Shown: one piece after another, positions 1-47,489 of the stretch | Numbering within the stretch: the stretch's first letter is position 1 | Layout: the number at the start of each line of letters is the position of its first letter | From: Rhodoferax sp. | GTDB taxonomy: Bacteria > Pseudomonadota > Gammaproteobacteria > Burkholderiales > Burkholderiaceae_C | Assembly (NCBI RefSeq): GCF_023701345.1 | Contig: NZ_JAMPXE010000004.1 | Location: 1-47,489 of the forward strand | Length of the DNA: 47,489 nucleotides | Reading direction: 5' to 3' | Notes under the pieces: generated by a model | Database searches by the model: none | What the model was told of the DNA's origin: nothing | What the model saw: only the letters and a program-made list of their open reading frames with translations | Made by a program: the position numbers and the translations under genes

Positions 1-231
1 GAGCCCCTCGCGCACCTTGGGCAGCATGGCCGCGCCCTGAGGCGTGAGCGCCAGCGCGCGTGTCAAGCGGTCACACAGGGGCCAGCCCAGCGACGTCTCC
101 AGCAGCGTGATCTGGTGGCTGACCGCGGTCGGCGTGACCGACAACTCCAGCGCTGCATTTTTGAAACTGAGGTGGCGCGCCGCTGCTTCAAAGGCACGCA
201 GCGCATTCAAAGGGGGCAAGCGGTAAGGCAT
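1..231 (-). CDS. LysR-type transcriptional regulator, N-terminal part (truncated by window edge)
   Basis: The reverse strand reads open from an ATG at 231 to the window edge, giving 77 residues. The start MPYRLPPLNALRAFEAAARH, followed by an HTH segment containing TPTAVSHQI and then LTPQG, is the classic winged-HTH DNA-binding domain of LysR regulators, close to the GcvA-like subgroup. The effector-binding domain lies outside the window. It is divergent from the small ORF at 350, so it may control that gene and itself from the roughly 118-bp gap, as LysR proteins often do. The family call is secure; the target is unknown. Confidence 0.9.
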   Translation of the reverse strand, partial: MPYRLPPLNALRAFEAAARHLSFKNAALELSVTPTAVSHQITLLETSLGWPLCDRLTRALALTPQGAAMLPKVREGL

Positions 232-349
232 GGATGAGTTTATGTCATGTGTTGCATGAGAATTGATCGTTTGCTGCATTGCAACACCAAAGCTATCGTA
301 GCACCGTGTCCTCAAGAGGGGCATTTATTTAGCCAAAGGATCCCACATC

Positions 350-535
350 ATGGAATACAGTTACATCGACATCGAAGCCAACATTCGTCTCGCAAAGGAA
401 TTGCGTGCCCAGGCTATGGCTGACTTTCTTGCAGCCGTCTACAAAAAAAGTGCGCAGTGGCTCAAGGGCCTGACCCAGCACAAACTGGACAAACACAGCG
501 CGCCAGTCAGCGCTCGCACCAAGGCCGTTTATTAA
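350..535 (+). CDS. Small conserved-looking hypothetical protein (61 aa)
   Basis: A 61-residue ORF starts at ATG 350 behind an AAAGGATC ribosome-binding-like stretch. The protein is amphipathic and helical: it opens with MEYSYIDIEANIRLAKELRA, continues with an Ala-rich helix and ends in a basic tail. No catalytic motif, signal peptide or membrane span is visible. Short proteins with an LRA-Q-A-M-A helix are, as far as I recall, common beside LysR genes in this family of bacteria, but no function is known to me. Its divergent position to the LysR gene suggests it is that regulator's target. Confidence 0.6.
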   Translation: MEYSYIDIEANIRLAKELRAQAMADFLAAVYKKSAQWLKGLTQHKLDKHSAPVSARTKAVY

Positions 536-562
536 GTTCAGCTTCACTGTGGGGGCGCTTGC

Positions 563-751
563 ATGAAAACCTTTTTTAGCCTGGTGAATTTTGTGGTCGG
601 CATCCTGTCACTGCTGATCGGGTTGGGTAACTTCCTGTTCCTGAGCAACAACCCGTCAGGTATCGTGGCAGGCGGGGTGGCCGTGGTGGTTGGCGCAAGC
701 TTTCTCTGGTTGGCCACGACGGCCTTGTTCAGCAGTCCCCGAAAAAGCTGA
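563..751 (+). CDS. Small two-helix membrane protein (62 aa)
   Basis: This 62-residue ORF begins 27 bp after the preceding small gene. It has two hydrophobic segments (about residues 5-27 and 34-56) separated by a polar Ser-Asn-Asn-Pro turn, and ends in a short basic tail (SPRKS). It is probably an inner-membrane protein of unknown role. The spacing suggests co-transcription with the 61-aa gene. The 170 bases that follow, up to the end of the next gene at 925, show no gene or clear terminator. Confidence 0.55.
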   Translation: MKTFFSLVNFVVGILSLLIGLGNFLFLSNNPSGIVAGGVAVVVGASFLWLATTALFSSPRKS

Positions 752-924
752 TCGCCCCGGGTTCACCGCAATGCGGCGGCAGCCAGCCATGCCAAAGGGC
801 AACATCCGACCAACCACAAGGTCGGCTACCGTTTCGTTTGCAGATTTGAGAAAATTCCCCGCCGATCAATGCGCTTTGCCAAATCAACTTCGGACTGGGG
901 TGACTCCAGCGCCAGTTCCAGACA

Positions 925-1890
925 TCAGGCCTGAGACAATACACGCAGGGGGGAACCATCCGCCGCCAGCGTCTCTCCCTTGCGCTCGGTGATCAGGCCG
1001 TAGGCGTGCGGCTGGCGGTGCAGGTCGAAGTCGAAGGTGGTGCGCTTGTACACGGAACAAAAGTCCAGGTCGCAACGGGCAATGGCCATCTCGTCGCCCT
1101 TGGTCAGGCAGCGCGCCACCACTTCGCCGGACGGGGCCACGATGCAACTGCCGCCGATGCTGTCCACGCCCTCTTCCATCCCGGCCTTGGCCACGCCCAC
1201 CACCCAGGTGCCGTTCTGATAAGCACCGGCCTGCATGGACAACTGGTTATGGAACAGCGACAGGTCGTCATGCGCCGGCGCGGGTGCGTTGTGCACCGGG
1301 GTGTTGTAGCCGATCAGCACCATCTCGACACCTTGCAGGCCCATCACGCGGTAAGTCTCGGCCCAGCGCCGGTCGTTGCATAGGGCCATGCCCATCACCC
1401 CGCCAAAAGCCTGCGTCACACCCCAGCCGGAGCCGGGGGTGAAGTAGCGTTTCTCCAGATGCTGGAAGCGCCGCCAGGGTTCATGCTCCCGGTGGCCGGG
1501 CAGGTGCACCTTGCGGTATTTGGCCACGATCTGGCCGCTGCGGTCCACCATGATGGAGGTGTTGTAGCGCACCTCGGCACCGGCCTCTTGCGCCAGTTCG
1601 GCGTAGCCCAGGTAAAAGCCCACGCCCAGCTTGCGCCCCAGGTCGAACAGCGGCTGTGTGGCGGTGTTGGGCATGGAGCGCTCAAAAAAACTGTTGACCT
1701 CGGCCTCGTCCTCGATGTACCAGCGCGGGAAGAAGGTAGTCAGCGCCAGTTCGGGAAAGACAATGAGCTGCGCGCCCACGGCGTGGGCCTGGTGCATGAG
1801 GTCGCACAGGCGCGCCACCACCTGGGTGCGGGAGTCTGCGCGTTGGATGGGGCCGAGTTGGCCGAGGGCGACGTTGAGGTAGCGTGGCAT
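925..1890 (-). CDS. Nitrilase-superfamily N-carbamoyl-D-amino acid hydrolase-like amidohydrolase
   Basis: This 321-residue cytosolic carbon-nitrogen hydrolase has the nitrilase catalytic triad where N-carbamoyl-D-amino acid amidohydrolase (DCase) has it: Glu47 (FPELAL), Lys127 (YRKVHLPG) and Cys171 (MALCNDRRW). The HREHEPWRRFQHLEKRYFTP stretch is typical of DCases. Such enzymes split N-carbamoyl amino acids into amino acid, CO2 and ammonia. It is the last gene of the minus-strand set RpiR-DpaL-M20-nitrilase, 31 bp after the M20 gene, so it probably removes a carbamoyl group from a precursor of 2,3-diaminopropionate. Family assignment is strong; substrate and stereochemistry are inferred. Confidence 0.87.
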   Translation of the reverse strand: MPRYLNVALGQLGPIQRADSRTQVVARLCDLMHQAHAVGAQLIVFPELALTTFFPRWYIEDEAEVNSFFERSMPNTATQPLFDLGRKLGVGFYLGYAELAQEAGAEVRYNTSIMVDRSGQIVAKYRKVHLPGHREHEPWRRFQHLEKRYFTPGSGWGVTQAFGGVMGMALCNDRRWAETYRVMGLQGVEMVLIGYNTPVHNAPAPAHDDLSLFHNQLSMQAGAYQNGTWVVGVAKAGMEEGVDSIGGSCIVAPSGEVVARCLTKGDEMAIARCDLDFCSVYKRTTFDFDLHRQPHAYGLITERKGETLAADGSPLRVLSQA

Positions 1891-1921
1891 AGAAGTGAAA
1901 ATTAGAAGTTAAGGGTAAAAG

Positions 1922-3157
1922 TCAGGAAGGGCGGTTGGCCAGCGCCAGCACCACTTGCAGCAGCACCTGCGCGCCGCGCAGCAGGTCGGCAGGTTCGGTG
2001 TGTTCGCGCACGTTGTGGCTGAGGCCGCCAACGCTGGGCACAAAGATCATGGCGCTGGGGCAGACACGGGCCAGCATTTGCGCGTCGTGCCCGGCGCCGC
2101 TGGGCATGCGCTGGTGGCTGCAGCCCAGGGCCTGCGCGTGTTGCTCCACCAGGTTCACCACCTTGGGGTCAAAGGCGACCGGCTCAAAGCGGGCCAGTGC
2201 GCGGGAACTGATGCGCACGCCCTCGGCCTGCGCTGCTTGCTGCGCATAGGCGTGCAGATCACTTTCGGCCTGCACCAGTGCGGCGCTGTCGGTGTTGCGC
2301 AGATCCACGGTGAACACGGCTTTTTGAGCGATGACGTTAACCAGATTCGGGCTGAGCCGCACGGCACCCACAGTGGCCAGTTGCCGTCCGCCCATGCGCT
2401 TGCTGAGGTCGCGCACAAACACCGCAACCTGGGCGGCCACCAGTGCAGCGTCGTGGCGCAGGGCCATGGGCGTGGTACCGGCGTGATTGGACTGGCCTTC
2501 CACGGTGAACTCGGTCCACGAGATGCCTTGCACGCCTTCGACCACGCCAATCTGCAAGTCCATTTGCTCCAGCACCGGGCCCTGTTCGATGTGCAGTTCC
2601 ACATAGCTGTCCACCACCGGCGCGCCCACGGCAGCGGTGCCCCGGTAGCCGATGCGCTCCAGTTCGGCCTGCACCGATGCGCCATCCACATCACAGGTGG
2701 CCAGTGCATCCTGCAGCGGCAGGCCGCCCACATAGACCAGGCTGCCCATCATGTCGGGCTGGAAACGCGCGCCTTCTTCGTTGGTGAACACGGCCACGGC
2801 CAAGGGGCGGCGGGTCTTGAGTCCGGCCTCGCGCAACGTGGCCACCACTTCCAAGCCGGCCAGCACGCCGTAATTGCCGTCGTACAGGCCGCCGGTGCGC
2901 ACGGTGTCGATGTGCGAGCCCATCATCACCGGGGGCAGGTCTTCGGTGCCGGGGAAGGTGCCGATGATGTTGCCAATGGCATCCACTTCCACGTGCATAC
3001 CCAGTTCGCGCATGCGTGCCACCGTCCAGTCGCGGCCTTGGGCGTCGGCATCGGTCAGGGCCAGGCGGTTGACGCCACCACCGGGCAGCGCGCCGATCCG
3101 GCCCAACGCCTGCAGGCTGGCCAGCAGGCGCTGGCCGTTGATTTGCGGGGCGCTCAT
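1922..3157 (-). CDS. M20-family Zn amidohydrolase (allantoate/N-carbamoyl-L-amino acid hydrolase type)
   Basis: This 411-residue protein carries the di-metal M20 site: His82 in GSHIDTV, Asp93 in YDGNYG, Glu127-Glu128 in TNEEGARF, His189 in ELHIEQGP and His381 in GGLSHN. The dimerisation-domain motif NHAGTTP at 224-230 is present. This is the pattern of the allantoate amidohydrolase / beta-ureidopropionase / L-N-carbamoylase group, which releases CO2 and ammonia from ureido acids. Its ATG overlaps the stop of the diaminopropionate lyase gene by 4 bp (ATGA), which implies translational coupling and a shared pathway. In E. coli the relative YgeY also sits beside DpaL (YgeX). Exact substrate unknown. 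Confidence 0.88.
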   Translation of the reverse strand: MSAPQINGQRLLASLQALGRIGALPGGGVNRLALTDADAQGRDWTVARMRELGMHVEVDAIGNIIGTFPGTEDLPPVMMGSHIDTVRTGGLYDGNYGVLAGLEVVATLREAGLKTRRPLAVAVFTNEEGARFQPDMMGSLVYVGGLPLQDALATCDVDGASVQAELERIGYRGTAAVGAPVVDSYVELHIEQGPVLEQMDLQIGVVEGVQGISWTEFTVEGQSNHAGTTPMALRHDAALVAAQVAVFVRDLSKRMGGRQLATVGAVRLSPNLVNVIAQKAVFTVDLRNTDSAALVQAESDLHAYAQQAAQAEGVRISSRALARFEPVAFDPKVVNLVEQHAQALGCSHQRMPSGAGHDAQMLARVCPSAMIFVPSVGGLSHNVREHTEPADLLRGAQVLLQVVLALANRPS

Positions 3158-4386
3158 GCCGGCGCTCCATCCTGTAGCACCTGGGCGGCGCTGCGGCCCA
3201 CCAGTTGCTGGTACAGCGCGGGGTCGGTATCGCCCTCGCTACCGAACAGCAGCGCGCGGCTGTCCGGGCCCAGACCTAACGATGCACGTGCGGTGCTGTC
3301 TTGCGCGATGAGCAGGGCCGCCGCCAGGCCCGCCACGGCGGACTCGCCCGCCACAATGACCGGATCACCACCCTGCGGGCTGGCCAGCAGGCGCATGGCA
3401 TCGACAGCAGCCGCATCGGGGATGGTGCAAAAGGCGTTGGCGCCGGTGGCAAGAACGTCCCAGGCCAGTAGCGACACCTCACCGCACGCCAGGCCGGCCA
3501 TTAGCGTGTCCAGATCACCCTTGACCGCCACCACCGCACCGGCGCGCGCACTTTGCAGCAGGCAGTCGGCGCGCTCGGGCTCCACCACCACAAACACCGG
3601 GCGCTGCTCGGCATTACGTTCCCAGAAATAAGCGCACACCGCCGCCGCAAAGCCGCCCACCCCGGCTTGCACAAACACATGCGTGGGCCACTGCGGCAGG
3701 GCGCTGACGGCCTCATGCACCATGAGCTGGTAGCCCTGCATCACGTCGCGCGGAATGTCCATGTAGCCGGGGTAAGAGGTGTCGGAGATCACAAACCAGC
3801 CATTGGCGTTTGCATCGCGGTCGGCCTGCTGCACCGCGTCGTCGTAATTGCCGTCGGTGCGCACCACCTGCGCGCCGTAGCGGGCAATGGCTTCCTTGCG
3901 CCCCTCGCTGACGCTGGCATGGATGTAGATGACGCAGCGGCAGCCCAGCATCTGCGCGCCCCAGGCCACCGAGCGGCCATGGTTGCCGTCGGTGGCGCAG
4001 GTGACCGTGATGTCGGCACAGGCCTGGCGCAGTGCGGGATCGTTCTGCAGGTCGGTGTGACTCACGTTGCGGTCCAGGCGCTGCCCCAGTTCGCGGCACA
4101 GCAGGCGCGCCACGGCATAGGCGCCGCCCAGCGCCTTGAAGCTGCCCAGGCCGAAACGCGAGCCTTCGTCCTTGTAGTGGATGCTGGCCACGCCTGCAGC
4201 GCGGGCCAGCCCGGGCAAGGCACACAAGGGCGTCACGGCATAACCGGGCCAGGAGGTAATGACGGCCCGGGCCTGCGCCAGCGCGGCATCACTGAGCAGG
4301 GTGCCGCGGTGCACGCCGTAGGGCTCGGCGGCCTGGAAGCGGAGATTGGTCAGCAGCGTGAACGGGTATTGGGGTAAATGTTTCAT
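3154..4386 (-). CDS. dpaL: 2,3-diaminopropionate ammonia-lyase
   Basis: PLP-dependent fold-type II lyase, 410 residues from the ATG at 4386. DpaL converts 2,3-diaminopropionate (both enantiomers, in the E. coli enzyme) to pyruvate and two ammonia. Visible motifs match the family: Lys84 in GLGSFKALGGAYA (Schiff-base lysine), TDGNHGRSVAWGAQ, VQAGVGG, LMAGLACGE and the C-terminal SEGDTDPALY phosphate-binding region. An in-frame ATG at 4434 would add 16 residues and overlap the regulator gene by 35 bp. I prefer 4386, 13 bp after that gene's stop, because the protein then starts like its relatives. It is coupled to the downstream M20 hydrolase. Confidence 0.88.
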   Translation of the reverse strand: MKHLPQYPFTLLTNLRFQAAEPYGVHRGTLLSDAALAQARAVITSWPGYAVTPLCALPGLARAAGVASIHYKDEGSRFGLGSFKALGGAYAVARLLCRELGQRLDRNVSHTDLQNDPALRQACADITVTCATDGNHGRSVAWGAQMLGCRCVIYIHASVSEGRKEAIARYGAQVVRTDGNYDDAVQQADRDANANGWFVISDTSYPGYMDIPRDVMQGYQLMVHEAVSALPQWPTHVFVQAGVGGFAAAVCAYFWERNAEQRPVFVVVEPERADCLLQSARAGAVVAVKGDLDTLMAGLACGEVSLLAWDVLATGANAFCTIPDAAAVDAMRLLASPQGGDPVIVAGESAVAGLAAALLIAQDSTARASLGLGPDSRALLFGSEGDTDPALYQQLVGRSAAQVLQDGAPA

Positions 4387-4399
4387 GGGAGTGCCTGGT

Positions 4400-5263
4400 T
4401 CAAGGAGAAGATTCAAGGTCGGCCAGTTGGGCATGGACCTGCTCGATGGCAGCCATGCGGGCGCGGGCTTTTTTGGGTAGATGGGCCAATGTGGCGGTGG
4501 CCAGGTAGTTGATGAGGCTGATGGCGCTCACGTAGGAGTCAAAAATCGGCTCGTCCTGCGGCGGGCAGATGAACAGGGCCTGGGCCCGCGCCGCCAGCGC
4601 CGACACACGGGCGTCGCTCAGCAGCACCAGCTCGGCACCAGCATCGCAGGCAATACCCACCACTTGGGACAGGCGGCGGGTGCGACGGCGAAAGTCCATC
4701 GCCAGCAGCACGTCATGCGGCTTGATTTCAGCCAGCAGCTCGGCATCTTCACCCGCACCTTCGTTCAGCAAGTGGACCTCGGCCCGCACCTGGGACAGCA
4801 AGGCCCGCGCATAAGACGCGGCCATGTAACCATTGCGATAGCCCACCACCCAGACACGCCGCGCACCTGCCAGCAGCCTGGCCGCCTGCTGCACGCCCTG
4901 GTCGGTCACGCTGTCGGCCAGCGCCTGCAACTGCTGCGCGTCTTGCGCAATATGCTGTTGCAGCGGACTGCCACGCGTGCCCTGCTGCGCCATGCGGTAC
5001 AACGGCGAGGGCGCGGGCACGCCCTTGCGCTGGTGCTGGCGAAAGGCCTGAAAGTCGGCAAACCCGACCCGCTTGAAAAAGCGTGCCGTGCTGGCCTTGG
5101 AGACACCGGCCAGCGCTGCCAGCTCGGTGGCGCTGTAGGCCAGCAGGTCTTGTTCATGAGCCAGCACCACGTCGGCCAACTTGCGGTCAGCCAGCGACAG
5201 GGCCTCGTATTGGGCCTGAATGCGCTCGCGCAGGGAGATGGTCGTGGTCATGGTCATGGTCAT
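4400..5263 (-). CDS. RpiR-family transcriptional regulator (HTH + SIS domain)
   Basis: The protein has an N-terminal RpiR-type HTH (LADVVLAHEQDLLAYSATEL, then AGVSKASTARFFKRVGF) followed by a SIS sugar-isomerase-fold effector domain (about residues 115-260, with RRVWVVGYRNGYMAA). It is probably the local regulator of the catabolic genes it precedes and of the divergent transporter. The start is uncertain: ATG 5314 is the longest choice, and a run of ATGs at 5263, 5257 and 5251 comes from a GTCATG tandem repeat. I chose 5263 because the family begins near MTTTISLRERIQ; no start has a good ribosome-binding site. Paired GAAAC palindromes lie just upstream. Confidence 0.83.
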   Translation of the reverse strand: MTMTMTTTISLRERIQAQYEALSLADRKLADVVLAHEQDLLAYSATELAALAGVSKASTARFFKRVGFADFQAFRQHQRKGVPAPSPLYRMAQQGTRGSPLQQHIAQDAQQLQALADSVTDQGVQQAARLLAGARRVWVVGYRNGYMAASYARALLSQVRAEVHLLNEGAGEDAELLAEIKPHDVLLAMDFRRRTRRLSQVVGIACDAGAELVLLSDARVSALAARAQALFICPPQDEPIFDSYVSAISLINYLATATLAHLPKKARARMAAIEQVHAQLADLESSP

Positions 5264-5324
5264 GGCAGGGTGGCTGACAGGTTTTGGTGCCGGCATCCCC
5301 AAAACAGGGCACATGCACCATTGA

Positions 5325-5338
5325 GAAACATATGTTTC
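5325..5338. promoter_or_regulatory. Candidate RpiR operator 1
   Basis: GAAACATATGTTTC is a perfect 14-bp palindrome in the divergent region between the RpiR regulator and the ABC transporter. RpiR-family operators are often of the GAAA-N-TTTC type. It lies 147 bp before the transporter binding-protein start and 62 bp before the preferred regulator start. Confidence 0.55.
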
Positions 5339-5354
5339 ATATATTTAATGCGAA

Positions 5355-5368
5355 GAAACGAATATTTC
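5355..5368. promoter_or_regulatory. Candidate RpiR operator 2
   Basis: GAAACGAATATTTC has the same outer GAAA and TTTC arms as the palindrome at 5325 and is placed exactly 30 bp downstream, about three helical turns. Two sites on the same DNA face would suit cooperative binding by a dimeric or tetrameric SIS-domain regulator. Confidence 0.5.
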
Positions 5369-5471
5369 ATATTGTCCACCATCTGCTTGCAAGGGCAATG
5401 CCAGGCGGAATAGGTGGCACACATCTTGCGCAAGGTTTGGCGTGTCCCATTCTTTTTTACAGGAACCCTCC

Positions 5472-6269
5472 ATGAAATTCAAATCGCTCTCCACCCTGGC
5501 TGGTTTGCTTGCCAGCGCCGTTTTGACCCTGGCAACGCCGGCCCACGCGGCGGATGAATCACTTTCCGCCGTGCTGGCCAAGAAGTCGATTGCCCTGGGC
5601 GTGGCCTCCGACTTTCCGCCCTATGGCTACATGGGCCCCGATTTCAAACTCACCGGCGTGGATGTGGCCACGGCGCAGTTGATCGCCGACAAGCTGGGCG
5701 TGAAAGCCGAACTGGTGCCGGTGAGCACGCCCAACCGCATTCCCTACCTGCAGACCAAGAAGATTGACCTGATCGTCTCGGCGCTGGGCAAGAACCCCGA
5801 GCGCGAAAAGGTGATTGACTTCACCGTGGCCTACGCACCGTTCTTCCAGGCCGTGTTCGGTCCCAAGGCACTCAATATCAAGAGCTTTGACGACCTGGCG
5901 GGCAAGAGCATTGCCGTGACCCGCGGCACCATTCAGGACGATGTGCTGCAAAAGGTGGCCCCGCCGACGCTGAAGATCCAGCGCTTTGAAGACGACTCCA
6001 CCACCGTGGCCGCCTTCATCTCGCAACAGACCCAACTGCTGGCCACCGGCGCTGCCGTGGCGGCAGCTGCCGTGCAAAAGAACCCCCAGGTGCAGGCCGA
6101 ATACAAGCTGCTGCTGAAAGACTCACCCAACTTCATCGGCGTACGCAAGGGTGAAACCGCGCTGCTGACCAGGGTAAACGAGATTCTGCGCGCCGCCAAG
6201 GCCGACGGCACGCTGGAGCAGTACGCGCAAAAATGGCTGGGCCGCGGCACCGGCGTGCTGCCGGACTAA
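5472..6269 (+). CDS. Polar amino acid ABC transporter, periplasmic substrate-binding protein
   Basis: This 265-residue SBP_bac_3 family protein starts at ATG 5472, preceded by ACAGGAACC. An upstream in-frame ATG at 5442 would place non-signal sequence before the signal peptide, so I rejected it. Residues 1-26 form a signal peptide ending in TPAHA-AD. The mature domain has ASDFPPYGYM, a GVDVATAQLIADKLG lobe and the GNxxER-like ALGKNPEREKVIDFT motif typical of cationic or polar amino acid binders. It is the first gene of the binding protein-permease-permease-ATPase operon. It is divergent from the diaminopropionate cluster, so a ureido amino acid is the likely ligand (inference). Confidence 0.88.
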   Translation: MKFKSLSTLAGLLASAVLTLATPAHAADESLSAVLAKKSIALGVASDFPPYGYMGPDFKLTGVDVATAQLIADKLGVKAELVPVSTPNRIPYLQTKKIDLIVSALGKNPEREKVIDFTVAYAPFFQAVFGPKALNIKSFDDLAGKSIAVTRGTIQDDVLQKVAPPTLKIQRFEDDSTTVAAFISQQTQLLATGAAVAAAAVQKNPQVQAEYKLLLKDSPNFIGVRKGETALLTRVNEILRAAKADGTLEQYAQKWLGRGTGVLPD

Positions 6270-6320
6270 GCACGCATCCCCTTCCTCACCCCATCGCTCG
6301 TACCGCCCACCTGAATTGCC

Positions 6321-6983
6321 ATGATTGAATTTGACTTTGCCGTGGTGCTGGCCCAGTGGCCCATGCTTTTGCGTGGGCTGGGCCTGACGGTGGCGCTCAC
6401 TGTTGTTTCGGCCGTGCTGGGGGCCTTGTTGGGTACCGCGTGTGCCTGGGCGCGGCTGCATGGCAGCCCGATCTTGAAACATGTGGTGGGCGGTTATGTG
6501 GAACTGATGCGCAACACACCCTTCATCATCCAACTGTTCTTCATTTTCTTTGGCCTGCCGTCGCTGGGTCTGCGCTTGTCGGTGGAGGTGGCGAGCGTAC
6601 TGGCCATGGTGTTTAACCTGGGGGCCTATGCCTGTGAGATCGTACGCGCCGGCTTGCAATCCACACCCAGGGGCCAGCTCGAAGCGGCCATGAGCCTGGC
6701 GCTGACACCGTGGCAAATTTTCTCGCGCGTGGTGCTGCCACCGGCACTGGCACGCATCTGGCCGGCGCTCGTGAGCCAGATCATCATCGTCATGCTGGGC
6801 TCGGCGGTCTGTGGCCAGATCTCGGCGGAAGAATTGTCACAGGCGGCCAATTTGATTTCGAGCCGCACCTTCCGCAGTTTTGAGTCCTACATCATCGTGA
6901 CCGTCATCTACCTGCTGTTGGCGATTGCGCTGCGGCAGTTGTTGTACTGGGTCGGACCGCGCTTCATTTTTGTCAGCCGCTAA
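6321..6983 (+). CDS. Amino acid ABC transporter permease (HisM/GlnP type)
   Basis: Inner-membrane permease of 220 residues with about five hydrophobic segments. It carries the polar amino acid transporter signature MRNTPFIIQLFFIFFGLP and the EAA loop EIVRAGLQSTPRGQLEAAMSL that contacts the ATPase. It lies 51 bp after the binding-protein gene and 11 bp before the second permease, so all four genes should form one operon. The two permeases are expected to form a heterodimer. Confidence 0.9.
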   Translation: MIEFDFAVVLAQWPMLLRGLGLTVALTVVSAVLGALLGTACAWARLHGSPILKHVVGGYVELMRNTPFIIQLFFIFFGLPSLGLRLSVEVASVLAMVFNLGAYACEIVRAGLQSTPRGQLEAAMSLALTPWQIFSRVVLPPALARIWPALVSQIIIVMLGSAVCGQISAEELSQAANLISSRTFRSFESYIIVTVIYLLLAIALRQLLYWVGPRFIFVSR

Positions 6984-6994
6984 CGGGCACCGCC

Positions 6995-7639
6995 ATGGTT
7001 CAATTTTCACTCTGGGACATTTTCACCTTCTTGCTGGGCGCCCTGCGCTGGACGGCGGCACTGTCACTGATTGCTTTCATCGGCGGTGGCCTGGTGGGCA
7101 TGGGCCTGCTCATGCTGCGTTTTACCAAGCTGCGCGGCGCGGCCACGGCGGTGGCCTGGTACGTGCAGATCTTTCAGGGCACACCGCTGCTGATGCAGCT
7201 CTTTCTGGTGTACTTCGGCCTGGCGCTGCTGGGCATGGACACCTCACCGCTGGTGTCGGCCGCCATCTGCCTCACGCTCTATGCCAGCGCCTACCTGACC
7301 GAAATCTGGCGCGGCTGTGTGAACGCCATCCCCAAAGGCCAGTGGGAAGCCTCAACCAGCCTGGCAATGAACTTCACACAACAGATGCGTCATGTGATCC
7401 TGCCCCAGGCCTTGCGCTTGGGCGTTGCGCCCACGGTGGGTTTTCTGGTGCAGATCATCAAGGGCACGGCGCTGGCCTCGGTCATTGGTTTTGTCGAATT
7501 GACCAAAGCCGGGCAAATGATCTCCAACGCCACCTACCAACCGTTTCTGGCCTATACCTTCGTTGGCCTTTTGTACTTTGTGCTGTGCTACCCGCTGTCG
7601 TGGTGGAGCCAGCGACTTGAAAACCGCCGTCTGGCCTGA
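6995..7639 (+). CDS. Amino acid ABC transporter permease (second subunit)
   Basis: This 214-residue inner-membrane protein is paralogous to the preceding permease. It has the family signature FQGTPLLMQLFLVYFGLALL and the EAA loop EIWRGCVNAIPKGQWEASTSL, with five predicted membrane spans. It pairs with the permease at 6321 and is followed 3 bp later by the ATPase gene. Confidence 0.9.
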   Translation: MVQFSLWDIFTFLLGALRWTAALSLIAFIGGGLVGMGLLMLRFTKLRGAATAVAWYVQIFQGTPLLMQLFLVYFGLALLGMDTSPLVSAAICLTLYASAYLTEIWRGCVNAIPKGQWEASTSLAMNFTQQMRHVILPQALRLGVAPTVGFLVQIIKGTALASVIGFVELTKAGQMISNATYQPFLAYTFVGLLYFVLCYPLSWWSQRLENRRLA

Positions 7640-7642
7640 TTT

Positions 7643-8401
7643 ATGACCCCATCCTCTACCCCCCCGTTTGCGCTGGTTGACATTCGCGGCCTGCACAAGA
7701 GTTTTGGCCCCACCGAAGTGCTCAAGGGCATAGACCTGCAGGTCGGACGCAAGGAAGTGGTTTGCATCATCGGCAAAAGCGGCTCGGGCAAGAGCACGCT
7801 GCTGCGCTGCATCAACGGGCTGGAAACCTTTGAGCGCGGCAGTCTGGCCGTGGACGGCCAGGCCCTGCAACACACCGATGCCAATGCCATGCGCGAGTTG
7901 CGCCAGCAAGTGGGCATGATTTTTCAAAGTTTCAACCTGTTTCCGCACCTGAGTGCAGGGCGCAACGTGATGCTGGCCCCGACCCTGGTCAAGGATTTGC
8001 CCAAGGAAGACGCCCGTGCACGCGCCCAGGCACTGCTGGACCGCGTGGGATTGGGCAGCCTGTTTGACCGCATGCCCGAACAGCTATCGGGCGGGCAGCA
8101 GCAGCGTGTGGCCATTGCCCGCGCGCTGGCCATGGCACCGACCGTGCTGTTGTGCGATGAGATCACCTCGGCCCTGGACCCGGAACTGGTGGGTGAAGTA
8201 TTGCAGGTGGTGGAGATGCTGGCCAATGAGGGCATGACGCTGATTCTGGTCACGCATGAGATGGCCTTTGCCCGCAAGGTGAGTGACCGCGTGGTCTTCA
8301 TGCACCAGGGTCTGATCCACGAAGCGGGTACGCCCGATGAAATATTCAACCGTCCCCAAACGCCTGAACTGCAGCAGTTCCTGTCGGCTTTGCGCGAGTG
8401 A
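7643..8401 (+). CDS. Amino acid ABC transporter ATP-binding protein
   Basis: This 252-residue ABC ATPase of the GlnQ/HisP group has all expected motifs: Walker A GKSGSGKST, Q-loop FQSFNLFPHLSAGRNV, signature LSGGQQQRV, Walker B VLLCDEITSALDPE and switch His in LVTHEMAFA. It energises the transporter at 5472-7639. It is the last gene of the operon, and a strong bidirectional terminator follows at 8439. Confidence 0.92.
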   Translation: MTPSSTPPFALVDIRGLHKSFGPTEVLKGIDLQVGRKEVVCIIGKSGSGKSTLLRCINGLETFERGSLAVDGQALQHTDANAMRELRQQVGMIFQSFNLFPHLSAGRNVMLAPTLVKDLPKEDARARAQALLDRVGLGSLFDRMPEQLSGGQQQRVAIARALAMAPTVLLCDEITSALDPELVGEVLQVVEMLANEGMTLILVTHEMAFARKVSDRVVFMHQGLIHEAGTPDEIFNRPQTPELQQFLSALRE

Positions 8402-8438
8402 TTCTGTACCGTGCATCCCAAAAATTATTGGGGCCAAC

Positions 8439-8466
8439 AAAAAAGCGCCCGGTTGGGCGCTTTTTT
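8439..8466. terminator. Bidirectional Rho-independent terminator
   Basis: A perfect 12-bp stem (AAAAAAGCGCCC / GGGCGCTTTTTT) with a GGTT loop sits between the convergent ABC transporter operon and gap. The A-run and T-run on the two sides make it functional in both directions. Confidence 0.92.
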
Positions 8467-8485
8467 GGTTTGAAACCGCTTGGGC

Positions 8486-9499
<1,014 letters not shown>

Positions 9500-9523
9500 T
9501 TAAAAAATCGATGTCCGAAAAGC

Positions 9524-11584
9524 TTACTTGCGCAGCACTTTTTGCACCGTGTCTGCCACATTCTCGGGCGTGAAGCCGAAGTGCTTGAACAGCACCGGCG
9601 CCGGTGCCGACTCGCCAAAGCTGTCCATGCCAACCACGGCCGCGCAAGCGTATTGCCACCAGCCGCCGCTGACGCCCATTTCCACCGCAATGCGCGGCAC
9701 GCCGGCAGGCAACAGCGCCGACTTGTAGGCCGCATCCTGCTGGTCAAACGTGGTGGTGCTCGGCATGGACACCACGCGCACGGCAATTTTCCGCTCGGCA
9801 AGCAGTTCTTGCGCCTTGAGCGCCAAAGGCACCTCGGAGCCGGTGGCGATGATGACCGCCTGCGCTTTTTTCTTCAGGCCCACCTCGGTCGGTTCAGCCA
9901 GCACGTAGGCGCCCTTGCTGATGTCGCCCAGGCTGGCCTTGGGGGCGTAGTGGATGTTCTGGCGCGAGAGCAGCAAGGCGGTCGGCTTGGTCTTGTTTTG
10001 CAGGGCCACGGCCCAGGCCACCGCAGTTTCAGCGGTGTCACCGGGACGCCAGACGTCCAGGTTCGGGATCAGGCGCAAGCTGGCCGCATGCTCGATGGAC
10101 TGGTGCGTCGGGCCGTCCTCGCCCAGGCCAATGCTGTCGTGGGTGAACACATGCACCACGCGCAGCTTCATGAGCGCGGCCATGCGGATGGCGTTGCGGC
10201 TGTAGTCGCTGAAGGTCAGGAAGGTGCCGCCGTAGGGGATGAAACCGCCGTGCAGCGCGACACCGTTCATGATGGCGGCCATGCCGAATTCGCGCACGCC
10301 ATAGTTGATGTGGCGGCCACCGTTGCTGGCACCGGTGAGTGCATCAAAGCGCAGGCTGGGCGTGCTTTTGGTGTTGGTCAGGTTGGAGCCGGTCAAATCG
10401 GCCGAGCCACCCAACATTTCGGGCAGCGCGGCGGTGAAGGCTTCCAGCGCGAGCTGGCTGGCCTTGCGGCTGGCCACGGTCTCGGCCTTGGTGTGGGCCG
10501 CCACCGCAGTGTCCACCGCCACCTGGGAAAAGTTCTTGGGCAGCTCGCCCTTCATGCGGCGCACCAGCTCTTTGGCCAGTGCCGGGTGGGCAGCCTTGTA
10601 GGCGGCGAACTTGTCATTCCAGGCTGATTCAAAGGCGCTGCCTGCGGCTTTGGCGTCCCAGGCGGCGTAGATGTCCTTGGGAATCACGAACGGGGCATGC
10701 GGCCAGCCGATGGCTTCGCGGGTGAGCTTGATTTCCTCCAAGCCCAGGGGTTCGCCATGCGCCTTGGAGGTGTTGGCGCGGTTCGGGCTACCCTGGCCGA
10801 TGGCGGTCTTGCAGATGATCAGCGTCGGCTTGTCGGCAGATTTTTTGGCCTCGGCAATGGTGTCCGCCACCAGCTCGGCATCGTGCCCGCTGATGGGGCC
10901 GAGCACGTTCCAGCCATAAGCGGCAAAGCGTTGCGCCGTTTTGTCGATGAACCACGGCGCCACCTGGCCGTCGATCGAGATGCCGTTGTCGTCGTACAGC
11001 GCAATCAGCTTGTTGAGCTTCCAGGCGCCGGCCAGCGCGCAGGCTTCGTGGCTGATGCCTTCCATCAGGCAGCCGTCACCCATGAAGGCGTAGGTGTGGT
11101 GATTCACCACGTCCAGTCCATCGCGGTTGAATTCCTGGGCCAGCAGCTTTTCAGCCAGCGCCATGCCGACCGCGTTGGTGATGCCCTGGCCCAGCGGGCC
11201 GGTGGTGGTTTCGACACCGGGGGTCACGTCCACTTCAGGGTGGCCCGGAGTCTTGCTGTGAAGCTGGCGGAAGTTTTTCAGCTCCTTGATGGGCAGCTTG
11301 TAACCCGTGAGGTGCAGCACCGAATACAACAGCATCGAGCTGTGGCCGTTGGAAAGCACAAAACGGTCGCGGTCGAGCCACTTGGGGTTGGCCGGGTTGT
11401 GCTTGAGGTGGCTGCCCCACAAGGCCACCGCCATGTCGGCCATGCCCATGGGCGCGCCGGGGTGGCCCGAGTTGGCGGCCTGCACCGCGTCCATGCTCAG
11501 GGCACGGATGGCGTTGGCCATGTCGGCGTGGCTGGCGACAGGCGTGCTGGTGGTTGCTGGAGGGTTTTGAATGGTTTCAGCCAT
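9524..11584 (-). CDS. tkt: Transketolase
   Basis: A 686-residue thiamine diphosphate enzyme transferring two-carbon ketol units in the pentose phosphate pathway. It has the N-terminal [14 protein letters not shown] motif, the ThDP-Mg motif around [13 protein letters not shown], the central pyrimidine-domain region [16 protein letters not shown] and [19 protein letters not shown], and a C-terminal domain of standard size. It is co-oriented with gap and probably forms an operon with it. The 176 bases between its start and the next gene (11585-11760) must hold the promoter, but I could not pick a convincing -35/-10 pair. Confidence 0.96.
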
Positions 11585-11760
11585 GGAGAAATGCCTTGAA
11601 CAATTTGAACGATAAGAAGACGCCTATCTGAGCCAGGATCGTTTGCAGTTCCATGGGCGCGCGCCAGGTGGGCATTGTAGTCAACATGACCATAGCGAGA
11701 AACGCACGCCCGGACCGGCACAGGTTTGTAGCCATGCCATCAGGGCTTTGCCGGCATGGT

Positions 11761-12297
11761 TCAGGGCGGCGACAGCAGTCGCGCCGCCGCCTGCAGTGCA
11801 GCGACGGTGTCAATGTCGGTGACGCAGCCTATGTCGTCAATGGGCAGCTCGAACGCGCCATAAGCCGCCACCACCGAGGCGGCACCGGCAGCGCCGTGCA
11901 AGGCCTGCAGCGCCGGACCGCAGACGCCGGCAAAACCGACCGGATGGCCGCGCTGCCCCCGGTACACCGGAACCACCACAGGATGCTGACGCAAAGCCTC
12001 TGCCACCGCGCGCAGGGTGTCACTTTGAACCAGCGGCAAATCGCCCGGCAGGATCAGCCAGCCCGCGGCGGCACCGGTGGCGCGCACCGCGGCGGCGATC
12101 GAGTCGCCCACGCCGGGCTGACCGCTGTGCTCCAGATGACAGGCCAGGCCACTGGCCTGCACCGCAGCCAGCGTGTGCTGCAGCACCGTCCTGCTACCCA
12201 AGGGCGCCTGCAGTTTGTTGCCCTGACCGCCCGAGGCGGTAAAGCGGGTGCCGCGCCCGGACGCCAGCACCAGCACCAGCACGGTGGGTGCATTCAC
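11761..12297 (-). CDS. MocA/MobA-like nucleotidyltransferase (molybdenum cofactor cytidylyltransferase-like)
   Basis: A protein of about 178 residues of the NTP_transf_3 family. It opens with the nucleotide-binding loop LVLASGRGTRF, followed by NKLQAPLG (the KLL-like lysine), the metal-binding ILPGDLPLV and RGHPVGF motifs, and an IDDIGCVTDIDT C-terminal end. Such enzymes add CMP or GMP to molybdopterin for hydroxylases such as xanthine dehydrogenase. I chose the GTG at 12297 because it overlaps the stop of the XdhC gene by 4 bp (GTGA); an ATG at 12333 is possible but overlaps by 40 bp. The XdhC neighbour supports a role in molybdenum hydroxylase maturation. No hydroxylase genes are in the window. 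Confidence 0.82.
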   Translation of the reverse strand: MNAPTVLVLVLASGRGTRFTASGGQGNKLQAPLGSRTVLQHTLAAVQASGLACHLEHSGQPGVGDSIAAAVRATGAAAGWLILPGDLPLVQSDTLRAVAEALRQHPVVVPVYRGQRGHPVGFAGVCGPALQALHGAAGAASVVAAYGAFELPIDDIGCVTDIDTVAALQAAARLLSPP

Positions 12298-13304
12298 GAC
12301 AATACGCCCGTTGTTGCAGAGGCAAGCGGCCACGTCAACGCATGTTTGACCTGCACCAGCTCGGCCACGATGCTCACAGCGATCTCGGCCGGCGTCCTGC
12401 CGCCCAGCGCCAGACCCACCGGCCCATGCAGCCGCGCCAGTTCCGGCCCCGTCAAGTCAAAGTGCTGGGCCAGGCGCTGCTTGCGCGTGGCCTGGTTGCG
12501 CCTGGAGCCCAGCGCCCCGACATAAAAAGCGCCGGACCTGAGCGCCTCCATCAAGGCCATGTCATCGAGTTTGGGGTCGTGCGTCAGGGCCACGATGGCG
12601 GTGTGGGCATCGGGCTGCAGCTCGCGCACCACATCGTCGGGCATGCCTTCGAGTCGCCGGATGCCCGGCATGCTGGACACGAATGTCGCGGCATATTCTT
12701 CCCGTGGATCGCAGACCAGCACCTCGAAGTCGAGCATGGCGGCCATTTGCGCGACCGCCTGCGACAACTGGCCTGCGCCAATCAGCAACAGGCGCCAGCT
12801 GGGGCCAAACACCGTGCTCAGGGTGCTGCCGTCAAACTGCATCGCCTGCCCGCGCTCGGCGCCTGAGAGCACCACGGCGCCGGTCGCCAGCGTCAGCGTG
12901 CGCATCACCAGATGGTGCTCAGCGGTGTGCGCCAGCAGCTGCGTCACCCAGCCGGTGTCGAGCAAAGGCTCCTGCACCAGACGCAGGGTACCGCCGCAGG
13001 GCAGGCCAAAACGGGCGGCCTCTTCCTGGCTGACACCATAGGCGATCATGGCGGGTTTATCCAGGGCAGTCGCAGCCCCACCGGCCGCTTTGAAGCTGGC
13101 CCTGGTGCGGGCGATCAGATCGTCTTCGACGCAGCCGCCCGACACCGAGCCGCTTACCACGCCATCGTCGCGCACCGCCAGCAGCGCGCCCGGCGGCCGC
13201 GGCGCACTGCCCCAGGTTTGAACCACGGTGAACAGCATGACCGCGTGACCACTGCGGCGCCAAGCCAGGGCGTCAGACAACACGCGGAGATCAGGACTTT
13301 CCAA
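12294..13304 (-). CDS. XdhC/CoxI-family molybdenum hydroxylase maturation protein
   Basis: A 336-residue cytosolic protein with the XdhC_CoxI N-terminal domain (TWGSAPRPPGALLAV and SGSVSGGCVEDDL) and a C-terminal Rossmann domain (LLIGAGQLSQAVAQMAAML, then VCDPREEY). XdhC proteins bind molybdopterin cofactor, promote its sulfuration and deliver it to xanthine dehydrogenase-type enzymes. Its stop overlaps the start of the MocA-like gene, so the two are co-translated. Family call is firm; the client enzyme is not visible. Confidence 0.9.
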   Translation of the reverse strand: MESPDLRVLSDALAWRRSGHAVMLFTVVQTWGSAPRPPGALLAVRDDGVVSGSVSGGCVEDDLIARTRASFKAAGGAATALDKPAMIAYGVSQEEAARFGLPCGGTLRLVQEPLLDTGWVTQLLAHTAEHHLVMRTLTLATGAVVLSGAERGQAMQFDGSTLSTVFGPSWRLLLIGAGQLSQAVAQMAAMLDFEVLVCDPREEYAATFVSSMPGIRRLEGMPDDVVRELQPDAHTAIVALTHDPKLDDMALMEALRSGAFYVGALGSRRNQATRKQRLAQHFDLTGPELARLHGPVGLALGGRTPAEIAVSIVAELVQVKHALTWPLASATTGVLS

Positions 13305-13434
13305 AACACCACCTCTTCATGAATGAAGCCACACGAATGGTAGCGGGCCGCGCATGGTCCGTGCGCATAATAGCCGCATTGCCATTTTTTGAAGCACCTG
13401 GTCAAGCCAGAAGTCTCATTTTCCCAGTCATGCG

Positions 13435-14288
13435 ATGAATCGAAACGTTTTTTATGCGCTAGCCGCAGCCGCCCTTTTTGGTGCCAGCACGCCCTTGGCC
13501 AAGCGCCTCACCGGAGAGCTGCCGCCGGTCATGCTGGCGGGCCTGCTGTACCTGGGGAGCGGGCTGGGTTTGGCTGTGGCTCGCCTCATCCGGGACCGTG
13601 GCTTCAATCCATCCGGACTCTCCCGGGCGGAGTGGCCATCGTTGCCGGCGGGGTGACGCTGGCATGGCCATCAGGCGCTGACTCGGCGACAGGTTTTGCC
13701 GGCCCTGTCCTTGTCGGTATCGCCTGCCTGTGCTGGGCCATCGACAACAACCTGACGCGCAAGGTATCCGCCTCCGACGCCCTCTTTATTGCCAGCGCCA
13801 AAGGCCTCATTGCCGGCACGGTCAACACCCTGCTCGCCTTCAGTCTGGGGGCAACATTACCCAAGCTCCTGACCTTGATGTCAACGCTGGGGCTGGGGCT
13901 GATCGGTTATGGCGTCAGTCTGGTGTGTTTTGTGCTGGCACTGCGCGGCTTGGGGACCGCGCGCACGGGCGCTTACTTCTCGACGGCGCCATTCATGGGT
14001 GCGGCCGTGGCCTTGTTTGTCTTTTCAGAAACGACGTCACCGGCCTTCTGGGTGGCCGCCTTGCTGATGGGACTGGGGGTCTGGCTCCATTTGACCGAAC
14101 AACATGGGCACGATCATGTCCACGAACCCATGGCGCATGACCATCTGCACAGCCACGATGCGCACCACCAGCACACGCATGCATTTGAATGGCGCGGTGT
14201 CGGCCAGCACAGCCACCTGCACCAGCACCCGGTGATACGACACAGTCATCCGCATTACCCTGACATCCATCACCGGCACAGCCACTGA
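13435..14288 (+). pseudogene. EamA-family transporter broken by an internal frame-shifting deletion
   Basis: The first 73 codons (13435 to 13656) encode the start of an EamA/DMT permease (LAAAALFGASTPLAKRLTGE). The homologous continuation, from AIVAGGVTLAWP to a stop at 14288, is in another frame. The stretch normally linking them (the end of the first EamA repeat) is missing; the break is at about 13630. The second EamA repeat (IACLCWAIDNNLTRK, FSTAPFMGAAVALFVFSE) is intact. It is followed by a roughly 60-residue His-rich tail with HGHDH, HSHDAHH and HHRHSH, which would bind metal ions. As written the gene cannot give a full protein; an assembly error is the alternative. Confidence 0.8.
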
Positions 14289-14622
14289 CGCGGCGGGTTG
14301 ACTCATTCTCAGCAAGGTCATCGGCGACCGTTAACAATAGCCCAATTTGGAGGACGGGCAATCTGCTTGTTAACGACATGGACAACCAACATTTTGTTGC
14401 AAAGACCCGCTGGCTGAGGCCCTTTACCCGATGGGCTGCCCGCTTTGCGCTGAATTCACCGCCATGGCTTCCTGCCGCGCTTCGCAACGCGCCCTTGAAA
14501 CTATCATCGCTCGTGCTGCGTTGTTATCACCTGGCATTGCGGTGAGGGCATCCTTGGTGTTCAGTCCGGGCACTGGGGCATCAAGATGGCCAGCGTCATG
14601 GTGCGACCAGACTTGCCATGGA
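14289..14622. other. Intergenic stretch without a supported gene
   Basis: These 334 bases lie between the broken EamA gene and the convergent end of the DRL-like gene. Short open frames exist on both strands, but none shows a recognisable domain, ribosome-binding site or coding-like pattern. I see no strong hairpin terminator. It may be decayed sequence. Confidence 0.5.
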
Positions 14623-16008
14623 TTAACCCAAGAAACATTCGTCCTGCTGGCGCCGCAGCGCAAGTAATGAGGAGCCAGGGTCAATCTCGATGTCGTCGAA
14701 CGTGATCAGTGCGCCCGCTGCGACGTTGCGCACGAGTTGCCGACTGGCAGCAAGGTAAAACGGCACCGGATTGCCGCTGCCAAGCGGTTGGGCCGGATGC
14801 AGTTCGCCTACCGTTCCCTCCATGGTGTGATGGTGGCCGCCCATGGCCATGACGGTCCCGGCCGACAGGTTCTGCGTCGCACGGGCGACAAGATCCAAGC
14901 GCGGGAACGGTGCCTGCGCACCGCTCGAACGACCGTGAATAGCCGCATCGAGCACGCTGGTCGCCGCCTCAAGCCCGAGCAGGTGACGCGGCAAATAAAC
15001 CATCGCGCGCGCGCCGTCGCGGGAAACGACATGGCCTTTGGCGGCCAGCAGATCCCAGGTCACGCGATCCTCGCAGCGGACAATAACGAACACACCGCCG
15101 GCAAAGCTCGCTTCGTCGGGTCGGCGCAGGCAGTGGAAAACGTCCAGCACCCGCCCGCCAGTCAAGAGCCCGCCCTCTGCCGTCGCCCCCAGGAAGCTCG
15201 GCACTTCGGAAACACGCGCGATCGGTGCATGCAAATCGGGGTGATCCGGCATGAATCCGGTGGCATTGGCGACGACGAGCAGTTCGCACAGATCCGGTAC
15301 GCAACGTTGCGGCAACTCTGCACAGGCCTGCGCCCGCGCCTGGGCAACTTCTATTGCCGGGCGCGTACCCAAGGCCCAGTGCGGCGCAAAACCGGGAATC
15401 GAGACCGTCTTGCCATTGCTTGTCATGCTGCCCGTGGCCTGGTCATAGACAAAATCGTATTCACTGGATTTGCCGGCCGCAATGATGTCGAAGCCCAGCA
15501 GTTGCGCCCAGGTGATCAGTCCGATCAGCAGGCTCGGCTGGTCCCCGTCGACGGGGGTGACCACCTTGCCGTGCTGCCGGGCGAGGTGTGCGAGATAGGG
15601 ACCGACGACACTGTCCACCTCCTTCGAGACCAGGACGAGGTGGTGCCCGGCTTCGATGGCGAGGCGGCCGTGCCGCGCGCCCGCCTCGGGGTTTCCTGTC
15701 GCTTCGACAACCACATCAATCGGCAAACCGACCACTGTGGCAAGATCATCGGCCGCAACGTACTTGCCCTGGTCCCAGGCCCGACGTGCTTCTTCCGCAG
15801 TAAAGCAAAGCGCAACGTCAGCAGCCGGCACACCCAGCGCAGCAAATGCCGCTGCGGCGATCTTGGCATCAAGATCTACCGCAATGCGGGCCCGCATCAA
15901 CGGGACGCGCATGCCTTGTGCCAGAAAGCTGCGGCCAAAGCCCCCGCTGCCCAACACACAGGTTTCAACCGGCCGTTGTGCGCTGGCGTAGTAATCCAGA
16001 TGGTTCAT
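14623..16008 (-). CDS. DRL/homoserine-dehydrogenase-like oxidoreductase with C-terminal SAF domain
   Basis: A 461-residue protein with an N-terminal NAD(P)-binding Rossmann domain (VLGSGGFGRSF at about 18-28, then VVEATGNPEAGARHG and a VSKEVD segment like homoserine dehydrogenase) and a C-terminal SAF domain (NVAAGALITFDDIEID). From memory it matches the group COG4091, which includes the Brucella DXP-reductoisomerase-like enzyme DRL. It is often mislabelled as a flagellar FlgA protein because of the SAF domain. It lies beside a GntR regulator, PdxA2 and a tricarboxylate transporter, so it probably acts on an acid-sugar intermediate. Reaction unknown. Confidence 0.75.
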   Translation of the reverse strand: MNHLDYYASAQRPVETCVLGSGGFGRSFLAQGMRVPLMRARIAVDLDAKIAAAAFAALGVPAADVALCFTAEEARRAWDQGKYVAADDLATVVGLPIDVVVEATGNPEAGARHGRLAIEAGHHLVLVSKEVDSVVGPYLAHLARQHGKVVTPVDGDQPSLLIGLITWAQLLGFDIIAAGKSSEYDFVYDQATGSMTSNGKTVSIPGFAPHWALGTRPAIEVAQARAQACAELPQRCVPDLCELLVVANATGFMPDHPDLHAPIARVSEVPSFLGATAEGGLLTGGRVLDVFHCLRRPDEASFAGGVFVIVRCEDRVTWDLLAAKGHVVSRDGARAMVYLPRHLLGLEAATSVLDAAIHGRSSGAQAPFPRLDLVARATQNLSAGTVMAMGGHHHTMEGTVGELHPAQPLGSGNPVPFYLAASRQLVRNVAAGALITFDDIEIDPGSSLLALRRQQDECFLG

Positions 16009-16093
16009 GTCGTTTCCAGTACCAAGTTAGTGTTCGTGGCGACTCAATACGTAAATTACCTGGTCACCAGCGAGGTCGTCGCGGAAGCAGTTT

Positions 16094-16807
16094 TTAGATT
16101 GCGGTCTTGATGCGGTCCCAGGTTCGCGCGAGGTGATTAGCCATCGCTGACGACAAACGTGGGCCGTCACGCGCCTCGAGCGCGCCGATCATGTCCTCAT
16201 GGTCCGCCACCGCAGCCGCCCACTGATCTTCGGTCCTGTGACCCAGGTAGCGAATTTGCTTCATGCGCGACTGCAGCATGTCGTGCACCATGGCCAGCGA
16301 TTCATTGCCCGAAAGCGAGATCAGCGCCGAGTGAATTTGCTGGTTGCGCTTGAAATACGGCAGTCGATCACGTGCCGCGTAAAACTGCAACATCTCGTCA
16401 TGCAGTCGCCGAACCTCCTGGATATCAGTATCAGAGGCATTCTGGCAAGTCAATGATCCGGCCAGTTCTTCCAGAGTAGCAAGCACATCAAGCATGTCCC
16501 TGACTTCTTTGGCGGTCAGTTTGCGCACCGTCGCGCCACGGTTGGGAATCAACTCAACCAGACCTTCGTTGGCCAGCACCTTCAGCGCTTCGCGCAGTGG
16601 CGTGCGCGAGACGCCGAGTTGTTCACCAACCCGGCCTTCGTGGATACGCACGCCCGTAGGCAATTGCCCCTCAATGATCATGTCACGCAGGCGCGACACC
16701 ACCACGTTATGCAAAGTCGGGCGCTCGATGCGCACCACTTCGGACGCGGGATGGGGGACAAGGTCCGTGTCGCCCAACGTATTCGGCTCAAGATTCATCG
16801 CCATCAA
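16094..16807 (-). CDS. GntR/FadR-type transcriptional regulator (FCD domain)
   Basis: A 237-residue regulator with an N-terminal winged HTH (VVSRLRDMIIEGQLPTGVRI, LGVSRTPLREALKVLANEGL) and a C-terminal helical FCD ligand-binding domain (about residues 100-235, with LHDEMLQFYAARDR). FCD regulators usually respond to small organic acids. It is divergent from pdxA2 and separated by 124 bp that hold a palindrome and a promoter. The DRL-like gene lies 85 bp downstream on the same strand. It most likely represses the DRL and PdxA2-TctCBA genes. Confidence 0.88.
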   Translation of the reverse strand: MMAMNLEPNTLGDTDLVPHPASEVVRIERPTLHNVVVSRLRDMIIEGQLPTGVRIHEGRVGEQLGVSRTPLREALKVLANEGLVELIPNRGATVRKLTAKEVRDMLDVLATLEELAGSLTCQNASDTDIQEVRRLHDEMLQFYAARDRLPYFKRNQQIHSALISLSGNESLAMVHDMLQSRMKQIRYLGHRTEDQWAAAVADHEDMIGALEARDGPRLSSAMANHLARTWDRIKTAI

Positions 16808-16850
16808 TCCCTCTCATTCAAGCAAAACTATATATTTGAATTTTGCATTC

Positions 16851-16865
16851 AGTATGCAGAATACT
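16851..16865. promoter_or_regulatory. Candidate GntR operator
   Basis: AGTATGCAGAATACT has perfect AGTAT / ATACT arms around a 5-bp centre, in the divergent gap between the GntR gene and pdxA2. Its right half AGAATACT recurs at 16883-16890, overlapping the pdxA2 promoter spacer. A repressor bound here would block transcription. Confidence 0.5.
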
Positions 16866-16876
16866 ACATTTAATTG

Positions 16877-16906
16877 TTGACAAGAATACTTCTTCGGTAG
16901 CATCAT
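16877..16906 (+). promoter_or_regulatory. Candidate sigma-70 promoter for pdxA2-tctCBA
   Basis: A consensus -35 TTGACA (16877-16882) is followed after 18 bp by CATCAT (16901-16906, 4 of 6 bases of the -10 consensus). A GAGGAG ribosome-binding site precedes the pdxA2 ATG at 16932. The -10 is weak, so the element is tentative. Confidence 0.4.
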
Positions 16907-16931
16907 CAAAAAAATTACAGAGGAGACTGAA

Positions 16932-17957
16932 ATGTCGGCCAATCCATTTGCCGCTAGCGCCACACGTCCCACCATTGCCCTCGCCATGGGCGATCCTGCG
17001 GGGGTGGGCGCGGAATTGACCGCCAAACTGCTGTGCCTAGACGAAATTCGGGCGGCAGCCAATATCGTCGTTTTCGGCGACCGGCGCATCCTTGAGGAAG
17101 GCGCGAAGATTGCCGGCGTGGCGCTTGACATCAGCTACGTGGCGCCCGATTCTGAATTTGGCGCAACAAACGGCCCGGTCTTTGTCGACCTGGGGCATCT
17201 TTCCCCGCTGGATGTCAAGCGCGGTGAAGCCACTGCCGTGGGCGGCGCCTTTGCGCTCAAGAATTTCCGGCGCGCGCTCACCATGGCGCACGACGGCAAG
17301 GCTGACGCGGTTTGTTTTACGCCGTTCAACAAGAAAGCCATGCGCTATGTCTATCCCGGCTATGACGACGAAATACGTTTCATCTCCGAGGTGATCGGGT
17401 TTTCGGGCCACGCGCGCGAGTTCAACATTCTGGAGAATCTGTGGAATGCACGGGTCACCTCCCACATCCCGCTCTCCGAAGTCGCCTCGGCAATCACTGC
17501 CGAGGGCATCCTCAGCGAGTTGGCACTGACCGACCGCACCCTGCGCAACGCGGGTTTTGACAATCCGCGCATTGCGATCGCGGCGCTCAATCCGCATGCT
17601 GGCGATGGTGGCAATTTCGGCAAGGAAGAAATTAACGTGATCGAGCCGGCCGTGCAAAAAGGTATTGAGCGCGGCTTCAATGTCTCCGGACCGTACCCGG
17701 CGGACACGGTATTTGTTCGTGCCAAAAATGGTGCTTTTGACGCGGTGCTGACCATGTACCACGATCAAGGACAAATCGCCATGAAGCTGATGGGCTTTGA
17801 TCGCGGCGTGACCTTGATGGGCGGCCTGCCGTTCCCGGTCTGCACACCGGCGCATGGCACCGCGTACGACATCGCCGGGCGCGGCATCGCCAATATCGGC
17901 GCAAGCCGCGAGGCAGTTCTCCTGGCCGCGCGCATGGCCCTGAAAAAGGCAGGCTGA
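16932..17957 (+). CDS. pdxA2: PdxA2-type 4-phospho hydroxy-acid dehydrogenase
   Basis: A 341-residue member of the PdxA family (4-hydroxythreonine-4-phosphate dehydrogenase). All three metal-binding histidines are present: His178 (VTSHIPLSEV), His222 (NPHAGDGGNFG) and His277 (TMYHDQGQIAMK), with MGDPAGVG near the N-terminus. The TPFNKKAM motif and the genomic context point to PdxA2 rather than vitamin B6 synthesis. PdxA2 proteins oxidise and decarboxylate phosphorylated C4 acid sugars such as D-threonate 4-phosphate. The terephthalate-pathway dehydrogenase TphB is also a PdxA homologue, an alternative role. It heads a plus-strand operon with tctC-tctB-tctA; no DUF1537 kinase is nearby. Confidence 0.85.
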   Translation: MSANPFAASATRPTIALAMGDPAGVGAELTAKLLCLDEIRAAANIVVFGDRRILEEGAKIAGVALDISYVAPDSEFGATNGPVFVDLGHLSPLDVKRGEATAVGGAFALKNFRRALTMAHDGKADAVCFTPFNKKAMRYVYPGYDDEIRFISEVIGFSGHAREFNILENLWNARVTSHIPLSEVASAITAEGILSELALTDRTLRNAGFDNPRIAIAALNPHAGDGGNFGKEEINVIEPAVQKGIERGFNVSGPYPADTVFVRAKNGAFDAVLTMYHDQGQIAMKLMGFDRGVTLMGGLPFPVCTPAHGTAYDIAGRGIANIGASREAVLLAARMALKKAG

Positions 17958-18039
17958 CACGGCTGGGTCAATCAGCAACAAATTAGTGTTTAAAAGAGTT
18001 TTCTCCACCGTTCCTCAACACCACAGAAAGGCTTACACC

Positions 18040-19029
18040 ATGTTAAATACCAAGTTAATCACCACGCTGCTGGCAAGTGCTATGTATGCAACAGCTGCCA
18101 GCGCGGCCTGGGTACCGGAAAAACCAGTTGAGTTTGTCGTCGCTTCCGGGGCTGGTGGCGGAACCGACATTTTTGCCCGAACGATCCAGTCGATCATCGT
18201 CAAGTACAAGCTGATGAACGCGCCGATTGTTGTCGTCAACAAAGGCGGTGGTGCCGGCAGCGAGGGCTTTGTTTATGGGTCGGCCAGCGCCGATGATCCG
18301 TACAAGCTGACCTTCGGCACCAACAACGAGTACCTGCTGCCGCTCGTTGCCAAGATGGGGTACACGGCCGACAGCCTGGTCCCGGTCACGGCACTGGCAC
18401 TCGACGAGTTCCTGATCTGGGTCAACGCCGAGTCGCCCTACAAAGACGTCAAGAGTTTTATCGATGCGGCCAAGAAGCCCGAGGGGCTGAAAATGGGCGG
18501 CTCACAGTCCAAAGACACCGACCAGACGTTGGCCAGCATGATCAGTGAAGCGACCGGCGCCAAGTTCACCTACATCCCGTTCAAGAGCGGCGGCGAAGCG
18601 GCAGTTCAACTGGCAGGCGGGCACATTGACGCCAACCTCAACAACCCGAATGAAAACATCGGCCAGTGGAAAGCCGGCATGATCCGACCGCTCTGCGTTT
18701 TCAGTTCGCAACGCATGGCCGCCGGCCCCAAGGTCACCAAGGACATGGCCTGGTCCGACATTCCGCTGTGCAAAGACTCGGGCGTGCCGATCGCCAACTA
18801 TCAGATGCCGCGCACCGTCTGGCTGGCGGCCAAGGTGTCGCCCGATGTGATGTCCTACTACACGACGATGCTCAAAAAAGTGAGCGAAACGCCTGAGTGG
18901 AAAACGTACATCGAGCGCACCTCGCAAAGCGATCGCTTCATGACCGGCGACGAATTGCGCGCCTACACCAAGCAGGACGCCGAAAAAGCGACCGAAGTCT
19001 TCAAACGCGAGAAGTGGATCGTTCAATAA
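18040..19029 (+). CDS. tctC: Tripartite tricarboxylate transporter substrate-binding protein (TctC/Bug family)
   Basis: A 330-residue periplasmic protein starting at ATG 18040 behind AGAAAGG; an upstream in-frame ATG at 17986 would precede the signal peptide. Residues 1-21 form a Sec signal ending in AASA-AW. The Bug-family pattern is clear: PVEFVVASGAGGGTDIFART, VVNKGGGAGSEGF, a KMGGSQSKDTDQ segment and FKSGGEAAVQLAGGHID. These proteins capture carboxylates for a TctAB permease, and the permease genes follow directly. The ligand is probably the hydroxy acid handled by PdxA2 and the DRL-like enzyme. Confidence 0.87.
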   Translation: MLNTKLITTLLASAMYATAASAAWVPEKPVEFVVASGAGGGTDIFARTIQSIIVKYKLMNAPIVVVNKGGGAGSEGFVYGSASADDPYKLTFGTNNEYLLPLVAKMGYTADSLVPVTALALDEFLIWVNAESPYKDVKSFIDAAKKPEGLKMGGSQSKDTDQTLASMISEATGAKFTYIPFKSGGEAAVQLAGGHIDANLNNPNENIGQWKAGMIRPLCVFSSQRMAAGPKVTKDMAWSDIPLCKDSGVPIANYQMPRTVWLAAKVSPDVMSYYTTMLKKVSETPEWKTYIERTSQSDRFMTGDELRAYTKQDAEKATEVFKREKWIVQ

Positions 19030-19106
19030 AGCCGTGACCGGCGTCCCGGTGCTGTTCGGGGCAGGCCATGCCTGCCCCGTTGTTTAATGATTGTGGAGTG
19101 TGTCGT

Positions 19107-19607
19107 ATGCGTAACCCATCCGGGACCTTGATGACTCGTTTGACGCTGGAAATTGCGGTGGCCTGTACTGCTGCCCTGGCCGGTGCCATCGTTAGCTACG
19201 GATCGCTCGAAATCGGAACCGGCTGGGGCGATGCCGGACCACAACCGGGCTACTTCCCCTTTTATATCGGCCTGCTCATTGTCCTCGCCAGTTGCGCTGT
19301 GCTGATTGAGGTCGTGATCGAGCAACGTCGCCGCAAGCAAGTTTTTCTGACACGGGAGCAAGGCCATCGGATATTGACTTTTTTTCTGCCCATGCTCGGT
19401 TTCGTCGCGGTGTCGATGGTGCTTGGACTTTATGTCGGCCTGGCCCTCTATCTGTTCGGTGTCATGACGATCCAGGGGGGTTACCGGATCGGCAAGGCGC
19501 TCGCCGTGTGTCTGAGCACGATTGTGATTTTTTACGTGGTTTTTGAAAAATGGTTTCAGGTTCCCCTGCTCAAAGGGCCGATTGAAGCCCTGCTGAACAT
19601 TCACTGA
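19107..19607 (+). CDS. tctB: Tripartite tricarboxylate transporter small membrane subunit TctB
   Basis: About 166 residues with four hydrophobic segments typical of TctB. The typical GPQPGYFPFYIGLLIVLAS motif follows the first helix. I placed the start at ATG 19107, 11 bases after a GGAG; the ATG at 19068 would add 13 unlikely residues. It lies between tctC and tctA and forms the small inner-membrane partner of TctA. Confidence 0.85.
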   Translation: MRNPSGTLMTRLTLEIAVACTAALAGAIVSYGSLEIGTGWGDAGPQPGYFPFYIGLLIVLASCAVLIEVVIEQRRRKQVFLTREQGHRILTFFLPMLGFVAVSMVLGLYVGLALYLFGVMTIQGGYRIGKALAVCLSTIVIFYVVFEKWFQVPLLKGPIEALLNIH

Positions 19608-19660
19608 ACCTGGCTCGACAAAAACGATTTTTCACGACAGCGAAATTCAGGAGAAACACA

Positions 19661-21160
19661 TTGGCGAATTTTGGCAACCTGATGGACGGCTTCGGCATCG
19701 TATTCTCCGCCTACCATCTTGGACTGATGGCGGTTGGCGTGCTGCTGGGAATTCTGGTCGGCGTCCTGCCGGGGCTGGGGGCACCGAACGGCGTATCGCT
19801 GCTGATCCCGCTCACCTTCACCATGGATCCGATATCCGCCATCATCCTGCTCACCAGCATGTACTGGGGCGCCCTGTTCGGCGGCTCGACCACGTCGATC
19901 CTGTTCAATATTCCGGGCGAGCCCTCGTCAGTCGCGACGACTTTCGACGGCTACCCGATGGCACAACAGGGGTTTGCAACCAAGGCGCTGACCCTCGCGT
20001 TCATATCCGCCGGTATCGGCGCCCTCTTTGGCGTGACCGTCATCACCATCTTGTCCGGCTGGGTCACCCAGTTCGCGCTGAAATTCAGCTCCCCCGAGTT
20101 TTTCGCGGTGTATTTGCTGACCTTCTGCAGTTTTATCGGCATGGGAGGCGGCTCGCCGTTCAAGGCGGTGGTCTCGATGATGCTCGGTTTTGCCTTTGCC
20201 ACCATCGGCATGGATGGCATGTCCGGCAACATGCGGCTGACGTTCGGCATCACCGAACTGATCAAGGGAGTCAGTTTTTTGGTCGCTGTGATCGGTCTGT
20301 TTGGCCTCGGTGAACTGTTGCAGACGATGGAAGAAGGCCTGCACTTCAACGGCATCCACGCCCGCATCAAAATCCGCGATGTCTTTCAGGCGATCCTCTC
20401 GCTGCCGAAATACTGGGTCACGCTGCTGCGCAGCGCACTGATTGGCTGCTGGATGGGCATCACGCCAGGCGGGCCGACCGCCGCGTCGTTCATGAGTTAT
20501 GGTCTGGCCAAACGATTCGCGCGCAACAAGAGCGGTTTCGGCAAGGGCGAACCGGCCGGCGTCATCGCGCCGGAAACGGCAGACCACTCCGCCGGCACCT
20601 GCGCCATCTTGCCGATGCTGGCGCTCGGTATTCCCGGATCGGCGACCGCAGCAGTCATGATGGGCGGCTTGATGATCTGGGGCCTGACGCCCGGACCGAT
20701 GTTGTTTATCGAACGCCCGGATTTTGTCTGGAGCACCATTGCCAGCATGTATCTGGGCAATGTGATGGCCGTGATCCTGGTGCTCGCCACCGTGCCGCTG
20801 TTTGCCGCCATCCTGAGAATCCCGTTTTCGATCATCGGCCCGATGATCGTCGTCGTGTGTTTCATCGGCGCCTACCAGATCAGCGGTGCGCGCCTCGATC
20901 TCTGGCTGGCACTGGGTTTCGGCATCGTCGGCTACCTGCTCAAGAAGCTCGACTACCCCATCGCACCCATGGTTCTGGCGATGGTGCTCGGAGACAAGAC
21001 CGAGGACGCCTTCCGCCAGTCGATGATTTTCTCCAAGGGGTCGCTGACGATCTTCTGGACAAACTCAACGCTGGTCGCAGTGATCATGACACTCGCCTTG
21101 CTCTTGCTGCTGTGGCCATTGATCGGCAGGCTCACCGGCAGTCTACGCAAAACGATTTGA
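19661..21160 (+). CDS. tctA: Tripartite tricarboxylate transporter large permease TctA (TTG start)
   Basis: A 499-residue polytopic inner-membrane permease with the TctA hallmarks LVGVLPGLGAPNGVSLLIPL, YWGALFGGSTTSILFNIPGE followed by PSSVATTFDGYPM, and a repeated half with LALGIPGSATAAVMMGGL. No ATG fits the conserved N-terminus. A TTG at 19661, seven bases after AGGAG (19649-19653), gives the expected MANFGNLMDGF start. With tctC and tctB it makes a complete secondary, binding-protein-dependent uptake system. Confidence 0.9.
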   Translation: MANFGNLMDGFGIVFSAYHLGLMAVGVLLGILVGVLPGLGAPNGVSLLIPLTFTMDPISAIILLTSMYWGALFGGSTTSILFNIPGEPSSVATTFDGYPMAQQGFATKALTLAFISAGIGALFGVTVITILSGWVTQFALKFSSPEFFAVYLLTFCSFIGMGGGSPFKAVVSMMLGFAFATIGMDGMSGNMRLTFGITELIKGVSFLVAVIGLFGLGELLQTMEEGLHFNGIHARIKIRDVFQAILSLPKYWVTLLRSALIGCWMGITPGGPTAASFMSYGLAKRFARNKSGFGKGEPAGVIAPETADHSAGTCAILPMLALGIPGSATAAVMMGGLMIWGLTPGPMLFIERPDFVWSTIASMYLGNVMAVILVLATVPLFAAILRIPFSIIGPMIVVVCFIGAYQISGARLDLWLALGFGIVGYLLKKLDYPIAPMVLAMVLGDKTEDAFRQSMIFSKGSLTIFWTNSTLVAVIMTLALLLLLWPLIGRLTGSLRKTI

Positions 21161-21278
21161 AATTCCGGAAATCTTTCACGGACGTTAAGCAGCAGGTGGT
21201 CCAAGAAGCCCGTGGTGATTCAATCCGGTTCATTTTGGGAAGCTGGTTGGTTAACAGAACAAAGAATCGTGATGACTT

Positions 21279-22553
21279 TTACACAGGGGATTCGATTCGC
21301 AGCGCAGCGGCGCGCCGATGACCTTCCATACCTTCCGTCGCGCTTTGGCGGATGGCCGGTGGAGCGACCGCTTCAACGCCTTCCTGATCCATCCATTGAT
21401 GTGTACACACCTTAACAAAAGATCCGACCCACAGGCCGCCGGTGTACCGACCTGCCCGCATGGTTGGTAAGGTGTGATTCGTGCCGCAACACTTGTCAGA
21501 GTACACGACGCTGGCACGCTGGCCAATGAAGATGGAACCATAGTTACGTAACTTCTTTGCTGTAGCCATGGAATCACGCGTGTGCACCTGAAGATGCTCA
21601 GCAGCAATATAGTCAGAATACGCAAGCATGCTCTCTTCGTCAGGGGCCAATGCAATTTCACCAAAATCGTTCCAGGCCAACGCTGCCACATTGGCGGTGG
21701 AGAGTGTCTTGAGTTGAGTTTCGATCTGAATGCGAGTCTCTTCAGCCACTCTGCGACTCGTGGTGATCAAACCAACGCGGGTGTGAATGTCATGCTCTGC
21801 CTGAGCAAGCATGTCGGTGGCGATCATATGTGGATCGGCTGTATCGTCTGCGACCACATAAATCTCACTCGGTCCAGCCAACTGGTCAATGCCGACCTGA
21901 CCAAAAACCTGTCTCTTTGCCTCGTTCACATAGGCATTGCCAGGGCCAACAATCTTGTCGACTGCCGGAATGGTCTTGGTGCCGAAGGCCATGGCTGCGA
22001 TGGCCTGGGCGCCACCGACACGAAAGATTCGATCTGCGCCTGACAGGTGGCAACCAGCAATCATCGCCTGATGCGCGTTTGGAGGCAGGCAAGCAATGAC
22101 TTCCTCACAACCCGCAACTTTGGCAGGCACCAGGGTCATGACCGGTGCCGACAAAATGGGATAGCGCCCACCTGGCACATAAGCCCCAATTCGCTCAATC
22201 GGAATAATTCGATGGCCCAGATGGACGCCCTTCAATTGTTCAACGTCCAGTGGGAGCATGGTCGCCAACTGTGCCTCGGCGAACGCCTTGACATTTGCAA
22301 TGGCAAATTCGGTGTCCTTGCGTGTTTGGGGGTCTAGCGACGCGACAGCGGCTTCTCGCTCCTGCATGGAAACTTCCAGCGCTTGTCCTTCGTAATGATC
22401 GAATTTTTTCGAGTATTCGCGAACGCCCTCATCACCTCGCTCGCGTACGGCGTCGATGATGCCACGCACTACAAACTCAATCTCCCCAAGTTCCTTATTC
22501 TGAATGGGGGTTGGAGCCTTGATGAATTCGAGTTTGGATATAAGTGATTTCAT
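21279..22553 (-). CDS. Histidinol dehydrogenase-family NAD-dependent alcohol dehydrogenase
   Basis: 424 residues from the ATG at 22553, which lies in register with the family; a further in-frame ATG at 22688 adds 45 unlikely residues. HisD active-site positions are kept: Gln251 and His254 (LAQAEHD), Glu319-His320 (AAEHLQ), Asp353 and His360 (YSDKCCGTNHTLPT) and His412 (EGMEGH). HisD oxidises histidinol to histidine, but this copy is not in a his operon. It is divergent from an XRE-cupin regulator and a PotD-like binding protein. HisD relatives such as HpsN oxidise other amino or sulfo alcohols, so a catabolic role is more likely. Confidence 0.83.
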   Translation of the reverse strand: MKSLISKLEFIKAPTPIQNKELGEIEFVVRGIIDAVRERGDEGVREYSKKFDHYEGQALEVSMQEREAAVASLDPQTRKDTEFAIANVKAFAEAQLATMLPLDVEQLKGVHLGHRIIPIERIGAYVPGGRYPILSAPVMTLVPAKVAGCEEVIACLPPNAHQAMIAGCHLSGADRIFRVGGAQAIAAMAFGTKTIPAVDKIVGPGNAYVNEAKRQVFGQVGIDQLAGPSEIYVVADDTADPHMIATDMLAQAEHDIHTRVGLITTSRRVAEETRIQIETQLKTLSTANVAALAWNDFGEIALAPDEESMLAYSDYIAAEHLQVHTRDSMATAKKLRNYGSIFIGQRASVVYSDKCCGTNHTLPTMRAGRYTGGLWVGSFVKVCTHQWMDQEGVEAVAPPAIRQSATEGMEGHRRAAALRIESPV

Positions 22554-23011
22554 GGAAGTACCTACGTTGTGGCGCTTTCGCGCTGTTGATGTGAGTGATC
22601 TGTACGCCGATTGACCTCGTGGCAAGTGTATGAATGCCGATTGAACATCGCTAGTGGGTTGACGGATGCTGTTTAGAAATCTGTCCAAGATTGAACTGGC
22701 CTTGCTTCAATTTCAAGAGGTGTGCGAGTTCGGAAAATGAAGCGGAACCCTTGAAGGCTGATGTGCTGATTTCCACCCGAAGGGGCGTACTTTTTGATGC
22801 GAATGCACAAAAATTGGATGAGACGCATCAACAATAATTACCAAGGGTTAACCCAGGATAGATCTTGGTTAATATATTTACCACCCACCGCACAAGCAGT
22901 TTGGTGGTCCCACAATTTGCACCATCAAGGTCGGTGCAATTGAAGCGGGTGGTCATGCAATTAGGGTGATGCCCAAATGTTTCTTAACTCACCAACCAAA
23001 TAGAGAAAAAA
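22554..23011. promoter_or_regulatory. Divergent regulatory region with several palindromes
   Basis: This 458-base gap separates the HisD-like gene from the XRE-cupin gene and holds no supported ORF. GGGTTAACCC (22845-22854) is a perfect palindrome. GGTTAATATATTTACC (22867-22882) is palindromic at 14 of 16 bases, and the two are centred 25 bp apart. TTGCACC and GGTGCAA (22917-22939) form a 7-bp stem with a 9-base loop. These are candidate operators for the XRE-cupin protein. Confidence 0.4.
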
Positions 23012-23560
23012 ATGCCAAGAATCGGACCGCATTTGAAAGATCTTCGCAATCGTCGCAAACTCACCGTTCGTGAGCTTGCCGAACGTTCGGGTATTTCTCA
23101 TGCCACCATATCGTTGATTGAGCGTGACAGAACGAGTCCCAGTATTGACACGCTTTCAGCTATGTTGGATGCGCTTGGTACTACTCTTGTAGGCTTTTTT
23201 AATGATATCCAGCAATCCATTCCCTATTCACCGTTTTATAACGAAGATGATTTGATTGAGATTGGTGACGTTGAATCGGTTTCGTACCGGATGATTGGGA
23301 TGAACCACCCAAATCGTCAAATCCTGATGTTGCGCGAGACCTATGAGTTGGATGGTGATAGCGGCGCCCCGATTGCGCATACGGCACAAGAAGCTGGCTT
23401 TGTACTCAGTGGTCAAGTGGAACTTACCGTTGGCAAAGCCAAACAGGTGCTGGTAGCAGGGCAAGGTTATTATTTTGACAGTCAGATGCCTCATCGATTT
23501 CGCAACGTGGGCAAAACCAAAGCTGAAATCATCAGCGCAGTCACTCCGCCAACGTTTTAA
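23012..23560 (+). CDS. XRE-family regulator with C-terminal cupin domain
   Basis: A 182-residue regulator. Residues 8-62 form an XRE HTH (RNRRKLTVRELAERSGISHA, then TISLIERDRTSPSIDTL), and residues about 105-180 form a small cupin barrel (AQEAGFVLSGQVELTVG, then YYFDSQMPHRFRNVG) that senses a ligand. The architecture is that of PuuR, the putrescine-utilisation repressor of E. coli. It lies 101 bp upstream of a PotD-like binding-protein gene and is divergent from the HisD-like gene, so it probably controls both. The ATG at 23012 has a weak GAGA site. Confidence 0.87.
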   Translation: MPRIGPHLKDLRNRRKLTVRELAERSGISHATISLIERDRTSPSIDTLSAMLDALGTTLVGFFNDIQQSIPYSPFYNEDDLIEIGDVESVSYRMIGMNHPNRQILMLRETYELDGDSGAPIAHTAQEAGFVLSGQVELTVGKAKQVLVAGQGYYFDSQMPHRFRNVGKTKAEIISAVTPPTF

Positions 23561-23661
23561 TGCTGCGACACAGCTCGAATCGAATTTCCTGAATACAAGT
23601 TTCACTTTTTCCATAAGCACATAAGTTTCTCAACACTGTCTGTAACCAAAAAGGAGTATTC

Positions 23662-24705
23662 ATGAAGAAATTCACCCCAATCTTCGCAGCGATCACCACC
23701 ACTATGGTGCTCTCTGTATTTCCTGTGCAAGCACAACAACAACTGACCGTCGTTGAGTTTGGTGGTGCCGTTGGAGCGGCCGAGAAAAGGGCCTTCTTCG
23801 AGCCCTTTGAAAAGAACACAGGCATCAAGATCATTCCGGTTGAATACAACGGTGAGCAGGCCAAGGTCAAGGCCATGGTCGAAGCCAAATCTGTGACTTG
23901 GGATGTGGTGGAGGTTGAGACGGCCGATGTTGCGCGGGGGTGCGATGAAGGCCTGTTTGAAAAAATTGATTGGAGCAAAATTGGTAATAAGGCGGACTTT
24001 CAACCCGCAGCAGTCTACGAATGTGGCGTGGGGGTGTTTGTATGGTCAACCATCATGGCCTACAACGCCGATAAAGTTAAAGTTGGGCCAAAAAATTGGG
24101 CAGAATTTTGGGACACCAAAAAATTCGCCGGAAAACGAGGTATGCGAAAGGGTGCACGTTACAACCTTGAATTTGCACTTATGGCAGATGGCGTTAAATC
24201 CACGGACGTCTATAAAGTTCTTTCGACCAAGGGGGGAGCTGACCGGGCATTCAAGAAGCTAACTGAGCTGCGCCCCAATATCCAGTGGTGGGAAACAGGT
24301 GCACAACCAGCGCAAATCCTGGTAGCCGGTGATGTGGTGTTGTCTGTTGCCTTTAATGGCCGAATTGATGCAGCGCAGCGTGAGGGAAAGAACTTGAAAG
24401 TTTCCTGGACCGGTGGTATCTACGATCTCGATGTCTGGACAATCACCAAGGGTACGCGCAATTTGGACAATGCTTACAAATTCATCGCCTTTGCAAGCTC
24501 GCCTGACGCACAGGCAGAATTTGCTCGACAAATTGCCTATGGACCTGTAAACAACAAAGCGCTGGCTAAACTGACGCCTAAGATCTTGGCTGATCTGCCA
24601 ACATCTCCAGCAAATTCCAAGGATGCCCTGCAATTTGATACCAGATTTTGGGCAGATCAGGGCGAGGCGTTGGAAAAACGCTTTGCTGCTTGGTCAGCGC
24701 AATAA
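23662..24705 (+). CDS. PotD-like ABC transporter substrate-binding protein, apparently orphan
   Basis: A 347-residue extracellular binding protein of the spermidine/putrescine type (SBP_bac group). It starts behind a strong AAGGAG site. Residues 1-24 are a signal peptide ending in PVQA-QQ. The mature chain has VVEFGGAVGAAEKRAFFEPF, WDVVEVETADVARGCDEG, a WWETGAQPAQIL ligand-pocket segment and VWTITKGTRNLDNAYKFIAF. Its length equals PotD. No permease or ATPase of this family follows; instead there is a repeat scar from 24784. The transporter operon may have been truncated, leaving this protein to work with distant components or none. Confidence 0.86.
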   Translation: MKKFTPIFAAITTTMVLSVFPVQAQQQLTVVEFGGAVGAAEKRAFFEPFEKNTGIKIIPVEYNGEQAKVKAMVEAKSVTWDVVEVETADVARGCDEGLFEKIDWSKIGNKADFQPAAVYECGVGVFVWSTIMAYNADKVKVGPKNWAEFWDTKKFAGKRGMRKGARYNLEFALMADGVKSTDVYKVLSTKGGADRAFKKLTELRPNIQWWETGAQPAQILVAGDVVLSVAFNGRIDAAQREGKNLKVSWTGGIYDLDVWTITKGTRNLDNAYKFIAFASSPDAQAEFARQIAYGPVNNKALAKLTPKILADLPTSPANSKDALQFDTRFWADQGEALEKRFAAWSAQ

Positions 24706-24783
24706 TCGTTGAACTCTGGGTGCGGGCTCCAAAGAACAGGCCAGGCACGTATTCTCCGACGCTTGAGAAAAATGTTGGGGTGA

Positions 24784-24928
24784 GCAAAGTCTTGCCGGTC
24801 CCAGCATTTGAAATCAATGACTTACGCTGAACCGAATTCAAAGTTTTGCCGGTTTTGCAGGCAAAGTCTTGCCGAATGTTGGACTTCTGAACCCAAAGAC
24901 TTGCCGTTTGGAATTCGGCAATTCTTTG
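24784..24928. repeat. Cluster of CAAAG-NNTTGCCG repeats (possible transposon end)
   Basis: Four direct copies of a 13-14-base motif occur at 24784-24798, 24839-24852, 24861-24874 and 24894-24906 (forms CAAAGTCTTGCCG, CAAAGTTTTGCCGG, CAAAGACTTGCCG), plus an inverted copy CGGCAATTCTTTG at 24916-24928. The motif recurs in opposite orientation at 47322-47357. Multiple short sites of about 22-bp spacing resemble transposase-binding arrays at ends of IS21, Mu or Tn7-like elements. The rest of the 416-base gap (24706-25121) has no gene. Confidence 0.55.
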
Positions 24929-25121
24929 GGTTGAAAAAGCATCCAAATGCTTTAGTGTTCAGGACAAAAAACGTTTAACCCAAGACAATTTGGCGTAAGT
25001 TTAGGTCTCGACGACTGATGTAATTGTAGGCAAACTTGTACTATTGTCGAGAAATTTTTTGCCGCCTTGCGTATACGGTCACATCGCCGTAACCAGTGGC
25101 CACGCTCACCCGAGCACGCAA

Positions 25122-26060
25122 TTATTGATAGCTTTCAGCGAGCAAGCACAAGGCTTCATAAAGCAAGGTCGCACCCAAAAGCGCAGTGTTACCGCTCGGA
25201 TCATAAGGCGGTGCCACTTCAACAACGTCGGCACCCCGCAGATCAAGGCCGCTGAGACCACGTATCAACTGGAGCGTCTCGCGGGTTGTAAGCCCTCCAA
25301 TCTCCGGTGTACCTGTTCCGGGCGCAAAAACGGGGTCAAGTCCATCGACGTCGATCGAAAGATACGTCGGCCCCATGCCCACGACTCGCCGGGCCTCGGC
25401 GATCACAGCTTCCACACCCATGCGGTCAAATTCTTCAATGAAGATGACGCGCATGCCAGATTCATGCGAAAAACGCCAGCCAGAGTCCGAGTTTTGCGCA
25501 CCACGTATGCCAATTTGGACTGTGCGCCGGGGGTCAAGCAGCCCAGCTTCAACTGCCCGCCTGAAGGGAGAGCCATGCGTGAATTTGGATCCAGCAAATG
25601 TGTCCCAAGTGTCTGTGTGAGCATCAATATGGACCATGCCCAATGGCTCTGCGGGTTGCATGGCTTGGAATATGGGGTAGGTAATGGAGTGATCTCCGCC
25701 GACCATCAGCATCTTTTTCCCATTCTGAAAAAAGGGTTGCAGAAACTGGCGAATCTCATCGTGCGCCTTTTCAAGGTCATATAAATTTGTAAATGGAACA
25801 TCCCCCACATCGCCGACGCGGCAGGCTGCAAAAGGATTGAAACCAGTGACATGGTGAATGGCCCGCGTCATGGTGGACATGTTGCGAATTTCGCGTGGTC
25901 CGTAGCGCGCCCCAGATCGCGCGGTGACACCGCCGTCGAAAGGCACCCCGGCAATCCCGATGTCGAATTCACCATGCGCGGTGACTAATGGCGCACGCAT
26001 GAAGGTGGGTACGCCGCAAAAGCGCGGAAGGTTTTGGGCAGATGTGTCGGTGGCGATCAT
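25122..26060 (-). CDS. Agmatinase-family ureohydrolase
   Basis: 312 residues from the ATG at 26060, eight bases past the regulator stop; a longer frame from 26153 would overlap that gene by 86 bp. All ureohydrolase di-manganese ligands are visible: His124 (GGDHS), Asp146, His148 and Asp150 (IDAHTDTWD), Asp237 and Asp239 (SIDVDGLDP), plus Glu253 (GTPEIGG). The family removes urea from a guanidino compound: agmatine, guanidinobutyrate, guanidinopropionate or guanidine itself. It is the last gene of a minus-strand operon with an amino acid-type ABC transporter, DUF1989 and an M20 hydrolase, so the substrate is probably an imported guanidino compound. Confidence 0.87.
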   Translation of the reverse strand: MIATDTSAQNLPRFCGVPTFMRAPLVTAHGEFDIGIAGVPFDGGVTARSGARYGPREIRNMSTMTRAIHHVTGFNPFAACRVGDVGDVPFTNLYDLEKAHDEIRQFLQPFFQNGKKMLMVGGDHSITYPIFQAMQPAEPLGMVHIDAHTDTWDTFAGSKFTHGSPFRRAVEAGLLDPRRTVQIGIRGAQNSDSGWRFSHESGMRVIFIEEFDRMGVEAVIAEARRVVGMGPTYLSIDVDGLDPVFAPGTGTPEIGGLTTRETLQLIRGLSGLDLRGADVVEVAPPYDPSGNTALLGATLLYEALCLLAESYQ

Positions 26061-26067
26061 GGCAGTA

Positions 26068-26706
26068 TCAGAAGGTGGGTGGCGTATTGATCCATAACAC
26101 TTTGGTGACTTCCTCCCCGGCATTTCTGTAGCTGTGAGACTGCTCGCTGGCAAAGTAAAACGAATCGCCAGGGGAGAGTTGGTAAGTGCTGTCGCCTATG
26201 GTGAGGCTCAATGAACCCTGCAGCACGTAACCGATTTCCTCACCTTGGTGCTGGATGCTATCGGTGGAGGACGTTCCCGGCTCTAGTACGTGAATGTCCC
26301 CTTGCAACAGCTGTCCTCTGAGCGGCGGCACCAGTCGTTCCAAACGGATGCTTTTGTTTTGGGATTTGCCCATATTGAAGTGCACGACAGGCCGGTCAGC
26401 GGCCCGCATGACAGGGCTTGGAAGCGTCTGAACCAATGTGGTCAATTCAGCCACATTGGTCTGTAACGCCTGAGCGATGCGGTGGAGTGTTGCCAGCGAA
26501 GGCGATGCTAAACCGCATTCAATTTTGGACAACATGCTCTCGGAGCAATCCGCCTGGCTGGCCAACTGTTTGAGTGTCAGGCCGCGCAAAGTTCTGGCGT
26601 GACGAATCCGCCCACCCAGAACAATGGCAGGATCCAGGTCAGAAGTGGCAAGCGCTTCATTCCGATTGGAATTGCCATCAGCGTTTTGATTTCTGGGTGC
26701 AGGCAT
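26068..26706 (-). CDS. XRE-family regulator with C-terminal cupin domain (second copy)
   Basis: A 212-residue regulator: an XRE HTH at about 30-85 (RIRHARTLRGLTLKQLASQA, then CSESMLSKIECGLASPSLATL) and a C-terminal cupin at about 140-210 (EEIGYVLQGSLSLTIGDSTY, FASEQSHSYRNAG). It resembles the copy at 23012 in layout but is clearly diverged and has a longer N-terminus. It sits inside the operon, between the DUF1989 and ureohydrolase genes. A CAAGTAGCTTG palindrome lies just upstream of its start, with a matching longer palindrome before the operon's first gene, which suggests autoregulation. Confidence 0.87.
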   Translation of the reverse strand: MPAPRNQNADGNSNRNEALATSDLDPAIVLGGRIRHARTLRGLTLKQLASQADCSESMLSKIECGLASPSLATLHRIAQALQTNVAELTTLVQTLPSPVMRAADRPVVHFNMGKSQNKSIRLERLVPPLRGQLLQGDIHVLEPGTSSTDSIQHQGEEIGYVLQGSLSLTIGDSTYQLSPGDSFYFASEQSHSYRNAGEEVTKVLWINTPPTF

Positions 26707-26721
26707 GGAAGCGATGCAAGC

Positions 26722-26732
26722 AAGTAGCTTGG
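26722..26732. promoter_or_regulatory. Candidate XRE-cupin operator (internal)
   Basis: CAAGTAGCTTG has CAAG / CTTG arms around three bases, 16 bp upstream of the regulator's ATG at 26706. The same CAAG-N3-CTTG core occurs in the palindrome at 31883 in front of the operon. Confidence 0.5.
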
Positions 26733-26774
26733 TGATTTTGTTAAAAGTACAGTGGAAAGTGTCTCACGAGCCAC

Positions 26775-27470
26775 TCAATCGTGCACAGAAAAATGAACCG
26801 GCATGGGTTTGTTGCTGTTGATGGCCACGATATCCTGTGGGCAGGCGGACAACACCACAATACAGTCCATGTCAGCGACAAACTCAACATAGTCACCGGG
26901 TTGACTTACTGTGGGCAGCCATTGAATCGCACCGTCCTTATCAAATGGAATATTCATCCACAGATTGAGTGAACCCGGTACTTCACGCGTCTGCAGGCCG
27001 ATGGCTTTAAGGGCAAGGCGCAAATTGTCGGCGCAGCTATCGTGATAGCCCTCCACGCCCAAATTGCGATAACGGTGGATGTCGCATGCGGCAATCAGTG
27101 TGTCGTGCACGCCCACCGACGTGTCAGTCTTGAATTTCAGAATGGAACGACGTCGGTTGGTCACCATCGCGTCGCCTGGCCGGGGGTTAATTCGGTCGAT
27201 CCATGCGTGCAGGTGTTCCATGGACAAGAACTCGTTCATCTGGCCAGTCTTGAACGCCCACATGTCACACACCTGGGTACCGTGGGTATTGATAATGCGG
27301 ATGGTCTGACCTGCCGCCACGCGCACGGCGCGACCTTTTCGGGCCGGCACCTCATAAACTTTATTCAGCTCTGGCGTGCCATCGGCAGAAATGGGCTGAC
27401 GCAGTGTGTCGTTGTTGCCAGCGGGCTCGCTGTTGTCAACAATAGTGTTGATGGTGGTTTCGATGGTCAT
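26775..27470 (-). CDS. DUF1989 urea carboxylase-associated family protein
   Basis: 231 residues from ATG 27470 behind AAGGAGCT; an ATG at 27512 is further upstream but lacks support. The DUF1989 domain spans most of the protein: KGRAVRVAAGQTIRIINTHG, QVCDMWAF, GVHDTLIAACD, YHDSCADNLRLAL, LNLWMNIPFDKDG and PGDYVEFVADMDCIVVLSAC. Conserved Cys and His residues suggest a metal site. Members accompany urea or guanidine carboxylases, and two such proteins (CgdA/CgdB) form carboxyguanidine deiminase. No carboxylase is present here, so this copy may act on another ureido or guanidino intermediate with its M20 and ureohydrolase neighbours. Confidence 0.83.
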   Translation of the reverse strand: MTIETTINTIVDNSEPAGNNDTLRQPISADGTPELNKVYEVPARKGRAVRVAAGQTIRIINTHGTQVCDMWAFKTGQMNEFLSMEHLHAWIDRINPRPGDAMVTNRRRSILKFKTDTSVGVHDTLIAACDIHRYRNLGVEGYHDSCADNLRLALKAIGLQTREVPGSLNLWMNIPFDKDGAIQWLPTVSQPGDYVEFVADMDCIVVLSACPQDIVAINSNKPMPVHFSVHD

Positions 27471-27508
27471 GAAGAGCTCCTTGTTTGCAGTGTGATGAAA
27501 ATGGGGGG

Positions 27509-28792
27509 TCAAGTAATAGCCAGGGTTACAAGCGCGAAGGCCAATGCCTTTGCGCCAGCGACCAAATCGGCTGTGTGGGTGTTTTCAGCAGCGTTGTGAC
27601 TGATGCCTTCGATGCTGGGTACAAATAACATGGCTGCTGGACAACAGTCCGCAAGGTACATGGCGTCATGAAACGCCCCGGATCCCAAGCTACAGTGTGG
27701 GACTCCAGTGGCCACCACGGCAGCACTCAAAACGGACAGAACGTGGTCGTCAAACAAGGTGGGAGATCGTTGCATCAGCAAGCGAACTTCGTGAGTACAC
27801 GTACCCACGTTTCGCTCCAGCACGCTGCCAAGCAGATCTTGCATCGCGATCAATTCAGATTCTTGCGGGTGACGTATATCCACGCTGAAGGTCACGCGAT
27901 CGGCAACGGTGTTGATGGAGCCTGGAGACACCTCAAACCGCCCCACGGTCAAGCGCAAAGCATGGTCATTGCGGGCGGCAGCTTCCGCTCCTAGTTGACT
28001 GACCATGGTTGCTGCGGTCAGCAAGGCATCCTGGCGTGCCATCAGCGGTGTTGTACCTGCATGCGCGCTGTTGCCATGCACCGTCACTTCGTACCAGCGC
28101 ACCCCCTGGATGGAGCTGACGACGCCCAAGCTGTAGCCACCGAGTTCCATGACGGGGCCCTGCTCTATGTGTGCTTCGATATATGCATGCACCGGATGAC
28201 CCAGTGCGGCTTTTTTTGCGGCTGGGGTCACCTGAAGGGCAGCATCGCGTGCGCTCTCAAACCGATGCCCATCGTTATCCTGTGCCTCCAGAAAGCCAAT
28301 CAAACGATCAGGCTGGCTGAACGCGCTGGATCCCATGGCGCCAGGGCTGAATCGCGAGCCCTCTTCGTTTGTCCAGGCCACAACTTCGATGGCACGCCGG
28401 GTCTGAATGCCTGCGTCGTCCAGTGCATGAAGTACCTCCAGGCCGGCCATCACCCCATAGGCACCATCCAGCCAGCCACCCACTGGCTGAGTGTCGATAT
28501 GGCTACCTGTCATTACGGGAGCGAGTTCTGGGCAAGTCCCCTCGCGGCGCAACAGCAGGTTGGCTGCGTCGTCGATCACCCACTGGTACTGGGAACCGGT
28601 AAACAGACTACAAAGCCATTGGCGAGCCTCCAGCTCCGTCGGGGTAAGCGCCTCGCGGGAAACACCGCTGTCGTTTCGCATGCCAAAACTAGCCAGTTGG
28701 CGCAACATTTGCATCAAACGGTCACCGTTGATATGGTCCATGACACCTTGCGCCTGCGACGCCGGGACTTGGATTTCGTGGAGACTATTCAC
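27509..28792 (-). CDS. M20-family Zn amidohydrolase (allantoate/ureidoglycolate/N-carbamoylase type), GTG start
   Basis: A 427-residue di-metal amidohydrolase with His98 (GSHIDTQP), Asp109 (LDGAYG), Glu143-Glu144 (TNEEGSRF), the AHIEQGP motif, the lid motif NSAHAGTTP and a C-terminal GISHN. It belongs to the same family as the gene at 1922 but is only moderately similar to it, so the two probably serve different substrates. A GTG at 28792 overlaps the ATPase stop by 4 bp (GTGA) and has an upstream purine-rich AAGGCGAGG. An ATG at 28741 is the alternative start. It probably hydrolyses a ureido compound brought in by the adjacent ABC transporter. Confidence 0.87.
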
Positions 28793-29625
28793 GCGTCCAC
28801 CTCGCCTTCAGCGATCTCTTTGATGTCCACGGTACTGTTGCGGTTGCGACTGAACCAAGTTCGTAAAAAGGTTCGCAAGCGATCTGTCTTTGGCGCGGTA
28901 AAGAGTTCCTTGGGGGCTCCACATTCAATGATCTGACCGGCCTCCATGAAGACCACCCGGCTGGAGACCTTGGCAGCAAAACCCATCTCATGGGTCACGA
29001 TGACCATGGTCATGCCCTCGCTCGCCAGTGATTGAATGACCTCCAGAACTTCATCGACCAGTTCTGGATCGAGTGCAGAGGTAGGCTCGTCCAACAACAT
29101 CACCTCCGGCTCAACCACCAGGGCACGGGCGATGCCCACGCGCTGTTGCTGCCCACCGCTGAGTTGTGCGGGGTAGGCATCCGCTTTGCTGGATAAGCCC
29201 ACACGCTGCAAGGCATTCATGGCGTGCACACGGGCCAGTTCCAGCGGGACGCCTTTGCCAAGGGTAAGTGGCGTGATGACGTTGTCAATGACCCGCATAT
29301 GAGGCCACAAGTTGAACTGCTGAAACACCATGGCCACTGGCGCCCGAACGTCTGCAATGTTGCGTTCACTCTCGCGGCAGCGCTGACCGTCTGCTTTTAT
29401 TTCATAACCTAGCAGGGCGCCGCGGATGCGGATTTCCCCCTCGTCATACTCCTCAAGAAAGTTCATGCAACGCAGTGCAGTAGTTTTCCCAGAACCCGAG
29501 GGACCAATCAAGGTAATGACTTCTCCGCGCTGAACTTCAAGATTGAAATTACGTAATACCTGGGTGCCAGCATAAGACTTGCCTACGCCTTGCAAGCTGA
29601 CCATGGGGACGGTGACGGGATGCAT
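28789..29625 (-). CDS. Polar amino acid ABC transporter ATP-binding protein
   Basis: A 278-residue ABC ATPase with Walker [11 protein letters not shown]-loop [10 protein letters not shown], signature LSGGQQQRV, Walker [15 protein letters not shown] and switch His in [10 protein letters not shown]-terminal extension of roughly 25 residues ([19 protein letters not shown]) goes beyond the usual end. It also carries a small insertion before the Q-loop ([17 protein letters not shown]). It lies 2 bp after the permease gene and overlaps the M20 gene, which ties the hydrolase to the transporter. Confidence 0.92.
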
Positions 29626-29626
29626 C

Positions 29627-30286
29627 TCAGGCTACTTTCTGATAAGGAGGGGTGGAGAGGCGCTCGGCGGTGTGACCAAGCCAAGTCATGGCGACGGCAA
29701 AAAGCCAGTAAATCAGGCCCAATAGCAAGTAGGGTTCGATGTAGGAAAAGGTTTCTGCCACGATGGTTCCGGCAGTCATGGTGAGCTCTGGCACGGTGAT
29801 GATGGAGGCCACTGACGATTCCTTGAGAATCAGAATGGCCTGGTTTGTAAGCATTGGAATGGCCAACCGGACCGCCTGTGGCATTTCAATGTGGCGCAGG
29901 ATGCGAAGGCGGCTCAGGCCAAAGATACGACCTGCCTCAATCTGCCCCTTCGGAATTGATTGCCAAGTGGCGCGGAATATTTCACCGAAATAGGCGGTGC
30001 CATAAAGACTAAGGCCGATCACGGTGGCCTGCAAGGCACTCAAGGTGATGCCAATTTGTGGCAAACCGAAGTACAAAACAAACAACTGCGCCAGAAAGGG
30101 TGTGCCCCGGATGAGCCAGACAAAAGTCTTGTAGATCACGTTCATCCGTGGGTAAAGTTGCAAAAACGCGTTTAGTGCAAAACCACCGATTGCGCCGAGG
30201 CAGATTGCCAATACGGAAATCCAGAATGTGATCCATGCAGCACGTGCAAAAGATGGCAGGATTTGGACAATTAAATCGAAATTCAT
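29627..30286 (-). CDS. Amino acid ABC transporter permease
   Basis: A 219-residue inner-membrane permease with five hydrophobic segments, the signature [20 protein letters not shown] and the EAA loop [21 protein letters not shown]. Its ATG overlaps the stop of the other permease by 4 bp (ATGA). It forms a heterodimer with that protein in the import system of the 25-32 kb operon. Confidence 0.9.
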
Positions 30287-30945
30287 GGCTGTTTATCCAC
30301 TTGACGATGTCGTGTCAGTTGCAACGCGGCCCAACTCACCAGCGTTGTGAGCAGCAGGTAGGCGCAGGCAATCGACAGGTAAACCTCAAGAGGCCGGTAT
30401 GACACTGCCACCAGCTGCTTTCCCACACGCATCAAATCGGCAATGGCCAACACTGAAATAACTGCGGAACCCTTGATGATGTCGATGGACTCCGACGTTA
30501 GCGACGGCAGGGTAAGGCGCACCACCTGTGGCATTTGGATGTGCCACAGAATCTGTTGTCGGTTCAATCCAAAAACACGTGCAGCTTCAATTTGAGCCGC
30601 AGGAATAGCTGCGAACCCGGCGCGCAGAATCTCACTCTGAAACGCTGCTGAGTTCAACCCCAGGACCGTCACAGCGGCTAGCCAGGGGTTGATGTCCAGG
30701 CCCAAGGCGGCGGGCACATAAAACAGGATAAGCAACTGCACCAACAGTGGCGTACCACGGAAAAAACTCACATAAACCTGAACAGGTTTTGCCCCAGCAC
30801 GCGGGAATTGGGTTCGCAGAATGTACAAGCACACGGCGACCATAAAACCCAGCGCAATCGCAATGGCGGAAATTGCGGCTGTTGTGATCAGTCCTGAGAC
30901 GATCGCCGGCGCATATTCGGTCAGTCGTTCGGTGAATGTCATCAT
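30283..30945 (-). CDS. Amino acid ABC transporter permease (second subunit)
   Basis: A 220-residue inner-membrane permease with five hydrophobic segments, FFRGTPLLVQLLILFYVPAA and the EAA loop EILRAGFAAIPAAQIEAARVF. A GGAG lies 6 bases before the ATG at 30945; a second ATG follows directly. It is 37 bp after the binding-protein gene in the same operon. Confidence 0.9.
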   Translation of the reverse strand: MMTFTERLTEYAPAIVSGLITTAAISAIAIALGFMVAVCLYILRTQFPRAGAKPVQVYVSFFRGTPLLVQLLILFYVPAALGLDINPWLAAVTVLGLNSAAFQSEILRAGFAAIPAAQIEAARVFGLNRQQILWHIQMPQVVRLTLPSLTSESIDIIKGSAVISVLAIADLMRVGKQLVAVSYRPLEVYLSIACAYLLLTTLVSWAALQLTRHRQVDKQP

Positions 30946-30982
30946 GGCGGCTCCAATTTGCCTGGTGCTGGGTTGTCAGCCC

Positions 30983-31837
30983 TTACATTTCTGGTGCTGG
31001 CAGGCGGTCAACGGGCAGTGGCATCGTGAACCCGAACCATTTCTTTTGCAGTTCTGTCATCTTGCCGCTGGTGTTGGCGCGAGCAATGCCGTCACTGAAG
31101 AACTTCACAAGCGATGCACTGTCACCGTCCTTTCGGCCCACCCATGCGTAATAGGTCTTGGGACCAATGGCGGGTTGAACCACTGCGAAAGTGTCTGGGC
31201 GACTTTTAACCAGCGGGCCCAAGTTAGACATCGACTGCGCCACGGCATCCAGGCGACCGGCGGCTAAGTCAGCATAGGCTTCATCAAAGGACACGTATTC
31301 GCGAATGTCCTTCAAACCAGGTTTGCCCTGGGCGCGCAGCTTGCTATCGAAGTCCCGCGCCACTTTTAGCTGAGCAGAACCAGCCTGTGAACCCACGACT
31401 TTGCCGCTGAGTTGGTCGGGTGAAGTGAAATTGCCATCTTGCGTGCGACGCAAGATGGCAACGGTGGCTTCAGCAATCGGAAGCGTGAAGGCGAATTTGG
31501 CATCGCGATCCTTTGTGACTGTCACTGATGTCACCACAAAGTCAAATTTCTTGACCGAAAGGCCCGGCAGAATCGCTTGAAATGGCACATCCTGGCGGTT
31601 TGCCTGCACACCTGGCAAGTCGGCCATAACCAAACTCAGCAAATCGGCACTGTAGCCGACAATCTTGCCGTCTTTGATGAACTCGAACGGGGCAAACTGT
31701 GCCTCAGTACCGATAGTCATTTCTTTCTTTTGCTTCACATCTGTCAGCAAGTCTGCGCTGGCGGCAGATGAAAATAGACCTAGGCAGCATCCCAGAAATG
31801 CTCCTGTCGAAACGATGTGTTGAAACGCTTTTTTCAT
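30983..31837 (-). CDS. Polar amino acid ABC transporter substrate-binding protein
   Basis: A 284-residue SBP_bac_3 protein with a signal peptide (residues 1-28, ending SSAASA-DL). The mature domain has GTEAQFAPFEFIKDGKIVGY, SADLLSLVMADL, a DFVVTSVTVTKDRDAKFAFT motif and a VGSQAGSAQLKVARDF second lobe. It is the first gene of the minus-strand operon running to 25122, so it defines what the operon imports. A 17-bp palindrome lies 46 bp upstream of its start. Ligand unknown; context suggests a ureido or guanidino compound. Confidence 0.88.
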   Translation of the reverse strand: MKKAFQHIVSTGAFLGCCLGLFSSAASADLLTDVKQKKEMTIGTEAQFAPFEFIKDGKIVGYSADLLSLVMADLPGVQANRQDVPFQAILPGLSVKKFDFVVTSVTVTKDRDAKFAFTLPIAEATVAILRRTQDGNFTSPDQLSGKVVGSQAGSAQLKVARDFDSKLRAQGKPGLKDIREYVSFDEAYADLAAGRLDAVAQSMSNLGPLVKSRPDTFAVVQPAIGPKTYYAWVGRKDGDSASLVKFFSDGIARANTSGKMTELQKKWFGFTMPLPVDRLPAPEM

Positions 31838-31882
31838 ATGGGGCCTTCACGAAAGAGTGGGTTATCAATAGTTATTCAATTA

Positions 31883-31899
31883 ATTCAAGTAACTTGAAT
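31883..31899. promoter_or_regulatory. Candidate XRE-cupin operator (operon promoter)
   Basis: ATTCAAGTAACTTGAAT is a perfect palindrome with 7-bp arms around TAA, 46 bp upstream of the binding-protein start. Its core CAAG-N3-CTTG matches the site at 26722 in front of the XRE-cupin gene of the same operon. It is a good candidate for that regulator's main operator. Confidence 0.58.
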
Positions 31900-32088
31900 C
31901 ACAACTCATTAAGCAAAGGTCGTGCCATATTTTTCTGGGGTTTTGACATGCATTTCATGTCACTATTGGTTGTGCGCACTCTCTTTTGATGCGCCTGGCA
32001 CTCTGTTGGTGCAACCACCAGTGATAAAGAGAAATTTGTCGGCGCGCGACGGGCCAATCACGAGTGTCACCCTTCGTCTGCATGATGC
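31900..32088. other. Intergenic stretch without a gene
   Basis: No supported gene between the operon promoter region and the helicase fragment. The sequence is AT-richer than the flanks. TGACATGCATTTCATGTCA (31947-31965) forms a near-palindrome with TGACATG / CATGTCA arms, of unknown meaning. Confidence 0.4.
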
Positions 32089-32307
32089 TCAGCCAATGCA
32101 ACCAGATTCGACTTGGTGAATTTGTTGACCACAGATACGCTGAATCGCCCCGAATCCTGAGGGGGTAGCCATCGCGACCAAGTTCGCCAAAGCCATTTGT
32201 CCGGCCTCATCAACAAAGATGTAGTCCGACCGACAGCGTCTGAACCATTCTGCCAAGGAACTTTTGTCGCTAAAAGGCTTATTCAGAGCCTGGTGGGGTT
32301 TAGGGCG
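32089..32307 (-). pseudogene. Fragment of a superfamily 1 helicase (AAA_12 / Dna2-like)
   Basis: The reverse frame between stops gives 73 residues including FRRCRSDYIFVDEAGQMALA, then NLVAMATPSGFGAIQ. VDEAGQ followed by ANLV is motif II of UPF1/Dna2-like superfamily 1 helicases, found for example in RecB-nuclease-helicase fusions. No Walker A or other helicase motifs are in reach, and the frame closes on both sides, so this is a decayed remnant. It suggests an earlier defence or mobile gene at the island boundary. Confidence 0.62.
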
Positions 32308-32332
32308 TTACTCACTGGAAATTGACCTCAAA

Positions 32333-32608
32333 ATGCGAGGCGTTGATCGAGACCACCCGGTGTTTGCCAAGGATTCAGCTTTTGCAAGCTGCGATGTTCC
32401 AAGGACTCTGCTGGAAGAGCGGGCATGGCGGGATGCAGAGCAGCAGTTTAAAAGGTTGAAACTGCCCACGGCCACCGAAATAAACCACGATCTCGACTCC
32501 GGATTTAGTAAAGCCAAGATAGCAACCAAGCTTGGTATTGGGCTGTCAACGGTCTATAGAATCCTCGAAAGAGGTGAAAAGAACAGAAAACGCAACTTTC
32601 TGGGGTAA
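32333..32608 (+). pseudogene. ORF remnant with resolvase-like C-terminal HTH
   Basis: A 91-residue ORF (ATG 32333; a TTG at 32264 would extend it). Its end, GFSKAKIATKLGIGLSTVYR then ILERG, closely follows the HTH at the C-terminus of serine resolvases/invertases. The rest (DVPRTLLEERAWRDAEQQFK) matches nothing I recognise, and no catalytic serine domain precedes it. It may be a gene fragment or a small HTH protein. The following bases to 32897 contain no gene I can support. Confidence 0.35.
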
Positions 32609-32897
32609 AGCTGATAACCCGAGCCGCATCAGCAGGTTTCAGATCCAGCGCGTCCGAGTGAACTGGAATGAAAACACCTCGTGCATGGACCTATCTATGC
32701 CTGGTGGCCACTCTATCCAGATGACCGCAGACCTTTTGCCGACCTTCGGGTTTCGAGCAAGAAAGGTATGGCTCCACCTTCCTGCCATACGAAGCTGGTT
32801 GTTTCCAAATTGCTGACATTGGACTCTGTTGGTAAGTTTGTCCGTTATAGGCTGGATAATGAGATCAGCATCCATAACAACCATAGCAAGGCAACAC

Positions 32898-34394
32898 TTG
32901 TCAGCCGAAACTGTCACACTCAATCTGCTCGAATCTCACCTCTGGGAGTCCGCCAACATCCTGCGTGGCCCTGTCGATGCCGCAGATTTCAAGACATACA
33001 TCTTCCCGCTGCTGTTTTTTAAGCGCATTTGTGATGTTTGGGACGAGGAATACCAGGAGATCGTTGACGAAACAGGCGATGAGCAGCTGGCCTGGTTCCC
33101 CGAGTCGCACCGCTTCCAAATCCCTGAAAACTGCCACTGGAATGACGTTCGTGCCAAAGCAACCAATGTCGGCACGGCATTACAGGTTGCCATGCGGGAG
33201 ATCGAAAAAACCAATCCTGACTCGCTGTATGGCGTCTTTGGTGATGCCCAGTGGTCCAACAAAGACCGGCTGTCTGATCCCCTGCTCAAAGACCTGATCG
33301 AGCACTTTTCCAAGCTGCCGTTTGGCAATCACAACGTCAATTCAGATCTGCTGGGTGACGCCTACGAATATTTGATCAAAAAATTTGCTGACGCCACCAA
33401 CAAGAAGGCTGGCGAGTTTTACACGCCACGCAGTGTGGTGCGCCTGATGATAGAAATGCTCGACCCTCGTGAAGGTGAGACCATCTACGACCCCGCCTGC
33501 GGTACCGGCGGCATGTTGCTCGCAGCCGTTCAGCACGTCAAAGACACCCATGGCGATGTCAAGCGGCTGTGGGGCAAGCTGTTTGGCCAGGAAAAAAACC
33601 TCACCACGTCGTCCATCGCCCGGATGAATCTGTTCCTGCATGGCATTGAGGACTTTCAAATCGTACGCGGCGATACCCTACGTAACCCGGCTTTTTTCGA
33701 TGGTGACCGCCTGGCAAATTTCGACTGCGTTATCGCCAACCCGCCTTTTTCACTGGAAAAATGGGGTGAAGAACAGTGGTTCAATGACCCCTTTGGTCGC
33801 AACTTCGCTGGTCTGCCGCCATCCAGTTCTGGCGACTTTGCCTGGGTGCAGCATATGGTCAAGTCGATGGCCGAAGTCAAAGGGCGCATGGCCGTCGTGC
33901 TGCCGCAGGGGGCACTGTTCCGCAAAGGCGCCGAAGGCACCATTCGCCAGAAGCTTCTGGAGATGGATTTGGTCGAGGCTGTGATTGGGCTGGCACCAAA
34001 TCTGTTCTATGGCACCGGTCTGGCAGCTTGCATCCTGGTGCTGCGCAAGAAAAAGCCAGCCAATCGGCGCAAAAAAATCATGATTGCCGACGCATCCCGC
34101 CTGTTCCGTCGTGGCCGAGCACAGAATTATCTGGAGCCAGAGCAGGCCCTGGAAATTCAGCGCTGGTTCGAAAAATTCGAAGACGTGCCAGATTCCGTGC
34201 GCATCGTCAGCCTTGACGACGTCAAATCTGAGGACTGGACGCTCAACATTTCGCGCTACGTGTTGCCGCCACTGCAAGAAGACATCCCACCTCTGCCAGA
34301 AGCCATTGCCGCGTTCAAGGATGCACTCACCCGCTGTCGTGAAGCCGAATCCCGATTGGCCTCGGTTATGACTGAAGGAGGGTGGCTGCAATGA
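32898..34394 (+). CDS. hsdM: Type I restriction-modification N6-adenine methyltransferase subunit HsdM (copy 1)
   Basis: 498 residues from the TTG at 32898, behind AAGG. The N-terminus then reads MSAETVTLNLLESHLWESAN like other HsdM proteins; an ATG at 32859 is the alternative. An HsdM N-terminal helical domain (1-140) is followed by the N6_Mtase domain: SAM motif I DPACGTGGM (about 198-206) and catalytic NPPF (281-284). It methylates adenine as part of an M2S complex. It is the first gene of the plus-strand defence operon, and its stop overlaps the second hsdM by 4 bp. It resembles copy 2 clearly but is far from identical. Confidence 0.88.
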   Translation: MSAETVTLNLLESHLWESANILRGPVDAADFKTYIFPLLFFKRICDVWDEEYQEIVDETGDEQLAWFPESHRFQIPENCHWNDVRAKATNVGTALQVAMREIEKTNPDSLYGVFGDAQWSNKDRLSDPLLKDLIEHFSKLPFGNHNVNSDLLGDAYEYLIKKFADATNKKAGEFYTPRSVVRLMIEMLDPREGETIYDPACGTGGMLLAAVQHVKDTHGDVKRLWGKLFGQEKNLTTSSIARMNLFLHGIEDFQIVRGDTLRNPAFFDGDRLANFDCVIANPPFSLEKWGEEQWFNDPFGRNFAGLPPSSSGDFAWVQHMVKSMAEVKGRMAVVLPQGALFRKGAEGTIRQKLLEMDLVEAVIGLAPNLFYGTGLAACILVLRKKKPANRRKKIMIADASRLFRRGRAQNYLEPEQALEIQRWFEKFEDVPDSVRIVSLDDVKSEDWTLNISRYVLPPLQEDIPPLPEAIAAFKDALTRCREAESRLASVMTEGGWLQ

Positions 34395-35908
34395 GCACAC
34401 GCATCACCCAACAAGAGCTCGAAAGCTACCTTTGGGGTGCCGCCGTGCTGCTGCGTGGCCTGATCGACGCTGGTGACTACAAGCAGTTCATCTTTCCGCT
34501 GCTGTTTTACAAGCGTGTTGCCGACGTCTGGGAAGAAGAATACCAAGCTGCTGTGGCTGACACGAACGGCGACCTGTCGTATGCCAAGTTCTCAGAAAAC
34601 CACCGTTTCCAAATCCCGGATGGTGCCCACTGGAACGATGTGCGCCAAACACCGAAAAACTTGGGCGCAACCATTCAACGCGCCATGCGTGCCATCGAAT
34701 CCGCCAATCCCGACATGCTGGATGGCATCTTTGGTGATGCGCCTTGGACCAACCGTGAACGCCTGCCCGACGAAACGCTGAAAAACCTGATTGAGCATTT
34801 CTCGACCCAGACGCTGTCCGTTGTCAGCGTGCCCGAGGATGAACTGGGCAACGCCTACGAATATCTGATCAAGAAGTTTGCAGACGACTCCGGCCACACG
34901 GCAGCAGAGTTTTACACCAACCGCACCGTTGTCCACTTGATGACGCAACTGCTGAGCCCCCAGCCTGGTGAATCGATTTACGACCCCACTTGCGGCACTG
35001 GCGGCATGTTGATTTCTGCGCTGGACGAGGTCAAACGCTCTGGCGGTGAGTACCGTACGCTCAAACTTTATGGCCAGGAGCGCAACCTGATCACCTCCAG
35101 CATCGCACGCATGAACCTGTTCCTGCATGGGGTGGAAGACTTCGCCATCATCCGTGGCGACACGTTGGCTGACCCCCGGCACATTGAAGGTGACCGCCTG
35201 CGCCAGTTCGATGTCATCCTGGCCAATCCGCCCTATTCCATCAAGCAGTGGGATCGCGAGGCCTGGACGCAAGACAAATGGGGCCGCAACTTCTTCGGCA
35301 CCCCGCCACAAGGCCGGGCGGACTATGCATTTCAGCAGCACATTCTGGCCAGCCTGACCGCCAGGGGGCGCTGCGCAGTGCTCTGGCCACATGGTGTGTT
35401 GTTCCGTAACGAAGAACAGGCCATGCGCACCAAGATGATTGAGCAGGACTGGGTCGAGGCCGTGATTGGCTTGGGGCCCAACCTGTTTTACAACTCCCCG
35501 ATGGAGTCCTGCGTAGTTGTCTGCAACCGCAAAAAGCCCACCAATCGCAAAGGCAAGGTCATCTTCATCGATGCGGTGAATGACGTCACACGCGAGCGGG
35601 CGCAGAGCTTTTTGAAGCCGGAGCACCAGCAGCACATTCTGGATATCTTCAAGGCCTTTGCGGATGTGCCCGGTTTCGCCAAGGTGGCAAGCCTGGCCGA
35701 GATCACGGCAAATGCTGGCAATCTATCGATTCCGATGTACGTCAAGCGTCTTGCTGCTGTCGCTGCAACCGACAACAACGGCGATGCGGTGACGCTGCGC
35801 TCGGCCTGGGATCAATGGCAAACCGAAGGCCGCGCCTTCTGGCTGCAGATGGACGCGCTGGTGGAAACTCTGGATGGGCTGGTCGAGCAGGAGGCAAGTG
35901 ATGCGTAG
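34391..35908 (+). CDS. hsdM: Type I restriction-modification methyltransferase subunit HsdM (copy 2)
   Basis: 505 residues from ATG 34391, eight bases after GGAGGG, overlapping the first hsdM stop (ATGA). Domain order is as in copy 1: the helical N-domain (TQQELESYLWGAAVLLRGLI), SAM motif I DPTCGTGGM and catalytic NPPY. Both copies keep all key residues, so neither is a dead duplicate. Parallel landmarks (FKTYIFPLLFFKR versus YKQFIFPLLFYKR) show common descent by an old duplication or by co-capture. Two functional M subunits with one S and one R is unusual for type I systems. Confidence 0.9.
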   Translation: MSTRITQQELESYLWGAAVLLRGLIDAGDYKQFIFPLLFYKRVADVWEEEYQAAVADTNGDLSYAKFSENHRFQIPDGAHWNDVRQTPKNLGATIQRAMRAIESANPDMLDGIFGDAPWTNRERLPDETLKNLIEHFSTQTLSVVSVPEDELGNAYEYLIKKFADDSGHTAAEFYTNRTVVHLMTQLLSPQPGESIYDPTCGTGGMLISALDEVKRSGGEYRTLKLYGQERNLITSSIARMNLFLHGVEDFAIIRGDTLADPRHIEGDRLRQFDVILANPPYSIKQWDREAWTQDKWGRNFFGTPPQGRADYAFQQHILASLTARGRCAVLWPHGVLFRNEEQAMRTKMIEQDWVEAVIGLGPNLFYNSPMESCVVVCNRKKPTNRKGKVIFIDAVNDVTRERAQSFLKPEHQQHILDIFKAFADVPGFAKVASLAEITANAGNLSIPMYVKRLAAVAATDNNGDAVTLRSAWDQWQTEGRAFWLQMDALVETLDGLVEQEASDA

Positions 35909-37784
35909 TGCCGGTGAACTCTTCGAGGAACTCAATGCAGTGGACGAATCCACCGGCATTGAGGCCAAGCGAGCCAGTGAGCTGGGCAAGTCAGTGATGC
36001 AAACCGTCATCGCCTTCGCTAACGAGCCTGGGCTGGATGGAGGTTATTTGCTGCTGGGGGCCGATTGGTTCGTCAACGACAAGGGCGATACCGTGTACCG
36101 CGCTGCTGGCCTGCCTGACCCCGACAAAGTGCAACGCGATCTGGCCAGCCAGTGCGCGTCCATGCTCAACATCGCCTTGAGACCGGAGATGCAGCTGGAA
36201 ACGGTGGATGGCAAAACCGTTTTGGTGGTGTATGTACCTGAAGTCGATGTCACGCAGAAGCCGGTTTATATCAAGGCGACAGGCCTGCCACGTGGTGCAT
36301 ACCGCCGCATTGGCTCAACCGACCAGCATTGCGTGGATGAAGACTTGTGGGTCTTGCGCGGCGAAAGTCAGCCTCTGCATGGTCCGGATTTGAGCATCCT
36401 GCCCGATGCCCGAATGGATGACTTCGACCCAGCTGCAGTTGCCACTTACCGACGGGAGCGCGCCCGCATCAATCCTCAGGCGGAAGAACTCGCCTATGGT
36501 GACGAAGACATGTTCGAGGCCCTTGGCATGCTGCGCCGGGTGGATGGTCGCCTGCAACCCACGCTGGCTGGCATCGTTCTTTTTGGCAAGCCCATCGCCT
36601 TGCGCCGTCTGCTGCCAATGGTGCGCATCGACTACATCCGAGTACCGGGTAACGAATGGGTGCAAGACCCTGATAACCGTTTTCAGTCCATCGATATCCG
36701 CAAACCCTTGCTGCTCGCGCTGCCGCAAGCGGAAGCCAGCATCATCGATGAACTGCCCAAAGGGTTTCGCTTGCCTGAGGGGCAGCTGCAGAGCGTGCAA
36801 GAACCCATCCTGCCGCGCAAGGTCATTCGTGAGGCGCTGGCCAATGCTGCCATGCACCGCAACTACACCCTGCACAGCCCCATTCAGATCATCCGCTACA
36901 GCAACCGTATCGAAATCCGCAATGTCGGCTATTCGGTCAAGGAACCGGCTCAGTTGGGTACGCCCGGCTCCCGCCTGCGCAACCCGACCATTGCGGCCGT
37001 TTTGCAAGACCTGCACCTGGCCGAGGCCAAGGGCACCGGGATTCGTGCCATGCGTCGGCTGGCTGCAGAGGCCGGTTTGCCAATGCCTGAGTTTCATTCA
37101 GATCGCTATGCCAATGAATTCAAGCTCACACTTTTCCTGCACAACCTGCTGACCGAGGATGATCATGCTTGGCTGCGCAGCTTTGCAGGCTCGACCATCG
37201 GTGCCGACGAAGCCAAGGTATTGATATACGCCCGTGCCACTGGCGCCGTGGACAACACGGCTTGTCGCGACTTCTGTGGGCTCGACACCCTGGCGGCCAG
37301 CTTGGTGCTGCGCCGCCTGCGCGACCGGGGACTGCTGGCAAAGCAGGGGGCTGGCAGCCGCACTTACTACACACTCGCCAGTGCCGAACCTCTAGAAATC
37401 TTGGACACCAGACAGCCAGAGCTGCCGCTGGGAATCCCGTTAAGTGCCAATGGAAACGGCATGCATGCGCCTGAGACCGATCCTGCAGCTTGCAACCCAG
37501 AGCTTGCAACCTTGCCGCCCGAGCTTGCAACCTTACTTGCAACCTTGACGGGCCGCGTCGGTGCCGAAGCCCTGCGCGAGGGCATCCGCCGACTGTGTGC
37601 CTGGGCACCCCTGACCGTTGACCAGCTTGCAACCTTTCTGGACAAGGACCGCCATTACCTGCGCAACAAACACCTGATCCCCATGGTGCGTGAAGGCCAA
37701 CTGCGCTTCCGCTACCCGGAAACTGCCAAACACCCGCACCAGGCTTATGTCGCATCCGGGGACGAGAGCACGAGTCATGACTGA
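35901..37784 (+). CDS. AlbA_2 (Schlafen-like) domain ATP-binding protein of the restriction locus
   Basis: 627 residues from ATG 35901 behind GGAGG, overlapping hsdM copy 2 by 8 bp. An AlbA_2/Schlafen-type domain covers about residues 15-150 (STGIEAKRASE, GGYLLLGAD, PRGAYRRIGST). A GHKL-type ATPase domain (HATPase_c_4) covers about 290-410 (REALANAAMHRNY, IEIRNVG, KGTGIRAMR). The C-terminus has winged-HTH character with an LATL-rich stretch encoded by repeated CTTGCAACC. Such proteins are often annotated as RecG-like regulators and do occur inside type I loci. Its role here, in regulation or in the defence reaction, is unknown. Confidence 0.83.
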   Translation: MRSAGELFEELNAVDESTGIEAKRASELGKSVMQTVIAFANEPGLDGGYLLLGADWFVNDKGDTVYRAAGLPDPDKVQRDLASQCASMLNIALRPEMQLETVDGKTVLVVYVPEVDVTQKPVYIKATGLPRGAYRRIGSTDQHCVDEDLWVLRGESQPLHGPDLSILPDARMDDFDPAAVATYRRERARINPQAEELAYGDEDMFEALGMLRRVDGRLQPTLAGIVLFGKPIALRRLLPMVRIDYIRVPGNEWVQDPDNRFQSIDIRKPLLLALPQAEASIIDELPKGFRLPEGQLQSVQEPILPRKVIREALANAAMHRNYTLHSPIQIIRYSNRIEIRNVGYSVKEPAQLGTPGSRLRNPTIAAVLQDLHLAEAKGTGIRAMRRLAAEAGLPMPEFHSDRYANEFKLTLFLHNLLTEDDHAWLRSFAGSTIGADEAKVLIYARATGAVDNTACRDFCGLDTLAASLVLRRLRDRGLLAKQGAGSRTYYTLASAEPLEILDTRQPELPLGIPLSANGNGMHAPETDPAACNPELATLPPELATLLATLTGRVGAEALREGIRRLCAWAPLTVDQLATFLDKDRHYLRNKHLIPMVREGQLRFRYPETAKHPHQAYVASGDESTSHD

Positions 37785-38964
37785 GAAGAAATTGAAACCC
37801 GGCTGGCGTCGCGTGAAGTTTGGCGACGTGGTGCAGTTGTCCAAGGCCCGTTGCGCTGACCCTCTGGCCGAAGGCGTGGAGCGATACGTTGGTCTGGAGC
37901 ACTTGGAGCCAGGTGATTTGCGGATTCGCAATTGGGGCAATGTGGCCGATGGCGTCACCTTCACCAGCGTTTTCCGCCCCGGGCAGGTGTTATTCGGCAA
38001 GCGTCGCGCTTACCAGCGCAAGGTTGCTGTGGCGGACTTTTCTGGCGTGTGTTCAGGCGACATCTATGTGATGGAAACTAAGGATGCCACGGTCCTGATG
38101 CTTGAGTTGCTGCCGTTCATTTGCCAAACCGATGCATTCTTTGATCACGCAGTTGGGACCTCAGCCGGCTCACTTAGCCCACGCACGAATTGGACAAGCC
38201 TGTCTGATTTTGAGTTTGAGCTGCCACCGTTGGAGAAGCAGCATAAAGCTGTGGAGTTATTGCAAGCAGCATCTCATGCTGCAAATGCACAGGATGAAGC
38301 GCTGTCTCATTTGCAAGCCATGCGCAAGTCGGCAATTGATTATTTGCTCGCTTTTCCCGAAGATGGCCAAGTGGCTCGCCTCGAAACTGTTGGGAGCATG
38401 CAAAACGGCCGCCCATTTCCTGCCGATCAATATGCTGATCATGGTTTGAAGCTCTTGAGACCAGGAAACCTCGGTTCGTCTGGCTACCTTCAATGGGCCG
38501 AGGGAAAAACTGTGTGCTTGGATCCGGCGTGGGAAAAGACTGCGGAGGACTTCGTCATACAGCCGGGCGATGTTGTCATAAATCTAACCGCGCAGTCTCT
38601 CGATGACGGGTTCATGGGGCGGGTCTGCCTCGCCAAAGAAAACGACAAGAGTCTGCTCAATCAGCGAATCGGGAGATTCCGGTGCAACGAAGAATTACTG
38701 TTGCCAGAATTCCTCTTTCGATGTTTGCAAACTACGCGTTTTCGCCAGCATGCGCACGCGAATTGCGAGGGAAGCAAGGTCAAGCATATGTTCTGGCAGC
38801 ACCTTGCTAAATATGAAATCGCAGTTCCAAAACTTTCTATTCAGCGCGATGTAATTGATCAGTGTGCAGATGTTGATCAAGCAATTGATGGACTCACAAG
38901 GCGACTGAAATCGTCAAGAGATATGAGCACAATGCTCGTAAACAGATTGGCAGGGGTGCGTTGA
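37777..38964 (+). CDS. hsdS: Type I restriction-modification specificity subunit HsdS
   Basis: 395 residues from ATG 37777, overlapping the previous gene by 8 bp. Two target-recognition domains (about 1-165 and 200-360) alternate with conserved helices (LEKQHKAVELLQAASHAANA, SIQRDVIDQCADVDQAIDG). TRD1 ends with TNWTSLSDFEFELPPLEKQ, the canonical TRD exit. TRD2 (from about 38390) uses noticeably more A/T-ending codons than TRD1, consistent with domain exchange that changed the recognised sequence. HsdS directs both the methylase and the HsdR nuclease. Confidence 0.88.
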   Translation: MTEKKLKPGWRRVKFGDVVQLSKARCADPLAEGVERYVGLEHLEPGDLRIRNWGNVADGVTFTSVFRPGQVLFGKRRAYQRKVAVADFSGVCSGDIYVMETKDATVLMLELLPFICQTDAFFDHAVGTSAGSLSPRTNWTSLSDFEFELPPLEKQHKAVELLQAASHAANAQDEALSHLQAMRKSAIDYLLAFPEDGQVARLETVGSMQNGRPFPADQYADHGLKLLRPGNLGSSGYLQWAEGKTVCLDPAWEKTAEDFVIQPGDVVINLTAQSLDDGFMGRVCLAKENDKSLLNQRIGRFRCNEELLLPEFLFRCLQTTRFRQHAHANCEGSKVKHMFWQHLAKYEIAVPKLSIQRDVIDQCADVDQAIDGLTRRLKSSRDMSTMLVNRLAGVR

Positions 38965-38966
38965 CC

Positions 38967-41963
38967 ATGGCATTTACAGAATCAAACACCGTCGAAGCCT
39001 ACGTCCGCGACCTTCTCGCTGGCCCCGTAAAGGCAGTTCCTGTCAATGTTGCGCAAGAGCCTCAGGCCAGTTATGGCACAAGTCCCAAGGGTATCGGCTG
39101 GGGTTACAAGGCACCGGCGGAGGTGCCACGCCAGATTCAGGAGGTGTTGGTCGAATCCTGGCTGCGTGAAGCGCTGATCCGTCTAAACCCTGAAATCGCG
39201 GCCCAACCTGACCGTGCGGATGAGGTGCTCTACAAGCTGCGGGCCATCGTGTTGTCGGTGCGTTCTGACGGGTTGATACGCGCCAATGAAGAGATGACTG
39301 CCTGGATGCGTGGTGAACGCTCCATGCCTTTTGGCGACAACAACCAGCATGTGCCGGTGCACCTGATTGACCTGGACGACTTGTCGCAAAACCAGTACAT
39401 CGTCACCCAGCAGTACACCTACCGGGCCGGGCCCAATGAGCGTCGTGCCGATTTGGTGCTGCTGGTGAACGGCATGCCACTTGTGCTGATTGAGGCCAAA
39501 ACACCGGTCAAAAAGTGCATCAGCTGGGTAGATGGTGCGGTGCAGGTAAACGCGGACTACGAGAAGTTTGTGCCCGAGCTGTTCGTTTGCAACGTGTTCT
39601 CAGTTGCCACCGAGGGCAAGGAATACCACTACGGATCCATTGGACTGCCAGTCAAGGACTGGGGCCCATGGCACCTTGACGAGGGCAAAGAGTCGGATGG
39701 TTCCCATCACCACCCGCTGAAAACGCTCAAGCTGTCAGCCGAAAGCATGTTGCGGCCCAACGTGGTGCTGGACATTTTGGGTAGTTTCACCCTGTTTGCC
39801 ACAGACAAGAAAAAACGCCGCATCAAAATTATTTGCCGCTACCAGCAATACGAAGCTGCAAACAAACTCGTCGAGCGCGTGGTGGCTGGCTATCCCAAGA
39901 AGGGGCTGATTTGGCACTTTCAGGGGTCAGGCAAATCATTGCTGATGGTGTTTGCCGCGCAAAAGCTGCGCATGCACTTGCACTTGAAGAACCCCACGGT
40001 CATCATTGTGGTGGACCGCATCGATCTGGATAGCCAGATCACCGGCACTTTCACCGGTGCCGACATCCCAAACTTGGACAAAGCGGACACCCGCGAGAAG
40101 CTCCAACAGTTGCTGGGGCAGGATGTTCGCAAGATCATCATCACCACCATCTTCAAGTTTGGTGAAGCTACCGGCTGCCTGAATGACCGTAGCAACATCA
40201 TTGCGCTGGTGGATGAAGCCCACCGCACGCAAGAAGGTGACCTGGGCCGCAAAATGCGTGAGGCGCTGCCCAATGCGTTTCTGTTCGGCCTGACCGGCAC
40301 GCCCATCAACCGCTCTGACCGCAATACCTTTTACGCCTTTGGTGCGGATGAGGATGCTTTGGGCTACATGAGCCGCTACGGGTTTGAGGAATCCATCCGG
40401 GATGGCGCCACCTTGAAACTGCATTTCGAGCCGCGACTGGTCAACCTGCACATCGACAAAACAGCGATCGAAGCAGCATTCAAGGACCTGACAGGTGGTT
40501 TGTCAGACCTGGATCGGGACTCTCTGGGCAAGACCGCTGCCAAGATGGCCGTGTTGGTGAAAACGCCGGAGCGCATTCGGCGCGTCTGTGAAGACATCGT
40601 GCTGCACTACCAAACCAAGGTGGAGCCCAACGGCTTTAAGGGGCAGATCGTCACCTTCGACCGGGAGTCCTGCCTGTTGTACAAAGCAGAACTGGACAAA
40701 CTGCTGCCGCCCGAAGCAAGCGACATCGTCATGTCGGTACAGGCCGCTGATAAGAAGGAACACCCGGAATACGCAGCTTATGACCGCAGCCGTGACGCCG
40801 AGGAACGCTTGCTGGACCGTTTTCGTGACCCGGCTGACCCGCTCAAGCTGATCATCGTGACCGCCAAGTTGCTGACTGGCTTTGATGCGCCCATCCTGCA
40901 AGCGATGTACTTGGACAAGCCATTGCGCGACCACAGCTTGCTGCAAGCCATTTGCCGGGTCAACCGCACATATTCCGATCAGAAAACGCATGGCTTGATC
41001 GTGGACTATCTGGGCATTTTTGATGATGTGGCAGCGGCACTGGAGTTTGACGACCAAAGCGTCAAGCAGGTGGTTAGCAACATTCAAGAGCTGAAAGACA
41101 AATTGCCCGAGGCCATGCAGAAATGCCTCGTGTTCTTCTCCGGAGTGGATCGCAGCCAGACGGGTTACGAAGGATTGATTGCGGCGCAGCAATGCCTGCC
41201 CAACAACACGGTGCGCGACAACTTTGCTGCCGAATACAGCCTGCTGAGTAAGATATGGGAGGCCCTGTCGCCCGACTCGGTATTAGGTCCGTTTGAGACG
41301 GACTACAAATGGCTGTCTCAGGTGTACCAGTCGGTGCAGCCATCGAGTGGACACGGCAAGCTGATCTGGCATTCGCTGGGCGCCAAGACCATTGAATTGA
41401 TTCATCAGAACGTGCATGTTGATGCGGTTCGCGACGATCTTGACACGCTGGTGTTGGACGCTGACTTGCTTGAGGCCGTGCTGTCCAATCCGGACCCAAA
41501 GAGTGCAAAAGAAATCGAGATCAAATTGGTTCGGCGCATGCGCAAGCATCTGGGCAATCCGAAATTCAAAAAGCTGTCCGAACGGTTGGATGCCCTCAAA
41601 GATAGGTTTGAATCCGGGCAGATCAACAGCGTCGAATTCTTGAAGCAGTTGCTGGAAATTGCCAAGGAAACACTGCAGGCCGAAAAGGAAGTACCACCCG
41701 AAGAAGATGAAGATCGCGGCAAGGCGGCGTTAACGGAGCTATTCAACGAGGTAAAAACCACCGAGACGCCTATCATTGTTGAACGTTTGGTGTCGGATAT
41801 CGATGAAATTGTTCGCCTAGTTCGTTTTCCAGGATGGCAGGGAACGCAGGCCGGTGAGCGCGAGGTGAAGAAGGCTCTACGCAAGGCGCTCTTCAAATAC
41901 AAGCTGCACGCTGATGAGGACCTATTCGTGAAGGCCTTCACCTACATCCGACAGTATTACTGA
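38967..41963 (+). CDS. hsdR: Type I restriction endonuclease subunit HsdR
   Basis: 998 residues from ATG 38967, 2 bp after hsdS. The N-terminal PD-(D/E)xK nuclease has Asp162 (RRADLVLL) and Glu176-x-Lys178 (LIEAKTP). The SF2 translocase has Walker A FQGSGKS (about 318-324), DEAH (416-419) and motif III GLTGTPINR, followed by helicase lobe 2 (LTGFDAPILQAMYLDKPLRD, ICRVNRTY). A C-terminal helical region likely docks on the methylase. Length and motifs are complete, so the system should be able to restrict. Confidence 0.93.
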   Translation: MAFTESNTVEAYVRDLLAGPVKAVPVNVAQEPQASYGTSPKGIGWGYKAPAEVPRQIQEVLVESWLREALIRLNPEIAAQPDRADEVLYKLRAIVLSVRSDGLIRANEEMTAWMRGERSMPFGDNNQHVPVHLIDLDDLSQNQYIVTQQYTYRAGPNERRADLVLLVNGMPLVLIEAKTPVKKCISWVDGAVQVNADYEKFVPELFVCNVFSVATEGKEYHYGSIGLPVKDWGPWHLDEGKESDGSHHHPLKTLKLSAESMLRPNVVLDILGSFTLFATDKKKRRIKIICRYQQYEAANKLVERVVAGYPKKGLIWHFQGSGKSLLMVFAAQKLRMHLHLKNPTVIIVVDRIDLDSQITGTFTGADIPNLDKADTREKLQQLLGQDVRKIIITTIFKFGEATGCLNDRSNIIALVDEAHRTQEGDLGRKMREALPNAFLFGLTGTPINRSDRNTFYAFGADEDALGYMSRYGFEESIRDGATLKLHFEPRLVNLHIDKTAIEAAFKDLTGGLSDLDRDSLGKTAAKMAVLVKTPERIRRVCEDIVLHYQTKVEPNGFKGQIVTFDRESCLLYKAELDKLLPPEASDIVMSVQAADKKEHPEYAAYDRSRDAEERLLDRFRDPADPLKLIIVTAKLLTGFDAPILQAMYLDKPLRDHSLLQAICRVNRTYSDQKTHGLIVDYLGIFDDVAAALEFDDQSVKQVVSNIQELKDKLPEAMQKCLVFFSGVDRSQTGYEGLIAAQQCLPNNTVRDNFAAEYSLLSKIWEALSPDSVLGPFETDYKWLSQVYQSVQPSSGHGKLIWHSLGAKTIELIHQNVHVDAVRDDLDTLVLDADLLEAVLSNPDPKSAKEIEIKLVRRMRKHLGNPKFKKLSERLDALKDRFESGQINSVEFLKQLLEIAKETLQAEKEVPPEEDEDRGKAALTELFNEVKTTETPIIVERLVSDIDEIVRLVRFPGWQGTQAGEREVKKALRKALFKYKLHADEDLFVKAFTYIRQYY

Positions 41964-41982
41964 ACTACCAGTCAGGCAAAAG

Positions 41983-43554
41983 ATGCAAATTCAGTTCAGA
42001 GTTCTGGGTCTAAGTGACCAAGTCTCATCAAAGCTTCGAGAGGTTGTGCAACTCAAACCGGGAAACTGGGATGACTATTCTTTTAAGACATCTTTTGACG
42101 CAACCTACATCGACGTTCATGGCAATCGAATTGAACTTGGCACGTTGAAAATTGGGTATGTCGATCAACCAAAAGGCTGGACCCGGGAAAAGATTCCCGC
42201 AGCCTTCGAAAGCTTACCGGATGGTTGGTTTTCACTCGGTCAAGATGTGGACTATTACAAGACTGTCCGCAGCTCTTTGAAACCTGAACTTTGCGCGGCC
42301 ATTCTTTTAGCTTTGAAAGACGTAGTAAACAGCGAGGAACTACTTGTAGTTGCCGCGAATGAACTGGTTTTTCGGGAATCATTGACCCGTGGTGTTGGTC
42401 TTTCCACAATCAAAGATCAGTTCAAACGTGTTCTGAATGGACAAGCCGAGCTGACCGATTTCCACTTTTCATATGCCCAAGATGGGAATGAAAAGAATGC
42501 AGCCGTGGCAATTAATTTTCGTGTGTCTGCTGGATCGACACCATCTTCAAATGTACACGTGCTGATTGGACGGAATGGTGTCGGTAAGACGACCCTTTTG
42601 AACAACATGGTGCGTACTCTAATGCAGGAGACAAAAAGGGAGAGTGAACCACTTTGCCAATTTCACCTTGAGGAAGAATTTTTAGATAGAAAGCCGCTAC
42701 CCCATAGTTACTTCAGCAACGTTGTATCTGTTTCATTTAGTGCTTTTGACCCTTTCCTCCCGCCTCCTGATCAACAGGATCGTTCTCAAGGGCCAGCATT
42801 TTTTTACATTGGTATGAAGAATGCCAGATCAGGGGCCCAGAGCACTGAAGCACTCACGCCAAAAACATCTGGGGACCTTGTAAATGACTTCGTTTCAAGT
42901 TTTAAATCTTGTTTGAGCCAGCCTGCGAAGAAAGCCAGATGGTTGACTGCAATTCGGCGCTTGGCATCAGATTCAAATTTCGCCGACATGGCGCTAGAGA
43001 GACTTATTGACTTAGACGACAAAGAGGCGGCGCGAGCAGCCGGTGCAATCGCTGGGCGTATGAGCTCCGGCCATTCGATCGTTTTGCTGACAATTACCAA
43101 GCTTGTCGACACAGTGCAAGAAAAGGCACTAGTCCTGATCGACGAACCAGAAAGTCATTTACATCCGCCTCTTTTATCCGCGTTCACTAGAGCTCTTTCC
43201 GATTTGCTTCATGATCGGAATGGTGTTGCCATTGTTGCGACGCATTCACCGGTGGTCTTGCAAGAAGTACCCCGTTCTTGTGTGTGGAAGCTGACGAGGA
43301 TTAGAGCTCAAGGGCGATCTGATCGTCCTGAACGAGAAACTTTCGGTGAGAACGTTGGGATACTCACCAGGGAGGTCTTCGGACTGGAGGTTTCGAAGTC
43401 AGGTTTTCATGAGATTCTTCAACACTCAGTTGACGCTGGCGGTTCCTATGAGTCTATTTGTGGCAATTACCGCGATCAACTTGGCACCGAAGCGAGGGCG
43501 ATTTTGCTGACTCTCATTGCTAATCGAGACGCAAGCTCTGAATTCACTCAATGA
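41983..43554 (+). CDS. AAA/ABC-type ATPase of a Septu-like (PtuA-like) defence pair
   Basis: 523 residues. The first 180 residues match no domain I recognise; they are followed by an SMC/ABC-like ATPase with Walker A GRNGVGKTT (196-204), signature-like RMSSGHSI (about 359-366), Walker B VLIDEPESHLHP and H-loop ATHSPVV. This is the AAA_21 style found in PtuA, OLD-like and retron-linked ATPases. Its stop overlaps the following HNH nuclease gene by 4 bp. ATPase plus HNH nuclease is the Septu (PtuA-PtuB) layout. Its codon use is AT-richer than hsdR, so it may have joined the island separately. Confidence 0.8.
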   Translation: MQIQFRVLGLSDQVSSKLREVVQLKPGNWDDYSFKTSFDATYIDVHGNRIELGTLKIGYVDQPKGWTREKIPAAFESLPDGWFSLGQDVDYYKTVRSSLKPELCAAILLALKDVVNSEELLVVAANELVFRESLTRGVGLSTIKDQFKRVLNGQAELTDFHFSYAQDGNEKNAAVAINFRVSAGSTPSSNVHVLIGRNGVGKTTLLNNMVRTLMQETKRESEPLCQFHLEEEFLDRKPLPHSYFSNVVSVSFSAFDPFLPPPDQQDRSQGPAFFYIGMKNARSGAQSTEALTPKTSGDLVNDFVSSFKSCLSQPAKKARWLTAIRRLASDSNFADMALERLIDLDDKEAARAAGAIAGRMSSGHSIVLLTITKLVDTVQEKALVLIDEPESHLHPPLLSAFTRALSDLLHDRNGVAIVATHSPVVLQEVPRSCVWKLTRIRAQGRSDRPERETFGENVGILTREVFGLEVSKSGFHEILQHSVDAGGSYESICGNYRDQLGTEARAILLTLIANRDASSEFTQ

Positions 43555-44408
43555 AGAGACTTCCACGCCCAATTTTGACTGCTTCTCAGGTATACGATGC
43601 ATGTATCAGTGGAGTGAAGGATGTAACAATCTTAGCCCGCTATAAGGCAGCTTCGAAAGCCTTTGAAGCTGCATCACTGGTGTATGAAGCTCACGCTTCC
43701 GCACATAGCTTATATCAATTTCCTGCATGCGCTTGGGGAAAGGGTGAGCAGGTGATTCTTGATTCTCTGACCAAAGCGGATTTGGGGGAGTTGTACGAAT
43801 CCTATATGGTGAACAAGCGATACCCTGGTAGAAGTTACTATGACCAGCTGCTCGCATCGGCGCCATTAGGGAAGTGTCCGTATTGTGGGTTTGGTCAGGC
43901 GACAACAGTAGATCATTTCCTTGCCAAAGCCAGATATCCAGCGTTTTCTGTTATGCCGAATAACCTTGTGCCTGCTTGCAGTGATTGCAACAAGGGTAAG
44001 GGTAGTGTGATCGTTTTAAAGGATACTGAGGCTTCGCATCCGTACTTCGAAGACGCGCGAATTGAAAAAGATGCATGGCTTTTTGCAACAATCGCAGAAT
44101 CCAAGCCTGTCACTGCAACCTATGCATTTGTTGCGCCTTTGGATTGGCCGTCTGACCTGTCATTGCGCGTTAAAAGCTACTTTGGTGAATTTGATCTAGC
44201 TGATCGGTTTGCGATTGAAGCAGCCAGTGAAATGGTGTCTGTGTCTGACTATCTCACTGCGCTACCGACGCAACGGCTCCGGACTGCGCATCTCAACCTT
44301 ATCGCGCAGATGGAGCGCGGCCAACGCACAAATGGTTGGAAGGCAGCTTTGTACGAAGCGTTATCAAGGTCAGATTGGTACTGCGCAAGTGGTTACATTC
44401 ACTCTTAG
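43551..44408 (+). CDS. HNH endonuclease partner (PtuB-like)
   Basis: 285 residues with a zinc-bound HNH nuclease core: Cys109-x2-Cys112 (KCPYCG), Asp121-His122 (TVDHFLAKARYP), Asn138 (PNNLVPAC) and Cys143-x2-Cys146-Asn-Lys (CSDCNKGKG). A helical N-terminal region (1-105) and a roughly 130-residue C-terminal region match nothing I recognise. It begins inside the ATPase stop codon, so the two are co-translated. By analogy with Septu, the ATPase would hold the nuclease and release it on infection. It is longer than typical PtuB, so a distinct subtype is possible. Confidence 0.8.
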   Translation: MKRLPRPILTASQVYDACISGVKDVTILARYKAASKAFEAASLVYEAHASAHSLYQFPACAWGKGEQVILDSLTKADLGELYESYMVNKRYPGRSYYDQLLASAPLGKCPYCGFGQATTVDHFLAKARYPAFSVMPNNLVPACSDCNKGKGSVIVLKDTEASHPYFEDARIEKDAWLFATIAESKPVTATYAFVAPLDWPSDLSLRVKSYFGEFDLADRFAIEAASEMVSVSDYLTALPTQRLRTAHLNLIAQMERGQRTNGWKAALYEALSRSDWYCASGYIHS

Positions 44409-44510
44409 CTAAGACGGCACTTCATAAAGTGACAACAATTTCTGAGACCCAATCACAAACCCACACAGCAAAACAGCCGCATCAGCAGCTGTTTACGTAT
44501 CAAGTAAGAT

Positions 44511-44518
44511 TTTTCGAA
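44511..44518. repeat. Target site duplication, left copy
   Basis: TTTTCGAA directly precedes the left end of the IS66 element and recurs exactly at 47295-47302. Eight bases is the duplication length typical of IS66. Confidence 0.9.
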
Positions 44519-44594
44519 GTAAGCGGCTAGGCATCCCATCTTGAATCGACTCAAATGATCAGGCATCGTCCCCACGAAGGAGAACGTGGAGACG

Positions 44595-45002
44595 ATGAAT
44601 CAATTACCAACAGTAGATCGCCCTCGGCGACGTGAGTACAGCGCGGAGTTCAAGGCTGGAGTGCTGGAGCAATGTCGCCAGCCAGGCGCGTCGCTTGCCG
44701 GCGTTGCGCTGGGTTACGGCATCAACCCGAACATGGTGCACCGCTGGATGCGGGAAGAGCGCCAACGCCGGGAACTGGTCGAACTGCAAAGGGGAGCTTC
44801 GACATTTATCCCGCTGCAATTGGCAGCGTCTCCGTGCGTAAACCCAGATTTGGCAAAGTGCGCGCAAGCCACCACCGCTCAGAGCGCTGCCACTGAAGAC
44901 ATCCGAGTTGAGATTCAACGTGCAGGCGGCAAGGTAACTGTGACGTGGCCTGTGCAATCTGCCAGCGAATGTGGAGCCTGGTTGCGGGAGTGGCTGCGAT
45001 GA
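44595..45002 (+). CDS. tnpA: IS66-family TnpA (orf1, HTH protein)
   Basis: About 135 residues from ATG 44595, or 138 from a GTG at 44586. An HTH of the transposase_8 type (RRREYSAEFKAGVLEQCRQP, then GYGINPNMVHRWMRE) occupies the N-terminus. The C-terminus (IRVEIQRAGGKVTVTWPV) is typical of IS66 orf1. It overlaps tnpB by 4 bp and is required with TnpB for IS66 transposition. Confidence 0.9.
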   Translation: MNQLPTVDRPRRREYSAEFKAGVLEQCRQPGASLAGVALGYGINPNMVHRWMREERQRRELVELQRGASTFIPLQLAASPCVNPDLAKCAQATTAQSAATEDIRVEIQRAGGKVTVTWPVQSASECGAWLREWLR

Positions 45003-45340
45003 TACGAATCGACGCCCTCTGGCTGGCAACAACCCCCATAGACATGCGCATGGGGACGGAGCGTTTGCTTGCACGGGTTGTGCAGGTGTTCGGATCTGCC
45101 CAGGCCCATCATGGCTACCTGTTTGCCAACGCGCGGGGCAACCGTATCAAATTACTGCTGCACGATGGCTTTGGCCTGTGGTGTGCAGCCCGGCGGCTCA
45201 ATCAAGGCGGATTTGAATGGCCACGAGGCAGCTCTGATATGTCGGCCTCGATCACGTTGACACAGCGGCAATTCGATGCCCTGGTGTTGGGACTTCCATG
45301 GAGTCGACTGGAACAAACGCAGACCATTATTCGACTGTGA
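44999..45340 (+). CDS. tnpB: IS66-family TnpB (orf2)
   Basis: 113 residues from ATG 44999, overlapping the tnpA stop (ATGA). It shows the IS66 Orf2 pattern: TPIDMRMGTERLLARV, GYLFANARGNRIKLLLHDGF and a FEWP motif. Length is standard. Confidence 0.92.
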   Translation: MIRIDALWLATTPIDMRMGTERLLARVVQVFGSAQAHHGYLFANARGNRIKLLLHDGFGLWCAARRLNQGGFEWPRGSSDMSASITLTQRQFDALVLGLPWSRLEQTQTIIRL

Positions 45341-45422
45341 GAACTGTGGGCAAAGCGGTGGCGCGAGGCAATTAGCGGATGCCCTAATTCATTTTTTTGT
45401 GCATTATTTGCACAATACAAAC

Positions 45423-47036
45423 ATGCTCAACGTGCACGAACTCAGCCCTCAAGACTTTGTCGGTCTGAGTCCCTGCGCTGCGGCAGAATTGGCAGCCAAG
45501 GTGCTCCAACACATTGGTCAACAGAGCCAGCATATTGCCCAGCAAGATCAGCAGATCGAATCGCAGGCACAGGCCATTGTGTTCAAGGATGCCAAGATCG
45601 AACGCATCACGTTTGAGCTGCGCCGTCTGAAGGCCTGGCGCTTTGATGCAAAGACCGAACGCATGAATGCCGAGCAGCGCCAGTTATTTGAAGAAACGCT
45701 GGCAGCCGACCAGGCAGACCTGGAGGCACAACTCGCAGCACTGAAGGCCTCCAGTGAGATTGGCAACACGCCAGACACCAACACCCTTCGTCAGCCAAAG
45801 CGCCAAGTCCTGCCTGAGCACCTCAAACGGGTTGACCACCACCATGAGCCAGAGAACACGACGTGCAAATGCGGTCAGGCCATGGCGCGTATTGGAGAAG
45901 ACGTGAGCGAGCGCCTGGACATCATTCCGGCACAGTTCTTTGTTCATCGCCACATCCGGGGCAAGTGGGCTTGCAAGTGCTGCCAGACCCTGGTGCAAGA
46001 ACCGGTGGAGCCACACGTTATTGACAAGGGTATGCCCACCGCGGGTCTGGTGGCACACACCACAGTGAGCCGCTTCGTCGACCACATTCCGTATTACCGC
46101 CAGGAACAAATCAACGCCCGCTCTGGCGTTCACACACCGCGCTCAACGCTGGCGTCTTGGTCCGGCCAGGCCGGCGCTGCCCTGGTACCCCTGTATGACG
46201 TGCATCGGGAGTTTGTCCTGAGTTGCCGTGTGGTGCATGCCGATGAAACCCCGGTAGCCATGCTCGACCCCGGATCGGGTAAAACCAAACGAGCCTACAT
46301 ATGGGCTTATGCCCGGAGCGGTCTTGATGTCTCACCCGGCGTGGTCTACGAATTCTGCCTGGGCAGAGGGGCAAAGTACCCGCTTGAATTCCTTAAGGGA
46401 TGGTCAGGCACGCTGGTCTGCGATGGCTATGGTGCGTATGACCAGGTCATGAATCAGGAGCAACGCGTTGGCGCCGGTTGCTTTGCTCACGCACGCCGGA
46501 AATTTGATGAGCTGATCAAGGACAACCTGAGTCCGGTGGGAACACTGGCGCTGCAGCGCATTGCAGCGCTCTACCAAATTGAGCGCCAGGTCAAAGGCTG
46601 CTCGGCTGAAGAGCGCTTGGTTATCAGGCAGTCGAGCTCCAAGCCGCTCTGTGAAGATCTGCATAAATGGTTGAAACTGGAAAGGCAGCGCGTGCCAGAG
46701 GGCAGCGCAACGGCCAAAGCGATTGACTACAGTCTGAACCGATGGGCTGCGCTGACTGCTTACCTGGACAACGGATCCGTTCAGATTGATAACAACCACA
46801 TCGAAAATCTGGTGAGACCATGGGCTATGGGGCGAAAAGCGTGGCTCTTCGCCGGCAGCGAACTGGCCGGTCAACGCGCAGCGGTCGTTGAAGTCCGCCA
46901 AGATGCATGGCCACGACCCATGGGCCTATCTCAAGGACGTGCTGACAAGATTGCCTGGCCACATGAACAGTCGTATCGAGGAACTGCTTCCACACCGCTG
47001 GCAGTCAGGTGTTTGACGGAAAAAAAGAATGCATGA
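45423..47036 (+). CDS. tnpC: IS66-family transposase TnpC, C-terminus frameshifted
   Basis: 537 residues from ATG 45423. An N-terminal coiled coil (QQSQHIAQQDQQIESQAQA) is followed by a zinc-binding region (CKCGQ, ACKCCQ) and the DDE domain with Asp in VHADETPV, Asp in VCDGYGAYD and Glu in NNHIENLVRP. After AGQRAAVV (about 46888) the frame leaves the family. The expected ending, containing HGHDPWAYLKDVLTRLPGHM and PHRWQ, continues in the +1-shifted frame to a stop at 47016. A small deletion of roughly a dozen bases at about 46889 explains this. The catalytic residues remain, so activity is uncertain. Confidence 0.88.
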   Translation: MLNVHELSPQDFVGLSPCAAAELAAKVLQHIGQQSQHIAQQDQQIESQAQAIVFKDAKIERITFELRRLKAWRFDAKTERMNAEQRQLFEETLAADQADLEAQLAALKASSEIGNTPDTNTLRQPKRQVLPEHLKRVDHHHEPENTTCKCGQAMARIGEDVSERLDIIPAQFFVHRHIRGKWACKCCQTLVQEPVEPHVIDKGMPTAGLVAHTTVSRFVDHIPYYRQEQINARSGVHTPRSTLASWSGQAGAALVPLYDVHREFVLSCRVVHADETPVAMLDPGSGKTKRAYIWAYARSGLDVSPGVVYEFCLGRGAKYPLEFLKGWSGTLVCDGYGAYDQVMNQEQRVGAGCFAHARRKFDELIKDNLSPVGTLALQRIAALYQIERQVKGCSAEERLVIRQSSSKPLCEDLHKWLKLERQRVPEGSATAKAIDYSLNRWAALTAYLDNGSVQIDNNHIENLVRPWAMGRKAWLFAGSELAGQRAAVVEVRQDAWPRPMGLSQGRADKIAWPHEQSYRGTASTPLAVRCLTEKKNA

Positions 47037-47254
47037 AGAACGTCGAAGCACTGATCGCTGACGGGGGTGACATTGCGATTGGCGCGGTCTTCCCGGTCGG
47101 ATGCGCAGCGACTGCCGCGGACAACCACAACACCGTGGCAATGCTTGTTCGCCGGGACGGCGAAACACTGAGCGCGTTACTCAAGCGTCTCGACAAAGCT
47201 ATTGGGAAGTTCTACCACGATGGTGAAATCATCGACGAAATCAATGGCGAGTGA
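47033..47254 (+). CDS. Small IS66 passenger protein (73 aa)
   Basis: 73 residues from ATG 47033, inside the IS66 element and just before its right end. In its present frame tnpC ends on the overlapping TGA (ATGA). The sequence MKNVEALIADGGDIAIGAVF, followed by a helical LLKRLDKAIGKFYHDGEIID, appears soluble; no nuclease or HTH motif is visible. I recall similar short ORFs at this position in other IS66 elements, but know no function. Confidence 0.65.
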   Translation: MKNVEALIADGGDIAIGAVFPVGCAATAADNHNTVAMLVRRDGETLSALLKRLDKAIGKFYHDGEIIDEINGE

Positions 47255-47294
47255 TTCCGCTCATGCCGTCAAGACGGCGTGACTGGACGCTTAC

Positions 47295-47302
47295 TTTTCG
47301 AA
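47295..47302. repeat. Target site duplication, right copy
   Basis: TTTTCGAA directly follows the right end of the IS66 element and matches 44511-44518 exactly. Confidence 0.9.
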
Positions 47303-47321
47303 AAATCACTAAGAGCTTACA

Positions 47322-47357
47322 CCGGCAAAACTTTGCCTTCATAACGGCAAAACTTTG
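47322..47357. repeat. Two CCGGCAAAACTTTG repeats, inverted relative to the 24.8-kb cluster
   Basis: CCGGCAAAACTTTG at 47322-47335 is the exact reverse complement of the copy at 24839-24852. A second CGGCAAAACTTTG follows at 47345-47357 (23-bp step). They lie between the IS66 element and gyrB. Confidence 0.6.
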
Positions 47358-47373
47358 ATCAGGTCGACACAAA

Positions 47374-47489
47374 TCAAATGTCGATATTCCCCGCCTGCAG
47401 CGCATTGGTTTCGATGAACTCGCGGCGCGGCTCGACCTCGTCGCCCATCAGCATGGTGAAGACCTTGTCGGCTTCGATGGCGTCGTCAA
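47374..47489 (-). CDS. gyrB: DNA gyrase subunit B, C-terminal end (truncated by window edge)
   Basis: The reverse strand encodes the last 38 residues of GyrB up to a TGA at 47374-47376. The stretch [20 protein letters not shown], then [17 protein letters not shown], is the highly conserved C-terminus. GyrB is the ATPase subunit of the type II topoisomerase that supercoils DNA. It is convergent with the defence island and IS66, and only about 70 bp separate its stop from the IS66 duplication. Confidence 0.96.

Follow-up and report, generated by a model that had tools for sequence, protein, structure and literature searches.

The reductive uric-acid clusters of E. coli and C. difficile have XdhD, YgfK/UacX, SsnA, HyuA, YgeW/UacY, YgeY and YgeX as members. 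Passages of PMC12507026 set out a route from diureidopropionate to ureido-diaminopropionate, diaminopropionate and finally pyruvate, and report that E. coli YgeY and YgeX convert albizziin to pyruvate, YgeX being equally active on L- and D-isomers. A passage of PMC12990295 names as open which ureido group is cleaved first and what stereochemistry the pathway has, and the natural function of hydantoinases is called unclear in a passage of PMC3546935. The preliminary description of the locus studied here knew of no described pathway of this make-up, a view that could not be upheld, as the sections of PMC12507026 and PMC12990295 concerned already hold both the albizziin conversion and the chemistry from 2,3-diureidopropionate (DUPA) through diaminopropionate to pyruvate. 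The trunk chemistry is already published, and what differs is a pair of hydrolases unlike the YgeW/UacY and YgeY of gut bacteria. No published account of the variant with a nitrilase and a TIGR01879 hydrolase was found in a literature search covering the main texts of freely accessible papers, and the words "nitrilase" and "carbamoylase" have zero occurrences each in the main text of PMC12507026.

The window, that is, the whole stretch of 47,489 nucleotides of Rhodoferax sp. contig NZ_JAMPXE010000004.1 that was analysed, carries nitrilase, M20, DpaL and RpiR genes on one strand and, diverging from them, the genes of an amino-acid ABC importer of family 3. All eight frames proved open, catalytic residues were intact and the M20 and dpaL frames overlap by 4 bp (bases 3154-3157 lie in both), in agreement with the gene arrangement put forward in the preliminary description:

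925-1890, minus strand: homologue of nitrilase-superfamily N-carbamoyl-D-amino-acid hydrolases (PDB matches, profiles); proposed to remove the 2-ureido group
1922-3157, minus strand: M20 hydantoinase/carbamoylase-family amidase, TIGR01879 (profile, metal-site motifs kept); proposed to remove the 3-ureido group
3154-4434, minus strand: DpaL, 2,3-diaminopropionate ammonia-lyase (profile, alignment); real start probably near 4386
4400-5314, minus strand: RpiR-family regulator, HTH_6 and SIS (domain matches)
5325-5338, no strand assigned: operator-like palindrome GAAA-N6-TTTC, site 1 (motif search)
5355-5368, no strand assigned: operator-like palindrome GAAA-N6-TTTC, site 2 (motif search)
5472-6269, plus strand: family-3 periplasmic binding protein (profile); carboxylate Arg kept, Gly at positions 161 and 72 (HisJ/LAO numbering)
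6321-6983, plus strand: amino-acid ABC permease 1 (family-3 amino-acid type profile)
6995-7639, plus strand: amino-acid ABC permease 2 (family-3 amino-acid type profile)
7643-8401, plus strand: amino-acid ABC ATPase (family-3 amino-acid type profile)

DpaL passes the family model NF006058 (543 bits, cut-off 276), fails the YgeX-type equivalog TIGR03528 (371 bits, cut-off 532) and aligns to the solved E. coli YgeX across residues 46-414; its start probably lies at Met17 (about 4386) instead of 4434, the alignments to many homologues beginning only at residues 9-17. The M20 protein passes TIGR01879 (427 bits, cut-off 204) and keeps the metal-site motifs, which we take to be catalytic; it left only a trace against the YgeY model NF009555 (20 bits, cut-off 321), and no tblastn match to ygeY was found in the window at E<=1e-6. 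The best PDB matches of the nitrilase were N-carbamoyl-D-amino-acid hydrolases (E 2e-119); N-carbamoylputrescine amidase matched much less well (E 4.5e-14), and assignment to the latter function was rejected (TIGR03381, 99.6 bits versus 410). E47, K127 and C171, together with the arginine pair R174/R175, presumably the catalytic and carboxylate-side positions respectively, are unchanged, as are the key residues of the M20 metal-site motifs, in all 53 complete triads of nitrilase, M20 and DpaL, the window included. The nitrilases of L062 and L064 were recovered as two tblastn pieces each. The window nitrilase is thus a D-carbamoylase homologue, for which D-specific action on alpha-N-carbamoyl acids is predicted.

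The window's own DpaL served as query for related loci, hence the sample comprises its nearer relatives; of 80 DpaL loci, 12 with less than 2300 bp downstream were dropped and 68 counted by tblastn, the crude ORF caller having missed or misplaced some genes. Both hydrolases lie downstream of DpaL in 54 of the 68, only the M20 in one (L057), only the nitrilase in three (L050, L054 and L055) and neither in 10. With so many loci carrying both, the arrangement is not due to chance, and DpaL is tied to the hydrolase pair across alpha- and betaproteobacteria; the loci with one hydrolase or none indicate a further use of DpaL outside the triad. The pairwise distances of the three proteins are correlated (r 0.90-0.93), and in 46 of the 53 triad loci with room for one an RpiR homologue lies no more than 1.5 kb from DpaL. 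The nitrilase tree does not show one exclusive triad clade, because L234, labelled "non-triad", has an adjoining M20 homologue and the second copies L235-L237 fall within the triad part. MocA- and XdhC-like genes at 11761-13304 were rejected as members of the system, as their neighbourhood is not kept among relatives: in the loci then in the database, tblastn gave no match to the window MocA and only three to XdhC, at 48% identity. They had been considered because the E. coli urate cluster contains mocA and yqeB.

In eight Pleomorphomonas-type loci (L056, L059, L060, L061, L062, L064, L071 and L073; urate-type below) YgfK-like, selenium-dependent XDH and SsnA-like genes come after the triad in the same orientation, the contig stopping inside the YgfK-like gene in L062 and inside the SsnA-like gene in L056. 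The selenium-dependent XDH of L056 passes TIGR03311 (883 bits, cut-off 830). No homologue of ygeY, ygeW, yqeA or hyuA was seen at E<=1e-6 in the available DNA of seven urate-type loci (all except L062), two urate-type loci being searched with about 20 kb extra per side. On the DpaL tree the urate-type loci fall into a single clade, with one change, so the association perhaps reflects one event. Nine further triad loci hold a D-hydantoinase, those of L063 and L066 scoring above the TIGR02033 cut-off and seven more recognized by their 57-64% identity to that of L063 (that of L067 as two tblastn pieces). This placement of the triad within urate-type and hydantoinase clusters strongly favors a ureido derivative of 2,3-diaminopropionate, the substrate class named in the preliminary description, if not albizziine as the import.

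The palindrome GAAA-N6-TTTC was present in all 34 window-type intergenic regions (48 sites versus 0.115 expected from mononucleotide shuffles) and in 16 of 19 alphaproteobacterial RpiR-DpaL intergenic regions, all eight urate-type ones included (16 sites versus 0.035 expected), and is a candidate operator common to both types of cluster. Palindromes of this kind may be widespread among RpiR operators, so a common motif need not mean a common inducer.

The binding protein keeps the carboxylate-binding Arg77 and has Gly at positions 161 and 72 in the window and in all 34 relatives (38 matches, less four shorter than about 180 residues). Asp161 was present in six of six E. coli reference binding proteins, and the combination of Gly72 with a non-acidic 161 occurred in none of 27 control family-3 proteins, six of which have lost the acidic residue at 161, so that the single loss is not rare. 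In LAO, Asp161 and Ser72 lock the alpha-amine, and loss of both is the basis on which NocT takes opines and not arginine, according to passages of PMC4192606; in OccJ, restoring the Asp left octopine binding unchanged, as a passage of PMC5740067 reports. By analogy with NocT, a pocket without the residues holding a free alpha-amine argues for an alpha-N-substituted ligand and speaks against albizziine.

The window genome (assembly 90.6% complete) has no SsnA (best 140 bits), YgfK or selenium-dependent XDH over the cut-off and leaves the first 410 positions of the YgfK model unmatched, family cut-offs being imperfect, as urate-type YgfK- and SsnA-like proteins also score below them; the compound must hence come from outside. 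YgeW over the cut-off was found in none of eight genomes, this one among them. Gene content, intact catalytic residues, linkage, operator, altered pocket and the link to urate genes in relatives can be read from the sequences; the substrate, the ureido group assigned to each hydrolase, the stereochemistry and the inducer are what we infer. The substrate of the divergent importer would be a linear alpha-N-carbamoyl acid, DUPA being the likeliest; of the ureido groups, the D-carbamoylase-type nitrilase would remove the one at position 2 and the M20 hydrolase the one at position 3, each as CO2 and ammonia, both cleavages yielding (D-)2,3-diaminopropionate, which DpaL would convert to pyruvate and ammonia. 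RpiR, sensing a pathway compound, would control both arms via the paired palindromes. That the cluster serves catabolism of ureido-diaminopropionate in general seems likely, and the best explanation of the whole is, with a reasonable degree of confidence, that the closing steps of the reductive uric-acid pathway are run here on an imported compound; DUPA itself as the imported compound is an evenly balanced proposition. DUPA fits better than a mono-ureido substrate, with which one of the two conserved hydrolases would be idle. The self-regulated gene set probably takes in a leftover of uric-acid breakdown and ends at pyruvate and ammonia. Only tentatively, and rating it somewhat below an even chance, do we propose a dedicated DUPA importer-plus-two-hydrolase module fed by urate-reducing neighbours, the triad with a D-carbamoylase replacing YgeW/UacY completing an unreported alphaproteobacterial reductive uric-acid pathway.

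It is also conceivable, and in our judgement unlikely, that racemic N2-carbamoyl-2,3-diaminopropionate is imported, with the nitrilase acting on the D and the M20 hydrolase on the L enantiomer, both at one position, and DpaL using the two products. The two families include D- and L-carbamoylases, the pocket would suit any alpha-N-carbamoyl acid, E. coli YgeX accepts both isomers (a passage of PMC12507026), and in Rhodovulum L050 and L055 no M20 adjoins DpaL and the nitrilase. The urate-type clusters, however, need two ureido removals, and the nitrilase and M20 are the only carbamoyl-type hydrolases seen there. We also know of no natural racemic source.

Import of plant-derived albizziine, the leading example of the preliminary description, or of another 3-ureido amino acid whose alpha-amine is free, is improbable: YgeY and YgeX degrade albizziin, as noted above, and the importer belongs to an amino-acid family, but the alpha-amine lock is replaced by Gly in all 34 binding proteins and the conserved D-carbamoylase-type enzyme would be left without a substrate. 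Equally poor prospects attend general scavenging of hydantoins and N-carbamoyl amino acids by a promiscuous importer, with DpaL one outlet of several, since DpaL is fixed to the hydrolase pair with correlated divergence and five of the 20 triad genomes searched gave no hydantoinase match at E<=1e-60, although carbamoylases of both families are often promiscuous and hydantoinases over the cut-off occur in the other 15. The window genome has two, rejected as pathway members as no triad homologue was found in their flanks by ORF reading. The window-genome and 20-genome searches overlap, G245 and G410 having identical coordinates and probably being one assembly.

If DUPA is degraded as proposed, D-carbamoylases would gain a natural role, and a D (R) centre of the ureido intermediates would be indicated, a point listed as open in 2025. 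A conserved D-carbamoylase-type enzyme in urate-type clusters would make cleavage order, stereochemistry and hydantoinase function directly testable; bacteria that lack YgeY or YgeW would be added to those with the reductive uric-acid pathway, and its late intermediate would be seen as open to scavenging by bacteria without the early steps.

As in the reductive uric-acid cluster, DpaL/YgeX is the last enzyme, an M20-superfamily hydrolase adjoins it, diaminopropionate goes to pyruvate and two ureido groups are to be removed, and the Pleomorphomonas-type triads are joined to genes of that cluster's YgfK, selenium-XDH and SsnA kinds. The window differs in its M20, of TIGR01879 and not YgeY, in the D-carbamoylase-type nitrilase at the place of YgeW/UacY, and in having a dedicated ABC importer and RpiR with no upstream ring-opening set detected. 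With the hyu clusters (D-hydantoinase and D-carbamoylase) it shares the nitrilase family, and nine relatives have a D-hydantoinase with the triad; here, however, the nitrilase has DpaL and a TIGR01879 hydrolase as its partners; clusters of the window type contain no hydantoinase, and some window-type genomes lack one altogether. The binding protein resembles the family-3 opine proteins NocT and OccJ in keeping the carboxylate Arg and losing the alpha-amine lock, whereas it differs at other positions of the pocket and in its gene context, and the window cluster contains no opine enzymes. In the reductive pyrimidine (Pyd) pathway, a dihydropyrimidinase is likewise followed by an M20 beta-ureidopropionase homologue (ORFs of L135), but that pathway is without DpaL, and the window M20 shares about 45% identity with the Pyd-type M20 of relative G121.

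The eight genes of the preliminary description were all found, as open frames, where it had placed them, including the 4-base overlap of the M20 hydrolase gene with dpaL (3154-3157), and the importer genes are divergent from those of the nitrilase, M20 hydrolase, DpaL and RpiR:

925-1890, minus strand, nitrilase (open frame)
1922-3157, minus strand, M20 hydrolase (open frame)
3154-4434, minus strand, DpaL, 2,3-diaminopropionate ammonia-lyase (open frame)
4400-5314, minus strand, RpiR regulator (open frame)
5325, in the 5315-5471 gap, GAAA-N6-TTTC, GAAACATATGTTTC
5355, in the 5315-5471 gap, GAAA-N6-TTTC, GAAACGAATATTTC
5472-6269, plus strand, importer binding protein
6321-6983, plus strand, permease 1
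6995-7639, plus strand, permease 2
7643-8401, plus strand, ATPase

The DpaL frame also overlaps that of RpiR, and comparison with homologues points to a start of DpaL near 4386. In profile searches DpaL scored over NF006058 (543 bits, cut-off 276) and under the YgeX-type equivalog TIGR03528 (371 bits, cut-off 532), while the M20 protein exceeded TIGR01879 (427 bits, cut-off 204), also passed NF006769 and was unlike YgeY (20 bits, cut-off 321). Among solved structures, N-carbamoyl-D-amino-acid hydrolases take the eleven best places for the nitrilase (E 2e-119 to 6e-113), and an N-carbamoylputrescine enzyme comes next (E 4.5e-14). The M20 protein has solved relatives of several kinds, N-carbamoyl-L-amino-acid hydrolases, beta-alanine synthase and allantoate amidohydrolase among them, and none stands out clearly as its parent. 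For both hydrolases the sequence thus gives the reaction type, ureido hydrolysis, and not the substrate.

A scan of genome_contigs with the window DpaL as query gave 80 loci, of which 68 extend at least 2300 bp after DpaL and 12 were too short to be counted. M20 and nitrilase genes both lie downstream of DpaL on the same strand in 54 of the 68 loci, M20 only in one and nitrilase only in three. Of the triad loci, 53 reach 1500 bp upstream of DpaL, and 46 of these have an RpiR homologue within 1.5 kb of it. Across the 53 complete triads, window counted, the key catalytic residues are invariant and the distances of the three proteins are correlated (r 0.90-0.93). The cluster is real and conserved. 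In the wider family DpaL scored over cut-off in 46 of 399 genomes, and the triad nitrilase was the sole match at E<=1e-30 in 16 of 22 triad genomes, two of which are probably the same assembly. Neither hydrolase directly follows DpaL in the remaining 10 of the 68 loci (L033, L038, L039, L046, L052, L075, L079, L080, L082 and L083), so DpaL of this branch serves other routes too. Two Rhodovulum loci (L050 and L055) carry the nitrilase with DpaL, without an adjoining M20 gene, beside a TRAP-type binding protein (DctP in L050, the locus tested), and may represent the pathway in a one-ureido form.

In eight loci, six from Pleomorphomonas (L073 and five others) and two from soil bins, YgfK-like, selenium-dependent XDH and SsnA-like genes come after the triad on the same strand (L056, L059, L060, L061, L062, L064, L071 and L073; urate-type loci). 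The L056 XDH exceeded TIGR03311 (883 bits, cut-off 830); the L056 YgfK-like and L059 SsnA-like proteins matched the right models under cut-off (401 bits, cut-off 835, and 241 bits, cut-off 455). The YgfK-like protein aligns to both ends of E. coli YgfK with the middle part missing, and contigs break inside the YgfK-like gene in L062 and inside the SsnA-like gene in L056. Homologues of E. coli ygeY, ygeW, yqeA and hyuA were not found at E<=1e-6 in seven of the eight loci (all but L062), nor in about 20 kb more per side of L059 and L060; YgeW was over cut-off in none of eight genomes tested, four Pleomorphomonas and the window genome among them. Nine other loci (L063, L066, L067, L070, L072, L074, L076, L077 and L078) combine the triad with a D-hydantoinase homologue; the two tested exceeded TIGR02033 (533-539 bits, cut-off 393). 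The urate-type loci make up one group of the DpaL tree (100/99), so that the urate link may have been a single event. This group is sister to most hydantoinase-type loci (100/98), window-type loci fall within a separate betaproteobacterial group with weaker support (94/65), and the hydantoinase label needs three changes.

The motif GAAA-N6-TTTC, derived from the window, was present in all 34 gaps between divergent RpiR and importer genes in relatives, with 48 sites where mononucleotide shuffles predict 0.115. Among alphaproteobacterial gaps between RpiR and DpaL it was found in 16 of 19 (16 sites against 0.035 expected); these 16 include all eight urate-type loci, and the three without it are L052, L063 and L070. 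Both sites in tandem were found once in the window genome, once in the genome of one relative (G121) and nowhere in three further triad genomes. With the motif in both gap types, one regulator family and one putative operator would thus be common to urate-type and window-type clusters, which suits a shared pathway signal. RpiR operators of like shape may be common.

As reported in PMC12507026, uric acid is reduced and ring-opened to 2,3-diureidopropionate (DUPA), which loses its 2- and 3-ureido groups stepwise to give 2,3-diaminopropionate, cleaved to pyruvate by YgeX; YgeX uses L and D forms equally, and albizziin with YgeY and YgeX also yields pyruvate. PMC12990295 lists as open both the stereochemistry and the sequence in which the ureido groups leave; an R centre has been proposed. 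The earlier statement that no such pathway had been described was therefore too strong for the trunk, DUPA to diaminopropionate to pyruvate being published (PMC12507026).

DUPA is the candidate substrate because urate-type clusters have two ureido groups to remove and, in the DNA seen, just two ureido hydrolases, M20 and nitrilase. D-carbamoylases act on alpha-N-carbamoyl-D-acids, which fits removal of a 2-ureido group in D configuration by the D-carbamoylase-type nitrilase; TIGR01879 members include beta-ureido hydrolases, in keeping with removal of the 3-ureido group by the M20 hydrolase. We infer both assignments. A hydantoinase match at E<=1e-60 was lacking in five of 20 triad genomes (Comamonas aquatica, C. 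kerstersii, C. granuli, Malikia granosa and M. spinosa); in a second set of seven triad carriers, which overlaps the 20, four had none over cut-off. This argues that the window-type module can act on a linear compound. In the window genome (90.6% complete) two hydantoinases lie elsewhere, and neither SsnA nor YgfK nor selenium-XDH scored over cut-off.

The binding protein (HisJ/LAO numbering) retains the carboxylate-binding Arg77 and has Gly at 72 and 161, as do 34 of 34 triad-linked relatives (38 matches minus four too short). Asp161 is present in all six E. coli reference binding proteins; among 27 other family-3 proteins from four genomes, 161 was Asp/Glu in 21 and otherwise in six, and none combined Gly72 with a non-acidic 161. 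In LAO, Ser72 and Asp161 bind the ligand amine (PMC5740067). NocT, in which Gly and Ser replace these residues, binds alpha-N-substituted opines and not arginine (PMC4192606), and the window protein likewise lacks the original residues. Against this reading of the pocket, OccJ with an added Asp bound octopine unchanged (PMC5740067). The pocket is read as predicting a ligand with a carboxylate and a substituted alpha-nitrogen, which would rank DUPA or N2-carbamoyl-diaminopropionate before albizziine (3-ureidoalanine). The substrate class first proposed, a ureido derivative of diaminopropionate, is probably right, and albizziine, its example, probably not.

Elsewhere in the window, a second nitrogen-catabolism cluster (25122-31837, minus strand) encodes an agmatinase-like protein, a cupin-type regulator, a DUF1989 protein, the window's second M20 hydrolase (over TIGR01879, under the cut-offs of its sister models) and an ABC importer of family 3, with Ser at the Asp161 position of the binding protein. 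The cluster's substrate may be a guanidino or ureido compound. A PdxA-like protein, a HisD-family dehydrogenase and a likely tripartite tricarboxylate transporter set (14623-22688) perhaps form a sugar-acid catabolic cluster. A defence island (32829-44408, plus strand) has two adjoining type I methyltransferases, the back-to-back hsdM-like genes being an unusual arrangement, together with the specificity and restriction subunits, and these are followed by a PtuA/PDC-M01A-like ATPase and a PDC-M01B-like partner; at its edge a long frame (45276-47036, plus strand) resembles an IS66-type transposase.

Literature searches and the main text of PMC12507026 gave no description of a TIGR01879 hydrolase and a D-carbamoylase replacing YgeY and YgeW/UacY. 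What is new is the composition of the cluster, which pairs two different predicted ureido hydrolases with an importer of its own that has a putative opine-like pocket: compared with the reductive uric-acid pathway, the TIGR01879 hydrolase and the D-carbamoylase-type nitrilase are found here where YgeY and YgeW/UacY stand.
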